A DNA stretch of 49,234 bases from positions 1-49,234 of the forward strand of contig JAFZOW010000110.1 of assembly GCA_017552715.1 (NCBI GenBank). Direction: 5' to 3'. Of the stretch, positions 1-49,234 are shown in pieces. The DNA comes from Lachnospiraceae bacterium. GTDB taxonomy: Bacteria > Bacillota > Clostridia > Lachnospirales > Lachnospiraceae. Position 1 is the stretch's first letter. Each line of letters starts with the position of its first letter. The notes beneath the pieces are model-generated. The model was not told the origin of the DNA. It worked only from the letters and a program-made list of their open reading frames with translations, and ran no database searches. Position numbers and translations under genes: made by a program.

Positions 1-9
1 CGAGAAGAA

Positions 10-77
10 GCACACGAAGTGTGCGGATTCGAGATACGCACGGCGAATGGGTGGCCCAGAAGAACGCGAAGCGTTCT
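10..77. repeat. Short GAA-triloop hairpins
   Basis: Two perfect short palindromes with GAA loops are visible: GCACAC/GTGTGC (10-15 with 19-24) and AGAACGC/GCGTTCT (61-67 with 71-77). The stretch between them resembles the hairpin-rich spacer between the two tRNAs near the right end of the window (48703-48877), including the shared theme TTCGAG..nCGCACGGCG. I read it as part of an intergenic hairpin-mosaic family, not as coding sequence. Confidence 0.6.
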
Positions 78-105
78 GAGTATTGGTGCTGAAATAAACG
101 AACAT

Positions 106-134
106 AGGGCGAAAGCCCTGTATCTCTTTTTTTT
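106..134 (+). terminator. Possible intrinsic terminator of an upstream gene
   Basis: A 5-bp stem AGGGC/GCCCT (106-110, 115-119) with a GAAA tetraloop is followed, after a few bases, by eight T residues (127-134). The stem is short and the T-run is displaced, so the call is moderate. Confidence 0.4.
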
Positions 135-149
135 CGGATGTAAGTATTC

Positions 150-178
150 TTGACAATCCCCGGAGCGACGACTAAAAT
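150..178 (+). promoter_or_regulatory. Sigma-A-type promoter for the CAP-domain gene
   Basis: TTGACA (150-155) and TAAAAT (173-178) are separated by 17 bp. Transcription would begin near 185, which excludes any translation start upstream of that point and supports the ATG at 222. Confidence 0.7.
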
Positions 179-221
179 TTTAATCAGGTATATACATTAC
201 AGTTCAATGAGGCGTACATAT

Positions 222-1616
222 ATGATAAAACGATCATTCAATAATATCTCACAGCTTCTGTTCTGGATCATGCTTATAATGGCATTGATTCCGGATAATG
301 CCGTATATGCAAAGGATCCCTCTCCGGATCTTATTGAGATCGCGGATGAGGAAGTGTCCGGAAATGATGTTTCTCCAAATGATCCGGATATCCCGGCTGC
401 GGAAGAAAAGAGTATTCCGGAGCATGAGGAGCTTTTAAGTGTATCTTCGGAAACAGCTCTGGAAGACTGCCTTTCCTTTGTAAAAAAGCAGAAGCTTGAT
501 ATCACGCCCTATTTTTCCGATACGGAGGGGATCTCATATTATAAGATCGAAAAAAAAGAAAGAAAATATGCGACAGTCAGTAAAAGCGGAAAACTAAAGG
601 CGATCAAGAATGGCAGCGTTAATGTTCTTGCCATAGGACAGGATAAGACCGTTCTTAAGTCACTCAGTATTAACGTGGTGGCACCGAAGCTTACATTCTC
701 TTCCGTGTGCAACAGCTTAAATGACAGGATCGATCCAAAGGAAAGCCTTACGGATATTACTGTAAGCCCTTCTTCCTGGAGCACCACCACCCCCAAGATC
801 TGTTCGGTGGATCCCGAAACGGGAATGATCACTCCGCTGAAACGCGGTGATGCGGTGATTGTTGCTCACTATGCCTATGGGACCAACACGGTTAAGATCA
901 AAGGCAAACTGAAGATCAGGATCCCCGTGATCTCGGCAAAGAAGCTTTCCCTGCCGCTCAATAAGACAAAAAAACTGACGCTTAAAAAGATCCCGGATGC
1001 TTCCATTCCCGTAGAGTGGAACAGCGGCGATGTTTCCATCGCTACCGTGGATCCTGACGGAAGGGTTCACCCTGTTGCCAAAGGTACCACAAGTGTTAAC
1101 GCGCTTTATAACGGGATGTGCTTCAGCTGCCAGGTGACGGTAAAAGCTCCGCAGAAAAAGACCAGCGGAACCTTTAAGATCGATTTGGGAAACGGCAGGA
1201 CAGCGACGGTCACCGGTCATTATGATACGGCATTTTCGAATGAGTTATTCAGGCTTGTAAATGAATACAGGCAACAGAACGGACTTCCCGCCTTAAAGAA
1301 AGATGATGAACTGGAGGAGTCCGGATATCTGCGGGCGAGGGAAACATCCTATATGTTCTCCCATACCCGGCCTAACGGGGAAAGCTGCTTTACGGCATTT
1401 CCGAGATCATACCGGGCAGCCGGAGAAAATATCGCTGCAGGGCAGCCTACTGCGGCGGATATGTTCCGGACCTGGAAAAACTCGCCCGGACATAATGCGA
1501 ATATGCTGGATCCCAATTTTACCCATGCTTCCATGGTCGTATTCATTCTTGAGGGTGACAGCCATGAAGGCTTTAACTATGTATACTATGGAGTTCAGTG
1601 TTTTATCGGGAGATAA
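222..1616 (+). CDS. Secreted CAP/SCP-domain protein with bacterial Ig-like domains
   Basis: 464 residues. An N-terminal hydrophobic segment (about 10-30, ending near VYA) looks like a signal peptide. It is followed by an acidic linker and about three Ig-like modules of BIG2 type (roughly 86-310) with SVDPETG and TVDPDGRV turns. A C-terminal CAP domain (about 336-464) carries the usual signature residues: His in FSHTRPNG (381), Glu in GENIA (402) and His in SPGHNANM (424). The start at 222 was chosen because the promoter at 150-178 lies upstream of it and GAGGCG at 209-214 is a plausible ribosome site; 207 is an in-frame alternative. The protein probably acts at the cell surface. CAP proteins of Clostridia have few assigned activities, so the substrate is unknown. 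Confidence 0.85.
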   Translation: MIKRSFNNISQLLFWIMLIMALIPDNAVYAKDPSPDLIEIADEEVSGNDVSPNDPDIPAAEEKSIPEHEELLSVSSETALEDCLSFVKKQKLDITPYFSDTEGISYYKIEKKERKYATVSKSGKLKAIKNGSVNVLAIGQDKTVLKSLSINVVAPKLTFSSVCNSLNDRIDPKESLTDITVSPSSWSTTTPKICSVDPETGMITPLKRGDAVIVAHYAYGTNTVKIKGKLKIRIPVISAKKLSLPLNKTKKLTLKKIPDASIPVEWNSGDVSIATVDPDGRVHPVAKGTTSVNALYNGMCFSCQVTVKAPQKKTSGTFKIDLGNGRTATVTGHYDTAFSNELFRLVNEYRQQNGLPALKKDDELEESGYLRARETSYMFSHTRPNGESCFTAFPRSYRAAGENIAAGQPTAADMFRTWKNSPGHNANMLDPNFTHASMVVFILEGDSHEGFNYVYYGVQCFIGR

Positions 1617-1654
1617 ACAGAGTTCTGTAACGGAACGGCAGAAAGGAGGAGCCT

Positions 1655-2521
1655 ATGCTGGGACGGGCGAAGTGTAAGATCTTAAAAGAGATCCGTCAGA
1701 AGATCGCGGATGAGAACGATATCCCTTATGTGACAAGGGAGTGTACCTATCAGGGAGACTGCAGTGGCACCTGCCCCCGCTGTGAGAGCGAGCTGCGTTA
1801 TCTGGAGCGTGAACTGGAGGCGCGGACCAGGATAGGAAAGCAGGTGGCGGTTACGGCTTTATGTGCCGGGATCAGCTTTGGTTCGGCGGCTTGCAGCGGT
1901 CCGGGCGTAGGCCAGGATCTGGGAGGGGCTGCGGAACTGCCTCCGGAGGAGCTATGCCCTACCGTTTCACCGGATGTGGAACTGGAAGGTGAAGTGGCGG
2001 ACCCCGGCTATGAGGAGCTGGCAGGGGCTGCGGAATTCTGGGAGGACTATGATACGGAAAACGTGTCGGAAAATGCTGCGTCTACTCCGGAGCATGCATT
2101 TGACGAGCTTGGTTCCTTTGCTACCACTTTCAATACGGGAACCGTCAGTGACGGAGCGTTGTACTGTCCGCTCTTTGAAGCGCAGAGTGATATACAGCTG
2201 CGGGCATTGACTACATATCATTGGAATGGCGGAAAAGGGGCGGCTCCCGGCGAGATACGCATTTATGATGTGACCGACGGAAAAGAGGAACTGTTGGGCA
2301 CCTGGGAAGCTACGAGCCGGGAGGGGAGCGGCGTTGAGAATGTGAACTGGGATATATTCCCCGACATCACCCTGAAAGCAGGTCACACCTATCATATCAA
2401 AGATTCCGATGCGGCGAGCTGGAGTTATAATGCCGATTCGGATGAAATGGGCTTTGTGGAACTTTTCACCGATGACGGAGCAGAGGCCGAGGGCAGGTTC
2501 TATCCCTGTAACGGGAATTGA
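1655..2521 (+). CDS. Cys-rich N-domain protein with internal lipobox-like segment, function unknown
   Basis: 288 residues, with a strong ribosome site AAAGGAGGA (1642-1650). Residues 1-58 form a charged, helix-prone region with a Cys cluster (C30, C36, C40, C43) of the form C-x5-C-x3-C-x2-C, suitable for Zn or Fe-S. A basic stretch (RTRIGK), a hydrophobic stretch and then SAAC (Cys 80) follow; that is the pattern of a lipoprotein signal peptide, but it lies after about 58 residues of Cys-rich sequence. The rest is acidic linker and a beta-rich C-terminal domain (about 150-288). I recall similar Cys-rich N-termini on varied Clostridia and Bacteroidetes proteins but cannot name the family. It ends 7 bp before a radical SAM gene, so the two are probably cotranscribed and may be partners. 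Confidence 0.75.
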   Translation: MLGRAKCKILKEIRQKIADENDIPYVTRECTYQGDCSGTCPRCESELRYLERELEARTRIGKQVAVTALCAGISFGSAACSGPGVGQDLGGAAELPPEELCPTVSPDVELEGEVADPGYEELAGAAEFWEDYDTENVSENAASTPEHAFDELGSFATTFNTGTVSDGALYCPLFEAQSDIQLRALTTYHWNGGKGAAPGEIRIYDVTDGKEELLGTWEATSREGSGVENVNWDIFPDITLKAGHTYHIKDSDAASWSYNADSDEMGFVELFTDDGAEAEGRFYPCNGN

Positions 2522-2528
2522 CGGGATA

Positions 2529-3149
2529 ATGGAGGCTCCCCTTTTTCCCCTGCTGAGTATCTCGCGGCATCGCATGGGCATTGACGGCCGGGGGGTGACT
2601 ACGCTGGTGGCCGGTGCGGGCTGTCCGCTGCAATGCCGCTGGTGTATCAACCGGCGTCTGCTTGAACGGAATGAGGCGGAGCCTGTTACTGCCCGGGAGC
2701 TGTACAAGCGCGTGCAGGGCGATGATCTGTACTATCGTGCTACCGGAGGCGGGATCACTTTCGGTGGGGGAGAGGCGCTGCTGCAGGCGGCTTTTTTTGC
2801 TCACTTCCGTGCACTCTGCGGCGATGGCTGGCGTCTGTGTGCGGAGACGAGCCTGGCCGTGTCCCGGGAACTGGTGGAAACGGCTGCGGAAAGCATAGAC
2901 GAGTTTATCGTTGATTGCAAGGATATGGATGAAGCCGTGTATCATTCATATACCGGCGGGGATGAAAAGATTATGGAGGATAATCTGCGTTTTCTGCTTA
3001 AGCGGGTCGGGGCGGATCGTGTCGTTGTACGGGTGCCCCGGATCCCGGAATACAATACGGCGGAGTCACAAAAACGCAGTGCCGCACGTCTGAAGGATCT
3101 GGGGGTAACACGCCTGGATCTGTTTGACTATGTGCGGCCTAAGGAATGA
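2529..3149 (+). CDS. Small PflA-like radical SAM protein
   Basis: 206 residues from ATG 2529, directly after the stop of the preceding gene. The radical SAM motif C-x3-C-x2-C is in GCPLQCRWC (about residues 31-39), and a GGGE-type SAM-binding motif is in GGGITFGGGE. A DCKDMD segment and RVPRIPEYN near the end resemble pyruvate-formate-lyase activating enzymes. No extra ferredoxin domain is present, and no glycyl radical enzyme lies in the window, so the target is unknown. The adjacent Cys-rich protein is the obvious candidate partner. It is shorter than typical PflA (about 240-300 residues). The ribosome site is weak; translational coupling to the upstream gene is likely. Confidence 0.75.
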   Translation: MEAPLFPLLSISRHRMGIDGRGVTTLVAGAGCPLQCRWCINRRLLERNEAEPVTARELYKRVQGDDLYYRATGGGITFGGGEALLQAAFFAHFRALCGDGWRLCAETSLAVSRELVETAAESIDEFIVDCKDMDEAVYHSYTGGDEKIMEDNLRFLLKRVGADRVVVRVPRIPEYNTAESQKRSAARLKDLGVTRLDLFDYVRPKE

Positions 3150-3156
3150 TCGACGG

Positions 3157-3660
3157 ATGAATATAGTTTTGCTGGAGCCGGAGATACCGGCCAATACTGG
3201 AAATATCGGCCGCAGCTGTGTGGCTACGGGAACGAAGCTGCATCTGATCGAACCGCTGGGCTTCCGCCTGACGGAGGAGGCTCTTAAACGGGCGGGTATG
3301 GATTACTGGCCGCAGCTGGATTATGCCCGTTATATCAATTACAGGGATTTTCTGGGAAAAAATCCGGGGGCACGTATCTTTATGGCCACCACCAAGGCAA
3401 AACGGCGTTATACGGAGGTGGAATACGCTCCGGAGGATTATCTTATGTTCGGAAGGGAGAGCGGCGGCATCCCGGAGGAGCTGCTGGTGGGGAATGAGGA
3501 GCGCTGTATCCGTATCCCAATGCTCCCCGATATCCGTTCCCTGAATCTTTCCAATGCCGTGAACATCGTACTTTTCGAAGCTCTGCGGCAGCTGGACTTC
3601 CCGGGGCTGGAGAGTGCCGGCAAACTGCACCGGCTCAGCTGGGGGGCTCATGAACATTGA
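3157..3660 (+). CDS. trmL: tRNA (cytidine/uridine-34 2'-O)-methyltransferase TrmL
   Basis: 167 residues. It begins MNIVLLEPEIPANTGNIGR, the typical SPOUT-family TrmL start, and carries LMFGRESGGIPEELL and IPMLPDIRSLNLSNAV, which form the knotted SAM-binding site. TrmL methylates the wobble ribose of certain tRNA-Leu species. The ATG at 3157 is chosen because the family motif starts immediately there. It follows the radical SAM gene by 7 bp and probably belongs to the same transcript. Confidence 0.93.
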   Translation: MNIVLLEPEIPANTGNIGRSCVATGTKLHLIEPLGFRLTEEALKRAGMDYWPQLDYARYINYRDFLGKNPGARIFMATTKAKRRYTEVEYAPEDYLMFGRESGGIPEELLVGNEERCIRIPMLPDIRSLNLSNAVNIVLFEALRQLDFPGLESAGKLHRLSWGAHEH

Positions 3661-3669
3661 ACTGTGTAC

Positions 3670-3698
3670 TTGCCCCGAAATCGGAAAACTGATATAAT
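3670..3698 (+). promoter_or_regulatory. Sigma-A-type promoter for the MATE gene
   Basis: TTGCCC (3670-3675), a 17-bp spacer and a consensus TATAAT (3693-3698). The predicted RNA start near 3705 leaves a leader of about 36 nt before ATG 3741. Confidence 0.75.
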
Positions 3699-3740
3699 CC
3701 CGGATTGGCGGGATCTTCTTTGGAAAGGCTGCGATCCGGA

Positions 3741-5138
3741 ATGAAATATAAATTCTTTGATTCAGATCCGAAATTTTATAAAAACGTGTTCACCCTGGCT
3801 CTGCCCATAGCGGCACAGAGTCTGATCACCATTGGCGTGAACATGCTGGATAATATCATGGTGGGAAGCCTGAGTGAAACGGCGCTTTCCTCTGTTTCGC
3901 TGGCCAATTCCTTTATCAGCATCTATCAGATCTTCTGCATGGGTCTGGGGATGGGAGCTTCGGTGCTCATCTCCCGTTATTACGGAATGAAAAAGGGCGA
4001 GGAGGATACGGGAGATGCGGATCGGGCGCTGAAGCAGACCGTGTGCCTGATGCTGCGGCTCACCTTAAGCCTTGCTGCTCTTTTTGCCCTGGCAACGGCA
4101 CTGATCCCTGCGCTGATCATGAGCATGTATACGGAGGATGAGTCCATCATCCTTATGGGGGAGAGCTATTTTGGCTGGTCTGTCCCTACCTACTTTTTCC
4201 TGGGAGCATCCCTGACCGTTACCATCGCGCTCCGCAGCGTGCGGCAGGTGCGTCTGCCGCTCTTCGTCTCCATCGGTGCTTTTTTTGTGAACCTTCTGGC
4301 AAACTATACCTTTATCTTCGGTAAGTTCGGGGCTCCCCGCATGGAAGTGGCCGGAGCCGCCCTGGGGACCCTGATAGCCCGTATCTTCGAGTTTTCCATG
4401 ATCCTGGGTTATCTCTTCTTTGTAGATAAAGAGATCGGCTTCAGGCTCAGGCACCTTCTCATGAAGACCGGGTCGCTGATCGGAGAGTATTTCCGCATAT
4501 GTATTCCCGTGCTCATAAGCGATGGTATCCTTGCCATCGGAAATAATACCGTGGCCATGGTGATCGGGCATCTGGGAAAGACTTTTGTGGCGGCCAATGC
4601 CATTACAGCCGTTACACAGCAGCTCAGCACCGTGGTGGTGCAGGGCGTGGCTCAGGCGGGGGCTATCGTTACCGGTCAGACCCTGGGAACCGGCAAGACG
4701 GAAAGGACCATGCGGCAGGGCTATCTCTTTTTCGGCCTGGGCATCGGCCTGGGTACGATCTCAGCAGCCTTTATCGCCCTGGCCAAGAATCCCATCATCG
4801 CCAGTTATTCCGGTGTGGGGCCGGAGACCCGCAGCATAGCCGGTGAGCTGATGCTTGCCATCAGCTTTATCATCATATTTCAGGCCACCAACAGCATCAT
4901 GACCAAGGGGGTGCTGCGTGGCGGCGGCGATACGAAGATGCTGATGCTCACCGATAATATCTTCCTGTGGCTGATATCGATCCCTTTGGGATTACTGGCA
5001 GGGTTTGTGCTTCATCTTCCGGCTTTCTGGATCTATGTCTGTCTGAAGTCCGACCAGATCATCAAGACCGGCTGGAGCTTTTTGCGGCTGCGCAGCGGAA
5101 AGTGGATCAGGAAGATCAGTACCGGTAAAAATGAATAG
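3741..5138 (+). CDS. MATE-family multidrug/toxin exporter
   Basis: 465 residues with about 12 hydrophobic segments arranged as two similar halves, the standard size and topology of MATE exporters. Typical segments include LALPIAAQSLITIGVNMLD and MVGSLSETALSSVSLAN near the N-terminus and GVLRGGGDTK in the second half. It would use a Na+ or H+ gradient to export organic compounds; the substrate cannot be read from sequence. A TTG codon at 3705 is in frame but coincides with the predicted transcription start, so ATG 3741 is preferred. The gene has its own promoter and is followed by a separate promoter for the HD-GYP gene. Confidence 0.92.
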   Translation: MKYKFFDSDPKFYKNVFTLALPIAAQSLITIGVNMLDNIMVGSLSETALSSVSLANSFISIYQIFCMGLGMGASVLISRYYGMKKGEEDTGDADRALKQTVCLMLRLTLSLAALFALATALIPALIMSMYTEDESIILMGESYFGWSVPTYFFLGASLTVTIALRSVRQVRLPLFVSIGAFFVNLLANYTFIFGKFGAPRMEVAGAALGTLIARIFEFSMILGYLFFVDKEIGFRLRHLLMKTGSLIGEYFRICIPVLISDGILAIGNNTVAMVIGHLGKTFVAANAITAVTQQLSTVVVQGVAQAGAIVTGQTLGTGKTERTMRQGYLFFGLGIGLGTISAAFIALAKNPIIASYSGVGPETRSIAGELMLAISFIIIFQATNSIMTKGVLRGGGDTKMLMLTDNIFLWLISIPLGLLAGFVLHLPAFWIYVCLKSDQIIKTGWSFLRLRSGKWIRKISTGKNE

Positions 5139-5147
5139 GCTTAATTC

Positions 5148-5176
5148 TTGCCACCCCCGTAAAGCTGTGCTATACT
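5148..5176 (+). promoter_or_regulatory. Extended -10 promoter for the HD-GYP gene
   Basis: TTGCCA (5148-5153), 17 bp, TATACT (5171-5176), preceded by GCTGTGC, which supplies a TGn extension. It resembles the promoters at 28711, 36844 and 40597. Confidence 0.7.
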
Positions 5177-5207
5177 TTTTACATTCCGGAGTTCGGGGAG
5201 TCTGCTG

Positions 5208-7256
5208 ATGAAGAAAAAGGTTAATATACCTTTATATATTTTTTTGCTGCTCCTGTATATAGGCACCACGGGACTGACGTCCTGGGCGGCCAACAGTGGC
5301 GCTCAGCTGACGCTGGGGGGGCGGAGTGTGCCCATGCAGTCACTGACAGGTGTTTTTTCTTCTATGACCAATATCATGGTCTTTCTTATGGTGGTTTTTT
5401 TTGACCGCCTCGGTTATATCACCGCGCTGAGTCTTCTTCTTACACAGTTCCCTCTGATGTTTGTGGGTATCGTTATCGCGGGAAATGTACAGAGCATACC
5501 CGGAGTATTTACAAACCTTCTCACCATCGTAGCTATAATCCTGATCCAGCAGCGGAATAAAAGGATCAAAGAATACCAGAGCCACGAGATCGATCAGCTG
5601 AAAGGACGGCAGAAACTGTCCCAGAGGCTTTTTGAGCAGACGGCGGCGGCCCTGGTCAATTCCATCGATGCCAAGGACGAGTATTCCCACGGGCATTCCC
5701 AGCGGGTGGCGCTTTATGCCGAAAAGATCGCCAGGGAACTGAAAATGAGCGAGGATGAGTGCTACAAGGTCTATTATGCCGGACTTTTGCATGATGTGGG
5801 AAAGATCGGGATCGCGGACAACATCATCAATAAGAACGGTAAGCTGACGCAGGATGAATACGATATCATCAAGCAGCATACCGTCATGGGAAATCAGATC
5901 CTTCAGAGCATCAGCGAGTATCCGTTTCTCAGCGTCGGTGCGCATTATCATCATGAAAGATACGATGGCACGGGTTATCCCCAGGGGCTCATGGGGGAGG
6001 AGATCCCCGAGATCGCCCGTATAATTTCCGTTGCCGATTCCTATGATGCCATGACATCTACCCGGAGCTACCGGGAAGCGATCCCCCAGCAGCTGGTGAG
6101 AGAGGAGATCGTGAAAGGCTCCGGAACCCAGTTTGATCCGAAGATCGCCCGGGTCATGCAGCACCTTATCGATAACGATATGAATTACAGGCTGCGGGAG
6201 AAAAGCACGGGAAAAAGAAGTTCAAAGAATGAACTTCATTGTGATGCCTACCGCAGCGATAATCTGGACGGTTTTGTGGTGATGCCCTGTTCTCTGCGTA
6301 TGCAGTTTAACTATGCTGCGGAAGGTGAGGGGGATCAGGGGCCGGTATTTCTTCTGTACGATTCTATGGATGGTTTCCTTCATGAAACGGAGAAGGCTGC
6401 CCGTGAACTGAATTATTTTGAATTCGGGGAGATACATGTTGACGGGACGGTCAGCGGAGAAGGGATACGTGCCTTAAAGACCACGAAGACGGTCAAGGAA
6501 GGCAGCCGGGAAAGCGAGCGCAACGATGGGACTTATGTGGTCGAGCTGGTGAAGCGCAGAGATCATATGCGTGTACGCATCGATGACGGGGCCGTGATCA
6601 CGGAACATATCATAGCGCTGCCCGACAGCTCCCGCTACGTATACGTGGCCCTTACCGGAGAGCATTGCGATATCACGGAGCTGAACACGGACCGTTCCGA
6701 AACTCCGATTGCGGAAGATGAGATCCCTCGGATCGCGGAGGAAGTGTGTTATATAGACGGTCCGGAGGGAGATCTGCCCAGCATACAGATCGACGGCTAC
6801 CGTACGGCCAGCACCCGTGGAGTGGAGGTGGCGGATGGGATGCGCTTCAGCTTCCATGTCAGGAGCCTCCCCACGGCCAGACTCATCTGGCACTGCCCGT
6901 ATATCGTCCTTTACTATTCCCGTAACGGTGAGGTGAACGGCGAAGATTACCGCGAATACGCCCTGGTCCGCCTGGACGGAGAATTCTGGGAGGGCGGAGT
7001 TAAAGTGGAGAATAAGCTGGTCATTTCCAAGAATGATTCCTTCGCCGGCTGGGAATACTGGAAAGAAAGCTTTCGGGAAGGGCTGGAATGTCAGGTGAGC
7101 TTTACCCGGAAGGGGAATTCCATCATAGTGAACACGGAAAACCTTGGTGTGTTTGTGAGCAATCATACCGAGATCCTGGACGGAACGGACGAGATCTATG
7201 CCGCACTGAGCGGTGACCAGTGCGTTCTGACCGATATACGGATACAGAAAGTATAA
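5208..7256 (+). CDS. Membrane HD-GYP phosphohydrolase with duplicated unknown C-terminal domain
   Basis: 682 residues. Residues 1-115 hold about four membrane segments, then a short charged helix. Residues about 145-325 are an HD-GYP domain: HD pair H195-D196 in LLHDVGKIGI, H248-H249 and RYDGTGYP (256-258 is the GYP). Such domains usually hydrolyse cyclic di-GMP. The remaining 340 or so residues match nothing I recognise. They seem to be two related units, because YVALTGEHCDITEL (about 479-492) reappears as YAALSGDQCVLTDI (about 664-677), each closing a beta-rich segment. A GGGGAG ribosome site sits 7 bp before the ATG. The architecture suggests a membrane sensor whose output is c-di-GMP removal, with a C-terminal ligand or partner module. 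Confidence 0.85.
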   Translation: MKKKVNIPLYIFLLLLYIGTTGLTSWAANSGAQLTLGGRSVPMQSLTGVFSSMTNIMVFLMVVFFDRLGYITALSLLLTQFPLMFVGIVIAGNVQSIPGVFTNLLTIVAIILIQQRNKRIKEYQSHEIDQLKGRQKLSQRLFEQTAAALVNSIDAKDEYSHGHSQRVALYAEKIARELKMSEDECYKVYYAGLLHDVGKIGIADNIINKNGKLTQDEYDIIKQHTVMGNQILQSISEYPFLSVGAHYHHERYDGTGYPQGLMGEEIPEIARIISVADSYDAMTSTRSYREAIPQQLVREEIVKGSGTQFDPKIARVMQHLIDNDMNYRLREKSTGKRSSKNELHCDAYRSDNLDGFVVMPCSLRMQFNYAAEGEGDQGPVFLLYDSMDGFLHETEKAARELNYFEFGEIHVDGTVSGEGIRALKTTKTVKEGSRESERNDGTYVVELVKRRDHMRVRIDDGAVITEHIIALPDSSRYVYVALTGEHCDITELNTDRSETPIAEDEIPRIAEEVCYIDGPEGDLPSIQIDGYRTASTRGVEVADGMRFSFHVRSLPTARLIWHCPYIVLYYSRNGEVNGEDYREYALVRLDGEFWEGGVKVENKLVISKNDSFAGWEYWKESFREGLECQVSFTRKGNSIIVNTENLGVFVSNHTEILDGTDEIYAALSGDQCVLTDIRIQKV

Positions 7257-7292
7257 CTTAACGAATCATATATAAACCAAAGGAGGTACAAA

Positions 7293-7925
7293 ATGAAGAT
7301 CTATTCAGTCAACGACCCCGAATTCAAACCCTATGGCAAGGTGCTGGGCTACGATACGACCTGTCTCGTAAAAGCTCTGGATGAAGCCACCCCCCTTCCC
7401 GAGGGCGTTGAGTATGTGATGAGCTGTGCGCCTCTTGAGTATACCTGCGATTTTGGTGTGCTCCAGAATAATGCTTACGGCGGGATGCCTATCCAGATCG
7501 GTTATTGCAACGGGCATAATACAAAGCTTAACTGCCTTGAATATCATCGTGACAGCGAGCTGAACATCGGTTCCACCGATTTCATTCTGCTTCTGGCCAA
7601 GGCGGATGACATTGTTGACGGGAAGCTGGACACTTCCAAGGTTAAAGCTTTTCTTGCGAAAAAGGGAGAGGTTGTGGAAGTATACGAGACCAGCCTTCAC
7701 TATGCACCCTGCTCGGCGAAGAAGGGAGAGGGCTTCAGGGTTGCCATCGTTCTTCCGAAGGGAACCAACGGCGCTGTTCCCGCGCTTAAGGCCCGTAATG
7801 AGGAAGACAAGTGGATGACAGCCTGCAACAAATGGCTCCTGGCTCATGCGGAGTCTGCTGAGGCGAAGGACGGTGCCTATGTAGGCCTGACCGGAGAGAA
7901 TATCGACATCTCGGCGGATATCTGA
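7293..7925 (+). CDS. DUF4867 family protein (cupin-like)
   Basis: 210 residues. I recognise this as the DUF4867 family found widely in Clostridia, related in fold to ureidoglycolate-lyase-like cupins. Conserved-looking segments are GGMPIQIGYCNGHN, LEYHRDSELNIGS and LHYAPCSAKKGEGFRVAIVL. The His and Glu residues in LEYHRDSE and the later YAPC are the likely metal or substrate site. No reaction has been assigned to my knowledge. A strong AAAGGAGG precedes the start, and a strong terminator follows, so it ends a transcription unit. Confidence 0.8.
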   Translation: MKIYSVNDPEFKPYGKVLGYDTTCLVKALDEATPLPEGVEYVMSCAPLEYTCDFGVLQNNAYGGMPIQIGYCNGHNTKLNCLEYHRDSELNIGSTDFILLLAKADDIVDGKLDTSKVKAFLAKKGEVVEVYETSLHYAPCSAKKGEGFRVAIVLPKGTNGAVPALKARNEEDKWMTACNKWLLAHAESAEAKDGAYVGLTGENIDISADI

Positions 7926-7947
7926 GTTTTTCGTATTGATCCATAAT

Positions 7948-7983
7948 GATGACAGCGGGAATTGTTCCCGCTGTCATTTTTTT
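7948..7983 (+). terminator. Intrinsic terminator after the DUF4867 gene
   Basis: A 10-bp perfect stem GACAGCGGGA/TCCCGCTGTC (7951-7960, 7966-7975), extended by A-T pairs, with a 5-nt loop and a run of seven T (7977-7983). Confidence 0.9.
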
Positions 7984-8081
7984 GCGATAAGCACGCATGG
8001 ATGCTGTGCTGAAAAGTGGAGTTTGGTGAAATGGTGGAAGAAGGTGCGCTGCGAAACTGTCCGTTTTTTATGCTGCCGTTC

Positions 8082-8300
8082 GGAAATACATGTGAAGCCG
8101 CTCGCCGGTTCCGTTCACCTCGCAGCATTCTGTGGCCGGGAATGAACTATATGCTTTGCCCGGCACCGGTCGGGACGCTGCATCCCTGCATCGGCCCTCC
8201 CTCACAGCGCCTTCCATGGCGCTGTGTGCCTGCGGTATCTATCCCGGCCACGAAGCTGCGGGTTCACTCCAAGGCTACGCGGCTTTCACATGTATTTTCC
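8082..8300. repeat. Long imperfect hairpin 1 of the 8-kb element
   Basis: The left arm (8082-8141) and the right arm (8242-8300) are about 60 nt each and are imperfect reverse complements. The best-matching blocks are GGAAATACATGTGAAGCCG (8082-8100) against 8280-8300, and GTGGCCGGGA (8132-8141) against TCCCGGCCAC (8242-8251). The loop region contains a further hairpin around CACAGCGCC and GGCGCTGTG (about 8203-8226). Confidence 0.7.
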
Positions 8301-8395
8301 TTCCGGCGTAAACTCTGCTCAACAGCTCCGCAGCGGAGCGGAGTGAGACGACGACTGTGTTGGATGGGACAACGCTGTGAGACGTCCGGCTTGAT

Positions 8396-8667
8396 ACATG
8401 GGAAGCGGTAGATCACTCAGATACGCAGGAGCAGAAAAAAGCATGGGCCCGCCGCATTGCCGCAGCTCTTAGCGAGCGCGAGCGGCCAATCTCGCCCGAG
8501 GTACTGTTTGAGCGAAGCTCATGCACGATAGGCATGAGCGAGCGAGTTGCCTCGGGCGAGTCGGTTTAAGGACGCGACGTGCGAGCTTAGTGCGGAGGCA
8601 TCAGCAAGGGCACAGCTTGTTTTCTGCTCCTGCGTATAAACGAAAGATACATCACATGCTTCCCATT
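8396..8667. repeat. Long nested hairpin 2 of the 8-kb element
   Basis: Outer block ATGGGAAGC (8398-8406) pairs with 8657-8665. An 18-bp perfect block (8421-8438 with 8620-8637) follows. Then come CTCGCCCGAGG (8491-8501) with CCTCGGGCGAG (8550-8560), and finally GCTCATGC (8517-8524) with GCATGAGC (8532-8539) around a 7-nt loop. All four are correctly nested, giving a continuous hairpin about 270 nt long. Confidence 0.75.
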
Positions 8668-8799
8668 CCTGCCGGCCGGATGCAAGCAGTATTACGATCC
8701 GCGCAGTCGGCGTTGAACGTAGCTTACTATTTCGATAAACTCCACTCTGACGATCAGCTGTGTCTGTAATAAGGCTTGCTGGCTGTAAAGAAAAAATAC

Positions 8800-8828
8800 T
8801 TGACAGCCGGAAGCGGGTGTGGCATAAT
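8800..8828 (+). promoter_or_regulatory. Strong promoter for ylxM-ffh with almost no leader
   Basis: Consensus TTGACA (8800-8805), 17-bp spacer, CATAAT (8823-8828) with a TGG extension. Transcription should start about 8833-8836, only a few bases before the ylxM ATG at 8839. Confidence 0.8.
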
Positions 8829-8838
8829 GACCATCGTT

Positions 8839-9198
8839 ATGGAAAAGATCGTGGAGCAGGGCTTTTTGTATGATTTCTACGGACCGCTGCTGACAGCGCG
8901 GCAACAGGAGATATACGAAGCCTGCATATACGAAGACCTGAGTCTTTCCGAGGCGGCGGAGCGATTTTCCGTAAGCCGCCAGGCCGTGCACGATCTGCTG
9001 AAGCGATGCGACGCGACTCTTCGGGAGTATGAGGAGAAGCTGGGGCTTATAGGACGCTTCCGCAGCCGGAACGCGGAACTCGGCGAACTGCAGCGCAGGA
9101 TAACGCAGGGACGCAGGGAGGACGGGAGCAGCGGCTTCGGTAAAGCAGAGACGGAAGAGATCCTGGGCCTGCTGGAACAGTTGCAGGACGAAGCCTAA
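8839..9198 (+). CDS. ylxM: YlxM-like SRP-associated DNA-binding-type protein
   Basis: 119 residues. It starts MEKIVEQGFLYDFYGPLLT, which is the standard YlxM start, and contains a sigma-70 region-4-like helix-turn-helix (LSLSEAAERFSVSRQAVHDL). YlxM is encoded next to ffh across Firmicutes and is linked to the signal recognition particle pathway, as here (ffh starts 53 bp downstream). The start is fixed by family similarity and by the promoter, whose predicted RNA start lies 3-6 nt upstream; no Shine-Dalgarno can fit in the leader. An upstream in-frame start at 8776 lies before the promoter and is rejected. Confidence 0.9.
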   Translation: MEKIVEQGFLYDFYGPLLTARQQEIYEACIYEDLSLSEAAERFSVSRQAVHDLLKRCDATLREYEEKLGLIGRFRSRNAELGELQRRITQGRREDGSSGFGKAETEEILGLLEQLQDEA

Positions 9199-9251
9199 GA
9201 AACATGGCTTCCGGTGCATGCCGGATGAGCTGACACAAAAAGGATAAGAGA

Positions 9252-10601
9252 ATGGCATTTGAAAGCCTGAGTGATAAACTACAGAATATATTCAGAAACC
9301 TGCGGGGTAAAGGAAAGCTTACCGAGGCAGATGTAAAGACCGCCATGAAGGAAGTGAAGATGGCCCTGCTGGAGGCCGATGTAAACTTCCGCGTGGTGAA
9401 GCAGTTCGTAAAGAGCGTGGAAGACCGGGCCGTAGGTGAGGAAGTCATGAACGGCCTGAACCCCGGGCAGATGGTGGTCAAGATCGTTAACGAGGAAATG
9501 ACCTCCCTCATGGGCAGCGATACCACAGAGATACAGCTGCAGCCCGGTAAGGCCATCACGGTGATCCTGATGGCGGGTCTTCAGGGCGCAGGTAAGACGA
9601 CCACTACGGCAAAGATCGCCGGTAAGCTGAAGCAGAAGGGCAAGAAGCCCCTGCTGGTGGCCTGCGATATCTACCGTCCCGCAGCTATCGAGCAGTTAAA
9701 GATCAACGGGCAGAAGCAGGAAGTGGAAGTCTTCGACATGGGGACGGAACACAAGCCTGTGGAGATCGCCCGGGAAGCCCTGGCCTATGCGGAGAAGAAC
9801 GGCCAGAATGTGGTGATCCTGGATACCGCCGGCCGTCTGCATATCGATGAAGACATGATGGCGGAGCTGGTGGCCATAAAGAATGCGGTGACCGTGCATC
9901 AGACCCTGCTGGTAGTGGATGCCATGACCGGTCAGGACGCGGTGAACGTGGCCAAGGAATTTGACGAGAAGGTGGGCGTGGACGGCATCATCCTCTCCAA
10001 GATGGACGGCGACAGCCGCGGCGGTGCGGCCCTTTCCGTAAAGGCGGTCACGGGCAAGCCCATATTGTATGTCGGTATGGGCGAAAAGCTCTCCGATCTG
10101 GAACAGTTTTATCCCGACCGTATGGCCGGCCGTATCCTGGGCATGGGAGATGTGCTCTCCCTTATAGAAAAGGCGGAACAGAGCCTGGATCTGGATGAAG
10201 AGACGGAGAAGCAGATGTCTTCCCGCCTCCGGAAGGGCAAATTCGATTTCAACGACTTCCTGGAATCCATGAAGCAGATGCAGAAGATGGGCGGCCTTAC
10301 CAGCATCCTTTCCATGCTGCCCGGTATAGGCTCAAAGGTGGGGGATATATCCTCCATGATCGATGAAAAGCAGCTGAAACAGACCGAAGCCATCGTGCTC
10401 TCCATGACGCCCCAGGAACGCTCCAATCCGAAGCTCTTAAATCCCAGGCGCAAGCACAGGATCGCCAAGGGAGCCGGTGTGGACATTGCAGTAGTGAACC
10501 GCTTTGTAAAGCAGTTCGAGCAGAGCCAGAAGATGATGAAACAGATGCCCGGACTGATGGGCGGTAAAAAAGGACGCGGAGGCTTCAAGTTCCCCTTCTG
10601 A
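9252..10601 (+). CDS. ffh: Signal recognition particle GTPase Ffh
   Basis: 449 residues, the normal length. The N domain begins MAFESLSDKLQNIFRNLRGK. The G domain contains the P-loop GLQGAGKTTTTAKIAG (about 112-127), DTAGRLHID, and the TKxD equivalent SKMDGDSRGGAALS. The C-terminal M domain (about 300-449) has Met-rich helices and the RNA-binding RLRKGKFDFNDFLESMKQM stretch. Ffh with 4.5S RNA delivers ribosome-nascent chain complexes to the membrane. A purine-rich AAAGGATAAGAG precedes the ATG. It is cotranscribed with ylxM and probably with rpsP. Confidence 0.98.
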   Translation: MAFESLSDKLQNIFRNLRGKGKLTEADVKTAMKEVKMALLEADVNFRVVKQFVKSVEDRAVGEEVMNGLNPGQMVVKIVNEEMTSLMGSDTTEIQLQPGKAITVILMAGLQGAGKTTTTAKIAGKLKQKGKKPLLVACDIYRPAAIEQLKINGQKQEVEVFDMGTEHKPVEIAREALAYAEKNGQNVVILDTAGRLHIDEDMMAELVAIKNAVTVHQTLLVVDAMTGQDAVNVAKEFDEKVGVDGIILSKMDGDSRGGAALSVKAVTGKPILYVGMGEKLSDLEQFYPDRMAGRILGMGDVLSLIEKAEQSLDLDEETEKQMSSRLRKGKFDFNDFLESMKQMQKMGGLTSILSMLPGIGSKVGDISSMIDEKQLKQTEAIVLSMTPQERSNPKLLNPRRKHRIAKGAGVDIAVVNRFVKQFEQSQKMMKQMPGLMGGKKGRGGFKFPF

Positions 10602-10700
10602 CAAGGGAAGGTTAATCCAGGGATTCGCAGGCCCGTCCTTACGGGATACGGCCTGTGACAATATATCGTAAACAATTTATTTTTAGGGAGGTAATAAAAA

Positions 10701-10943
10701 ATGGTAAAGATCAGACTCACAAGAATGGGTAAGAAGAAGAAACCTATCTATCGTATCGTGGTTGCGGATTCCCGCAATGCCCGTGACGGTAAGGTGATCG
10801 ACGAGATCGGTACTTACGATCCCAACACGGATCCTTCTACTTTCAAGATCGATGAAGAGGCGGCGAAAAAGTGGCTGGCTAACGGTGCACAGCCTACCGA
10901 GACCGTTGGAAAGCTTCTGAAGCTGGCGAACATCGAAAAGTGA
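10701..10943 (+). CDS. rpsP: 30S ribosomal protein bS16
   Basis: 80 residues, the usual size. It starts [20 protein letters not shown], the hallmark of S16, and ends [17 protein letters not shown] good AGGGAGG site precedes the ATG. The 99-bp gap after ffh contains a small hairpin (CCCGT/ACGGG at 10632-10645) with an outer CAGG/CCTG closing pair, a possible leader or processing structure. Confidence 0.98.
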
Positions 10944-10953
10944 GGGAGCGCAG

Positions 10954-11184
10954 ATGAAGGAACTGGTTGAAGTGATCGCCAAGGCCCTGGTTGAAAAACC
11001 GGAGGCTGTGGAGGTCACTGAGGAGACGGACGGTAAGCACATGACGGTCAAGCTTAAGGTGGATCCTTCCGATATGGGGAAGGTGATCGGAAAGCAGGGG
11101 CGCATTGCCAAGGCGATCCGGGCGGTGGTCAAAGCGGCGTCCACCAGAGATGACCTTTATGTGGATGTAGACATTATCGAGTGA
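10954..11184 (+). CDS. khpA: KH-domain RNA-binding protein KhpA (YlqC)
   Basis: 76 residues with a single KH domain whose GxxG loop is GKQG in MGKVIGKQGRIAKAIRAVV. KhpA works with KhpB in RNA binding and affects cell division and elongation in Firmicutes. It starts 10 bp after rpsP, keeping the rpsP-ylqC order of Bacillus. A terminator follows directly. Confidence 0.95.
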   Translation: MKELVEVIAKALVEKPEAVEVTEETDGKHMTVKLKVDPSDMGKVIGKQGRIAKAIRAVVKAASTRDDLYVDVDIIE

Positions 11185-11195
11185 GTGAGCTTTAG

Positions 11196-11227
11196 CGACC
11201 GCAGCATCTGCTGCGGTCGTTTGTTTG
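11196..11227 (+). terminator. Intrinsic terminator after khpA
   Basis: A stem of about 10 bp, CGACCGCAGC/GCTGCGGTCG (11196-11205, 11210-11219), a 4-nt loop and TTTGTTT. It separates ylxM-ffh-rpsP-khpA from rimM-trmD, which are often joined to them in other Firmicutes. Confidence 0.85.
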
Positions 11228-11257
11228 AAAAAGGATGACATGTAATTCGTCTGCTGT

Positions 11258-11495
11258 TCTGATCGGAATCCGCGAGCGATTGTACAGCCTGTCGTTCTGA
11301 TCGGAATCCGCGAAACCCCGGAAAGCCTGCACCTCTGATCGGAATCCGCGAGCGTTCGCAGCGAGCCGGATCAGATCAGAGGGCAGGCGTAGATAAAGAG
11401 CCGGATCCGATCAGAGGGCAGGCCTGTAGATAGCGAGCCGGATCCGATCAGAACGCAGGCGGGATAAATAAGCCGGATCTGATCAGAACGCAGGC
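11258..11495. repeat. Seven-copy repeat array, three direct then four inverted
   Basis: Three copies of TCTGATCGGAATCCGCGA(G) start at 11258, 11296 and 11334, a 38-bp period. They are followed by four inverted relatives, (G)AGCCGGATCnGATCAGA plus GGGCAGGC or ACGCAGGC, starting near 11363, 11398, 11435 and 11470 (period 35-37). The last forward and first inverted copy form a hairpin of about 28 bp with a short loop. This explains the whole 340-bp gap between khpA and rimM; no protein gene is seen in it. Confidence 0.85.
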
Positions 11496-11523
11496 GGGAT
11501 GCAGCCGGAAAGAATCTGAGACT

Positions 11524-12033
11524 ATGAACGAAAAAGAAGAGTATTTCCGCGTGGGGATCATAACGGAAGCCCACGGTGTACGGGGCGAGGTAAAGGTATT
11601 TCTGACCACCGATGATGTGCCCCATCTGAAAAAAGTAAAAGAATTCCACAGCCCTTGCAAAGACGGGATGGAGATCCTCCACCCGGAGGGCATGAAACAG
11701 ACGAAAGACCGCATTATCCTGAAATTCAGGGAGATCAATGACAGGGACACGGCGGAAAGGTACCGGAAACGGGAGCTGTATGTGGATCGTGCCCATGCGG
11801 TGCCCCTTGAGGAGGACGAGTATTACATCTCGGATCTTGAGGGTCTTGAAGTATACGAAGATGACCGGTTTGTGGGGACGGTGAAGGATGTGCTGCAGAC
11901 CGGTGCCAATGATGTTTATGTGATCGAAAAGACCGAGGGGGGCGAGCTGCTGCTGCCCGCCATACGACAGTGCGTGCTGAAGGTGGATGTGGCAGGCGGG
12001 CGTATGGATGTTAAGGTCATGGAAGGATTATAA
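11524..12033 (+). CDS. rimM: Ribosome maturation factor RimM
   Basis: 169 residues. The N-terminal RimM barrel starts YFRVGIITEAHGVRGEVKV, followed by a PRC-barrel (DEYYISDLEGLEVYEDDRFV) with the characteristic LLPAIRQCVLKVDV end. RimM assists 30S head assembly by binding uS19. It is followed one base later by trmD, the standard pair. No strong Shine-Dalgarno is visible and no clear promoter was found between the repeat array and the gene. Confidence 0.97.
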   Translation: MNEKEEYFRVGIITEAHGVRGEVKVFLTTDDVPHLKKVKEFHSPCKDGMEILHPEGMKQTKDRIILKFREINDRDTAERYRKRELYVDRAHAVPLEEDEYYISDLEGLEVYEDDRFVGTVKDVLQTGANDVYVIEKTEGGELLLPAIRQCVLKVDVAGGRMDVKVMEGL

Positions 12034-12034
12034 G

Positions 12035-12772
12035 ATGCATTACTATGTTATGACTCTTTTTCCGGAGCTGATCGAAAAGGGGATGAATACCGGTGTGCTG
12101 TGGCGTGCCATGGAGGAAGGGATCATCTCGCTGGAGTGCTTTCATATCCGGGATTATACGGCAAACAAGCATAAGAGGGTGGATGATTATACCTACGGCG
12201 GCGGTGCCGGGATGCTCATGGCCTGCCAGCCCATATGGGATACCTGTCTGGCGGTGAAGGAACGTATCGCACAGAAAGCTTTGGAGGAGGGCCGGGTGGC
12301 ATCTGCGCCCAGGGTGATCTACATGAGCCCTCAGGGGCGGGTGTTCGATCAGGCCTTTGCCGAAGAGCTTTCCAAAGAGGAGGATCTGGTCTTTCTCTGC
12401 GGTCATTATGAGGGGATCGATGAGAGGGTGCTTGAGGAAGTGGCAACGGATTACCTTTCCATCGGCGATTATGTACTGACGGGCGGAGAACTGCCGGCCC
12501 TGGTGGTGATGGACTGCGTTTCCCGTCTCCTGCCGGGGGTGCTCAATAATGACGAGTCTGCCGAGACCGAAAGCTTTACGGAAGGGCTGCTGGAGTATCC
12601 CCAGTATACGAGACCGGAGGAATGGATGGGGAAGCGGGTGCCGGAGGTGCTGCTTTCCGGACACCATAAGAACGTGGATAACTGGAGGCTGGAGCAATCC
12701 CTGAAGAGGACGAAGGAACGCCGGCCGGATCTGTATGAAAAATACATCTTAAGCCACGGTGGTGACAAGTGA
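12035..12772 (+). CDS. trmD: tRNA (guanine-37 N1)-methyltransferase TrmD
   Basis: 245 residues. The start MHYYVMTLFPE is typical and is preceded by GGAAGGA inside the end of rimM. SPOUT motifs include YTYGGGAGMLM, CGHYEGIDERV and IGDYVLTGGELPA, and the C-terminal helix carries RRPDL. TrmD makes m1G37 in tRNAs with G36, such as the tRNA-Pro(AGG) found in this window, and prevents frameshifting. It ends the rimM-trmD unit; the next gene has its own promoter. Confidence 0.98.
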   Translation: MHYYVMTLFPELIEKGMNTGVLWRAMEEGIISLECFHIRDYTANKHKRVDDYTYGGGAGMLMACQPIWDTCLAVKERIAQKALEEGRVASAPRVIYMSPQGRVFDQAFAEELSKEEDLVFLCGHYEGIDERVLEEVATDYLSIGDYVLTGGELPALVVMDCVSRLLPGVLNNDESAETESFTEGLLEYPQYTRPEEWMGKRVPEVLLSGHHKNVDNWRLEQSLKRTKERRPDLYEKYILSHGGDK

Positions 12773-12789
12773 GCATCGGGCGAAATAAA

Positions 12790-12818
12790 TTGACATAAAA
12801 GCCGAAAAAAGGTAAAAT
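12790..12818 (+). promoter_or_regulatory. Promoter of the kinase/FHA island
   Basis: TTGACA (12790-12795), 17-bp spacer, TAAAAT (12813-12818). It lies between trmD and the kinase gene, and I found no comparably good promoter until 22850, so the seven genes may form one operon. Confidence 0.75.
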
Positions 12819-12858
12819 AAACTGATCTGTTTTCATTTGTTTTTCGGAGGGGAGCGGA

Positions 12859-15600
12859 ATGATGGACAGCGAAAAATACCCTTTGGCGCTGCCGCAGGGA
12901 ACGGTACTGGCCGGTCAGTATATCATTGAGAGAGTTCTGGGGCAGGGCGGCTTTGGGATCACATACGCTGCAACAGATCATAAGACGGGAGAGCGGGTAG
13001 CCGTCAAGGAGTTTTTCCCCGATTCTATGGCTACGCGAAGCGCCACAACGGTCCTTCCTTTTACCGGGGAGCGGGGGGACAGTTTTTCCTACGGCAAAGA
13101 CTGCTTTCTGCAGGAAGCCGAAACTCTTGCCCAGTTCATAGGCAACGAGAATATCGTACGTATCCACAACTATTTTGAAGAAAACGGCACGGCCTACTTC
13201 GTCATGGATTATGTCGAGGGGACCAGCTTTGACCAGTATATACGCGAACACGGCGGCAAGGTGAGCTTTGAGGAGGCGGAACGGTTCCTGGTACCGGTGA
13301 TGGACGCTCTGGCCGCGGTTCACAGCAAGGGGATCGTTCACAGGGACGTGACCCCCGATAATATCTATATCACTAAAGACGGCGTGGTGAAGCTTCTTGA
13401 TTTCGGAGCTGCCCGCTACAGCCTGGGGGATAAGAGCCGCAGCCTTGATGTGGTCTTAAAGCACGGCTTCGCCCCGAAGGAACAGTATACGAGACGTGGC
13501 AGACAGGGCCCTTACACCGATGTGTATGCCCTGGGTGCCAGTTTTTACTATGCGCTGACCGGTAAAAGGCCCCCCGATTCCGTTGAACGTATGGATGAGG
13601 ATGACCTGGTACCGCCTTCCGTGCTGGGAGTGAAGATCGGTGAGGCTCCAGAGCAGGCGATCCTGCAGGCTTTGAGTGTGCAGCCTGCCGACCGCTTCCA
13701 GACCATGACGGCTTTCAAGAACGCCATGAAGGAGTCGGATATCATCGAAGCACGGACCCAGGCCGAGAACGCCATGGGCAGGACTGTGGCCCAGACCCCG
13801 GGGGTTACCCAGCAGAAGTTCTTTACGGCTCCCCAGCCTCAGGCGGCGCCCATGCAGCCTCAGGCAGCTCCTGTGAATTCGGGGATGCAGCCTCAGGCGC
13901 CTCAGATGAATGCTGCCGGAACGGGAATGCAGCAGCCTGCCGCAGGAACGGCTTTCGGCGCTTCGCAGCCGGTGGTGCACACGGGTTACGGGGATCAGCA
14001 GCTTACGGGACACACGGCGGCTTTCATTCAGGAAAGAGCGCAGGGAACGGGAAATACACAGTTTGGCAACGCAGCCCCGGGAGGTACGCAGTACGGAACC
14101 CCGGCTGCCGGGAATACGCAGTTTGGTGCCGGAGTACCGGGAAGTACATCGTATGGGACCCAGGCAACGGGAAGCGGACAGAGCTTTGCCGGAAGCCCGG
14201 TTCAGAACAGCAGACAGTTCCAGGTGCCGCCGCCGCTTGATAATCCTCAGGCAGTTTCGCCCTATCCTCCCCAGGGGGGACAGGTAAAGAAAAATAACAC
14301 CGGACTTATTGTGGGTATCGTGGTGGCGATAGTGGCACTGCTTGCAGTAGTCGGCGCGGGTATCTTCTTCTTTAACCGGCCTTCGGATGATGACGATGAT
14401 ATCAGTCTGGCTTCCATTGATGATGAAGAGCCTACAAAGAAACCGACGCCCACTCTGGTTCCCGCAGTACCGGCGGACCCCACACCCGCGGAGGTGATCA
14501 TCGATCCGGAACCCACGGCCGAGCCCACTCCCGTACCCGTCCGGGCTCTGGAGACCTATCCGAAGCTTCTGGGAAACTATAATAATGCACAGAACGGGGG
14601 CTATATCTGCTGCACCGATGCGGGGGATGCGTTCTTTTATGTGGAAATGAATGAGAACCAGCTGCTTTATAACGACGGATCGGATGAGATCATCGTGCAT
14701 GACAATTTCTGCTGGGGACTGACCATGGTGGACAAAAGGCTGTATTTTGTCTCCACGGACGGCTGCTACAGCTGTAAGGAAGACGGCAGTGACAAGCAGC
14801 GTATCGATGTGCTGGATGATTTTGAGGTGGATGATCTGTATATATCCAAGGATTATTACTTTGTTTATACGCTGAACATCGATGATGACGTATCGAACCG
14901 CACTTCCCTGCTTCATGTTATAGGCCGGGAGGACGGAGTGGTCCGGGGGATAAAGATCTTCGGCTATCAGGATGGGGATGATGATTACGGCAGTGACCAG
15001 TTCACCATCGCGAAGGACGGTTATCTGTACTATCTGCTGCGGTCTAAATACGGATACACCTATGATGAAGATGCGACCTACGGTCTGTGGCGGGTTCCGG
15101 CCGGGGATGTCAATGCTGATCCGGAGAACCTTATGGTGGGGGCTGATTCTGATGTGATCTATCGCCAGATCGTTTCGGAAGGCAATTATGTATATGTGCT
15201 CTTTGACACCGCCAAAGGAAGCAGCGGTATCGTGATGTTCGATATAAGAGAAGATAATTATACGGACGGACACAAATTTGACGGCAGCTGGGATGTGGAA
15301 AAATATTATATCCAGTCCATCAATGTGAGCAATCAGACCGTTTATGCGGTTGTGGATGTCAAAGTGCGTTCCGTAAAAGAGCTCTGGTCCATCTATGCCG
15401 ATGTCGGGAACGATACCTGGAACGGAAATACCATGCTGAGCATGGATCAGAATGCCAGTGTCTGGGGACTTGCACTGGATAGTACCGAGGACGGCCAATA
15501 TGCTCTTTATATGGAGTATTATGAGGGCTGCAGGATGGGCTATATTTCAATAACGGACGGACAGGATAAAGGATATATCTTTGACAGTACTGTGAGATGA
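12859..15600 (+). CDS. Transmembrane Ser/Thr protein kinase with large extracellular sensor
   Basis: 913 residues. Kinase domain about 20-290: glycine loop GQGGFG (28-33), ATP lysine K50 in VAVKEF, catalytic loop HRDVTPDN (161-168) with Thr where the usual HRDLKPxN has Lys, and DFG 181-183. Then comes a Gln/Pro/Gly/Thr-rich linker (about 300-475) with repeats such as NTQFGnAAPG, one TM segment (481-505), an acidic D/E patch, and a Thr/Pro-rich stalk. The C-terminal part (about 565-913) is beta-rich with repeated Y-F/Y-V strands and Cys pairs, and may be a propeller-like sensor. It differs from PrkC, which uses PASTA repeats. The GGAGGGGAG site precedes ATG 12859. It would phosphorylate island proteins, probably the FHA partners. 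Confidence 0.9.
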   Translation: MMDSEKYPLALPQGTVLAGQYIIERVLGQGGFGITYAATDHKTGERVAVKEFFPDSMATRSATTVLPFTGERGDSFSYGKDCFLQEAETLAQFIGNENIVRIHNYFEENGTAYFVMDYVEGTSFDQYIREHGGKVSFEEAERFLVPVMDALAAVHSKGIVHRDVTPDNIYITKDGVVKLLDFGAARYSLGDKSRSLDVVLKHGFAPKEQYTRRGRQGPYTDVYALGASFYYALTGKRPPDSVERMDEDDLVPPSVLGVKIGEAPEQAILQALSVQPADRFQTMTAFKNAMKESDIIEARTQAENAMGRTVAQTPGVTQQKFFTAPQPQAAPMQPQAAPVNSGMQPQAPQMNAAGTGMQQPAAGTAFGASQPVVHTGYGDQQLTGHTAAFIQERAQGTGNTQFGNAAPGGTQYGTPAAGNTQFGAGVPGSTSYGTQATGSGQSFAGSPVQNSRQFQVPPPLDNPQAVSPYPPQGGQVKKNNTGLIVGIVVAIVALLAVVGAGIFFFNRPSDDDDDISLASIDDEEPTKKPTPTLVPAVPADPTPAEVIIDPEPTAEPTPVPVRALETYPKLLGNYNNAQNGGYICCTDAGDAFFYVEMNENQLLYNDGSDEIIVHDNFCWGLTMVDKRLYFVSTDGCYSCKEDGSDKQRIDVLDDFEVDDLYISKDYYFVYTLNIDDDVSNRTSLLHVIGREDGVVRGIKIFGYQDGDDDYGSDQFTIAKDGYLYYLLRSKYGYTYDEDATYGLWRVPAGDVNADPENLMVGADSDVIYRQIVSEGNYVYVLFDTAKGSSGIVMFDIREDNYTDGHKFDGSWDVEKYYIQSINVSNQTVYAVVDVKVRSVKELWSIYADVGNDTWNGNTMLSMDQNASVWGLALDSTEDGQYALYMEYYEGCRMGYISITDGQDKGYIFDSTVR

Positions 15601-16883
15601 AGAGAAAAAGACAGCCGGGCCTGAGCACCGGCTTGACGATATTGCTGAGCCTTCTGGCACTTTCCATGATCCTGCTGGTGGTGCTTGCGGTAGTACTCAG
15701 GCATAAGGGACAGACGGAAGATGAGCCGGGGGAAGTGACAGTACATGAACTGCCTTCGCCTGCGGTGGATATAACAGCGGCACCCACGAAAGCTGTAGTC
15801 CGGGATGACAGCGCGGTTTCGGCGGATAAAGCGGAAAAGAAAGTCTTAAATCCCACACCCGAATTGCTGGGAAAGCCGAATAATGCGGGCAGCGGAGCTT
15901 TTTTCTGTGTTACGGACAGCGGTGACGGACTGTTCTATACGGATATGGATGCAAAACAGCTTCGCTGTGTGAGCGGGGAGCACTATAATGTGGTGCAGGA
16001 AGGGATCTGCCGGAGCCTTCAGGAAGCGGACGGCCGCATATATTACGTTTGCGATGGAAAAGCCTACAGCTGTGCCGAAGACGGAAGCGGTGCAGCGAGG
16101 ATCGAAAGCCTGGCAGCTTATAAAGATCTGTACAGTGTATATATCTCTGCCGAATATCTCTACGGCTATGAGCTTGTGACGGGAGATGCACCGGAGGACC
16201 GGCGCGGGAGGCTTACGGCTGTAGCCCGTCAGGATGGGAGCTATATGGGCAGCCTTACCCTGGGATATGAGTTCGGGGACGGGGATAAGGGACTTAAGCA
16301 GTTTGCTTTCGGGCAGAACGGTTATCTGTATTATATACTACGTTCCGACGACGGCATATATTACGATCCCGAGGCAATGGATCATATCTGGAGACTGCCT
16401 GCAGGCGATCTCTATGCGGAACCGGAATCGGTGATCTATGCACTGGACAGAAGGCTTTCTTACAAGCAGCTCCTTTGCGAGGGCGGAAAGCTCTACGTGC
16501 TTTACGAAAATCGTGACGGGAACAGCGCACTGACCATGTATGATACGGAGAATGATGCCATACTGGCAGATCATTACTGGCCCAAGGATAAATTCACTTT
16601 TTCCGAAGTCAGTGTGATGGACGGAGTGCTTTATCTGGCGGTAAACGATTATGCGGAAAGCCAGAAGGTTGTCTGGTTCCTTCGTACGGATGATACGGAA
16701 GATGCCTGGATGGGGCGGGAGCTCCTGCGGCTTGAAGCCGGCTGGGAGCTGGATTACCTTTCGCCGGAGCACACAGCCAGAGGGAAGTATCTGATGTATG
16801 TATGCCGGGATGCGGACGGCAATATGAAGTTGGGATATGCATCCTTTAAAGATGCTGAAGATCAGGGGATCTTGATCGAATAG
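15597..16883 (+). CDS. Kinase-less paralogue of the kinase ectodomain, membrane anchored
   Basis: 428 residues: a short basic N-terminus, one TM segment (about 12-35), a linker, and a domain homologous to the extracellular part of the preceding kinase. For example TPELLGKPNNAGSGAFFCVT corresponds to the kinase's YPKLLGNYNNAQNGGYICCT, and WRLPAGDLYAEPE to WRVPAGDVNADPE. It overlaps the kinase stop by 4 bp (ATGA), which implies translational coupling and near-equal production. No catalytic motif is seen. It could act as a co-receptor, a decoy or a dimer partner of the kinase. Confidence 0.85.
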   Translation: MKRKRQPGLSTGLTILLSLLALSMILLVVLAVVLRHKGQTEDEPGEVTVHELPSPAVDITAAPTKAVVRDDSAVSADKAEKKVLNPTPELLGKPNNAGSGAFFCVTDSGDGLFYTDMDAKQLRCVSGEHYNVVQEGICRSLQEADGRIYYVCDGKAYSCAEDGSGAARIESLAAYKDLYSVYISAEYLYGYELVTGDAPEDRRGRLTAVARQDGSYMGSLTLGYEFGDGDKGLKQFAFGQNGYLYYILRSDDGIYYDPEAMDHIWRLPAGDLYAEPESVIYALDRRLSYKQLLCEGGKLYVLYENRDGNSALTMYDTENDAILADHYWPKDKFTFSEVSVMDGVLYLAVNDYAESQKVVWFLRTDDTEDAWMGRELLRLEAGWELDYLSPEHTARGKYLMYVCRDADGNMKLGYASFKDAEDQGILIE

Positions 16884-16906
16884 AGAATCAAAGGAGGAAA
16901 AAAGAA

Positions 16907-17761
16907 ATGGCATTGCAGGAATGCGGAAACGGACATCTCTACGACGCGAGCATGTATCCTTCCTGCCCGTACTGCAGCGGCGGGATCAACCGTGTTGAAT
17001 TCGGCGGCGGCGGAAGCGGCGTAGGTGCCACGGTTGCCGGTAGCGGCTACGGCGGGGCCCAGGGGGGCTACGGCGGAGGTTACGGTGTGGGTGCCACGGT
17101 TGCGGGAAGCGGTTACGGCGGAGCCCAGGGCGGTTACGGCGTAGGTGCTACAGTCGCGGGGAGCGGCTATGGCGGAGGCCAGGGAAATTACGGCGGGATG
17201 CCTGTTGATTCCGGTATCGGGAAGACGGTAGGCGTCGGAATGGCGGCGGCTTCGGCTCCGTCCGGACCTGCGGATGTAGGTTCCACCATCGCACCTGCTG
17301 CATACCGAGCCAAACAGCAGGCAGACGATGCGGATACCGGAAAGACCGTGGGTGTGATGCAGAAGCATCTGAGCGTTGATCCCGTGGTGGGCTGGCTGGT
17401 CTGCATCAGCGGTGCCGAAAAGGGAAAGGATCATCGTATCTATGCCCGTAACAATACCATCGGCCGCAGCGAGAAGATGGATATCTGCATTAAAGGGGAT
17501 TCCGCTATCTCCAGAGAGAATCATGCGCGTCTGTCTTATGATTCGAAGCACAATGCCTATCATCTGATCCCGGCGGAAAGTGCCAATAATATCTACCTGA
17601 ACGAGGAACCGGTCTACGTACCGACCAAGCTTGCTGCCCACGATGTGATCGAATTCGGGGAGAGCCGTTTCATGTTCATCCCGCTCTGCGACGACTGCTT
17701 TACCTGGCAGGACGGCCTGAAGAGCGGCGAGACGAAGAAGGTGGAAGAAGATGGGGAATGA
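16907..17761 (+). CDS. Zinc-knuckle/FHA adaptor with repeated GxTV motifs
   Basis: 284 residues, no signal peptide. Residues 6-23 form a C-x3-H-x9-C-x2-C knuckle (CGNGH...CPYC). Residues 31-100 hold three glycine-rich repeats, each with GVGATVAGSGYGG. Further related motifs follow: GKTVGV (107 and 147) and GSTIAP (127). Six Thr residues (42, 64, 82, 107, 127, 147) therefore sit in a G-x-T-V/I context. The C-terminal FHA domain (about 161-260) keeps R187 (IGRS), S202 and H206 (ISRENH) and N227-N228. The layout parallels GarA/OdhI-type substrates, where a Thr-containing tail is phosphorylated and read by an FHA domain. It is probably a cytoplasmic substrate of the kinase. AAAGGAGG precedes the ATG. 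Confidence 0.85.
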   Translation: MALQECGNGHLYDASMYPSCPYCSGGINRVEFGGGGSGVGATVAGSGYGGAQGGYGGGYGVGATVAGSGYGGAQGGYGVGATVAGSGYGGGQGNYGGMPVDSGIGKTVGVGMAAASAPSGPADVGSTIAPAAYRAKQQADDADTGKTVGVMQKHLSVDPVVGWLVCISGAEKGKDHRIYARNNTIGRSEKMDICIKGDSAISRENHARLSYDSKHNAYHLIPAESANNIYLNEEPVYVPTKLAAHDVIEFGESRFMFIPLCDDCFTWQDGLKSGETKKVEEDGE

Positions 17762-18557
17762 AGCCGTACTGCCTTTAAGTCCCAGGCCGAAGATCGAGAA
17801 GAAGCTGGGTTATCGTATCGCCAATCTTCAGGGAGTCGGTGCCAGGGCCAGACAGGAGGATTCCTTTGCCGTCAGTAATGCTTTTGATGTGATGAAGATC
17901 TGGGATGAAGGTCTTTTTATCACGGTATGCGACGGTATGGGAGGTATGAGGGACGGAAAGCTTGCCAGTGAGACGGCCATCCAGAGCTTGCGGAATTCCT
18001 TTGCGGAAATGGACCGGCAGGGGGATCTGGACGGACAGCTGGAGAGAAGCATACGTCTGGCTTCCCGGGAAGTGGAAGCGGTCATAGGCGGTGACGGAGG
18101 CTCTACGGTGGTTGCAGGCATCATCTATAAGGAAAGGCTTTCCTTTGCCAGTGTGGGAGACAGCTATTTCTTCCTTTACCGGGATGGGGTACTGAACCGG
18201 CTGAACCGCGAGCATAACCTTTGCCAGCAGATGTTTCTGGAAGAGGTACAGGACGGCAGCATGGAACAGAAGAATTACCGCGAGATGGACGAGGCGGTGG
18301 CACTGACCCAGTTCCTGGGGATGATCGGTATGGACGATGTGGATGCTTCCTACAGGCCTTATCCCTTAAAGGAGGGAGATATACTGCTGCTCTGTTCCGA
18401 CGGGGTCGGCGGAGTGCTCTCCGAAGAAGAGATCATCCGGGCCTTATCCCTTAAATCCGAGCAGGCCATGTGCCAGCAGCTGGAACAGGGACTTGTGGCT
18501 CATGCAAAGCGTAATCAGGATAACTATACCGCACTGATCGTAAAGTGTGTGTATTAG
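17751..18557 (+). CDS. PP2C-family Ser/Thr phosphatase (first of two)
   Basis: 268 residues. PPM/PP2C motifs: RQEDSF (metal Asp 37), VCDGMGG (D61-G62), SVGDS (135-138), CSDGVGG (D217-G218) and QDNYTAL (D257-N258). All metal-binding positions expected of an active Mn/Mg phosphatase are present. It overlaps the end of the FHA gene by 11 bp, so the two are translationally coupled. It is soluble, with no membrane segment. It would reverse kinase phosphorylation. The start ATG 17751 begins MGNEAVLPLS; the N-terminal 20 residues are an extension before the phosphatase fold. Confidence 0.92.
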   Translation: MGNEAVLPLSPRPKIEKKLGYRIANLQGVGARARQEDSFAVSNAFDVMKIWDEGLFITVCDGMGGMRDGKLASETAIQSLRNSFAEMDRQGDLDGQLERSIRLASREVEAVIGGDGGSTVVAGIIYKERLSFASVGDSYFFLYRDGVLNRLNREHNLCQQMFLEEVQDGSMEQKNYREMDEAVALTQFLGMIGMDDVDASYRPYPLKEGDILLLCSDGVGGVLSEEEIIRALSLKSEQAMCQQLEQGLVAHAKRNQDNYTALIVKCVY

Positions 18558-18644
18558 TTGATGCGGCAGCCGCAAACCGGTGAGGGGGAACGGTCCGCAG
18601 CATCAAAAAATAACAATGTAAAAAAAGAAAGAGAGGGAAAAAAG

Positions 18645-20213
18645 ATGAGAAGAAAACTGTCCCGTGCTTTCGGCATCGTATGGACGTTACTGCTGCTGCT
18701 TTCCACGCTGCAGGCAACGAAGATCGATGCCCAGGCCTTTGACAACAGCAGCCGTGAAGGCGTGGTGGCTGTGGTCATGTACCTGAAGAACGTTACGGTA
18801 TCACGTACCTATGACTGGTGGGATTACCAGCGTGTAGGGACTTATTCCGAGCTGGAGTATTCCGGCGGCAGCGGCTTCTTTGTGGGTGAGAAAGGGGAGA
18901 ACCCCAGCTACATCGTAACGGCCGCACATGTGGTGGAAGATTACTACAATTCCGGAGAAGGCGCAGCCATCTCCATGGTGGTGGGTATCTATATTGATGA
19001 AGAGGGTTACTACTACGCCCTCTGCCTGGATGCCGACAGCGCCGAGCTCCGTATCTACTACGGTGATAACGATTATGACATTGCTTATGTGGACTGCATC
19101 GGAAGCTCCGAGAAGGTTGACCTGGCGGTGCTCCGTCTGCGCAATGCCACCGGCAAGCGTCGTTCCCTGCCTGTAAAGAAGGCGGACGATTCCATGGTAG
19201 GTTCCACCGTTTATACCATCGGTTTCCCCGGAAGCTCCGATAATATGCTTACCGGTGCCAGCCATTACGGCCTGGAAGATGCTACCGTAAAGAACGGTAT
19301 CATCAGTAAGCTGGCTGTAGAGAGCGGTGTGGGTGTGGAGCGTATCCAGACCAATGCCCAGGTGGCTCACGGCGATTCCGGCGGACCCATGGTCACGGAT
19401 GACGGCTATGTTATCGGTGTTAACACCAACAAGGTGACCACCCAGAACGGCGAGCTTGATGTTGAGACAGACTATTATGCAGTGAGCGGCGGCGAGCTGA
19501 TCCGCTTCCTGGATAAGAACAATATTCCTTATTCCACAGACGGCGATCCGGTTCCGACAAAGGGCAGTGATAACGGCGATGACGGGGATGATGTCGAAAA
19601 GCCCAAGCCCAAGGAAAAGGAACCTGAGCCCAAGGGCGGAATGAGCACCGGTCTGCTTATCGCCATCATTGCAGGCGCAGTGGTTGTGGTCGGCGGTATC
19701 GTGGCCCTGATCATCGGACTGGTTTCCAGCGGGAAGAAGAAAGAGCAGGCTGCACAGCAGCAGGCCCAGTTACAGATGGCCCAGGTGCAGGCCAATGCCC
19801 AGGCTCAGGTAGCCCAGGCACAGGCTCAGGCCCAGCAGGCCCAGGCTCAGGCCCAGGCAGCGGCGGCACGTGCCAATGCACAGCCTCAGAAGAAACCCAT
19901 GATGCGTTCCATGTCGGCACAGCACAACGGCATGACCATCGCACTCAGCTCCGCACCTGTCATGATCGGCCGCGATCCTGCCACCTGCAAACTGGTGTAT
20001 AAGGAAGGCACGGCCGGTGTCAGCGGACGTCACTGCCAGATCGCATTCGATCAGGCCAGCGGTGATTTCCTGATCACGGATCTGCGTTCCACTTACGGAA
20101 CCTTCCTGATGAACGGTCAGAAGCTGAATGCCAATGTACCTTATCATTTAAAGAGCGGTGAGAGCTTCTATGTAGGTGATCCTGCCAACGTGATCAAGGT
20201 GGAGCTGGGCTAA
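18645..20213 (+). CDS. Signal peptide-trypsin-like protease-TM-FHA protein
   Basis: 522 residues. Signal peptide about 1-29. A chymotrypsin-fold (HtrA-like) protease spans about 35-290, with complete triad H95 (VTAAHVV), D159 (EKVDLAVL) and S245 (AHGDSGGP). A Lys/Pro/Glu-rich stalk, a TM segment (about 335-361), an Ala/Gln-rich repeat helix (about 367-412) and a C-terminal FHA domain (about 431-520) follow. The FHA keeps R443 (IGRD), S460/H463 (VSGRH) and STYGT. Predicted topology is protease outside, FHA inside. No PDZ domain is present, unlike HtrA. Start at 18645 is set by GAGAGGGAAA 5-13 bp upstream and by the signal peptide beginning there. It may cleave surface or secreted partners under phosphothreonine control. 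Confidence 0.9.
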   Translation: MRRKLSRAFGIVWTLLLLLSTLQATKIDAQAFDNSSREGVVAVVMYLKNVTVSRTYDWWDYQRVGTYSELEYSGGSGFFVGEKGENPSYIVTAAHVVEDYYNSGEGAAISMVVGIYIDEEGYYYALCLDADSAELRIYYGDNDYDIAYVDCIGSSEKVDLAVLRLRNATGKRRSLPVKKADDSMVGSTVYTIGFPGSSDNMLTGASHYGLEDATVKNGIISKLAVESGVGVERIQTNAQVAHGDSGGPMVTDDGYVIGVNTNKVTTQNGELDVETDYYAVSGGELIRFLDKNNIPYSTDGDPVPTKGSDNGDDGDDVEKPKPKEKEPEPKGGMSTGLLIAIIAGAVVVVGGIVALIIGLVSSGKKKEQAAQQQAQLQMAQVQANAQAQVAQAQAQAQQAQAQAQAAAARANAQPQKKPMMRSMSAQHNGMTIALSSAPVMIGRDPATCKLVYKEGTAGVSGRHCQIAFDQASGDFLITDLRSTYGTFLMNGQKLNANVPYHLKSGESFYVGDPANVIKVELG

Positions 20214-20216
20214 AAA

Positions 20217-20939
20217 ATGAAATTTGATCTGTATAAATATACAAATCAAGGCGGTCGCAGCTATAACGAGGATTCCGTCGCCTCCCGAACCGAGGGAGAC
20301 GAGGGGATCTTCGTCGTGGCCGATGGCCTTGGAGGCCATGCCCATGGTGAGCTGGCCAGTAAATGTGTCTGTGATACGCTTACGGAAGCCTGGCATCCCG
20401 GGATCGAAGATCCTGCAGCCTGGCTTTCGGAGAATATCGCGGAGGCAAACCGCCGTGTCCTGGAACTGCAGAAGGAAAAGAACTGCGTGATGAAGAGTAC
20501 GGCGGTGGTCTTGCTGATCGCCGGTAATTCTGCCCGCTGGGCACATGTCGGGGATTCGCGTCTTTACTATATACACGACGACAGTATCAGCTTTATCACC
20601 GAGGATCATTCCGTGGCCTATAAGAAATACAAGGCCGGTGAGATACGGCGCAGCGAGATCGCAAAGGATGAGGACCAGTCCCGTCTGCTGAAGACCCTGG
20701 GGAGTGAGGAACGCTACGAGGCACAGCTTGGGCCGGAGGGTATCGAGCTTACACCCGGAGATGCATTTCTGCTCTGTTCCGACGGAACCTGGGAGTTCGT
20801 GCATGACGAGGAGGTCGACATCGACTATCTGAAAGCCCGGAACGCAAAGGAATGGTCGGAGTGGATGCGCTTGCGCATCATCGACAGGATGCCGGGAGAC
20901 AATGATAATCTTACGCTGCTGACACTGATTTGCAGCTGA
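20217..20939 (+). CDS. PP2C-family Ser/Thr phosphatase (second of two)
   Basis: 240 residues. Motifs RSYNEDS (D19), VADGLGG (D36-G37), HVGDSRLYYI (111-120), LLCSDGTWE (D189) and GDNDNLTLL near the C-terminus show an intact PP2C catalytic set. It starts 4 bp after the protease-FHA gene. It differs clearly from the first island phosphatase: it is shorter at the N-terminus, and reads VADGLGG instead of VCDGMGG and SDGTWE instead of SDGVGG. It is therefore not a recent duplicate. Two phosphatases in one island may serve different phosphorylated partners. Confidence 0.92.
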   Translation: MKFDLYKYTNQGGRSYNEDSVASRTEGDEGIFVVADGLGGHAHGELASKCVCDTLTEAWHPGIEDPAAWLSENIAEANRRVLELQKEKNCVMKSTAVVLLIAGNSARWAHVGDSRLYYIHDDSISFITEDHSVAYKKYKAGEIRRSEIAKDEDQSRLLKTLGSEERYEAQLGPEGIELTPGDAFLLCSDGTWEFVHDEEVDIDYLKARNAKEWSEWMRLRIIDRMPGDNDNLTLLTLICS

Positions 20940-20952
20940 ACGAGGAGGCATT

Positions 20953-22842
20953 ATGAAAAGACTTAGGATAGCTGCTGCGGCACTCGCACTGATCCTGTGC
21001 TTTAGCGAGGTTCTGCCGGTGTTTGCAGCCGGGGATGGCGAGGTGGAGCTGATCTCGGCCTACTGCATGGGCGATGCACTCTATGCGCTGGTCAGTATCG
21101 ATGATAATTACAAGGCAAGCAGCTTTGATGTGTCGCTGAAGTCGGATAAAGTCAGCGCCAGCGATACGGCTACACCCCAGGCGCTGGGTTTTAAGAATGC
21201 CAAGGTGAATTATCTTTTCCTGGTGGAGGCATCCGAAGCCATGGAAAAGGAAAAGGATTCGCTGATCGCTTTTCTGGATAAGCTGGACAGCGTAGCCGGC
21301 GACAGAAAACTGGGTCAGCGCTATGTCCTGGCCAGTTACTCCGATGATTTTTCCATTGAGAAAAAGAACTGTACCGATTATTACAGCCTCATCGAAGCTC
21401 TGGATAAGATCGATTATGACGGGGGTGAGGCAGATCCGTACAACGGTATCGTCGGAGCCTATGAGTGGCTGGAAAAGAACGACGACCGTGCTGCCGGTGA
21501 ACCCTGGCATGTGGTGCTCCTGGGTACGGGTATCGATCTCGGAAATGCTTCCCAGTGGCAGGCGGCTCAGAAGATCGAGAACAGCCCGGAGGTGATCTTA
21601 AGCAGCCTTGTGGTGGGCGAATGGAGAAACGGCAAGCTCACTATCAGTAAGGGGCACGGAGAGTACATGGAAGCCGCAAATGAGCGTGCTGCCGAAGATG
21701 CCGGTGAAGAATTCGCCCAGTGGGCGGATGATATGTATCTTCTTGAGTTCTTCCTTGATAAGGCTCCGGAAGAGGCTGTAAGCTTTGAACTGGATTTCGG
21801 AAGCGGCAAGGATATGAACGGGGATACGGTGCGGATCAAGGATAATCCCGGGATCAGCGGCGTGAAGGATCTGGAAGCGATCGATGCCGCTGGCGGAGAG
21901 GAAGATCCGACACCCACCGAGCCGGAAGAAACGCCCACACCGGAAGCTACTCCTACTCCGGAGGAAGGAAATGTTCCGGGACAGGATGGAGGAGATCCTA
22001 CGGAGGAAGCCAAGCCCACGGAAGAGACGAGTAAGGACGACGACAAGGACGAGGATAAGGACAAAGACGAGGACAAGGATAAAGATAAAGATAAAGACAA
22101 AGATAAGGACAAAGACAAGGATAAGGATAAAGATAAAGAGGACGACGAGGATGAGGACGACGGACTTCCCGCCTGGGTCATTCCCGTTGTCATCGGAGCA
22201 GCAGTAGCTCTTCTGATCCTTATCATCGTTGTGGTACTGGTGGTTGCGGGCAGCAAAAAGAAAAGGAAGGCAAGTGTCTATCCCGTACAGAACCCGGCCC
22301 CGATGCCGCAGAGTATGCAGGCACAGGCAATGCAGCCTCAGGCAATGCAGCCCCAGCCGATGGCGGAAGCTTCCGGCGAGACATCCACGCTCACACCGGA
22401 TGTTCCTCCCGCAGATGCCATAGGAGTTACAGTGGCTGCGGCCGCAGCGGATGCTATCCCTCATACGGAAGAGCCGGATCGCGAGAACAGCCTTCAGGAT
22501 GCCGCAGCCGTTGCGGCAGGTTCGGGTATCGATGAGAACCGTCCCGGAGCCGTTGAGATGAAGCTGGAGGTTTATGCCGGCAACTGCATGCGGGGAAGCA
22601 ATCAGCTGTATCTTCTGGACAGTATGACCATCGGTTCTTCCGATTCCTGTGATCTGAGATTTTCCGATCCGGGCGTCGAGGGTGTCCATGCCCGTATCTA
22701 TATCGAGAACGGGAATGTGATACTGGAGGATCTGAGTAACAGCGGGATCCGTCTGGGTGGCATGCGTATCCAGAGCCACAACCCGCTGCGCAGCGGAGAC
22801 GTGCTGGATATAGGTGAAGCGGAATTCGGACTTAAGTGGTAA
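20953..22842 (+). CDS. Signal peptide-vWA-like-TM-FHA protein
   Basis: 629 residues. Signal peptide 1-26 (cut after VFA). A vWA-like domain spans about 85-290. Its MIDAS-like start reads LVEASEAM, where the canonical form is D-x-S-x-S, so metal binding is doubtful. A Thr/Pro/Glu linker and a highly charged Asp-Lys repeat (361-396) lead to a TM segment (about 407-433). Inside are a Met/Gln/Pro-rich linker and a C-terminal FHA domain (about 536-629). That FHA is degenerate: IGSSDSCDLRF lacks the usual Arg, and GVEGVHARI has Glu-Gly where Ser-Arg is common. It may therefore bind without phosphate. It is the last gene of the island, 13 bp after the second phosphatase. Confidence 0.87.
   Translation: MKRLRIAAAALALILCFSEVLPVFAAGDGEVELISAYCMGDALYALVSIDDNYKASSFDVSLKSDKVSASDTATPQALGFKNAKVNYLFLVEASEAMEKEKDSLIAFLDKLDSVAGDRKLGQRYVLASYSDDFSIEKKNCTDYYSLIEALDKIDYDGGEADPYNGIVGAYEWLEKNDDRAAGEPWHVVLLGTGIDLGNASQWQAAQKIENSPEVILSSLVVGEWRNGKLTISKGHGEYMEAANERAAEDAGEEFAQWADDMYLLEFFLDKAPEEAVSFELDFGSGKDMNGDTVRIKDNPGISGVKDLEAIDAAGGEEDPTPTEPEETPTPEATPTPEEGNVPGQDGGDPTEEAKPTEETSKDDDKDEDKDKDEDKDKDKDKDKDKDKDKDKDKDKEDDEDEDDGLPAWVIPVVIGAAVALLILIIVVVLVVAGSKKKRKASVYPVQNPAPMPQSMQAQAMQPQAMQPQPMAEASGETSTLTPDVPPADAIGVTVAAAAADAIPHTEEPDRENSLQDAAAVAAGSGIDENRPGAVEMKLEVYAGNCMRGSNQLYLLDSMTIGSSDSCDLRFSDPGVEGVHARIYIENGNVILEDLSNSGIRLGGMRIQSHNPLRSGDVLDIGEAEFGLKW
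22033..22140 (+). repeat. Asp-Lys coding repeat in the vWA-FHA gene
   Basis: Near-perfect reiteration of GAT/GAC-AAG/AAA codons encodes alternating Asp-Lys (residues 361-396). The 6-bp periodicity makes it prone to slippage and copy-number change. At protein level it would be an extended, highly charged stalk just outside the membrane. Confidence 0.9.
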
Positions 22843-22849
22843 AAATCTC

Positions 22850-22878
22850 TTGCATTTTTCGTCCGTATATGGTAAATT
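22850..22878 (+). promoter_or_regulatory. Promoter of rplS
   Basis: TTGCAT (22850-22855), 17-bp spacer, TAAATT (22873-22878), about 85 bp upstream of the rplS start. Confidence 0.6.
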
Positions 22879-22887
22879 AATCAAGTT

Positions 22888-22936
22888 GCGATATTAGGAG
22901 ATGTTCCTCTGGCGATATCATCGCGTAAGAACATCC
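22888..22936 (+). promoter_or_regulatory. Probable ribosomal-protein L19 leader structure
   Basis: GATGTTC (22900-22906) pairs with GAACATC (22929-22935), enclosing an inner GCGA/TCGC hairpin (22912-22915, 22921-22924). A structured leader ahead of rplS, thought to bind L19 for autoregulation, is known in Firmicutes. Position and hairpin fit; I cannot align it to the family model by eye. Confidence 0.5.
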
Positions 22937-22962
22937 GATGACTATCACAGGAGGATAAGGAA

Positions 22963-23313
22963 ATGAACGCAGAGATCATCAAAGAGATCGAAGCCGAACA
23001 GCTCAAGAAGGAAGTTCCTTCCTTTAATGTGGGCGACACCGTTAAGGTGCACGGCAAGATCAAGGAAGGCGAAAAGGAAAGGATCCAGGTTTTCGAAGGT
23101 ATCGTGACCAAGATTCAGAACGGTGGATCCCGCACGACCTTTACGGTTCGTAAGTCCAGCGGTGGTGTAGGAGTCGACAAGACCTGGCCCCTGCACAGCC
23201 CCAATGTGGAAAAGGTGGAAGTGGTACGGCGCGGTAAGGTGCGCAGAGCCCGCCTGAATTATCTGAAGGGCCGCGTAGGTAAGAAAGCAAAGGTCAAAGA
23301 GGTTATTCGCTGA
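22963..23313 (+). CDS. rplS: 50S ribosomal protein bL19
   Basis: 116 residues, standard length, with [36 protein letters not shown] and the C-terminal RAKLNYLKGR-type motif (here [18 protein letters not shown]). L19 lies at the 30S-50S interface. AGGAGG precedes the ATG. In most Firmicutes it follows trmD; here the signalling island lies between them. Confidence 0.98.
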
Positions 23314-23341
23314 ATAGCAGTATTCTGACGGATGTATCTGT

Positions 23342-23374
23342 GGGGGGACGGTTTAGTGCCGGTCCCCCCTTTGT
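23342..23374 (+). terminator. Intrinsic terminator after rplS
   Basis: GGGGGGAC (23342-23349) pairs with GTCCCCCC (23362-23369), with extra inner GC pairs, and TTTGT follows. The U-run is short, so termination may be partial and allow read-through to the signal peptidase gene 10 bp downstream. Confidence 0.7.
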
Positions 23375-23383
23375 GTGATTAGC

Positions 23384-23968
23384 ATGGCGAAGAAGAAAGG
23401 CTTGACCTTTTATACAAAAGAGAGGAAAATAAACGTCGGGATCTTCAGGGAGATCGCCGGCTGGCTTTTCCTCGGGGTGCTACCGGTACTCGTGGCCTTT
23501 GTGTTCGTATATCTTTTCGGGATACGTACCAGCGTAATCGGTGTATCCATGGAGCCTACGCTTCATGGTGGACAGGAGATCCTGATCGACCGCTTCTCTT
23601 ATCTGGTGAGTGATCCCGGACGCTCCGATGTGGTGGTCTTTCTGCCGAACGGAAATGAAAATGCGCATTACTATGTGAAGCGTATCGTGGGTACTCCCGG
23701 CGATACCGTGCTGATCCGTGACGGGCTCATCTATATCAACGGGGAGATCTATGATGATGCCGGCATCTTTGAGCGCATCGCCGACGGAGGCATTGCGGCC
23801 AGCGGCGTAAGCCTGGGAGAAGAAGAATATTTTGTGCTGGGGGATAACCGTAACGACAGTGAGGATTCACGCTCCAGCAATATAGGTATAGTGAAGCGTT
23901 CTTTTATCATCGGCCGTGCCTGGTTCCATCTGGACGGCGGCGGAGACAGAGCGGGATTTATCAAGTAA
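23384..23968 (+). CDS. lepB: Signal peptidase I (first copy)
   Basis: 194 residues. A cytoplasmic N-terminus and one TM segment (about 25-47) precede the catalytic region: Ser in GVSMEPTLHGG (nucleophile), Lys in YYVKRIVGTPGD (general base), and LGDNRNDSEDSR (box E). This is the type I leader peptidase that removes signal peptides outside the membrane. The start ATG 23384 lies 10 bp after a terminator and shows no Shine-Dalgarno; GTG 23375 is an alternative. It precedes rbgA by one base. A second signal peptidase lies just after rbgA. Confidence 0.93.
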   Translation: MAKKKGLTFYTKERKINVGIFREIAGWLFLGVLPVLVAFVFVYLFGIRTSVIGVSMEPTLHGGQEILIDRFSYLVSDPGRSDVVVFLPNGNENAHYYVKRIVGTPGDTVLIRDGLIYINGEIYDDAGIFERIADGGIAASGVSLGEEEYFVLGDNRNDSEDSRSSNIGIVKRSFIIGRAWFHLDGGGDRAGFIK

Positions 23969-23969
23969 T

Positions 23970-24812
23970 ATGAATATACAGTGGTACCCCGGTCATATGA
24001 CCAAAGCCCTGCGGAGCATGCAGGAGGATATCAAACTCATAGATCTGATCGTTGAGCTGCTGGATGCAAGGCTTCCGTCTTCCAGCCGTAACCCGGACAT
24101 TGACCGCCTGGGACAGGGCAAAGGCCGTCTGATCATCTTAAACAAGAGCGATCTGGCGGATGCTAAGGAAAATGCCCGCTGGAAAGAATGCCTGAAGGCC
24201 AAAGGGGCGGAAGTACTCCTGATGGACTCCCGGAAGGGGGCAAACATGGGAGAGATACGCAACGCGGTCCGCGCAGCCTGTGCGGAAAAGATCGCCAGGG
24301 ACCGGGCACGGGGGATCAAAAACCGGCCTCTGCGGGCCATGGTGGCGGGGATACCCAATGTGGGGAAATCCACTTTTATAAACAGTTTTGCGAAAAAGGC
24401 TGTGGCAAAGACCGGAAATACCCCGGGAGTAACGAAGGGGAAACAGTGGATACGGCTGAGTAATGAACTGGAGCTTCTGGATACGCCGGGGGTGCTGTGG
24501 CCCAAGTTTGAGGATCCTGCCGTGGGCCTGCATCTGGCCCTGACCGGTTCGGTGAATGACGAGATCCTGCCTCTGGAGGAACTGGCGCTGGAGCTTATGC
24601 GTTTTCTGAAGGCTGCTTATCCCGGCTGCCTGAACGGGCGCTACGGCATATCGGAGGAAGAGGCTGACGCCGAGCTTTTGCTGCGTATCGGGGAACGTAT
24701 GGGTTACCTTAAGGCGGGGGCGGAAGTTGACAGTCTGCGGACAGCCAAAGGACTCCTTAAGGATTTCCGGGACGGCCGGCTTGGAAGGATCACTATAGAA
24801 AAGGCGGAATAA
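23970..24812 (+). CDS. rbgA: Ribosome biogenesis GTPase RbgA (YlqF)
   Basis: 280 residues. It starts MNIQWYPGHMTKALR, diagnostic of YlqF/RbgA. The G motifs are circularly permuted: NKSDLAD (G4) comes before GIPNVGKSTFINS (G1) and DTPGVLWP (G3). It acts late in 50S assembly. The start at 23970 lies one base after the signal peptidase stop, and the MNIQWYPGHM motif settles it. Gene order rplS-...-rbgA-...-rnhB matches Bacillus apart from the inserted signal peptidases. Confidence 0.96.
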   Translation: MNIQWYPGHMTKALRSMQEDIKLIDLIVELLDARLPSSSRNPDIDRLGQGKGRLIILNKSDLADAKENARWKECLKAKGAEVLLMDSRKGANMGEIRNAVRAACAEKIARDRARGIKNRPLRAMVAGIPNVGKSTFINSFAKKAVAKTGNTPGVTKGKQWIRLSNELELLDTPGVLWPKFEDPAVGLHLALTGSVNDEILPLEELALELMRFLKAAYPGCLNGRYGISEEEADAELLLRIGERMGYLKAGAEVDSLRTAKGLLKDFRDGRLGRITIEKAE

Positions 24813-24816
24813 GCTG

Positions 24817-25434
24817 ATGTCGGATACGATGGAAGAAAAGAAGAACGAAAGGGAAGAGAGTACGGAAGTAAATAAGGAAAAGGAAGGAAATGACGCGGAG
24901 AAGAAAAACTCCCTGGCCATGGACATCCTGCAGAATTCCATTTTCCTTCTGGTAGTACTGATCATCACCCTGATCCTGGTAAAATATGTGGGACAGCGTA
25001 CCGTGGTGGTGGGGCACAGTATGGAGCCTACCCTGTATAACGGGGACAACCTGATCGTGGACAAGATCAGCTACCGTTTCCGTGATCCGAAGCGTTTCGA
25101 GATCATTGTATTTCCCTTCGAACATAAAGATGAAACATACTATATCAAACGTGTCATCGGGCTGCCGGGCGAGACGGTACGCATCGACGAAAACGGCGTG
25201 ATCTATATCAATGAAAAGGAGCTTTCGGAGAATTACGGGGCCGAGGTCATCGAGGATCCCGGTCTGGCTCTGGAGAGCATCACCCTCGGACCCGGTGAGT
25301 TCTTTGTGCTGGGTGATAACCGCAACCATTCTTCGGATTCCCGTGTTCCTTCCGTGGGCCTGATCCATAAGGAAGATATCATCGGGCGGGCCTGGGTAAG
25401 GATCTATCCCTTTAACAAGATGGGAGGATTTTAA
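24817..25434 (+). CDS. lepB: Signal peptidase I (second copy)
   Basis: 205 residues. A very charged N-terminus (about 1-30, Glu/Lys rich) is followed by one TM segment (about 35-55), nucleophile Ser in VVVGHSMEPTLYNG, Lys in YYIKRVIGLPGE, and LGDNRNHSSDSR. It is clearly a paralogue of the copy at 23384 but divergent in the N-terminal region and in the segment between the lysine box and LGDNR. Having two may give different substrate ranges, as with SipS/SipT in Bacillus. Confidence 0.95.
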   Translation: MSDTMEEKKNEREESTEVNKEKEGNDAEKKNSLAMDILQNSIFLLVVLIITLILVKYVGQRTVVVGHSMEPTLYNGDNLIVDKISYRFRDPKRFEIIVFPFEHKDETYYIKRVIGLPGETVRIDENGVIYINEKELSENYGAEVIEDPGLALESITLGPGEFFVLGDNRNHSSDSRVPSVGLIHKEDIIGRAWVRIYPFNKMGGF

Positions 25435-25437
25435 ACC

Positions 25438-26106
25438 TTGACGAAGACGGAAGAAGCACGGCTTTTAAGGGAAGCGAGAAAGGCCGAAAAGCTTAAGAAA
25501 GAGCAGGAACGTATGGCTCTCATGTTCAGCTATGAGCGGGAAAACGCCCAGGCCCTGTATATAGCCGGCATTGATGAGGTGGGCCGGGGACCGCTGGCCG
25601 GGCCGGTGGTGGCCTGCGCGGTGATCCTTCCAAAAGATTGCGGTCTTCTGTATCTTAATGATTCCAAGAAACTCTCCGAAAAAAAGAGAGAGGAGCTTTA
25701 CGATCTGATCCTGGCGGAAGCGGTGAGTGTTGGTCTGGGGAGCAGGGATGCTTCACGTATCGACGAGATCAATATCTTAAACGCTACTTATGAGGCCATG
25801 CGGGAAGCTATAGGAAAGCTGGATCCGCAGCCGGAGCTCTGTTTAAACGATGCGGTGACCATACCCGGGGTAAACATACGGCAGCTGCCCATCATCAAGG
25901 GGGATGCAAAGAGCGCTTCCATTGCCGCTGCCAGCATCGTGGCAAAGGTGACGAGAGACCGTCTTATGACCAAACTGGATAAAGAGTATCCGGAATACGG
26001 TTTTGCCGCCAACAAGGGTTACGGTACTGCAGTGCATATCGCGGCATTGAAACAGTACGGACCCTGTCCTCTTCACAGACGCAGCTTTATAGGAAACTTC
26101 GTATAG
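25438..26106 (+). CDS. rnhB: Ribonuclease HII
   Basis: 222 residues from TTG 25438. A charged N-terminal helix precedes the catalytic core, with GIDEVGRGPLAGPVVACAV (acidic pair in the IDE motif), LNDSKKLSEKKRE, LNDAV, IKGDAKSASIAAASIVAKV and GYGTAVHIAAL. It removes RNA from RNA-DNA hybrids, including single misincorporated ribonucleotides. The TTG start is supported by GGGAGGA (25422-25428) 9 bp upstream; ATG 25513 is an internal alternative but has no comparable ribosome site. Confidence 0.95.
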   Translation: MTKTEEARLLREARKAEKLKKEQERMALMFSYERENAQALYIAGIDEVGRGPLAGPVVACAVILPKDCGLLYLNDSKKLSEKKREELYDLILAEAVSVGLGSRDASRIDEINILNATYEAMREAIGKLDPQPELCLNDAVTIPGVNIRQLPIIKGDAKSASIAAASIVAKVTRDRLMTKLDKEYPEYGFAANKGYGTAVHIAALKQYGPCPLHRRSFIGNFV

Positions 26107-26153
26107 TATCGGCCGGCGGATCCGCCTTTCCGGGCGGACGACAGAGTCGGGAA

Positions 26154-28043
26154 ATGGGGGCAGCCATGAGCATGCTCAGTTCGATCTTCGGGGCGGGCAG
26201 TACCGCACCCGTACAGAATATCCAGAATGGGGGGGATACCCAGGCTACTGCGGATGCGCGCGGAGCCGAGTACCTGTCCAGACTCTCCGGCGGCCAGACC
26301 GTTGAGGGTAAGGTTACCGATGTCCGGGGAAACGATGTGCAGATCGAGCTTCCGGGCGGAGGAACCGTTACAGCCCGCATGGAGAATGCCGTGGATCTTA
26401 ACCCCGGCCAGATCGTCAGTTTTGAGGTCCGTTCCAATACGGCTTCCGGTATCAGCCTCACTCCCCTGTATACAAATCTGAATATGGATCCCACGGCGGT
26501 GAAGGCCCTGACAGCGGCGGATATGGAGGTCACTGCCCGTACGCTTTCCATGGCTACCACCATGATGGAGAACGGCATGAGCATCGACAGCCGCTCCCTT
26601 GGGGATATGTATCATCTGATCCATTCTCTTCCCGATGCCGATGCCGAACAGCTGGTGGAGATGAAGCGGCTGGGACTGCCTGTAAATGAGGAGAGCGTGG
26701 AGCAGTACGCCGCTTTTAAGAATTATGAGAACCAGATTTCGGAAGGCATGGCCCGGATCAGTGAGGGGGCCATCGCTCTGTATGAAGAACTGGCTGCAGC
26801 CGATGGCGGGGAAGGAAAAGCCATACATTTTATGCGGCAACTGACGGAGCTCTTCAGCTCCGGCAGAACAGTGCAGGAGGCAGCGGAAGAAGGCGGCCCG
26901 GCGACGGAAGGGAAAGTGATCCTTTCGGAGGACGGAAGCGTTCGTCCTGCGCCGACGGAAGATACGATCAAACAGGCAGAGACACAGGCAGCGAAGCCGG
27001 GGGCGGAGCAGGCGGCGAAGGCAGAGGATCCTGCCGGCAGGCTGGCAGCGGAGCTGGAAAACCTTCTTAAGGATGCTGCGGAGGGAAAGGCGGGAAAAGA
27101 AGGGGATAAAGTAAATGCGGAGGACAGGCTCCGGACGCTTATCAGTCTGAAGGGAGAGCTGCCGGAAACTGCGGATAATACTAAGACGCAGATCCACGAG
27201 GATACGGCCGGCAGTCCCGCGGCGGAACGCCTGGGACGGCAGTTCAGAACTATCCTTTCGGAGCTTCCCGGCGGAGCGGTACTGGCGGAACAGATCCGGA
27301 ATCTGCCGGATACGGATATGCTGAAGCTGGCCCATGCGGCTGCAAAACTTCTGGATGATAACGGAGGAAGCCTTCCGGATAAGAAGCTGGAAGCAGAGCT
27401 TAAGGAGCTGCTTCGGAGCGAGGATTTCAAAAGTGTCGTAAAAGAGGCAATGAAGGACAGCTGGAGCTTAAAGCCCGAGCAGGTGGCGGATAAAGCCAAT
27501 GTGGATCAGCTCTATCAGCGTCTGGGCTCTCAGATGAAGGAACTGACTCAGGATCTGGCGCGGCTTGCGGAACCCGGAAGCCCCTTTGCCCAGAGCCTTT
27601 CTGATATGGGGAATAATCTGGATTTCATGAACCAGATGAATCAGGCCATGCAGTATGTGCAGATCCCGCTGCGTATGAACGGAGGCGAGGCCACAGGGGA
27701 TCTGTATGTTTATTCGAACAAAAAGAGCCTGGCCAATAAGGACGGAAGCGTTTCCGCCATGCTGCATCTTTCCATGGAAAACCTTGGGACCGTGGATGTG
27801 TACGCGGCCATTTCATCGGGGAATAACGTGTCCACCCGTTTCTATCTGGAAAGCGACGAGGTGATCGATTTCATCGCGGAGCATATCCATATACTGAATG
27901 AACGTCTTGAAAAGCGCGGTTATAATGTGAAGGCGGACATCCGCAGCCGGGAGGATATGAAGGATGAGGGAAAGATACGCAGCCTCACACCTCCGGCGGG
28001 AGGGAAGCTGATCGCAAAACAGAGTTTTGATATGAGGGCTTAG
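26154..28043 (+). CDS. ylqG: YlqG-like protein with FliK-type C-terminal domain
   Basis: 629 residues. The N-terminal part has a beta-rich segment (GGQTVEGKVTDVRGNDVQIE), then a long, low-complexity Ala/Glu/Lys region. The C-terminal part (about 480-590), with VQIPLRMNGGEATGDLYVY and LHLSMENLGTVDVYAAI, resembles the C-terminal domain of flagellar hook-length protein FliK. Position between rnhB and an FlhB-like gene matches ylqG of Bacillus subtilis, whose role is unclear. ATG 26154 is given; ATG 26166 (MSMLSSIFGA) is equally possible. No flagellar genes are seen in the window. Confidence 0.8.
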   Translation: MGAAMSMLSSIFGAGSTAPVQNIQNGGDTQATADARGAEYLSRLSGGQTVEGKVTDVRGNDVQIELPGGGTVTARMENAVDLNPGQIVSFEVRSNTASGISLTPLYTNLNMDPTAVKALTAADMEVTARTLSMATTMMENGMSIDSRSLGDMYHLIHSLPDADAEQLVEMKRLGLPVNEESVEQYAAFKNYENQISEGMARISEGAIALYEELAAADGGEGKAIHFMRQLTELFSSGRTVQEAAEEGGPATEGKVILSEDGSVRPAPTEDTIKQAETQAAKPGAEQAAKAEDPAGRLAAELENLLKDAAEGKAGKEGDKVNAEDRLRTLISLKGELPETADNTKTQIHEDTAGSPAAERLGRQFRTILSELPGGAVLAEQIRNLPDTDMLKLAHAAAKLLDDNGGSLPDKKLEAELKELLRSEDFKSVVKEAMKDSWSLKPEQVADKANVDQLYQRLGSQMKELTQDLARLAEPGSPFAQSLSDMGNNLDFMNQMNQAMQYVQIPLRMNGGEATGDLYVYSNKKSLANKDGSVSAMLHLSMENLGTVDVYAAISSGNNVSTRFYLESDEVIDFIAEHIHILNERLEKRGYNVKADIRSREDMKDEGKIRSLTPPAGGKLIAKQSFDMRA

Positions 28044-28044
28044 G

Positions 28045-28341
28045 ATGGCGGATAAAAAACTCCCGAAAAAAAAGACGGCCATCGCCCTGGAATATGATCC
28101 CAACGATTCGGCACCCAGGGTCATAGCCTCCGGCAGCGGCCGCATGGCCGAAAAGATCATAGAAAAGGCGAAGGAAGCCAAGGTGCCGGTACATCAGGAT
28201 GCAAAGCTGGCGGATACCCTTTCCCGTCTGGAGATCGGCGAGATGATACCGCCGGAGCTCTACGAAGTGGTGGCCGAGATCCTGGTCTTTGTGGATGCCA
28301 TGGATAAGATACGGGAAAAGATGATCAAAGCAGGAAAATAA
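28045..28341 (+). CDS. ylqH: FlhB C-terminal-domain-like protein YlqH
   Basis: 98 residues. It resembles the cytoplasmic C-terminal domain of FlhB/YscU: AIALEYDPND, APRVIASGSGRMAEKI and IPVHQDAKLADTL-like (here VPVHQDAKLADTL), then an IPPELYEVVAEILVFV helix. The self-cleaving NPTH motif of true FlhB is absent (KKKTAIALEY at that place). It starts 1 bp after the FliK-like gene, and the pair mirrors ylqG-ylqH. In FlhB this domain controls export specificity together with FliK, so the pairing is meaningful, but the standalone form has no settled role. Confidence 0.85.
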   Translation: MADKKLPKKKTAIALEYDPNDSAPRVIASGSGRMAEKIIEKAKEAKVPVHQDAKLADTLSRLEIGEMIPPELYEVVAEILVFVDAMDKIREKMIKAGK

Positions 28342-28351
28342 GAGGTGTTTT

Positions 28352-28714
28352 ATGGATACTCGCAGCAAAGGAACGGAAATGGAAAAGAAAGCGGAGCAGT
28401 ATCTGGCACAGGAAGAGGTCTGGATCCTGGCCCATAACTTTCGCTGCCGCTTCGGGGAAGTGGATCTGGTAGGAAAAGACGGGGATTATCTGGTCTTTTT
28501 CGAAGTGAAATACCGAAGCAGCGACCAGAGCGGGGATGCTGCCGAAGCGGTGAATGCGAGAAAGCAGAAAAAGATCTGCCAGGTGGCGGATTTTTATCGC
28601 GGCCGCCATGTGGATCTGGCCAAGCTGTCGGTGCGCTTTGATGTGCTGGCCATTGAAGGAGAGGAGATACGCTGGATCAAAGACGCTTTTCCCTATCAGG
28701 GGAAAGGCTTTTGA
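28352..28714 (+). CDS. YraN family (UPF0102) endonuclease-like protein
   Basis: 120 residues, the usual size of the family. The nuclease-fold core reads FRCRFGEVDLVGKDGDYLVF followed by FEVKYRS, the E-x(n)-D...E-x-K arrangement of restriction-endonuclease-like folds. ARKQKKICQVADFYR and VRFDVLAI are further conserved pieces. Its in vivo role is poorly defined. It begins 10 bp after ylqH and its TGA stop lies within the -35 box of the tyrS promoter. Confidence 0.92.
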   Translation: MDTRSKGTEMEKKAEQYLAQEEVWILAHNFRCRFGEVDLVGKDGDYLVFFEVKYRSSDQSGDAAEAVNARKQKKICQVADFYRGRHVDLAKLSVRFDVLAIEGEEIRWIKDAFPYQGKGF

Positions 28715-28739
28715 CCGGAGAGAAGCTTTGTGATATGAT
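28711..28739 (+). promoter_or_regulatory. Extended -10 promoter for tyrS
   Basis: TTGACC (28711-28716), 17 bp, TATGAT (28734-28739) with TGA just before it. The -35 box contains the stop codon of the upstream gene, as also seen at 36844 and 40597. No T-box leader is visible before tyrS; the leader is only about 25 nt. Confidence 0.65.
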
Positions 28740-28771
28740 AGGGCGGAATGCTTTAAGGGAGGAATAAGAAA

Positions 28772-29995
28772 ATGGAGATCTTTGAGGAATTAAAAGAACG
28801 TGGCCTGCTGGCACAGCTGACGGACGAAGAGGAGATCCGTGAGCTCATCAATGCCGGGAAGGCCGTATTCTATATCGGCTTTGACCCTACGGCGGATTCC
28901 CTGCATGTGGGACATTTCATGGCCCTGTGCCTGATGAAGCGTATGCAGATGGCCGGGAATAAGCCCATAGCCCTGCTGGGCGGCGGTACCGGGATGATCG
29001 GGGATCCTTCCGGAAAGACCGATATGCGCAAGATGCTCACCAGGGAACAGATTGCGCACAATATCGAATGCTTCAAAAAGCAGATGAGCCGCTTCATCGA
29101 ATTCGGTGAGGGCAAGGCCCGTATCGTGAACAATGCGGACTGGCTGCTGGATCTCAACTATGTGGAACTGCTGCGGGAAGTGGGAGCGCATTTCTCCGTA
29201 AATAACATGCTGCGGGCCGAGTGCTACAAGCAGCGTATGGAGAAGGGGCTGACCTTCCTGGAGTTCAACTACATGATCATGCAGGCTTACGACTTCTACA
29301 CCCTGTTCCAGAAGTACGGCTGCAATATGCAGTTCGGCGGGGATGACCAGTGGTCCAACATGCTGGCGGGCACCGAACTGATCCGCCGCAAGCTGGGGAA
29401 GGATGCCTATGCCATGACCCAGGTGCTGCTGCTCAATTCCGAAGGGAAGAAGATGGGTAAGACCGAGAAGGGCGCCGTGTGGCTGGATGCGGAAAAGACC
29501 ACGCCCTTCGAGTTCTACCAGTACTGGAGAAACATCGCGGATGCGGATGTGCTGAAATGTATCCGTATGCTCACCTTCCTGCCTATGGAGCAGATCCGCG
29601 AGATGGACAGCTGGGAAGGTGCACAGCTTAATGAAGCCAAGTCCATCCTGGCCTGGGAGCTTACCAAACTGGTACACGGGCAGGAGGAAGCGGATAAGGC
29701 AAAGGAAGCAAGCCTGGCGCTCTTTGCGGGCGGCGGCAATTCCGAGAATATGCCCACCGCCGTGGTGAATGACGAAGATTTCACCGATGGAGCCGTGGAT
29801 GTGATCACCCTTATGGTGAAGGCTTCTCTGGCGGGCAGCCGCGGGGATGCCAGACGCAATGTGGAGCAGGGCGGCGTATCCGTGAACGGTGAAAAGATCA
29901 CGGATATCAAGCATAGCTTTACGAAAGCCGATTTTGACGGTGAGTTCATCCTGAAGAAGGGTAAAAAGAGCTTCATGAAATTTGTTCTGGGATGA
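28772..29995 (+). CDS. tyrS: Tyrosyl-tRNA synthetase
   Basis: 407 residues, the usual bacterial size. Class I signature HVGH (45-48, in [11 protein letters not shown]) and KMSKS-type loop [11 protein letters not shown] are present. Tyr recognition elements YDFYTLF and [16 protein letters not shown] precede it, and a C-terminal S4 RNA-binding domain ([20 protein letters not shown]) follows. AAGGGAGGAA precedes the ATG. Its stop overlaps the start of the next gene by 4 bp. Confidence 0.98.
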
Positions 29996-31356
29996 GGGAA
30001 CACTGCATTGTAAAGGTTAAAAGCGGCAGTATTGCCGAAGAACTGGGGATCGAGGCCGGGGACTATCTGCTTGCGGTGAATGACCGTGAGATCGGAGACG
30101 TCTTCGACTTCGATTTTCTTTGCGCGGATGAATATATAGAGGTACTGATCCGCAAAGCCGACGGGGAAGAATGGCTCCTGGAGGTGGACAAGGATACGGA
30201 TGAGGAGCTGGGTCTGGTCTTTGACGAAAGCCTGATGGACAGTGCCCATTCCTGCAGGAACAAATGTATCTTCTGTTTTATCGACCAGAATCCTCCGGGT
30301 ATGCGGCCCACCATATACTTTAAGGATGATGATACCCGGCTGTCCTTTCTCCAGGGCAATTATGTAACGCTGACCAATCTGAAGGACGAGGATGTGGAGC
30401 GTATCATACGTTACCACATGGAGCCTATCAACATCTCCGTGCATACCACGGATCCGGAGCTTCGGGTCTTTATGCTGAAGAACCCGCATTCCGGTGAAGT
30501 GCTGCGTTATCTGGACCGTTTCTACGAAGCCGGGATCACCATGAACGGCCAGATCGTGCTCTGTAAAGGAGTCAATGACGGAGCGGCCCTGCAGAAGACC
30601 ATGGAGGATCTGCTTAAGTTCGCACCCGTGATGCAGAGTGTATCTGTGGTACCCGTGGGCCTGACAAAATACCGGGAGGGGCTCTATCCTCTCGAACCCT
30701 TCGGACCGGAGGATTCGGCGGCCCTCATCGATCAGGTGGAGGCTTTTCAGAAAGAGGCTTTTGAAAAAAGCGGGCTTCATTTCATCCACGCTTCGGACGA
30801 ATGGTATGTGGTGGCCGGCAGGGAGATGCCGGAGGAAGAGCGCTACGACGGTTACCTGCAGCTGGAGAACGGTGTGGGAATGCTGCGTCTTCTGACGGAA
30901 GAGCTGCATGAAGCTCTTGAGAAGAAGCCTGTGCCCGGAAAAACAGAACGGAGTGTGGCTGTTGCCTGTGGTTACAGTGCTTACGGCACATTAAAGAAAC
31001 TCTGTGCGGAAATTGAGGCGGTATATCCCGGCCTGCATATACATGTATACCGCATACGCAATGACTTTTTCGGGGAGCGGGTCACGGTCTCGGGGCTCAT
31101 CACATCCCGGGATCTGCTGGCGCAGCTTAAGGATAAGGAGCTGGGAGAAGAGCTGCTGCTCCCCAACTGCATGCTCCGGTCGGGAACCGAGATCTTTCTG
31201 GATGACGGAACGGTGAGTGAACTGTCGGAAGCTTTACAAAAGCCGATACGTATTGTAAAATCAAGCGGTGAACAGCTTTTGCGTGCGGTCCTGGGGCTGC
31301 CTGCGGAAGATGAGGAAGGAGAAGGGGATCTGAACCCCTATGAATATTTAGGATAG
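29992..31356 (+). CDS. DUF512 radical SAM protein with N-terminal PDZ-like domain
   Basis: 454 residues. It has an N-terminal PDZ-like segment (about 8-60), a Cys motif C-x3-C-x2-C in CRNKCIFCF (about 84-92) followed by [20 protein letters not shown] and [14 protein letters not shown], then the DUF512 C-terminal half ([16 protein letters not shown]). The family is common in Clostridia and usually encoded next to der, as here. Ribosome- or Fe-S-related roles have been suggested from that linkage, but no reaction is established. It starts within tyrS (ATGA overlap). Confidence 0.9.
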
Positions 31357-31357
31357 A

Positions 31358-32683
31358 ATGGCTAAACGTAAACCGGTGGTGGCCGTGGTGGGCCGCCCCA
31401 ATGTGGGAAAATCTACGCTTTTTAACGCACTGGCCGGGGAAAGGCTCTCCATCGTGCAGGATACGCCGGGTATCACCAGAGACCGGCTTTATACGGATGT
31501 GGACTGGCTGGGCCGCAGCTTCACGCTGATCGATACCGGCGGTATCGAACCGGACAGCAGGGATATCATCCTTTCTCAGATGCGGGAACAGGCCCAGATC
31601 GCCATCGATACGGCGGATGTGATCCTTTTTATGACGGATGTGCGCCAGGGGCTCACGGATGCGGATGATAAGGTGGCGGATATGCTGCGCAGGAGCGGCA
31701 AGCCCATTGTGCTGGCTGTGAACAAGGTGGACAGTTTTGCAAAGCAGCAGGCAGATGTATACGAGTTCTATAACCTGGGACTCGACGAGCCCTATGCCAT
31801 CTCCGCTGCGGAAAAGCAGGGACTGGGGGATCTGCTGGACAAGATCATCAGCTTTTTCCCGGAAAGCTCTGCGGAGGAGGAGGAAGACGATACTCCCCGC
31901 ATCGCCATCATCGGCAAGCCGAATGTGGGTAAGAGTTCCATCATCAATAAACTGCTGGGAGAGCAGAGGCTCATCGTGTCGGATATCGCCGGTACCACCC
32001 GAGATGCGGTGGATACCCGCCTGAAGCGTAACGGAAAGGAATACATCTTTATCGATACCGCAGGCCTTCGCCGGAAGAACAAGATAAAAGAAGAACTGGA
32101 AAAATATATGATCGTCCGCAGCGTGAGTGCCGTGGAGCGCTGTGATGTGGCCGTGCTGGTCATCGATGCGTCGGAAGGCATTACGGAGCAGGATGCCAAG
32201 ATCGCCGGTATCGCCCATGAACGGGGCAAGGGGATGATCGTGGCCGTGAACAAATGGGATCTGCCGGAAAAGGACAACCACACGGTGAACAAGTTCACGG
32301 AAAAGATCCGGGATACCCTGTCTTTCATGCCTTATGCGGAGCTGCTCTTTGTCTCTGCGGAAACGGGGCAGCGTCTGCCCAAGCTGTTTGAATGCATTGA
32401 TGCTGTGATCGAGAATCATGCCATGCGTATCGCTACCGGGGTGCTCAACGAGATCGTGAGCGAAGCCGTGGCTCTTCAGCAGCCGCCCACGGATAAGGGA
32501 AAGCGCCTGAAGATCTTATACGTGACACAGGCTTCCGTGAAGCCGCCTACTTTTGTGATCTTTGTAAATGATAAGGAGCTGATGCATTTTTCCTATACAA
32601 GATATCTGGAAAACCGCATCCGCGATGCCTTTGGCTTTCGGGGAACCCCCCTGCGCTTTATCATCAGGGAGCGCAAGGAATAA
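31358..32683 (+). CDS. der: Ribosome-associated GTPase Der (EngA)
   Basis: 441 residues with tandem GTPase domains: GRPNVGKSTLFNAL, DTGGI and NKVDS in the first, GKPNVGKSSIINKL, DTAGLRRK and NKWDL in the second. A C-terminal KH-like domain ends RFIIRERKE. It is essential for 50S assembly in bacteria. It begins 1 bp after the DUF512 gene. Confidence 0.98.
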   Translation: MAKRKPVVAVVGRPNVGKSTLFNALAGERLSIVQDTPGITRDRLYTDVDWLGRSFTLIDTGGIEPDSRDIILSQMREQAQIAIDTADVILFMTDVRQGLTDADDKVADMLRRSGKPIVLAVNKVDSFAKQQADVYEFYNLGLDEPYAISAAEKQGLGDLLDKIISFFPESSAEEEEDDTPRIAIIGKPNVGKSSIINKLLGEQRLIVSDIAGTTRDAVDTRLKRNGKEYIFIDTAGLRRKNKIKEELEKYMIVRSVSAVERCDVAVLVIDASEGITEQDAKIAGIAHERGKGMIVAVNKWDLPEKDNHTVNKFTEKIRDTLSFMPYAELLFVSAETGQRLPKLFECIDAVIENHAMRIATGVLNEIVSEAVALQQPPTDKGKRLKILYVTQASVKPPTFVIFVNDKELMHFSYTRYLENRIRDAFGFRGTPLRFIIRERKE

Positions 32684-32712
32684 ACTGCTGCGAACGGGGA
32701 GAAGGAGTTACT

Positions 32713-33414
32713 ATGGAAAGCGTTGGGATTCGTGCCGTCTGTCTTCTGATCGGCTATATATTCGGGAATTTTCAGACGGCCTGGTTCATCGGTAAAGCAA
32801 ACGGGATCGACATACGTGAGAAGGGCAGCGGCAATGCCGGCACTACCAATACCCTGCGTGTTCTGGGCAAGAAGGCCGGACTGTATGTTTTTGTCGGGGA
32901 TCTGGCCAAGAGCATCACGGCTGTGGTGCTGGTCTATTTCCTTTTCCGGGGAAAGTATCCGGAACTGGTCTATCTTCTGAAGCTTTATTGCGGGCTGGGG
33001 GTCATCCTGGGCCATAATTTCCCCTTCTGGCTGGGCTTTAAGGGCGGAAAGGGTATAGCTGCCATGAGCGGTATGATCCTGGCTTTTCACTGGCTTTATG
33101 TACCCATTGACCTGCTGCTCTTTTTCGGGACTTTTGCACTGACCAACTATGTTTCTCTTTCTTCGCTGATCCTTACAGCGGGCTTTTTCATTCAGACTGT
33201 CATCATGGGAGAACTGGGACTCTTCATGCAGTTCCATCTGTCCTCCCATTCCATGTATACGGCTCAGATCCCGCCGGCAGTCCATTACGAGATGTATGTG
33301 ATCGCCGGGATCATTGCGGTCATGGCCTTTGTCCGCCACAGGGAAAACATACGCAAGCTTTCCCGCGGGGAGGAGAGGAAGACCTATCTCTTTAAGAAAA
33401 ACAAGGCGGATTGA
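32713..33414 (+). CDS. plsY: Glycerol-3-phosphate acyltransferase PlsY
   Basis: 233 residues with about five membrane segments. The three PlsY motifs are visible: GSGNAGTTNTLRVLG, KxxGxxxxxGDLAK-like (KKAGLYVFVGDLAK) and GHNFPFWLGFKGGKGIA. It transfers acyl from acyl-phosphate to glycerol-3-phosphate, the first step of phospholipid synthesis. gpsA, which makes the substrate, lies two genes downstream. AGAAGGAG precedes the ATG. The C-terminus is a little longer than usual (about 200). Confidence 0.95.
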   Translation: MESVGIRAVCLLIGYIFGNFQTAWFIGKANGIDIREKGSGNAGTTNTLRVLGKKAGLYVFVGDLAKSITAVVLVYFLFRGKYPELVYLLKLYCGLGVILGHNFPFWLGFKGGKGIAAMSGMILAFHWLYVPIDLLLFFGTFALTNYVSLSSLILTAGFFIQTVIMGELGLFMQFHLSSHSMYTAQIPPAVHYEMYVIAGIIAVMAFVRHRENIRKLSRGEERKTYLFKKNKAD

Positions 33415-33416
33415 AG

Positions 33417-34943
33417 ATGGGGAAGTATCTGGAGGAGAATAAGCTCAGGTTCAGGCAGGCCTTTGTCTGTACCCTGTTTTCTTACCTGCTCTGCCATGGT
33501 TACCGCCTGTTTCATCTGCTTTTTACCGGAGACACCCTCCTGATGCTTTATGAAAATGATGCGGCCTGGCAGATCGCCGTAGGCCGTTTCATGTTCCCCT
33601 TCCTGATACTTCTGCGGGGGTCACTGGAGCTTCCCTGGCTGTTTTCGGTGCTGGCGATCCTCTGGATGGGGGCTGCGGTCTGTGTTACGGCGGAACTCTT
33701 CGGCTTAAAGAGCCGCCTGCAGATCCTGGGTACAACGCTGCTCTATTGCAGCAATCTGAGTTTTATCGCCTTAAACGCCACGGATCTGTACTGTATCGAC
33801 CTTTATGCCCTTTCCCTGTTCCTGGCCCTGGCCGGGGCAAGGCTCTGCCTTGAGAAAAAGCTGTGGGTCAACGGACTGGGTATATGCTGCATGGTGGTCT
33901 CGCTGGGGATATATCAGGCCTATATCTGTGTGGGCCTGGGGGCGCTGATGCTTAAATTTATCTTCGAAGCCCAGAAGGAGAAAAAGTTCAAGGCCTTTCT
34001 GATGCGCGCACTGCGGGTACTGGCAAGCCTTTGTATTTCTGCCCTTTTGTATTTTATCTGTTTTAAATGTTTCCAGAAGGTCTTTAACATCTGGACGGCC
34101 AAGACCTTTATCGATCTGGACGGTCTGGGGGATTACAGCGAAACCTCCGTCCTGTCCGTTCTGAAGGAAACCTATGTACGTGTATGGCAGTTTGTGGCGG
34201 ATCCGGCGGTCTTTGTAAACTTTACCTTTCGCGGAAGGGAAGTAAGCCTGGTCTGGACCTGGCTTCTCAGACTGGCGGAAGCGGGGCTTTTTATCACCGC
34301 ACTGTACCGTCTGTGGATATTGAACAGACGGCGGAAGAGCGGCTGGTGGCAGATCCTGATGCAGCTCGTACTGCTTTTCATGCTGCCGCTGGGACTGAAT
34401 TTTGTATGTTTTGCTTCCAAGGGCATGCAGCATCCGCTGATGTGCTTTGCCTTCTGCCTGCTGTGGTTCCTGCCCATGGCAGCCGAATCGGAGAGTGCCG
34501 CAAAGAAAAGTCCGGCATTTATCCTGCTGGCTCTGATAGTCTGGAGCAATGTCGTATATGCAAATCAGGTCTACTTAAAAGTGGAGACCCGGGACATTGC
34601 GGCACAGGAGCTCATGAACCATATCACACAGGCTGTCACGGAGGAGCCGGAGTATATTCCCGGTGAGACCGCTGTGGCCTTTGTGGGCAGCTTTAACGAC
34701 AATCCGTATATACAGCCCTTTGAGCCTCTGGAAAGGTTGGAGGAATGGTCCATGCGAAAGACGGCCCTGGCTTATTCCGGGACCGAAGAAGCATATTTTA
34801 AGTATTTTTCCGCTCTCGGGATGAAGGCGGAAAGGCCGCAGGAGATCACGGAAGAGATGCGGGCAATGCCCGTATTTCCGAAGAAAGGCTATGCGGCCAT
34901 GGTTGATGGGGTGATGGTAGTTAAACTTTCGGAGGTGGAATGA
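33417..34943 (+). CDS. GtrII-like membrane glucosyltransferase
   Basis: 508 residues, with about ten hydrophobic segments and a C-terminal soluble tail (about 395-508). The N-terminal part, with an Asp in YENDAAWQIAVGRFMFPFLI followed by membrane helices and SFIALNATDLYCIDLYALSLF, resembles the GtrII/'glucosyltransferase domain' family that adds glucose to surface polysaccharide from a lipid carrier. It starts 2 bp after the plsY stop, and is followed 1 bp later by gpsA. It may modify a cell-surface glycan. The family assignment rests on my recollection of the motif and topology. Confidence 0.65.
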   Translation: MGKYLEENKLRFRQAFVCTLFSYLLCHGYRLFHLLFTGDTLLMLYENDAAWQIAVGRFMFPFLILLRGSLELPWLFSVLAILWMGAAVCVTAELFGLKSRLQILGTTLLYCSNLSFIALNATDLYCIDLYALSLFLALAGARLCLEKKLWVNGLGICCMVVSLGIYQAYICVGLGALMLKFIFEAQKEKKFKAFLMRALRVLASLCISALLYFICFKCFQKVFNIWTAKTFIDLDGLGDYSETSVLSVLKETYVRVWQFVADPAVFVNFTFRGREVSLVWTWLLRLAEAGLFITALYRLWILNRRRKSGWWQILMQLVLLFMLPLGLNFVCFASKGMQHPLMCFAFCLLWFLPMAAESESAAKKSPAFILLALIVWSNVVYANQVYLKVETRDIAAQELMNHITQAVTEEPEYIPGETAVAFVGSFNDNPYIQPFEPLERLEEWSMRKTALAYSGTEEAYFKYFSALGMKAERPQEITEEMRAMPVFPKKGYAAMVDGVMVVKLSEVE

Positions 34944-34944
34944 G

Positions 34945-35958
34945 ATGGCGAAGATCGGGATGATCGGTGCGGGAAGCTGGGGTATCGCTCTTTCGTGGCT
35001 GCTGGCCAATAACGGGCACGAGGTATGTGTCTGGTCGGCCCTGCCGGAAGAGATCGATATGCTTGAAAAAGAACGGGAGCATAAGGACAAGCTGCCGGGA
35101 GTAAAGCTGGGTGAAGGGATCAGCTTTACCAAAGAACTGAAGGAGGCCTGCAGCGGAAAAGACCTGCTGGTGATGGCAGTGCCTTCGATCTTTACCCGGA
35201 AGACCGCGGCACAGATGAAGCCTTATGTGGAAGAGGGCCGCATCGTTGTAAACGTGGCCAAGGGTATCGAAGAGGAAAGCTTAAAGACCCTGGATATACA
35301 GATCGAAGAAGAGCTGCCCCAGGCGCAAGTGGCGGTGCTTTCCGGCCCCACTCATGCCGAGGAAGTGGGAAAAGGGATCCCCACCACCATCGTGGCGGCA
35401 GCCCGGAAGAAGGCGGCGGCAGAGTATGTACAGGAGATGTTTTCCTCAGATGTATTCCGTGTTTATACTTCCCCCGATGTGCTGGGAGTGGAGCTGGGAG
35501 CCGCATTGAAAAATGTGGTGGCTCTGGCAGCCGGTATGGCGGACGGTATCGGTTACGGCGATAATACCAAAGCGGCACTGATCACCAGAGGCCTGGCGGA
35601 GATCACGCGTCTGGGGCTGGCCATGGGCGGTTCGGCCGAAACTTTTGCGGGGCTCACGGGCATGGGAGACCTGATCGTGACCTGTGCCTCCATGCATTCC
35701 AGAAACCGCCGGGCCGGCATACTCATCGGTCAGGGGAAAACGGCCAAGGAAGCCATGGACGAGGTGAAGATGGTGGTGGAAGGGGTATACTCCGCCAAGG
35801 CGGCACTGGCCCTTTCGAAGAAGTACGGGATAGAGATGCCCATCGTTGAACAGGTAAACCATATCCTTTTTGACGGAAAGGCTGCAAAGGAGGCTGTAGG
35901 AGATCTGATGCTCAGAGACCGCAAGTGTGAGCATTCCGCACTGCCGTGGAAGGAGTAA
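34945..35958 (+). CDS. gpsA: Glycerol-3-phosphate dehydrogenase [NAD(P)+]
   Basis: 337 residues, the typical length. The Rossmann motif is IGMIGAGSWGIALSWLLANNGH, of which GAGSWG binds nucleotide; the catalytic lysine lies in GAALKNVVALAAGMADG; FAGLTGMGDLIVTC and SRNRRAGILIGQG are conserved. It reduces dihydroxyacetone phosphate to supply PlsY. GGAGGTGG precedes the ATG. der-plsY-(glucosyltransferase)-gpsA resembles the der-plsY-gpsA order of other Firmicutes, with one extra gene. Confidence 0.98.
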   Translation: MAKIGMIGAGSWGIALSWLLANNGHEVCVWSALPEEIDMLEKEREHKDKLPGVKLGEGISFTKELKEACSGKDLLVMAVPSIFTRKTAAQMKPYVEEGRIVVNVAKGIEEESLKTLDIQIEEELPQAQVAVLSGPTHAEEVGKGIPTTIVAAARKKAAAEYVQEMFSSDVFRVYTSPDVLGVELGAALKNVVALAAGMADGIGYGDNTKAALITRGLAEITRLGLAMGGSAETFAGLTGMGDLIVTCASMHSRNRRAGILIGQGKTAKEAMDEVKMVVEGVYSAKAALALSKKYGIEMPIVEQVNHILFDGKAAKEAVGDLMLRDRKCEHSALPWKE

Positions 35959-35962
35959 GCTT

Positions 35963-36847
35963 ATGGGTGATGTGGAGGATATCTTAAACTTTGATCTGTC
36001 CGGTATCATGGAAATGCTGGCAGAATCCGAGCCGGAGGAAGATACGGAAGGCACGGAAGAGAAAGCGCCTGTACCCAAAGCGGAACCGGAACGCAATATC
36101 CTGGTGATCAGCGCTACGGAGCCTTTTTCCGTACGGAGTATACTGGAAAAGCTTAAGAATAACGGGATCAAGGCGGAACATGTGCATGCCATACTTTCCG
36201 AGATCACGGAAAAGCAGGAGAAATACAATCTGCTGCTGTATTATCTGGAGGATGGCGCTCCCTTTATGAGCGGGGTATTGGAGTATCTGAGCGATCTGTG
36301 CAGCGAATCGGATAAGAGCCTGATCCTCATCGGATCCCGGGTGGAATACGAATCCGTACTGAACGTCATCCCGGAGAACTGCATCCTGCGCTGGTATGAA
36401 CGGCCCCTGAACCTGAGCCGTTTCATGGAGGAGGTTACGGCTCTCATCGACGAGAACAATAATGAGGAGCAGAAAAAACATATCCTGGTGGTGGATGATG
36501 ACCCGTCCTATCTGCGCACGGTCAGAGGCTGGCTGAAGGCGGATTATCATGTGGCCATGGTCAATTCGGGGATGAATGTGATCATGTGGCTGGCAAAGAA
36601 TCACGCGGATATGATATTGCTGGATTATATGATGCCGGTGATGTCGGGGCCCGAGATCCTGGAGATGCTCAGAAACGAGCCGGAAACCAAAGATATCCCG
36701 GTCTTCTTCCTTACCGGGAAGGGGGACAGGGAGAGCATCATGAAGGTGCTGCGGCTTAAACCCGACGGATATATACTGAAATCCTCGGGACGGGGAGAGC
36801 TGCTTTCGGCCTTAAAGGAATTCTTCGCCAAGCAGAAAGCGGTTTGA
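35963..36847 (+). CDS. Double-receiver response-regulator-like protein
   Basis: 294 residues. An acidic N-terminus (1-44) is followed by a first receiver-like fold (about 45-160) without the phospho-acceptor Asp (YNLLLYYLEDG at that place). A second canonical receiver (about 173-293) has D178-D180 (VVDDDP), phospho-acceptor D221 (LLDYMMP), T251 and K273 (YILKSS). No output domain is present. It may act through protein contacts or deliver phosphate as a stand-alone receiver. GGAAGGAG precedes the ATG, just after gpsA. The next gene is an EAL protein with its own promoter, so a c-di-GMP link is plausible but unproven. Confidence 0.85.
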   Translation: MGDVEDILNFDLSGIMEMLAESEPEEDTEGTEEKAPVPKAEPERNILVISATEPFSVRSILEKLKNNGIKAEHVHAILSEITEKQEKYNLLLYYLEDGAPFMSGVLEYLSDLCSESDKSLILIGSRVEYESVLNVIPENCILRWYERPLNLSRFMEEVTALIDENNNEEQKKHILVVDDDPSYLRTVRGWLKADYHVAMVNSGMNVIMWLAKNHADMILLDYMMPVMSGPEILEMLRNEPETKDIPVFFLTGKGDRESIMKVLRLKPDGYILKSSGRGELLSALKEFFAKQKAV

Positions 36848-36872
36848 CCGTCACGCGGGGCTGTGGTATAAT
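36844..36872 (+). promoter_or_regulatory. Extended -10 promoter for the GGDEF/EAL operon
   Basis: TTGACC (36844-36849), 17 bp, TATAAT (36867-36872) preceded by CGGGGCTGTGG. The same CGGGGCTGTGGTATAATC occurs at 40597. The -35 contains the upstream stop codon. Confidence 0.75.
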
Positions 36873-36901
36873 CGAAATAAGTGGGGGCATTGGGGGAACA
36901 G

Positions 36902-38590
36902 ATGGACAGCCGAGTAAAACGTGAAGCATATTATTCACTCCTTGAGCGCATGTGCGACTGCATGAGCAGCGTTAAGGATTATTCGCGTGAGAATCTTGTT
37001 GCCATTCTTGCAGAGATCTGTGAACTCTTTCATCTGGCAAAGGGTGTTACCGAATTCTACACCAGTCCCAGCGAAGAAGCTGCCGGGAAAGGTGAGATCC
37101 TGGTGGATTATGATAACGGACGGGGGGAAGTGATCGCCCAGCAGATCCGTTATGTTTCCGACAGCATGGCGGTCATCAAGGGAACGGTCTACATGGCCGC
37201 GGAGGATATGCCCCTTTCCGATGAAGATGCTGCGAGGGTGGATCTGATCCTGCGTAATCTCCTGAGTTTTGTGAGCCGGAAGCGTCTGCAGAAGACGGTG
37301 GAGCGCTTCGGCTTTTATGATGAAGAATACTATCCGAACCGCCGGTATTTCTTCCGGCATCTGGAAAAGCTGAAGGCCCGTGGGGAACTGCGGGGACATA
37401 CGGCGATCTGCCTGAATCTGAAACATTTTACCGCTGTAAATAACGAGATCGGCCGCGCCAGAGCGGATGCGGTGATGAAGAATTATACGGAGCTTCTGGA
37501 AATGGCGGCCGGTACCGATAACGTAGTGTGCCGTCTGGGGGGAGACAATTTCCTGATGACCTGTAACAGCGGCCTCATCGGCAGCGTGGTCGATATCCTG
37601 TCCGGTATCCATGTACGTTACGGAAAGGAAGATAATGAGAAGATCTTCATCTCCGCCAGTGCCGGGGTGTTCGTGATCCCGGAAGGCTTTACCATGATGC
37701 ATCCGGGTATGGTGATGGAGCGCTGCTATACCGCACTGCTGATGGCCAAGCGGGGTGACAGCGATCCCATCCTGTTCTACAACGAAGAACTGATGCAGAA
37801 GAAGGACCATTCCGTACAGGTTCAGCTGCATTTTGTAAAAGCCCTGGAAAATGAGGATATCAAAGTATATTACCAGCCCAAGGTGGATGTGCTGAGCGGA
37901 AAGATCGTGGGTGCGGAAGCACTCTGCCGCTGGCAGAGAGGCGGGGGCATCGTGCCTCCCATGGAATTCATCCCCATACTGGAGCAATCCCGGGATATCT
38001 GCAAGCTGGATTTTTATGTGCTGGATCATGTCTGCGCCGATATACGGCGCTGGCTGGATGAAGGAAAGCCTGTGGTGCGGGTGTCGGTGAACCTTTCCCG
38101 CAAGCATCTGACGGATTCCAACCTGCTTACCCATATCCTTAAGATCATCGATAAGCATGAAGTGCCTCATAAATACATTGAGGTGGAACTTACCGAGACC
38201 ACTACGGATGTTGCTTTCCGAGACCTCACCCGTGTGGTTACGGGGCTGAACTGCGAGGGAGTCTATACCAGCGTGGACGATTTCGGTGTGGGCTATTCCT
38301 CCCTGAACCTGATCCGCGAGATCCCCTGGAACGTGCTGAAGATCGACCGCTGCTTCCTGCCGCTGGATGACGAGCCGGAAAGCAGTGTGACCAGTGTGAT
38401 GTTCAAGCATGTGGTATCCATGGCTAAGGCCATCGGACTGGAATGCGTTACCGAGGGTGTGGAAACGGAACGTCAGGTGGAGATCCTGAAACAGAACGAC
38501 TGCCATATCGCACAGGGATACTATTTCGACAAGCCCCTTCCGAAGGAAGAGTTCGAGGCCCGGATGGGACGCTCTTATTACGATAAATGA
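36902..38590 (+). CDS. GAF-like/degenerate GGDEF/EAL cyclic-di-GMP phosphodiesterase
   Basis: 562 residues from ATG 36902. An N-terminal GAF-like region (about 1-125) leads to a GGDEF fold (about 135-295) whose motif reads GGDNF (213-217), missing the Glu of GGDEF, so cyclase activity is unlikely. The EAL domain (about 305-560) has E339-A340-L341, N397 (VNLSR), E429 and E432 (VELTET), D459-D460 (VDDFG), K480 (LKIDR), E518 (TEGVE) and Q538-G539, so it looks catalytically intact. It probably hydrolyses c-di-GMP, with the GGDNF domain as a GTP-sensing module. GGGGGA at 36892-36897 is the ribosome site. It overlaps the acyltransferase by 4 bp. Confidence 0.9.
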   Translation: MDSRVKREAYYSLLERMCDCMSSVKDYSRENLVAILAEICELFHLAKGVTEFYTSPSEEAAGKGEILVDYDNGRGEVIAQQIRYVSDSMAVIKGTVYMAAEDMPLSDEDAARVDLILRNLLSFVSRKRLQKTVERFGFYDEEYYPNRRYFFRHLEKLKARGELRGHTAICLNLKHFTAVNNEIGRARADAVMKNYTELLEMAAGTDNVVCRLGGDNFLMTCNSGLIGSVVDILSGIHVRYGKEDNEKIFISASAGVFVIPEGFTMMHPGMVMERCYTALLMAKRGDSDPILFYNEELMQKKDHSVQVQLHFVKALENEDIKVYYQPKVDVLSGKIVGAEALCRWQRGGGIVPPMEFIPILEQSRDICKLDFYVLDHVCADIRRWLDEGKPVVRVSVNLSRKHLTDSNLLTHILKIIDKHEVPHKYIEVELTETTTDVAFRDLTRVVTGLNCEGVYTSVDDFGVGYSSLNLIREIPWNVLKIDRCFLPLDDEPESSVTSVMFKHVVSMAKAIGLECVTEGVETERQVEILKQNDCHIAQGYYFDKPLPKEEFEARMGRSYYDK

Positions 38591-39540
38591 TACGGAAGGA
38601 AACGGGCAGGATCTTCCGGGGGATCGCGATCCTGGTGGTGATCGCCAGTCATTATGCCGAATGGATGTACGTTACTCCCGTGCATCCAAATGCAGCCCAC
38701 GCCGTGAGCACCTGGGGGCCCATGGGCGTGGATGTTTTTTTTCTGCTTTCGGGCTATGGCCTGTATGTGAGCCAGAAAAAGGGGGGAGTAGACTTTTGTT
38801 TTATCAAAAACCGGCTTCTCGGAGCTTATCTTCCATATCTTCTCCTGGTCTTCCTGATCAACATATATAGTGGTTTCTGGAAGGAAGTGAATGCCGAGCG
38901 CATCCTGACCTATCTTACGGCTTCGGACTACTGGTACATGAACGTACTGCTGGTCTTTTATATCCTGTTTATGCTCTGCTTCAGGTTCGGAAAGCGTCTG
39001 CGCATCCCCCTCTTCAGTATCGCTCTGATAGCCTACAGCGTATATCTCTTTAAGAGCGGTCACAGGGATTTCTGGACCCTCTCCAATCCTTCCTTTCTTC
39101 TGGGAGTATATGCGGGGGTAGCTGAAGAACACATCCCCGCCTTCTCGACACGAAAGAGCAAAGTCGTGTTACTTTTATGCGGCTGTGTCGGGTGTGCCCT
39201 GGCTTTTATGTGGATGCAGAAGCTGGGAGGCAGCGGGCTGGAGGAAAGTTACGTTGCCGAACTGGTCCTGAATCTTTTCCTGGCCATCTTTATCTTCGCT
39301 CTGATGGCTCTGCTGCCCTGTTTTCAGCCCCTGCTCCTGGGGGTATTGGGGGAGTGCAGCCTCTTTATCTATCTCTTGCACACGGTAGCCTTTTATGCTA
39401 TCATACTTAAGCTTCCGGAGCACTGGCCTTATGCACAGTCCGCCATGATCACGGCGGCGCTGACGCTTTTGATGGCGGTGTTCATCGGGAAAGTTTATTA
39501 TATGGTAAGCGGACGGTTATCACATCATGAAAAAAAGTAG
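38587..39540 (+). CDS. Acyltransferase-3 family membrane O-acyltransferase
   Basis: 317 residues, about ten membrane segments. The N-terminal motif IFRGIAILVVIASHY with Arg and His fits the acyltransferase-3 catalytic site, followed by GPMGVDVFFLLSGYGLY, a hallmark of the family. These enzymes O-acetylate peptidoglycan, teichoic acids or exopolysaccharide. Start overlaps the EAL gene (ATGA) and the end overlaps the SGNH lipoprotein gene by 14 bp, so the three are coupled. The family is often fused to an SGNH domain (for example OatA); here the two functions are separate genes. Confidence 0.92.
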   Translation: MIRKETGRIFRGIAILVVIASHYAEWMYVTPVHPNAAHAVSTWGPMGVDVFFLLSGYGLYVSQKKGGVDFCFIKNRLLGAYLPYLLLVFLINIYSGFWKEVNAERILTYLTASDYWYMNVLLVFYILFMLCFRFGKRLRIPLFSIALIAYSVYLFKSGHRDFWTLSNPSFLLGVYAGVAEEHIPAFSTRKSKVVLLLCGCVGCALAFMWMQKLGGSGLEESYVAELVLNLFLAIFIFALMALLPCFQPLLLGVLGECSLFIYLLHTVAFYAIILKLPEHWPYAQSAMITAALTLLMAVFIGKVYYMVSGRLSHHEKK

Positions 39541-40600
39541 ACTTGCATGGATCGTGCTGCTGATCTTTCTCTTTACGGCCTGCGGCAGTAAGGAAGCGAA
39601 TGTGAGCAGCGACAGTGTCAGCGGAGACGCAGTGGTACAGGAAGAGGAGCTTACTCCCACAGCTACCCCTACGACGGAGGTCCCCACCCCCACGGAGAAG
39701 GTGGCTGCGGAGCCCACGGAAAGCGATCCGGAGGAGGAGGAACCCACTCCTTCCGAAAATACGGCAGAAGAGAAAATGGCGGAAAGCCATACCCTGTATG
39801 CTACCGGACAGGACGGCACCAATGTGCGCAGCGGCCCGGGGACGCAATACGATATCCTTGGTACCCTGGCCAAAGGGGAGGCTGTGGAAGCATACGGAGA
39901 AGCGGAGAACGGCTGGTTCGAAGTGGAATATAAGGGAGCCAAAGGCTATGCTTCCGCTAATTATCTGAGCGAGGAGACGGAAGATAAACAGGCGGCAGCT
40001 GAACCGGCAGCTGCAGAGCCGACGGCTGCGGCAGAAGGCGATGCGCAGCCTCCGGCAGCCGAACCTACAGAAGCCCCGGCGGCGGTACCTACCACTCCGC
40101 CCGTGGCGGCAGTGGCTCCGGCGGGAGTGCTGATGATCGGAGATTCCCGCTGTGTGCAGATGCGGGACCAGAGCGGCGGCTGCGGAGCCATGTGGATCTG
40201 TGAGAACGGAAAAGGCTATGACTGGTTTGTGGAAACGGCCATACCCCAGGCGGATCCCATTGTAGGAAGAGGAACAAAGGTGGTGATCTGTCTTGGCGTG
40301 AACGATACGGATCACGGCTACAGCTATGCCACCATGATCAACAGCCTTGCGGCCACCTGGGGAGCCAGGGGGGCAAAGCTGTACTATGTGTCGGTCAATC
40401 CCGTGAGCGATAATCCCTGGACCACCATGGAAGAGGTGCTGGGTATCAACAACTATATGATCTCGAACCTGATCGGGGTGCGTTACATCGATACCTGCAG
40501 CTATCTCATCGCCAACGGCTATAATATGATCGACGGCATGCATTTTGATGCGGCCACCAACCTTCTGATCCTGAACCTCATCTTCGGAAGCCTGCGTTGA
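39527..40600 (+). CDS. SH3b-SGNH hydrolase/acetyltransferase lipoprotein
   Basis: 357 residues. Lipoprotein signal with lipobox LFTAC (Cys 19). A Thr/Pro/Glu stalk leads to a bacterial SH3 domain (about 88-147, GTNVRSGPGTQYDIL), a Pro/Ala linker and an SGNH domain (about 198-357). Catalytic elements are GDSR (Ser 207), GVND (N259) and DGMH (D336, H339). It would sit on the outer face of the membrane, bind wall glycan through SH3b, and transfer or remove acyl groups. With the overlapping acyltransferase-3 it forms a split version of the OatA arrangement. The TGA stop lies in the next promoter's -35 box. Confidence 0.9.
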   Translation: MKKSRLAWIVLLIFLFTACGSKEANVSSDSVSGDAVVQEEELTPTATPTTEVPTPTEKVAAEPTESDPEEEEPTPSENTAEEKMAESHTLYATGQDGTNVRSGPGTQYDILGTLAKGEAVEAYGEAENGWFEVEYKGAKGYASANYLSEETEDKQAAAEPAAAEPTAAAEGDAQPPAAEPTEAPAAVPTTPPVAAVAPAGVLMIGDSRCVQMRDQSGGCGAMWICENGKGYDWFVETAIPQADPIVGRGTKVVICLGVNDTDHGYSYATMINSLAATWGARGAKLYYVSVNPVSDNPWTTMEEVLGINNYMISNLIGVRYIDTCSYLIANGYNMIDGMHFDAATNLLILNLIFGSLR

Positions 40601-40626
40601 CCGTAGGGCCGGGGCTGTGGTATAAT
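40597..40626 (+). promoter_or_regulatory. Extended -10 promoter for the TrpB-like gene
   Basis: TTGACC (40597-40602), 18 bp, TATAAT (40621-40626), with CGGGGCTGTGG before it, nearly identical to 36844-36872. It drives an RNA with a leader of about 160 nt. Confidence 0.75.
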
Positions 40627-40632
40627 CTTTCA

Positions 40633-40794
40633 TTAAGGTTTGCCGCAAGGCACCAAAGATATGGTACGTCATTAAGCGGCATATCGCGTTATCAATCTAG
40701 TGGAGCAGCGCATTTTCGGTAAGTGTTAAGAAGTAAGAGCATCGGTAGAATGCGTTTCACCGGAATAAACTTATAAGAAACGGAGGAATTAGAA
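40633..40794 (+). promoter_or_regulatory. Long 5' leader of the TrpB-like gene
   Basis: About 160 nt without an open frame of note. GCGCATT (40708-40714) can pair with AATGCGT (40749-40755), and a GCC-GCAA-GGC hairpin lies near its start. I see no T-box (no TGGnACCGCG-like antiterminator) and no terminator. The ribosome site ACGGAGGA lies just before the ATG. Regulation is possible but the class is not recognised. Confidence 0.4.
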
Positions 40795-42159
40795 ATGAGC
40801 GAGATCCCTTACAAGATCTATCTGGATGAGGCGGAGATGCCGAAGCAGTGGTACAACGTAAGAGGGGACATGAAAAAGAAACCTGCCCCCATCTTAAATC
40901 CCGGGACCCTTCAGCCCGTGACACTGGAAGAGCTTTCCGGCATCTTCTGTGAAGAGCTGGCTAAACAGGAACTGGATGATACCACACGCTTTATCGATAT
41001 CCCCCAGGAGATCCTGGACTTTTACCGTATGTATCGTCCCTCACCCCTGGTGCGTGCTTATTTCCTGGAAAAGAAGCTGGGTACCCCGGCACATATCTAT
41101 TATAAATTCGAGGGAAACAATACCTCCGGCAGCCATAAGCTGAATTCTGCCATTGCCCAGGCTTATTACGCAAAGAAGCAGGGGCTTAAGGGCGTGACCA
41201 CCGAGACCGGTGCCGGCCAGTGGGGCACGGCCCTTTCCATGGCCTGTTCCTATTTCGATCTGGACTGCCAGGTCTACATGGTAAAGGTTTCCTATGAACA
41301 GAAGCCTTTCCGCCGCGAGGTGATGCGCACCTACGGTGCCACCGTTACACCTTCTCCTTCCATGAATACGGAAGTGGGAAAGAAGATCAATGCCGAATTC
41401 CCCGGCACCACCGGCAGCCTGGGCTGCGCCATTTCCGAAGCGGTAGAGGCGGCGGTGAGTCAGGAAGGTTACCGTTATGTTCTGGGATCGGTGCTTTCCC
41501 AGGTACTGCTGCATCAGTCCGTTATCGGTCTGGAGACCAAGGCGGCTCTGGATAAATACGGCATCAAGCCGGATATGATCATCGGCTGCGCCGGCGGCGG
41601 TTCCAATCTGGGCGGCCTTATCGCTCCCTTCGCGGGCCAGATGCTCCGCGGCGAGGAAAAGTACGAGATCATCGCGGTAGAACCCGCCAGCTGCCCGTCC
41701 CTGACCCGCGGCGTATATGCTTACGACTTCTGCGATACCGGAAAGGTATGCCCGCTGGCCAAGATGTACACCCTGGGCAGCAGCTTCATCCCTTCCGCCA
41801 ACCATGCCGGCGGCCTTCGCTATCACGGCATGAGCAGCATCGTATCGGAGCTTTACGATCAGAAGATCATCACGGCCCGCAGCGTGGAGCAGACCTCGGT
41901 CTTTGAAGCGGCCGAGACCTTTGCCCGTGTGGAAGGCATCCTTCCCGCACCGGAATCCAGTCATGCGATCCGTGTGGCTATCGATGAAGCCCTGAAGTGC
42001 AAGGAGAGCGGTGAAGCGAAGAACATCGTCTTCGGGCTCACCGGTACCGGCTACTTTGATATGGTGGCTTACCAGAAGTATAATGACGGCGAGATGGGGG
42101 ATTACATCCCTACGGATGAGGATCTGAAGAAGTCCATCGAACAGATGCCGAAAGTATAA
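40795..42159 (+). CDS. trpB: TrpB-like (TrpB2) PLP-dependent enzyme
   Basis: 454 residues, longer than classical TrpB (about 400), as is typical for the TrpB2 group. The PLP lysine is K115 in SGSHKLNSAIAQ. ETGAGQWG and CAGGGSNLGG (phosphate-binding loop) are conserved, and SANHAGGLRYHGMSS and LPAPESSHAIR fit TrpB2. It should make tryptophan from indole and serine. No trpA or other trp gene is adjacent; it sits next to hisS, so it may work as a stand-alone indole-salvage enzyme. Confidence 0.93.
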   Translation: MSEIPYKIYLDEAEMPKQWYNVRGDMKKKPAPILNPGTLQPVTLEELSGIFCEELAKQELDDTTRFIDIPQEILDFYRMYRPSPLVRAYFLEKKLGTPAHIYYKFEGNNTSGSHKLNSAIAQAYYAKKQGLKGVTTETGAGQWGTALSMACSYFDLDCQVYMVKVSYEQKPFRREVMRTYGATVTPSPSMNTEVGKKINAEFPGTTGSLGCAISEAVEAAVSQEGYRYVLGSVLSQVLLHQSVIGLETKAALDKYGIKPDMIIGCAGGGSNLGGLIAPFAGQMLRGEEKYEIIAVEPASCPSLTRGVYAYDFCDTGKVCPLAKMYTLGSSFIPSANHAGGLRYHGMSSIVSELYDQKIITARSVEQTSVFEAAETFARVEGILPAPESSHAIRVAIDEALKCKESGEAKNIVFGLTGTGYFDMVAYQKYNDGEMGDYIPTDEDLKKSIEQMPKV

Positions 42160-42180
42160 GTAGTAAGGAGTTAGTTTAAA

Positions 42181-43437
42181 ATGGCTATGATCAAAAAAGC
42201 CGTAAAGGGCATGAAGGATATCACGCCTCAGGAGATGAGCCTGCGCAATTATGTGTGCGGGCTTATCCGTGAGACCTACTTAAGTTACGGCTTCACACAG
42301 ATCGAGACCCCCTGCGTGGAACACATCGAGAACTTAAGCGGCAAGCAGGGCGGCGAGAACGAGAAACTGATATTCAAGATCTTAAAGCGGGGCAACAAGC
42401 TGGATCTTGCCAATGCGAAGAGCGAGGCGGATCTTTGTGACAGCGGCCTGCGCTACGACCTGACGGTGCCGCTGTCCCGCTATTATGCGGAGCATGCCTC
42501 CGAACTGCCCCAGCCCTTCAAGGCGCTGCAGATGGGAAATGTATTCCGGGCCGAGCAGCCCCAGAGAGGACGTTTCCGTCAGTTCATGCAGTGCGATATC
42601 GACATCTTCGGGGAAGCTTCGAACATGGCCGAGATCGAACTGATCCTGGCTACCACCAGCCTGCTGGGACGCCTGGATTTCAAGGATTTCAACATACGCA
42701 TCAACGATCGGCGTATGCTGAAGGCCATGGCTTCTTACGCCGGTTTTGCGGAGAGCGACTTTGATGCGGTCTTCATCATCCTGGACAAGATGGACAAGAT
42801 CGGTATCGAGGGAGTGAAGTCGGAGCTTACGGAGAGCGGTTTTGACGGGGCTGCCATCGATAAGTATCTGAAGCTTTTTGAGGAGCTTAAGACAAAGAGC
42901 GCTTCCGATGCTCTGGACTATCTCACACAGACGCTGGGAGAAGAAGCAACGGCTCCGGCAGAGAATTTAAAGGAGATCGTGGCATCCGTGGAAGCGGCAA
43001 AGCGCGGAAACTTTGCCATGGTCTTTGATCCCACTCTGGTGCGCGGCATGAGCTACTACACGGGTACCATATTTGAGGCGGAGCTTAAGGAATTCGGCTC
43101 TTCCTGTGCCGGCGGCGGCCGCTACGACGAGATGGTGGGACGTTTCACCGGACAGAATACCCCGGCCTGCGGTTTTTCCATCGGCTTTGAACGTATCATC
43201 ACCATACTGATGGAGCAGGGCTTTGAGGTGCCTGCTGCAGGAGAGCGTGTAGCCCTGCTGGTAGAGAAAGGTCTTTCCCCTCAGGAAGCCTTTGCCGATG
43301 CGGAGAAGCTGCGCGGAGAAGGAAAACAGGTACTGGTGGTGCGCATGGCCAAGAACAAGAAGTTCCAGAAGGAAAATCTGGCTGCTCAGGGCTATGGCGA
43401 GATAAAGGAATATTTTAAGAAACAGGAGAATGCATAA
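42181..43437 (+). CDS. hisS: Histidyl-tRNA synthetase
   Basis: 418 residues. Class II motifs: motif 2 FRAEQPQRGRFRQFMQCDID, histidine-specific LVRGMSYYTGTIFE and motif 3 GGGRYDEMVGRF...CGFSIGFERI; a C-terminal anticodon-binding domain follows. It starts 21 bp after the TrpB-like gene and ends directly before aspS, the common hisS-aspS pair. Confidence 0.98.
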   Translation: MAMIKKAVKGMKDITPQEMSLRNYVCGLIRETYLSYGFTQIETPCVEHIENLSGKQGGENEKLIFKILKRGNKLDLANAKSEADLCDSGLRYDLTVPLSRYYAEHASELPQPFKALQMGNVFRAEQPQRGRFRQFMQCDIDIFGEASNMAEIELILATTSLLGRLDFKDFNIRINDRRMLKAMASYAGFAESDFDAVFIILDKMDKIGIEGVKSELTESGFDGAAIDKYLKLFEELKTKSASDALDYLTQTLGEEATAPAENLKEIVASVEAAKRGNFAMVFDPTLVRGMSYYTGTIFEAELKEFGSSCAGGGRYDEMVGRFTGQNTPACGFSIGFERIITILMEQGFEVPAAGERVALLVEKGLSPQEAFADAEKLRGEGKQVLVVRMAKNKKFQKENLAAQGYGEIKEYFKKQENA

Positions 43438-45246
43438 ATGGCGGAATCGATGAAGGGTCTGCACAGAACATGCCGCTGTGCGGAGGTGACTAAAGAAGAG
43501 ATCGGCAAGAGCGTAACCCTTATGGGCTGGGTACAGAAGAGCCGCAACAAGGGCGGTATCATCTTTGTAGACCTGCGGGATCGCAGCGGTATCATGCAGC
43601 TCATCTTTGAAACAGGGGAAGCCGGAGATGCGCGTTACATCGATGCAGAGGGCTTTGCCAAGGCGGAGAGCCTGCGCAGCGAATTCGTGATCGCAGTAAC
43701 GGGTATCGTGGAAGAGCGCGGAGGAGCCGCCAACGAGAATCTGGCTACCGGTGCGCTGGAAGTGCGGGTCAATTCCATCCGCATCCTTTCCGAAGCCGAG
43801 ACCCCGCCTTTTCCCATTGAGGCAGCTTCCAAGACCAAGGAGGAGCTGCGCCTGAAATACCGTTACCTTGATCTGCGGCGTCCGGATCTGACCCATAATC
43901 TGATCTTCCGCAGTAATGTGGCGCGCTCGATCCGCAATTTCCTTCTGGATGAAGGCTTCCTTGAAATCGAAACACCCATCCTGAACCGTTCCACACCGGA
44001 AGGGGCCAGGGACTATCTGGTACCCAGCCGTGTGCATCCGGGTACCTTCTATGCGCTGCCCCAGAGTCCCCAGCTGTTCAAGCAGATCCTGATGTGCAGC
44101 GGTTATGACCGTTATTTCCAGATCGCAAAGTGCTTCCGTGACGAGGACCTTAGGGCCGACCGTCAGCCGGAATTCACCCAGATCGATATGGAGCTTTCCT
44201 TTGTGGACGTAGATGACGTGATCGATGTAAACGAGCGCCTGATCCGCAAGGTGTTTAAGGAGAATCTGGGAGTGGATGTGCCTATTCCCATGCAGCGCAT
44301 GCCCTGGCAGGAAGCCATGGACCGTTTCGGCTCCGACAAGCCGGATCTGCGTTTTGGCATGGAACTTACGGATGTTTCCGATACCGTTAAGGATACGGAG
44401 TTTGTGGTATTCAAGTCCGCCATCGAGGCCGGTGGCAGCGTGCGCGGTATCAATGTGAAGGGCCAGGCCGGCATGCCCCGGAAAAAGATCGATGCCTGGG
44501 TGGAATTTGCCAAGGGTTTCGGTGCCAAGGGACTGGCTTATCTTGCGGTACAGGATGACGGAACATATAAATGCTCCTTTGCCAAGTTTATGACTCCTGA
44601 GCAACTGGATGCTCTGGTAGCCGCCATGAAGGGAGAGAAGGGAGACCTGCTCTTCTTTGCGGCGGATAAGAATAAAGTGGTATGGGATGTGCTGGGGAAC
44701 CTGCGCTGCGAGCTGGCGAAGGAACTGGAGCTTTACGATAAGAACGAACTGCGCTTCCTGTGGGTGACGGAATTCCCTCTGCTGGAGTGGGATGAGGAAG
44801 AAGGGCGCTTCGTTGCGGTGCATCATCCTTTTACCATGCCCATGGACGAAGACCTGCAGTATCTGGACAGCGATCCCGGAAGGGTACGTGCCAAGGCTTA
44901 CGACTGCGTCTTAAACGGCGTGGAGCTGGGCGGCGGCAGCGTGCGTATCCATCAGGGAGATGTGCAGGAGAAGATGTTTGAAAAGCTGGGCATCAGCCAC
45001 GAGGCTGCAATGGAGAAGTTCGGCTTTCTGCTGAGTGCCTTCAAGTACGGGGTTCCGCCTCACGCCGGTCTGGCCTTCGGCTTCGACCGTATGGTGATGC
45101 TTATGGTAGGGGCCGACAATATCCGGGAGGTCATCGCTTTCCCGAAGGTGAAGGATGCTTCCTGCCTCATGAGCGAGGCGCCGAATACGGTGGATGAAGC
45201 ACAACTGGATGAACTGGGGATCTGTCTGAAAAAAACGGAGGAGTGA
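43438..45246 (+). CDS. aspS: Aspartyl-tRNA synthetase
   Basis: 602 residues, bacterial type: N-terminal OB-fold anticodon-binding domain (VTLMGWVQKSRNKGGIIFVD), class II core (FLEIETPILNRSTPEGARDY; FRDEDLRADRQPEFTQIDME), an inserted GAD domain (about 300-400) and motif 3 (AGLAFGFDRMVML). It begins immediately after the hisS stop. Its stop codon is 2 bp before the Sfp-type gene. Confidence 0.98.
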   Translation: MAESMKGLHRTCRCAEVTKEEIGKSVTLMGWVQKSRNKGGIIFVDLRDRSGIMQLIFETGEAGDARYIDAEGFAKAESLRSEFVIAVTGIVEERGGAANENLATGALEVRVNSIRILSEAETPPFPIEAASKTKEELRLKYRYLDLRRPDLTHNLIFRSNVARSIRNFLLDEGFLEIETPILNRSTPEGARDYLVPSRVHPGTFYALPQSPQLFKQILMCSGYDRYFQIAKCFRDEDLRADRQPEFTQIDMELSFVDVDDVIDVNERLIRKVFKENLGVDVPIPMQRMPWQEAMDRFGSDKPDLRFGMELTDVSDTVKDTEFVVFKSAIEAGGSVRGINVKGQAGMPRKKIDAWVEFAKGFGAKGLAYLAVQDDGTYKCSFAKFMTPEQLDALVAAMKGEKGDLLFFAADKNKVVWDVLGNLRCELAKELELYDKNELRFLWVTEFPLLEWDEEEGRFVAVHHPFTMPMDEDLQYLDSDPGRVRAKAYDCVLNGVELGGGSVRIHQGDVQEKMFEKLGISHEAAMEKFGFLLSAFKYGVPPHAGLAFGFDRMVMLMVGADNIREVIAFPKVKDASCLMSEAPNTVDEAQLDELGICLKKTEE

Positions 45247-45248
45247 CC

Positions 45249-45905
45249 ATGGCCGAGATCTATATGTCACAGATCAAGCTTCTTGAGGACGAACGTAATG
45301 CAAAGGAAGCGCTGGACGGTATCGACGGGCTTCGTAAGGAAGAACTTAAGAATGTGAGCGCACCGAAGAAGCGGGCGCAGATGATCACCGCCGGGCTGCT
45401 GGTGCAGCACGGGGCCAGAGAGCATCTGGGAGATCAGGCACCCGACGGCATTTATGCCGTGGCGCGGACGGAAAAGGGCAAGCCCTATTTTACCGAACTT
45501 CCCGATGTGCATTTTTCCATTTCCCATTCCGGCAATATGGCTTTGGTGGCCGTGTCGGATGTGAACGTGGGCGCCGATATACAGGAATGGCGGGAACTGA
45601 ATGCGGATATCGCCGGCCGTTTCTTCCATCCTGCTGAAAAGGAGCATCTGAAGCATCTGACCCCTTCGGAGTCGGAAAAGGCCTTCTTTAATATCTGGTG
45701 CTTAAAGGAAAGCTATGCCAAGTACGCCGGCGGCGATCTGTTGCAGGCTCTGGAGGAGCTGGATTTTACACCGGTGCTGGAAGGTGGCTTTGCGGTATTT
45801 GAGTTTACCGAGAACAACGATCGCATCCGGGCCGAGATCCTGGAAGCTCCCCACGGCTATTCGGCAGCCGTTATCGAAAAGCTTGTCATCGAAGAAGAAA
45901 AGTGA
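45249..45905 (+). CDS. 4'-phosphopantetheinyl transferase (Sfp type)
   Basis: 218 residues. Family motifs: KGKPYF, HFSISHSGNMALVAVS, GADIQEWRE (Mg-binding Asp) and FFNIWCLKESYAKYAGGDL (the W-x-x-K-E-S signature). It would transfer phosphopantetheine from CoA to carrier proteins. AcpS normally serves fatty acid synthesis, so a Sfp-type enzyme may serve polyketide or peptide synthases elsewhere; none is in this window. ATG 45249 is preferred over GTG 45243, which overlaps aspS. Confidence 0.93.
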   Translation: MAEIYMSQIKLLEDERNAKEALDGIDGLRKEELKNVSAPKKRAQMITAGLLVQHGAREHLGDQAPDGIYAVARTEKGKPYFTELPDVHFSISHSGNMALVAVSDVNVGADIQEWRELNADIAGRFFHPAEKEHLKHLTPSESEKAFFNIWCLKESYAKYAGGDLLQALEELDFTPVLEGGFAVFEFTENNDRIRAEILEAPHGYSAAVIEKLVIEEEK

Positions 45906-45954
45906 TAAAATGCAAAAATCAAAACTTATGTAAAGTTCAGGGAGTGATGCGCGG

Positions 45955-46284
45955 ATGATCGACAACATGATGACGCGGGTAAAAGTGAATAACGAGATCG
46001 ACCTGTGTGAGATCGTGCCCGGGAAGAGCAAACGCATGGAGGAGATACGGCACAGGATCGAGGCAGCGCTGCAGTATGCGCGTGTATCCTATTTCCTGCG
46101 CTGGCAGGAGCCCAGCTTCTTCGGAAAGCTGCTGGGAAGGGAACGCCCTCGACTGGTCTTCTGTATCAATTCGGCGCAGCTGGACGATGCACTGGATGTT
46201 TTTGATGAGCTTCAGCTGACGGATCAGGAAGTGCGTATGCTGGGAGTCAAGTCCAGAAAAAAGTACATCTATGCAGAGCATTGA
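45955..46284 (+). CDS. Small conserved-looking protein of unknown function
   Basis: 109 residues, not recognised. GGGAGTG lies 10 bp upstream of the ATG. It is mixed alpha/beta, with basic patches (PGKSKRMEEIRHRIEAAL; SRKKYIYAEH), an aromatic segment (YARVSYFLRWQEPSFFGKLL) and a hydrophobic strand (RPRLVFCINSAQ). No signal peptide or membrane segment is seen. It lies 49 bp after the phosphopantetheinyl transferase and ends with a strong terminator, so it probably closes that transcription unit. Confidence 0.7.
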   Translation: MIDNMMTRVKVNNEIDLCEIVPGKSKRMEEIRHRIEAALQYARVSYFLRWQEPSFFGKLLGRERPRLVFCINSAQLDDALDVFDELQLTDQEVRMLGVKSRKKYIYAEH

Positions 46285-46294
46285 AACATAAACG

Positions 46295-46322
46295 AAAAAC
46301 AGGGTTTTACCCTGTTTTTTTT
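46295..46322 (+). terminator. Intrinsic terminator
   Basis: CAGGGT/ACCCTG (46300-46305, 46309-46314) with a TTT loop, extended by an A-run/T-run (46295-46299 and 46315-46322). It follows the small unknown gene by 10 bp and probably works in both directions. Confidence 0.9.
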
Positions 46323-46446
46323 GCCGAACAGGAAATTGCTTCGCATTTCCTGTTCAGCAAAAACCCTCCGGGGGATGCGCACTCGCGCAAGATGAAAATG
46401 TTGCTTCGCAACCGCGCTCGGCGCGAGCATGTCGCAAGCGACATGC
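46321..46446. repeat. Hairpin mosaic before the xylosidase gene
   Basis: GAACAGGAAAT (46326-46336) pairs with ATTTCCTGTTC (46345-46355), an 11-bp perfect stem extended by TTGC/GCAA. TTGCTTCGCAA (about 46401-46411) and GCATGTCGC/GCGACATGC (46427-46435, 46438-46446) follow. The CTTCGC motif matches the hairpins near the tRNAs. This is the content of the 190-bp gap; no promoter consensus stands out. Confidence 0.75.
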
Positions 46447-46476
46447 TGATTTATCCTGAAAGGAAAAGGTGAAAAC

Positions 46477-48477
46477 ATGGCAAGGATCTATTATGTAAAT
46501 GCAAATGCAGGCCACGACGGGGACGGCAGCAAGGAAAGCCCCTTCCGGCGGATCAATGATGCCGCACAGCTGGCGCAGCCCGGAGACGAGGTGCTGGTGG
46601 CACCCGGCGTATACCGGGAGTATGTGTGTCCCAAAAACGCGGGCACAAAGGACGCCCCGATACGCTACCGTTCCGAGGAGCCCCTGGGGGCCGTGATCAC
46701 CGGTGCGGAGGAGCTGAAGGGCTGGAAGAAATACAAAGGCAGTGTGTGGACGGCCCGGGTGAACAATTCGGTCTTCGGCAATTATCATCCCTATAAGACC
46801 TTTGTATACGGAGACTGGTATTTTTCGCCCGTTCTCCGGCATACCGGCTGTATCTTCCTGAACGATCTGGCCATGTACGAGACCGTTTCCCTGGAGGAGT
46901 GCATCAAGGCTCCTGCGGACGAACACGCCTGGAATGCGGAGGAATCCAAGTATAAATGGTATACGGAGCAGGAGGGGGATGAGACCGTGCTCTATGCCAA
47001 TTTCCGGGGACTGGATCCCAACAAGGAAAAGGTGGAGCTTACGGTGCGCCGCAACTGCTTCATGCCGGAGAAGAACCATGTGAACTACATTACCGTCAGC
47101 GGCTTTAATATCAACAAGGCAGCCACCACCTGGGCGCCTCCCGCAGCCTATCAGGACGGCATGATCGGCCCCCACTGGGCGAAAGGCTGGATCATCGAGG
47201 ACTGCGAGATCTACGGCAGCCGCTGCTGCGGTATCTCTCTGGGGAAATATCTGGACCCCGAAAATGATATGTACTTTACCGTAAGGAAGGTGAAGAGCCC
47301 GACCCAGATGGAGCGGGATGCGGTCTGCCGCGGTCAGTATCACGGCTGGACCAAGGAACGTATCGGCAGCCACATCGTACGGCGCTGCCATATCCATCAC
47401 TGCGAACAGACCGGTATCGTGGGACGTATGGGTGCGGTGTTCTCCACCATCGAGGACTGCCATATCCATCATATCTGCAATTCCTCCCAGCTGGGAGGCG
47501 CCGAGACCGCAGGCATTAAGCTGCATGCGGGTATCGACGTGACCATACGCCGTAACCACATCCACAACTGCATCATGGGTGTATGGCTGGACTGGGAAGC
47601 CCAGGGGGCCCGTATATCCCAGAACCTTATGCACGACAATCACCGCCCTGACGGAGTAAAGAACGGAGAGGGCTGCATGTTCAGCACCGATGTGTTCATC
47701 GAAGTAGGGCACGGACCTACACTGATCGATAACAATCTGCTGCTCTCCAAGGTATCGGTCACCATCCCCAGCGAGGGCATCGCCTGTGTGAACAATCTGA
47801 TCCTGGGAGGCTTCTCCCTCATCAATTCCGGTGTGGACAGCATTGTCAACGGCCAGAGAGAACCCCGCTATACGCCTTATCATATACGACACCGCACCGA
47901 GGTGGCGGGCTTCATGACCATACTCCACGGCGACGACCGGATCTATAACAATATCTTTATCCAGAAGTATAAGGTGGAGGATAAGAAAAAGACCCCTGCG
48001 GATTCCGATTATATGGAAGCCGGAACAAAGTGCTTCGATATCTTCCCTACCTTTGAGGAGTGGAACAAGCCCTTTGCCGGGGACGGAAAGCCGGATATGG
48101 GAGCCCTGGCCACGGCGCATTTCGGACATCTTCCCGTATGGGTTGAGGGCAACGCCTACTTTAACGGGGCCAATGTCTGCAAGCATGAAAAAAAGAATCT
48201 GGTGAACAAAAAGGATAAGGTGAGCATTGAACTGGTGGAGAAGAACGGGAAGTACACATTGAAGACTAATGTGTTTACCCTGCTAAAGGATTTCAGATGC
48301 GGAGTCATCACCAGCGATACCCTGGGCTGCGCCTTTGAGCCGGAGCAGCGCTTTGAAGCTCCCGACGGCAGCACTATCGTATTCGACAGTGATTACTTCG
48401 GGAATCACCGCGGCACCGAAGCCTTACCGGGACCCTTCGCGGACGAAAAGGCTGCGAAGGCAGGGCTTTTGGGATAA
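46477..48477 (+). CDS. GH120 beta-xylosidase (right-handed beta-helix)
   Basis: 666 residues, cytoplasmic (no signal peptide). It closely resembles XylC of Thermoanaerobacterium saccharolyticum (GH120) throughout: YYVNANAGHDGDGSKESPF at the N-terminus, TWAPPAAYQDGMIGPHWAKG, ERIGSHIVRRC, GVWLDWEAQG and FIEVGHGPTLIDNN. By that comparison D372 and E409 are the probable catalytic pair. A 10-15 residue insertion (about 390-403) between them seems extra relative to XylC. It should release xylose from xylo-oligosaccharides. AAAGGTG precedes the ATG. It stands alone, without transporter or regulator next to it in the window. Confidence 0.88.
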   Translation: MARIYYVNANAGHDGDGSKESPFRRINDAAQLAQPGDEVLVAPGVYREYVCPKNAGTKDAPIRYRSEEPLGAVITGAEELKGWKKYKGSVWTARVNNSVFGNYHPYKTFVYGDWYFSPVLRHTGCIFLNDLAMYETVSLEECIKAPADEHAWNAEESKYKWYTEQEGDETVLYANFRGLDPNKEKVELTVRRNCFMPEKNHVNYITVSGFNINKAATTWAPPAAYQDGMIGPHWAKGWIIEDCEIYGSRCCGISLGKYLDPENDMYFTVRKVKSPTQMERDAVCRGQYHGWTKERIGSHIVRRCHIHHCEQTGIVGRMGAVFSTIEDCHIHHICNSSQLGGAETAGIKLHAGIDVTIRRNHIHNCIMGVWLDWEAQGARISQNLMHDNHRPDGVKNGEGCMFSTDVFIEVGHGPTLIDNNLLLSKVSVTIPSEGIACVNNLILGGFSLINSGVDSIVNGQREPRYTPYHIRHRTEVAGFMTILHGDDRIYNNIFIQKYKVEDKKKTPADSDYMEAGTKCFDIFPTFEEWNKPFAGDGKPDMGALATAHFGHLPVWVEGNAYFNGANVCKHEKKNLVNKKDKVSIELVEKNGKYTLKTNVFTLLKDFRCGVITSDTLGCAFEPEQRFEAPDGSTIVFDSDYFGNHRGTEALPGPFADEKAAKAGLLG

Positions 48478-48540
48478 GAGGCCTGAAGAGCCGGAATTGT
48501 TATGCAAAGCCTTGCTGCATATGAAACAGCGTATTTTTTT

Positions 48541-48570
48541 GAGCCTTGCGATCCCGCAAGGCTCATTTTG
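48541..48570 (+). terminator. Intrinsic terminator after the xylosidase gene
   Basis: GAGCCTTGCG/CGCAAGGCTC (48541-48550, 48555-48564), a perfect 10-bp stem with ATCC loop, then ATTTTG. A run of seven T on its left side suggests it can also serve the opposite strand. Confidence 0.85.
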
Positions 48571-48582
48571 TGAAATAAAGCC

Positions 48583-48611
48583 TTGACAAGTTGGTATTTC
48601 TTTGATATATT
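48583..48611 (+). promoter_or_regulatory. Promoter of the tRNA genes
   Basis: Consensus TTGACA (48583-48588), 17 bp, TATATT (48606-48611), 20 bp before tRNA-Thr. Confidence 0.8.
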
Positions 48612-48630
48612 TAATCCTCGGTGACAGGAT

Positions 48631-48703
48631 GCTGCCTTGGCGCAGTTGGTAGCGCGCATCCTTGGTAAGGATGAGGTCGGCAGTTCAAATCTGCTAGGCA
48701 GCT
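48631..48703 (+). tRNA. tRNA-Thr, anticodon GGT
   Basis: Cloverleaf: acceptor GCTGCCT/AGGCAGC (48631-48637, 48696-48702), discriminator T 48703. Anticodon stem CATCC/GGATG with loop TTGGTAA, anticodon GGT at 48664-48666. T-loop TTCAAAT. The 3' CCA is not encoded. Confidence 0.95.
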
Positions 48704-48877
48704 CTGCGATAGGCATGAGCCGTGCGCAGACGTGATCGGAAGTGACGCGTCGAGAGCTTGCTCTCGTAAGCGGCATGACGAGCGCGGATGCATAGGGCGA
48801 AGCCCGCGGAACGAGGAAGCGCGCGAAGCGCGATTTCGAGTCCGCGCACGGCGGCTTCGCAAGAAGTTATGCGAAGC
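48703..48877. repeat. Hairpin mosaic between the two tRNA genes
   Basis: At least five short perfect hairpins: TCTGCG/CGCAGA (48703-48708, 48725-48730), CGAGAG/CTCTCG (48751-48766), GGGC-GAA-GCCC (48795-48805), CGCGC-GAA-GCGCG (48820-48832) and GCTTCGCA/TGCGAAGC (48854-48861, 48870-48877). The 14-mer CGATAGGCATGAGC (48707-48720) also occurs at 8526-8539. The open frames through here have no support. Confidence 0.8.
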
Positions 48878-48901
48878 ACAGCGGGATCGCAAAAGCAATA
48901 T

Positions 48902-48976
48902 CGAGGTGTGGCTCAGTTTGGCTAGAGCACCGTGTTAGGGACGCGGGGGCCGCTGGTTCGAATCCAGTCACCTCGA
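48902..48976 (+). tRNA. tRNA-Pro, anticodon AGG
   Basis: Acceptor CGAGGTG/CACCTCG (48902-48908, 48969-48975), discriminator A 48976. D-stem GCTC/GAGC. Anticodon stem CCGTG/CGCGG around loop TTAGGGA, so the anticodon is AGG (48937-48939) with G37. T-arm GCTGG-TTCGAAT-CCAGT is typical of bacterial tRNA-Pro. CCA is not encoded. An A34 tRNA-Pro is uncommon in bacteria. Confidence 0.9.
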
Positions 48977-48979
48977 CTG

Positions 48980-49010
48980 AAAAAAGACTCCGTTTTACGG
49001 AGTCTTTTTT
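48980..49010 (+). terminator. Intrinsic terminator after tRNA-Pro
   Basis: GACTCCG/CGGAGTC (48986-48992, 48998-49004), loop TTTTA, flanked by six A and six T. It starts 4 bp after the tRNA. Confidence 0.92.
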
Positions 49011-49022
49011 CGTCGAGGTGAC

Positions 49023-49068
49023 GCGAGCCTGCGATGCGGAATCAAGCTACGCTTGAACGCAGGCTCGC
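49023..49068. repeat. Nested hairpin downstream of tRNA-Pro
   Basis: GCGAGCCTGCG (49023-49033) pairs with CGCAGGCTCGC (49058-49068), enclosing TCAAGC-TAC-GCTTGA (49042-49056). It is preceded by TCGAGGTGA (49013-49021), which repeats the 5' end of the tRNA-Pro gene. Confidence 0.75.
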
Positions 49069-49164
49069 TGAAAAACTCGGGATTCGCTCGCTCACCCTCG
49101 CGGGATATTCCGGAATATTAGCTGTCTCTTTTTTGTTTGATATAATATAAAACATATTCTTACT

Positions 49165-49180
49165 CTTCCAAATTTGGAAG
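49165..49180. promoter_or_regulatory. Perfect 16-bp palindrome, candidate operator
   Basis: CTTCCAAATTTGGAAG is a perfect dyad in an AT-rich stretch, 24 bp after a TATAAT (49141-49146) and about 27 bp before another (49207-49212). It has the form of a homodimeric repressor site. The regulated gene would lie beyond the window. Confidence 0.5.
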
Positions 49181-49206
49181 GTTCGTTTTTTCCGGAAATA
49201 ATCTGC

Positions 49207-49220
49207 TATAATAGTATAAT
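49207..49220 (+). promoter_or_regulatory. Two overlapping -10-like boxes at the right edge
   Basis: TATAAT occurs at 49207-49212 and again at 49215-49220. No good -35 was found. ATG 49219 lacks a ribosome site and I do not call it a gene start; the sequence ends 13 bases later. Confidence 0.4.
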
Positions 49221-49234
49221 GGAAGGGCGTGAGA

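Follow-up and report, generated by a model that had tools for sequence, protein, structure and literature searches.

A possible envelope phosphothreonine signalling operon with a recurrent gene order in Lachnospiraceae and Oscillospiraceae

The PpkA-Fha1-PppA pathway of the type VI secretion system (T6SS) operates by threonine phosphorylation, and the PrkC/PknB kinases, with the phosphatases PrpC/PstP and the FHA proteins FhaA/FhaB, form a second relevant set. In GarA and OdhI, the FHA domain closes on the protein's own tail in a phospho-dependent manner. In the T7SSc-T7SSj loci, TsxD is a membrane kinase with an extracellular part, and the authors, in the portion of the article consulted, suggest control by phosphothreonine in these loci (PMC11217815).

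We analysed a stretch of 49,234 nucleotides from a Lachnospiraceae genome (hereafter, the window), in which a sequence-only reading had described a seven-gene kinase/PP2C/FHA island with short gaps or overlaps. This description holds. The same-strand ORFs K1, E2, F3, P4, T5, P6 and V7 are all present (Table 1), the gaps between them range from -11 to +23 bp (in order from K1 to V7, -4, +23, -11, 0, +3 and +13 bp), and the Pfam domains agree with it. The domain search of all seven proteins returned kinase, FHA, PP2C and trypsin families, but the VWA_2 match of V7 (21.3 bits) stayed below the cut-off of 27, and E2 matched no family. The ORFs were called mechanically, ambiguous residues were entered as A in the HMM inputs, and hydropathy gave V7 two TM segments, the first of which is signal-like, and K1, E2 and T5 one each. 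The same reading had placed one good promoter in front of the island. Indeed, the best of the 11 promoter-like sites between 12600 and 23100 (7.1 ± 2.8 in shuffled sequences) is the one upstream of K1, and a single transcript for all seven genes is therefore likely. However, the second-best match (10/12, 20881-20909) lies in the terminal part of P6, 43 bp upstream of V7, which could therefore be transcribed from a promoter of its own.

Table 1. Features of the island, in coordinates of the window.
Feature	Coordinates	Strand	Description	Evidence
Promoter-like site	12790..12818	+	TTGACA-17-TAAAAT, upstream of K1	11/12 consensus matches
K1	12859..15600	+	Ser/Thr kinase (aa 22-240), cytoplasmic linker, TM (aa 478-508), ectodomain; 913 aa	Pfam PF00069 (Pkinase) 4.2e-34; hydropathy
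K1 linker motif	13777..13794	+	GRTVAQ (T309), candidate phosphothreonine site	Same motif class as F3 T147
E2	15597..16883	+	Membrane-anchored, kinase-less copy of the K1 ectodomain; 428 aa	32% identity to the K1 ectodomain over 383 aa
F3	16907..17761	+	Putative C-H-C-C zinc ribbon (C6, H10, C20, C23), linker, FHA; 284 aa	Pfam FHA 3.1e-11
F3 T147 codon	17345..17347	+	Linker threonine in GKTVGV	Invariant in 20/20 aligned Zn-FHA proteins
P4	17751..18557	+	PP2C-type phosphatase; 268 aa	Pfam PP2C_2 9.3e-9
T5	18558..20213	+	Signal segment, trypsin-like protease (predicted outside), TM, FHA (predicted inside); 551 aa	Trypsin_2 1.6e-20, FHA 4.5e-12
P6	20217..20939	+	Second PP2C-type phosphatase; 240 aa	Pfam PP2C_2 4.9e-15
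V7	20953..22842	+	Signal segment, vWA-like domain, acidic stalk, TM, linker (GVTVAA), degenerate FHA; 629 aa	FHA 1.4e-12

The operon is seen in many genomes, which the record titles assign to Lachnospiraceae or Oscillospiraceae and genera within them. We surveyed 80 loci from named genomes, the best 80 of at least 484 confirmed loci (at least 588 candidates). They were chosen by similarity to F3, so that their co-occurrence figures are conditional on an F3-like gene; many of them are fragments at contig ends, and the organism names are those in the record titles. Domain labels in the locus surveys come from home-made profiles, and those for WXG and EssC were seeded from ORFs of genome G017 chosen by eye. 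Among these best 80 of at least 484, the contiguous order F3-P4-T5-P6 was found in 39 loci, the run that includes the kinase (K-Z-P-T-P, where Z is the Zn-FHA protein) in 28, and the run with both the kinase and V7 in 11. The median gap in the same best 80 of at least 484 loci was -2.5 bp for F3-P4-type pairs (n=50) and 3 bp for T5-P6-type pairs (n=52), figures in which the mechanical ORF starts favour overlaps. When P4 served as the anchor instead, 28 of 35 loci contained a kinase together with an FHA protein. The earlier and the 80-locus sets overlap, the pairs L042/L156, L089/L150, L092/L186 and L096/L190 being apparently the same records.

The window follows the order K-Z-P-T-P-V, with a T147-like threonine in its Zn-FHA protein, and E2 sits between K1 and F3. 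No counterpart of E2 was found in the other loci examined, save one ORF truncated where its contig ends (L133:3-836), and the recurring core therefore consists of six genes. Hence, when co-conservation was checked as the sequence-only reading had suggested, six of the seven genes proved to recur in order, and only E2 did not. Many related kits carry tandem kinases. In the two other genomes of the genus, a search at E<=1e-24 recovered no relative of P4; the system is thus dispensable to them. No family among the flanking genes suggests a target: the most frequent one (14 loci) consists of opposite-strand ORFs that lie almost all inside the kit, and the next (9 loci) is ABC ATPase-like. A recent mobile element was rejected, as the island has no megablast match in plasmids, T5, the one protein searched in phages, meets two records there through its protease domain, and the GC content of the island is 54.6% versus 53.6% in the flanks.

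The most informative feature of the island, absent from the sequence-only reading, is the conserved threonine motif of F3. T147 lies 15 residues N-terminal to the FHA core. It does not align with the known phosphosites of GarA and OdhI. T147, the Cys/His ligand set, which would bind zinc, and R187 are all invariant in the A2 alignment of 20 proteins chosen from 35 Zn-FHA proteins. A T[VIML][AGSP] motif stands 13-18 residues ahead of the core in 56 of 62 Zn-FHA proteins, F3 included (one of 63 was dropped), and F3-type linkers contain 182 motifs, as compared with 26.2 ± 4.5 after shuffling. In a set of 33 (two of 35, with no recognisable FHA core, were dropped), the motif occurs within the last 40 residues before the core in 22 proteins versus 3.4 in shuffles, and several of the 33 have no threonine at -15. 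The phosphothreonine-binding Arg is kept in 62 of 63 F3-type FHA domains.

The same test applied to the other components gave mixed results. The motif was at the chance level in T linkers (6 vs 5.0 ± 2.3 shuffled) and in PP2Cs (92 vs 88.7 ± 8.7). V linkers had 20 vs 4.7 ± 2.1 in one set and no excess in the other (4 vs 1.7 ± 1.3). Kinase linkers showed a modest enrichment (34 of 88 proteins vs 25.7 ± 3.9 shuffled, and 13 of 49 vs 6.3 ± 2.1 in the other set), with totals driven by a few repeat-rich proteins and a weak enrichment per protein. As V ectodomains (76 vs 53.8 ± 6.9) and kinase domains (155 vs 85.8 ± 8.9) exceed their shuffles too, the shuffle test alone is no marker of phosphosites.

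The kinase motifs VAVK, HRDVTPDN and DFG are all present in K1. HRD-like and DFG motifs were found in 99 of 102 kinases of the best 80 of at least 484 loci and, with a stricter pattern, in 55 of 67 kinases of an earlier set; one profile-labelled kinase (L110) has no Pfam match. The K1 ectodomain had no Pfam match with the threshold relaxed to E<=5. That E2 is a kinase-less copy of it, as had been claimed, is borne out by the alignment in Table 1, and a 9-row tree places the two as sisters. A profile of the K1 ectodomain with its relatives (A1) matched beta-propellers (3s25 at 1.1e-15, plus designed propellers), but when only the K1 ectodomain and E2 went into the profile, no credible structure match emerged, so the propeller fold is only a suggestion.

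Both phosphatases are of the PP2C type and are 25% identical to each other. P4 has the motifs DGMGG, GDS, SDG and DN, and its match to NCBIfam Stp1 (111.6 bits) is below the cut-off of 230. The probable start of T5 is an internal ATG at 18645; the signal segment after it was recognised by eye and is below the hydropathy threshold. Because T5 has a single TM segment, we infer that its protease is outside and its FHA domain inside. In an alignment of 61 proteins that includes T5, the triad residues H124, D188 and S274 are conserved in 60, 60 and 61, respectively, and the phosphothreonine-binding Arg is present in all 61 FHA domains of T5 relatives. Such trypsin-TM-FHA (T-type) proteins occur in 59 of the best 80 of at least 484 loci. 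A scan of 11 multi-TM FHA proteins of related kits found that 7 are fusions of PrsW, a second type of membrane protease, to FHA, which favours protease control as an output.

V7 departs from this pattern. In its FHA domain, the phosphothreonine-binding Arg and Ser are replaced by Ser and Glu, respectively; without this Arg, the domain is probably no phosphothreonine reader. Thus, the proposal that the FHA proteins are phosphothreonine readers agrees with the nearly invariant Arg of F3 and T5, but not with V7. The MIDAS of its vWA-like domain is also degenerate by eye (VEASEAM, with a metal-site motif E-x-S-x-A), whereas the 31 V relatives inspected by eye comprise 26 with D-x-S-x-S, one with D-x-S-x-A, one with D-x-S-x-G and three with none.

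Beside the observed architecture, the conserved order and spacing, the conserved threonine, the intact catalytic and reader residues and the degeneracy of V7, we set a tentative reading that we give slightly less than an even chance. It describes an envelope signalling operon, in which marks placed on F3 by K1 are recognised by the FHA domains of F3 and T5 and removed by the PP2Cs, with the gathering or release of a surface protease as the outcome. K1 would be a receptor-like kinase whose ectodomain senses something extracellular, and the kinase-less E2 would serve as a decoy or partner of that ectodomain. Active K1 would phosphorylate threonines in [K/R/Q]-T-[V/I]-[G/A/P] motifs, which are T147 and its further copies in the F3 linker, and would also mark one such threonine in the juxtamembrane linker of K1 itself and possibly another in the linker of V7. 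As the marked threonine lies just before its own FHA core, F3 could act as a switch that either closes on itself in a GarA/OdhI-like manner or binds a neighbour, building clusters. T5 would be recruited through phosphothreonine and, since its protease is predicted outside and its FHA domain inside, phosphorylation inside the cell could gather or release this protease, surface proteolysis being the presumed output. V7 would act as a scaffold in the membrane, docking independently of phosphothreonine, while P4 and P6 would remove the marks. All seven genes would form one circuit.

Alternatively, F3 might be a soluble switch of the GarA/OdhI type whose unphosphorylated FHA domain holds a cytoplasmic enzyme, with T5 and V7 as side branches and the protease not the main output. 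GarA and OdhI are the nearest solved structures for the Zn-FHA profile (E 1.9e-7 and 4.3e-7), a threonine is conserved ahead of the FHA domain in the F3 family, as in GarA and OdhI, and there are weak matches to the NCBIfam OdhI and FhaB models. However, F3 scores 22.6 bits on the OdhI model, whose cut-off is 200, none of the recurrent flanking families seems metabolic, and the frequency of T-type proteins with a conserved triad also speaks against this explanation, which we consider unlikely. Even less probable is that there is no single circuit and that K1, the PP2Cs and the FHA proteins serve separate pathways together with PrkC and a paralogous kinase on contig C119. The genome does contain four further kinases, one of which shares 76% identity with K1 across the kinase domain. 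A second trypsin-FHA protein is encoded on contig C132. Nevertheless, the order is fixed and the gaps are short across many species.

We give equally little weight to a role in defence or growth arrest, after the fashion of KKP or PD-T4-6, in which phage attack would free kinase activity held by the PP2Cs. K1 matches the PADLOC kinase models PD-T4-6 (7e-53) and mad6 (9e-49), and KKP is itself a kinase-kinase-PP2C defence module with one FHA-bearing kinase, as described in the sections of the source consulted (PMC11341870). The PADLOC matches, though, are to single common domains (the K1 kinase, the T5 protease and the P6 PP2C) from unrelated systems, so a PADLOC defence system was rejected, and E2, F3, P4 and V7 have no PADLOC match. 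The absence of megablast matches in plasmids argues against it too, as do the two phage matches of T5, the only one of the seven searched in phages, which cover the protease domain alone, and the lack in K1 of the cold-shock and FHA domains that define KKP. Similarly improbable is that the kit controls, from a detached position, a type VII-like secretion system whose machinery is encoded elsewhere or lost. Looser kits adjoin WXG100 genes in G012 and G143, with a weak match in G332, and WXG100/EssC-like ORFs in G017, the latter by eye and with home-made profiles only; T7SSc-j loci hold kinases, PPM phosphatases, FHA and vWA proteins, according to the part of the article available (PMC11217815). 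By contrast, the whole genome has no WXG100 match at E<=0.001, home-made profiles found a WXG100/EssC-like gene within reach in none of the best 80 of at least 484 F3-type loci, in line with the earlier statement that a secretion structural gene is missing, and WXG100 is about equally frequent in genomes with the kit (13/35) and without it (10/37), a comparison that left out G017 and in which looser kits may be present in some of the 37.

The envelope signalling operon that we favour may, with a lower and rather modest probability, represent a separate transmembrane signalling class. Exchangeable ectodomains (DUF5050, LRR, MORN, TPR) would feed one constant cytoplasmic phosphothreonine kit, the output would be inside-out FHA control of membrane proteases (trypsin-TM-FHA here, PrsW-FHA in relatives), and the Zn-ribbon FHA protein would assemble by binding a neighbour's marked threonine. 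If this is true, bacteria would have a class that matches plant receptor kinases in its logic. As the operon names a predicted phosphosite (F3 T147), readers (F3, T5), a non-reader (V7) and erasers (P4, P6), the signalling target of non-PASTA receptor kinases in gut Clostridia becomes testable with a few purified proteins.

The island resembles both PrkC/PknB with its partners, in its TM kinase, PP2C and FHA proteins, and the PpkA-Fha1-PppA set, in its kinase, PP2C and FHA combination (PMC6213207, consulted in part). The sequence-only reading held that neither model fits, and both fail here. K1 lacks PASTA repeats, as had been claimed: it has no Pfam PASTA match, and its score against NCBIfam PknB_PASTA (NF033483) is 151.4 bits, below the cut-off of 450. 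Another kinase, the best-scoring in the genome, adjoins a PP2C-like ORF (by eye) on contig C77. None of the seven proteins is a T6SS structural protein, the TagH matches of the T5 and V7 FHA domains (26.5 and 34.9 bits) are below the cut-off of 120, and the island FHA proteins carry a zinc ribbon or an outside protease or vWA domain. On the other hand, the T7SS-like genes beside looser kits in some relatives mean that a secretion link is not dismissible for the wider family. The T7SSc-T7SSj loci (TsxD kinase, TsxF PPM, TsxJ FHA, TscE vWA) share the kinase/phosphatase/FHA/vWA cluster but have an EssC/TsxC ATPase and a WXG100 protein, neither of which is in the island; the words 'zinc' and 'trypsin' have no match in the main text as consulted, which mentions neither trypsin-TM-FHA nor Zn-ribbon FHA proteins (PMC11217815). 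With no WXG100 match in the genome and no FtsK/EssC-like ATPase among the seven genes, T7SSb-j membership was rejected.

Further relatives share individual parts, as far as the portions of the sources consulted describe them. KKP, like many kits here, has two kinases and a PP2C, with FHA involved, but is Gram-negative, mostly prophage-borne and has a cold-shock-domain kinase; no protease, vWA or Zn-FHA protein is mentioned (PMC11341870), and K1, with neither a cold-shock nor an FHA domain, is not a member. The actinobacterial kinase/PP2C/vWA neighbourhoods are tied to GAP1-N2 GTPase conflict systems and, unlike the island, come with no mention of an FHA adaptor or a TM-FHA protease (PMC7159879). 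ArnA/ArnB with the Hanks-type kinases ArnC/ArnD and the phosphatase PP2A resemble the island in pairing a zinc finger and FHA with a vWA partner, but they are archaeal, control motility (the archaellum), have a four-Cys RanBP2-type zinc finger in ArnA, and no TM-anchored protease or TM-FHA protein is mentioned (PMC6509490). The actinobacterial GarA/OdhI switch has, like F3, an FHA domain with a phosphorylatable threonine before it (PMC10415282, PMC2784874); F3 differs in its zinc ribbon, several threonine motifs and threonine distance, and in its link to membrane proteases rather than to oxoglutarate dehydrogenase (PMC10415282). The literature searched holds, in the parts seen, no description of the operon, most subscription papers being outside its reach. 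In summary, sets of kinase, PP2C and FHA proteins are already known, and what appears new is a conserved operon that would couple them to a surface protease through TM-FHA proteins.

All seven ORFs of the island were found on the + strand where the sequence-only reading had placed them, with intergenic gaps, from K1 to V7, of -4, +23, -11, 0, +3 and +13 bp. Their proposed domain content was borne out by domain searches, hydropathy and ectodomain identity: K1 carries a kinase domain and one transmembrane (TM) segment, TM-anchored E2 is 32% identical to the K1 ectodomain over 383 aa, F3 has a zinc-ribbon-like segment and an FHA domain, P4 and P6 are PP2Cs, T5 is a trypsin-like protease with an FHA domain, and V7 has an FHA domain and a below-threshold vWA match. 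VAVK, HRDVTPDN and DFG are all present in K1, DG, GDS, SDG and DN in both PP2Cs, and the catalytic His, Asp and Ser in T5. The top promoter match of the region lies directly upstream of K1 and the second-ranked one 43 bp upstream of V7; the sequence predicts that the island is likely a single transcript. It is flanked by what we take, by inspection, to be housekeeping genes (ffh, rimM and trmD before, rplS after). At the related locus L138, a single stretch contains the kit together with ffh, trmD and rplS, arranged differently, which hints that its position in this neighbourhood is old. Other features of the window are tabulated.

P4 relatives at E<=1e-24 occur in 35 of 397 family genomes, the window's own included, and are closest in genomes G114, G147 and G194; the two other genomes of the genus gave no match at this threshold. 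Among 35 neighbourhoods around other P4 matches, 28 contain both a kinase and an FHA protein. Zn-FHA proteins occur in 25, two PP2Cs in 23, vWA-FHA proteins in 17 and trypsin-FHA proteins in 11; five neighbourhoods have this full set and four have no FHA protein. We also scanned named genomes by F3 alignment, one genome per species, and retained the best 80 of 484 confirmed relatives. These 80 loci include a kinase in 67, a PP2C in 71 (two in 54), a Zn-FHA protein in 62 (by pattern), and trypsin-FHA, vWA-FHA and PrsW-FHA proteins in 59, 31 and 8, respectively. Contiguous same-strand runs with operon-like gaps read Zn-FHA, PP2C, trypsin-FHA, PP2C in 39 of them, with a kinase in front in 28 and with a vWA-FHA gene added behind in 11. 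HRD-like and DFG motifs are present in 99 of their 102 kinases (55 of 67 in an earlier set of loci, by a stricter pattern), and in an alignment of T5 with 60 relatives from these best 80 loci His is retained in 60 proteins, Asp in 60 and Ser in all 61. The operon is real and conserved, of a known general kind, and apparently new to the literature. Record titles place most of the 80 loci in Lachnospiraceae, Oscillospiraceae or genera of these families, many of them from the rumen and gut, and a few in Comamonadaceae, Rhodoferax, Gammaproteobacteria, Muribaculaceae or Roseithermus. The Zn-FHA or trypsin-FHA relatives at L188, L191, L192 and L197 are assigned by title alone to Comamonadaceae, Roseithermus, Gammaproteobacteria and Rhodoferax, and may be contaminants.

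That the seven genes are the unit is not supported, as E2 has no counterpart in the earlier set of loci or the best 80 of 484 save a truncated ORF at L133. Its sister in the tree is the K1 ectodomain. In relatives the E2 slot is a frequent site of a second kinase, kinase pairs being frequent in the best 80 of 484 loci (25 kinase–kinase neighbours), and G114 has the same gene order with a PrsW-FHA protein in this slot. E2 is most simply a local duplicate without the kinase domain. Among 120 family genomes, matches to the K1 ectodomain, and likewise to the V7 vWA region, are confined to G114 and the window's own genome. Ectodomains of ten scanned kinases are diverse (DUF5050 in three, LRR, MORN and a sub-threshold pectate-lyase-like match in one each), and of 57 ectodomain pieces compared, which include short stubs, 27 are unrelated to any of the others at E<=1e-4. 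The window's genome also encodes a second kinase on contig C119 and a second trypsin-TM-FHA protein on C132, which possibly share the kit.

The proposal that all FHA proteins are readers is not supported either. In FHA domains, phosphothreonine is bound by the motifs GR, SxxH and NG (PMC1262709). The GR Arg is retained in 61 of 61 trypsin-type and 62 of 63 Zn-type domains from the best 80 of 484 loci, and in all eight PrsW-type and six kinase-FHA domains, but in just 11 of 31 vWA-type domains, with Lys in one more. Of the 20 vWA-type domains in the earlier set, 15 retain Arg and one carries Lys instead. Neither residue occurs in those of the window, G114, G147 and G194; three of these four are also without the Ser, and three without the His. 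V7 has likewise lost its vWA metal motif. EssC FHA domains offer a described precedent for docking without phosphothreonine (PMC11217815).

T147 of F3 is invariant in the aligned Zn-FHA proteins (20 of 35 aligned), as are C6, H10, C20, C23 and the FHA Arg R187. The motif T-[VIML]-[AGSP] lies 13-18 residues upstream of the FHA core, nearly always at 15, in 56 of 62 Zn-FHA proteins (F3 and relatives from the best 80 of 484 loci with a recognisable core, one protein dropped), and five of the six exceptions retain, by eye, a Thr at -15 or -16. The locus-finding patterns did not include this Thr. In the first, looser set, the motif lies within 40 residues of the core in 22 of 33 proteins (3.4 in shuffles), and the fit is less complete, several lacking it at -15. 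Zn-FHA linkers hold 182 motifs against 26.2 ± 4.5 in shuffles, and F3 alone has six copies of a related Thr motif. Trypsin-FHA linkers (6 vs 5.0) and PP2Cs (92 vs 88.7) are at chance. Kinase linkers hold 71 against 34.2 ± 5.6, a weak excess per protein (34 of 88 vs 25.7 ± 3.9); vWA-FHA linkers hold 20 against 4.7 ± 2.1, spread over 8 of 25 proteins, with no clear excess in the first set (4 vs 1.7 ± 1.3). Since kinase domains (155 vs 85.8) and vWA-type ectodomains (76 vs 53.8) also exceed shuffles, enrichment alone is no proof of phosphosites, and what speaks for T147 as a putative phosphosite is that it is conserved and constant in position. Three kinase juxtamembrane linkers (L146, L124, L044) carry tandem Thr repeats (SQTMP/SQTIP, QETVFA) that look like candidate multi-site phospho-docking arrays.

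A circuit among the seven genes, as originally proposed, is plausible, and T147 now gives it a specific candidate site. We infer every arrow of the simplest version: K1, perhaps with the C119 kinase, would phosphorylate F3, itself and perhaps V7; F3 and T5 would read the mark, P4 and P6 would erase it, and the output would be a surface protease held via its inside FHA domain. PrsW is an intramembrane protease type otherwise linked to anti-sigma factor cleavage, and seven of 11 multi-TM FHA proteins scanned in related kits are PrsW-FHA fusions. As FHA is thus fused to another membrane protease in relatives, protease control would be the likeliest output.

Coordinates of features in the window, its genome and related loci
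Locus	Coordinates	Strand	Feature
Window	8115-8266	-	TwoAYGGAY RNA, 68.9 bits (gathering score 43)
Window	23375-23968; 24817-25434		Presumed signal-peptidase-like ORFs on either side of a presumed YlqF-like GTPase ORF
L138	10001-19684		Kit with housekeeping genes
L133	3-836		Sole possible E2 counterpart, truncated at contig end
L003 (C119)	7248-9635		Kinase, 76% identical to K1 kinase domain, TPR repeats outside
L002 (C132)	8109-9614		Trypsin-TM-FHA, close to contig end
L043	1809-16973		Array of about eleven FHA proteins, including vWA-FHA and kinase-FHA, plus PP2C
L146	395-3091		Kinase, tandem Thr repeats
L124	4976-7441		Kinase, tandem Thr repeats
L044	5544-8405		Kinase, tandem Thr repeats
L042	8587-10062		PrsW-FHA, inside related kit
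L089	11271-12668		PrsW-FHA, inside related kit
L092	7095-8519		PrsW-FHA, inside related kit
L094	14200-15591		PrsW-FHA, inside related kit
L095	12192-13679		PrsW-FHA, inside related kit
L108	5556-6950		PrsW-FHA, inside related kit
L115	12207-13592		PrsW-FHA, inside related kit

The nearest published assemblies are the T7SSc-j clusters, which include a kinase, a PPM phosphatase and both FHA and vWA proteins (PMC11217815). The window differs from them in that its genome gave no WXG100 match (E<=0.001), and none of the best 80 of 484 loci has a WXG100/EssC-like gene. Some looser kits, however, adjoin WXG100 genes in genomes G012 and G143 (a weak match in G332), lie about 16 kb from one in G095, and in G017 adjoin ORFs resembling, by eye, T7SS genes, so an ancestral tie to T7SS is possible. 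A trypsin-TM-FHA protein was not found in the consulted portions of the descriptions of T7SSc-j or of the four systems that follow. Actinobacterial GAP1-N2 neighbourhoods likewise combine a zinc-ribbon kinase with both a PP2C and a vWA gene (PMC7159879). GarA/OdhI are the closest solved structures to the F3-type FHA domain, the closest Zn-FHA/vWA pair is ArnA/ArnB (PMC6509490), and of the kinase-phosphatase modules compared whose function has been measured, KKP comes nearest (PMC11341870).
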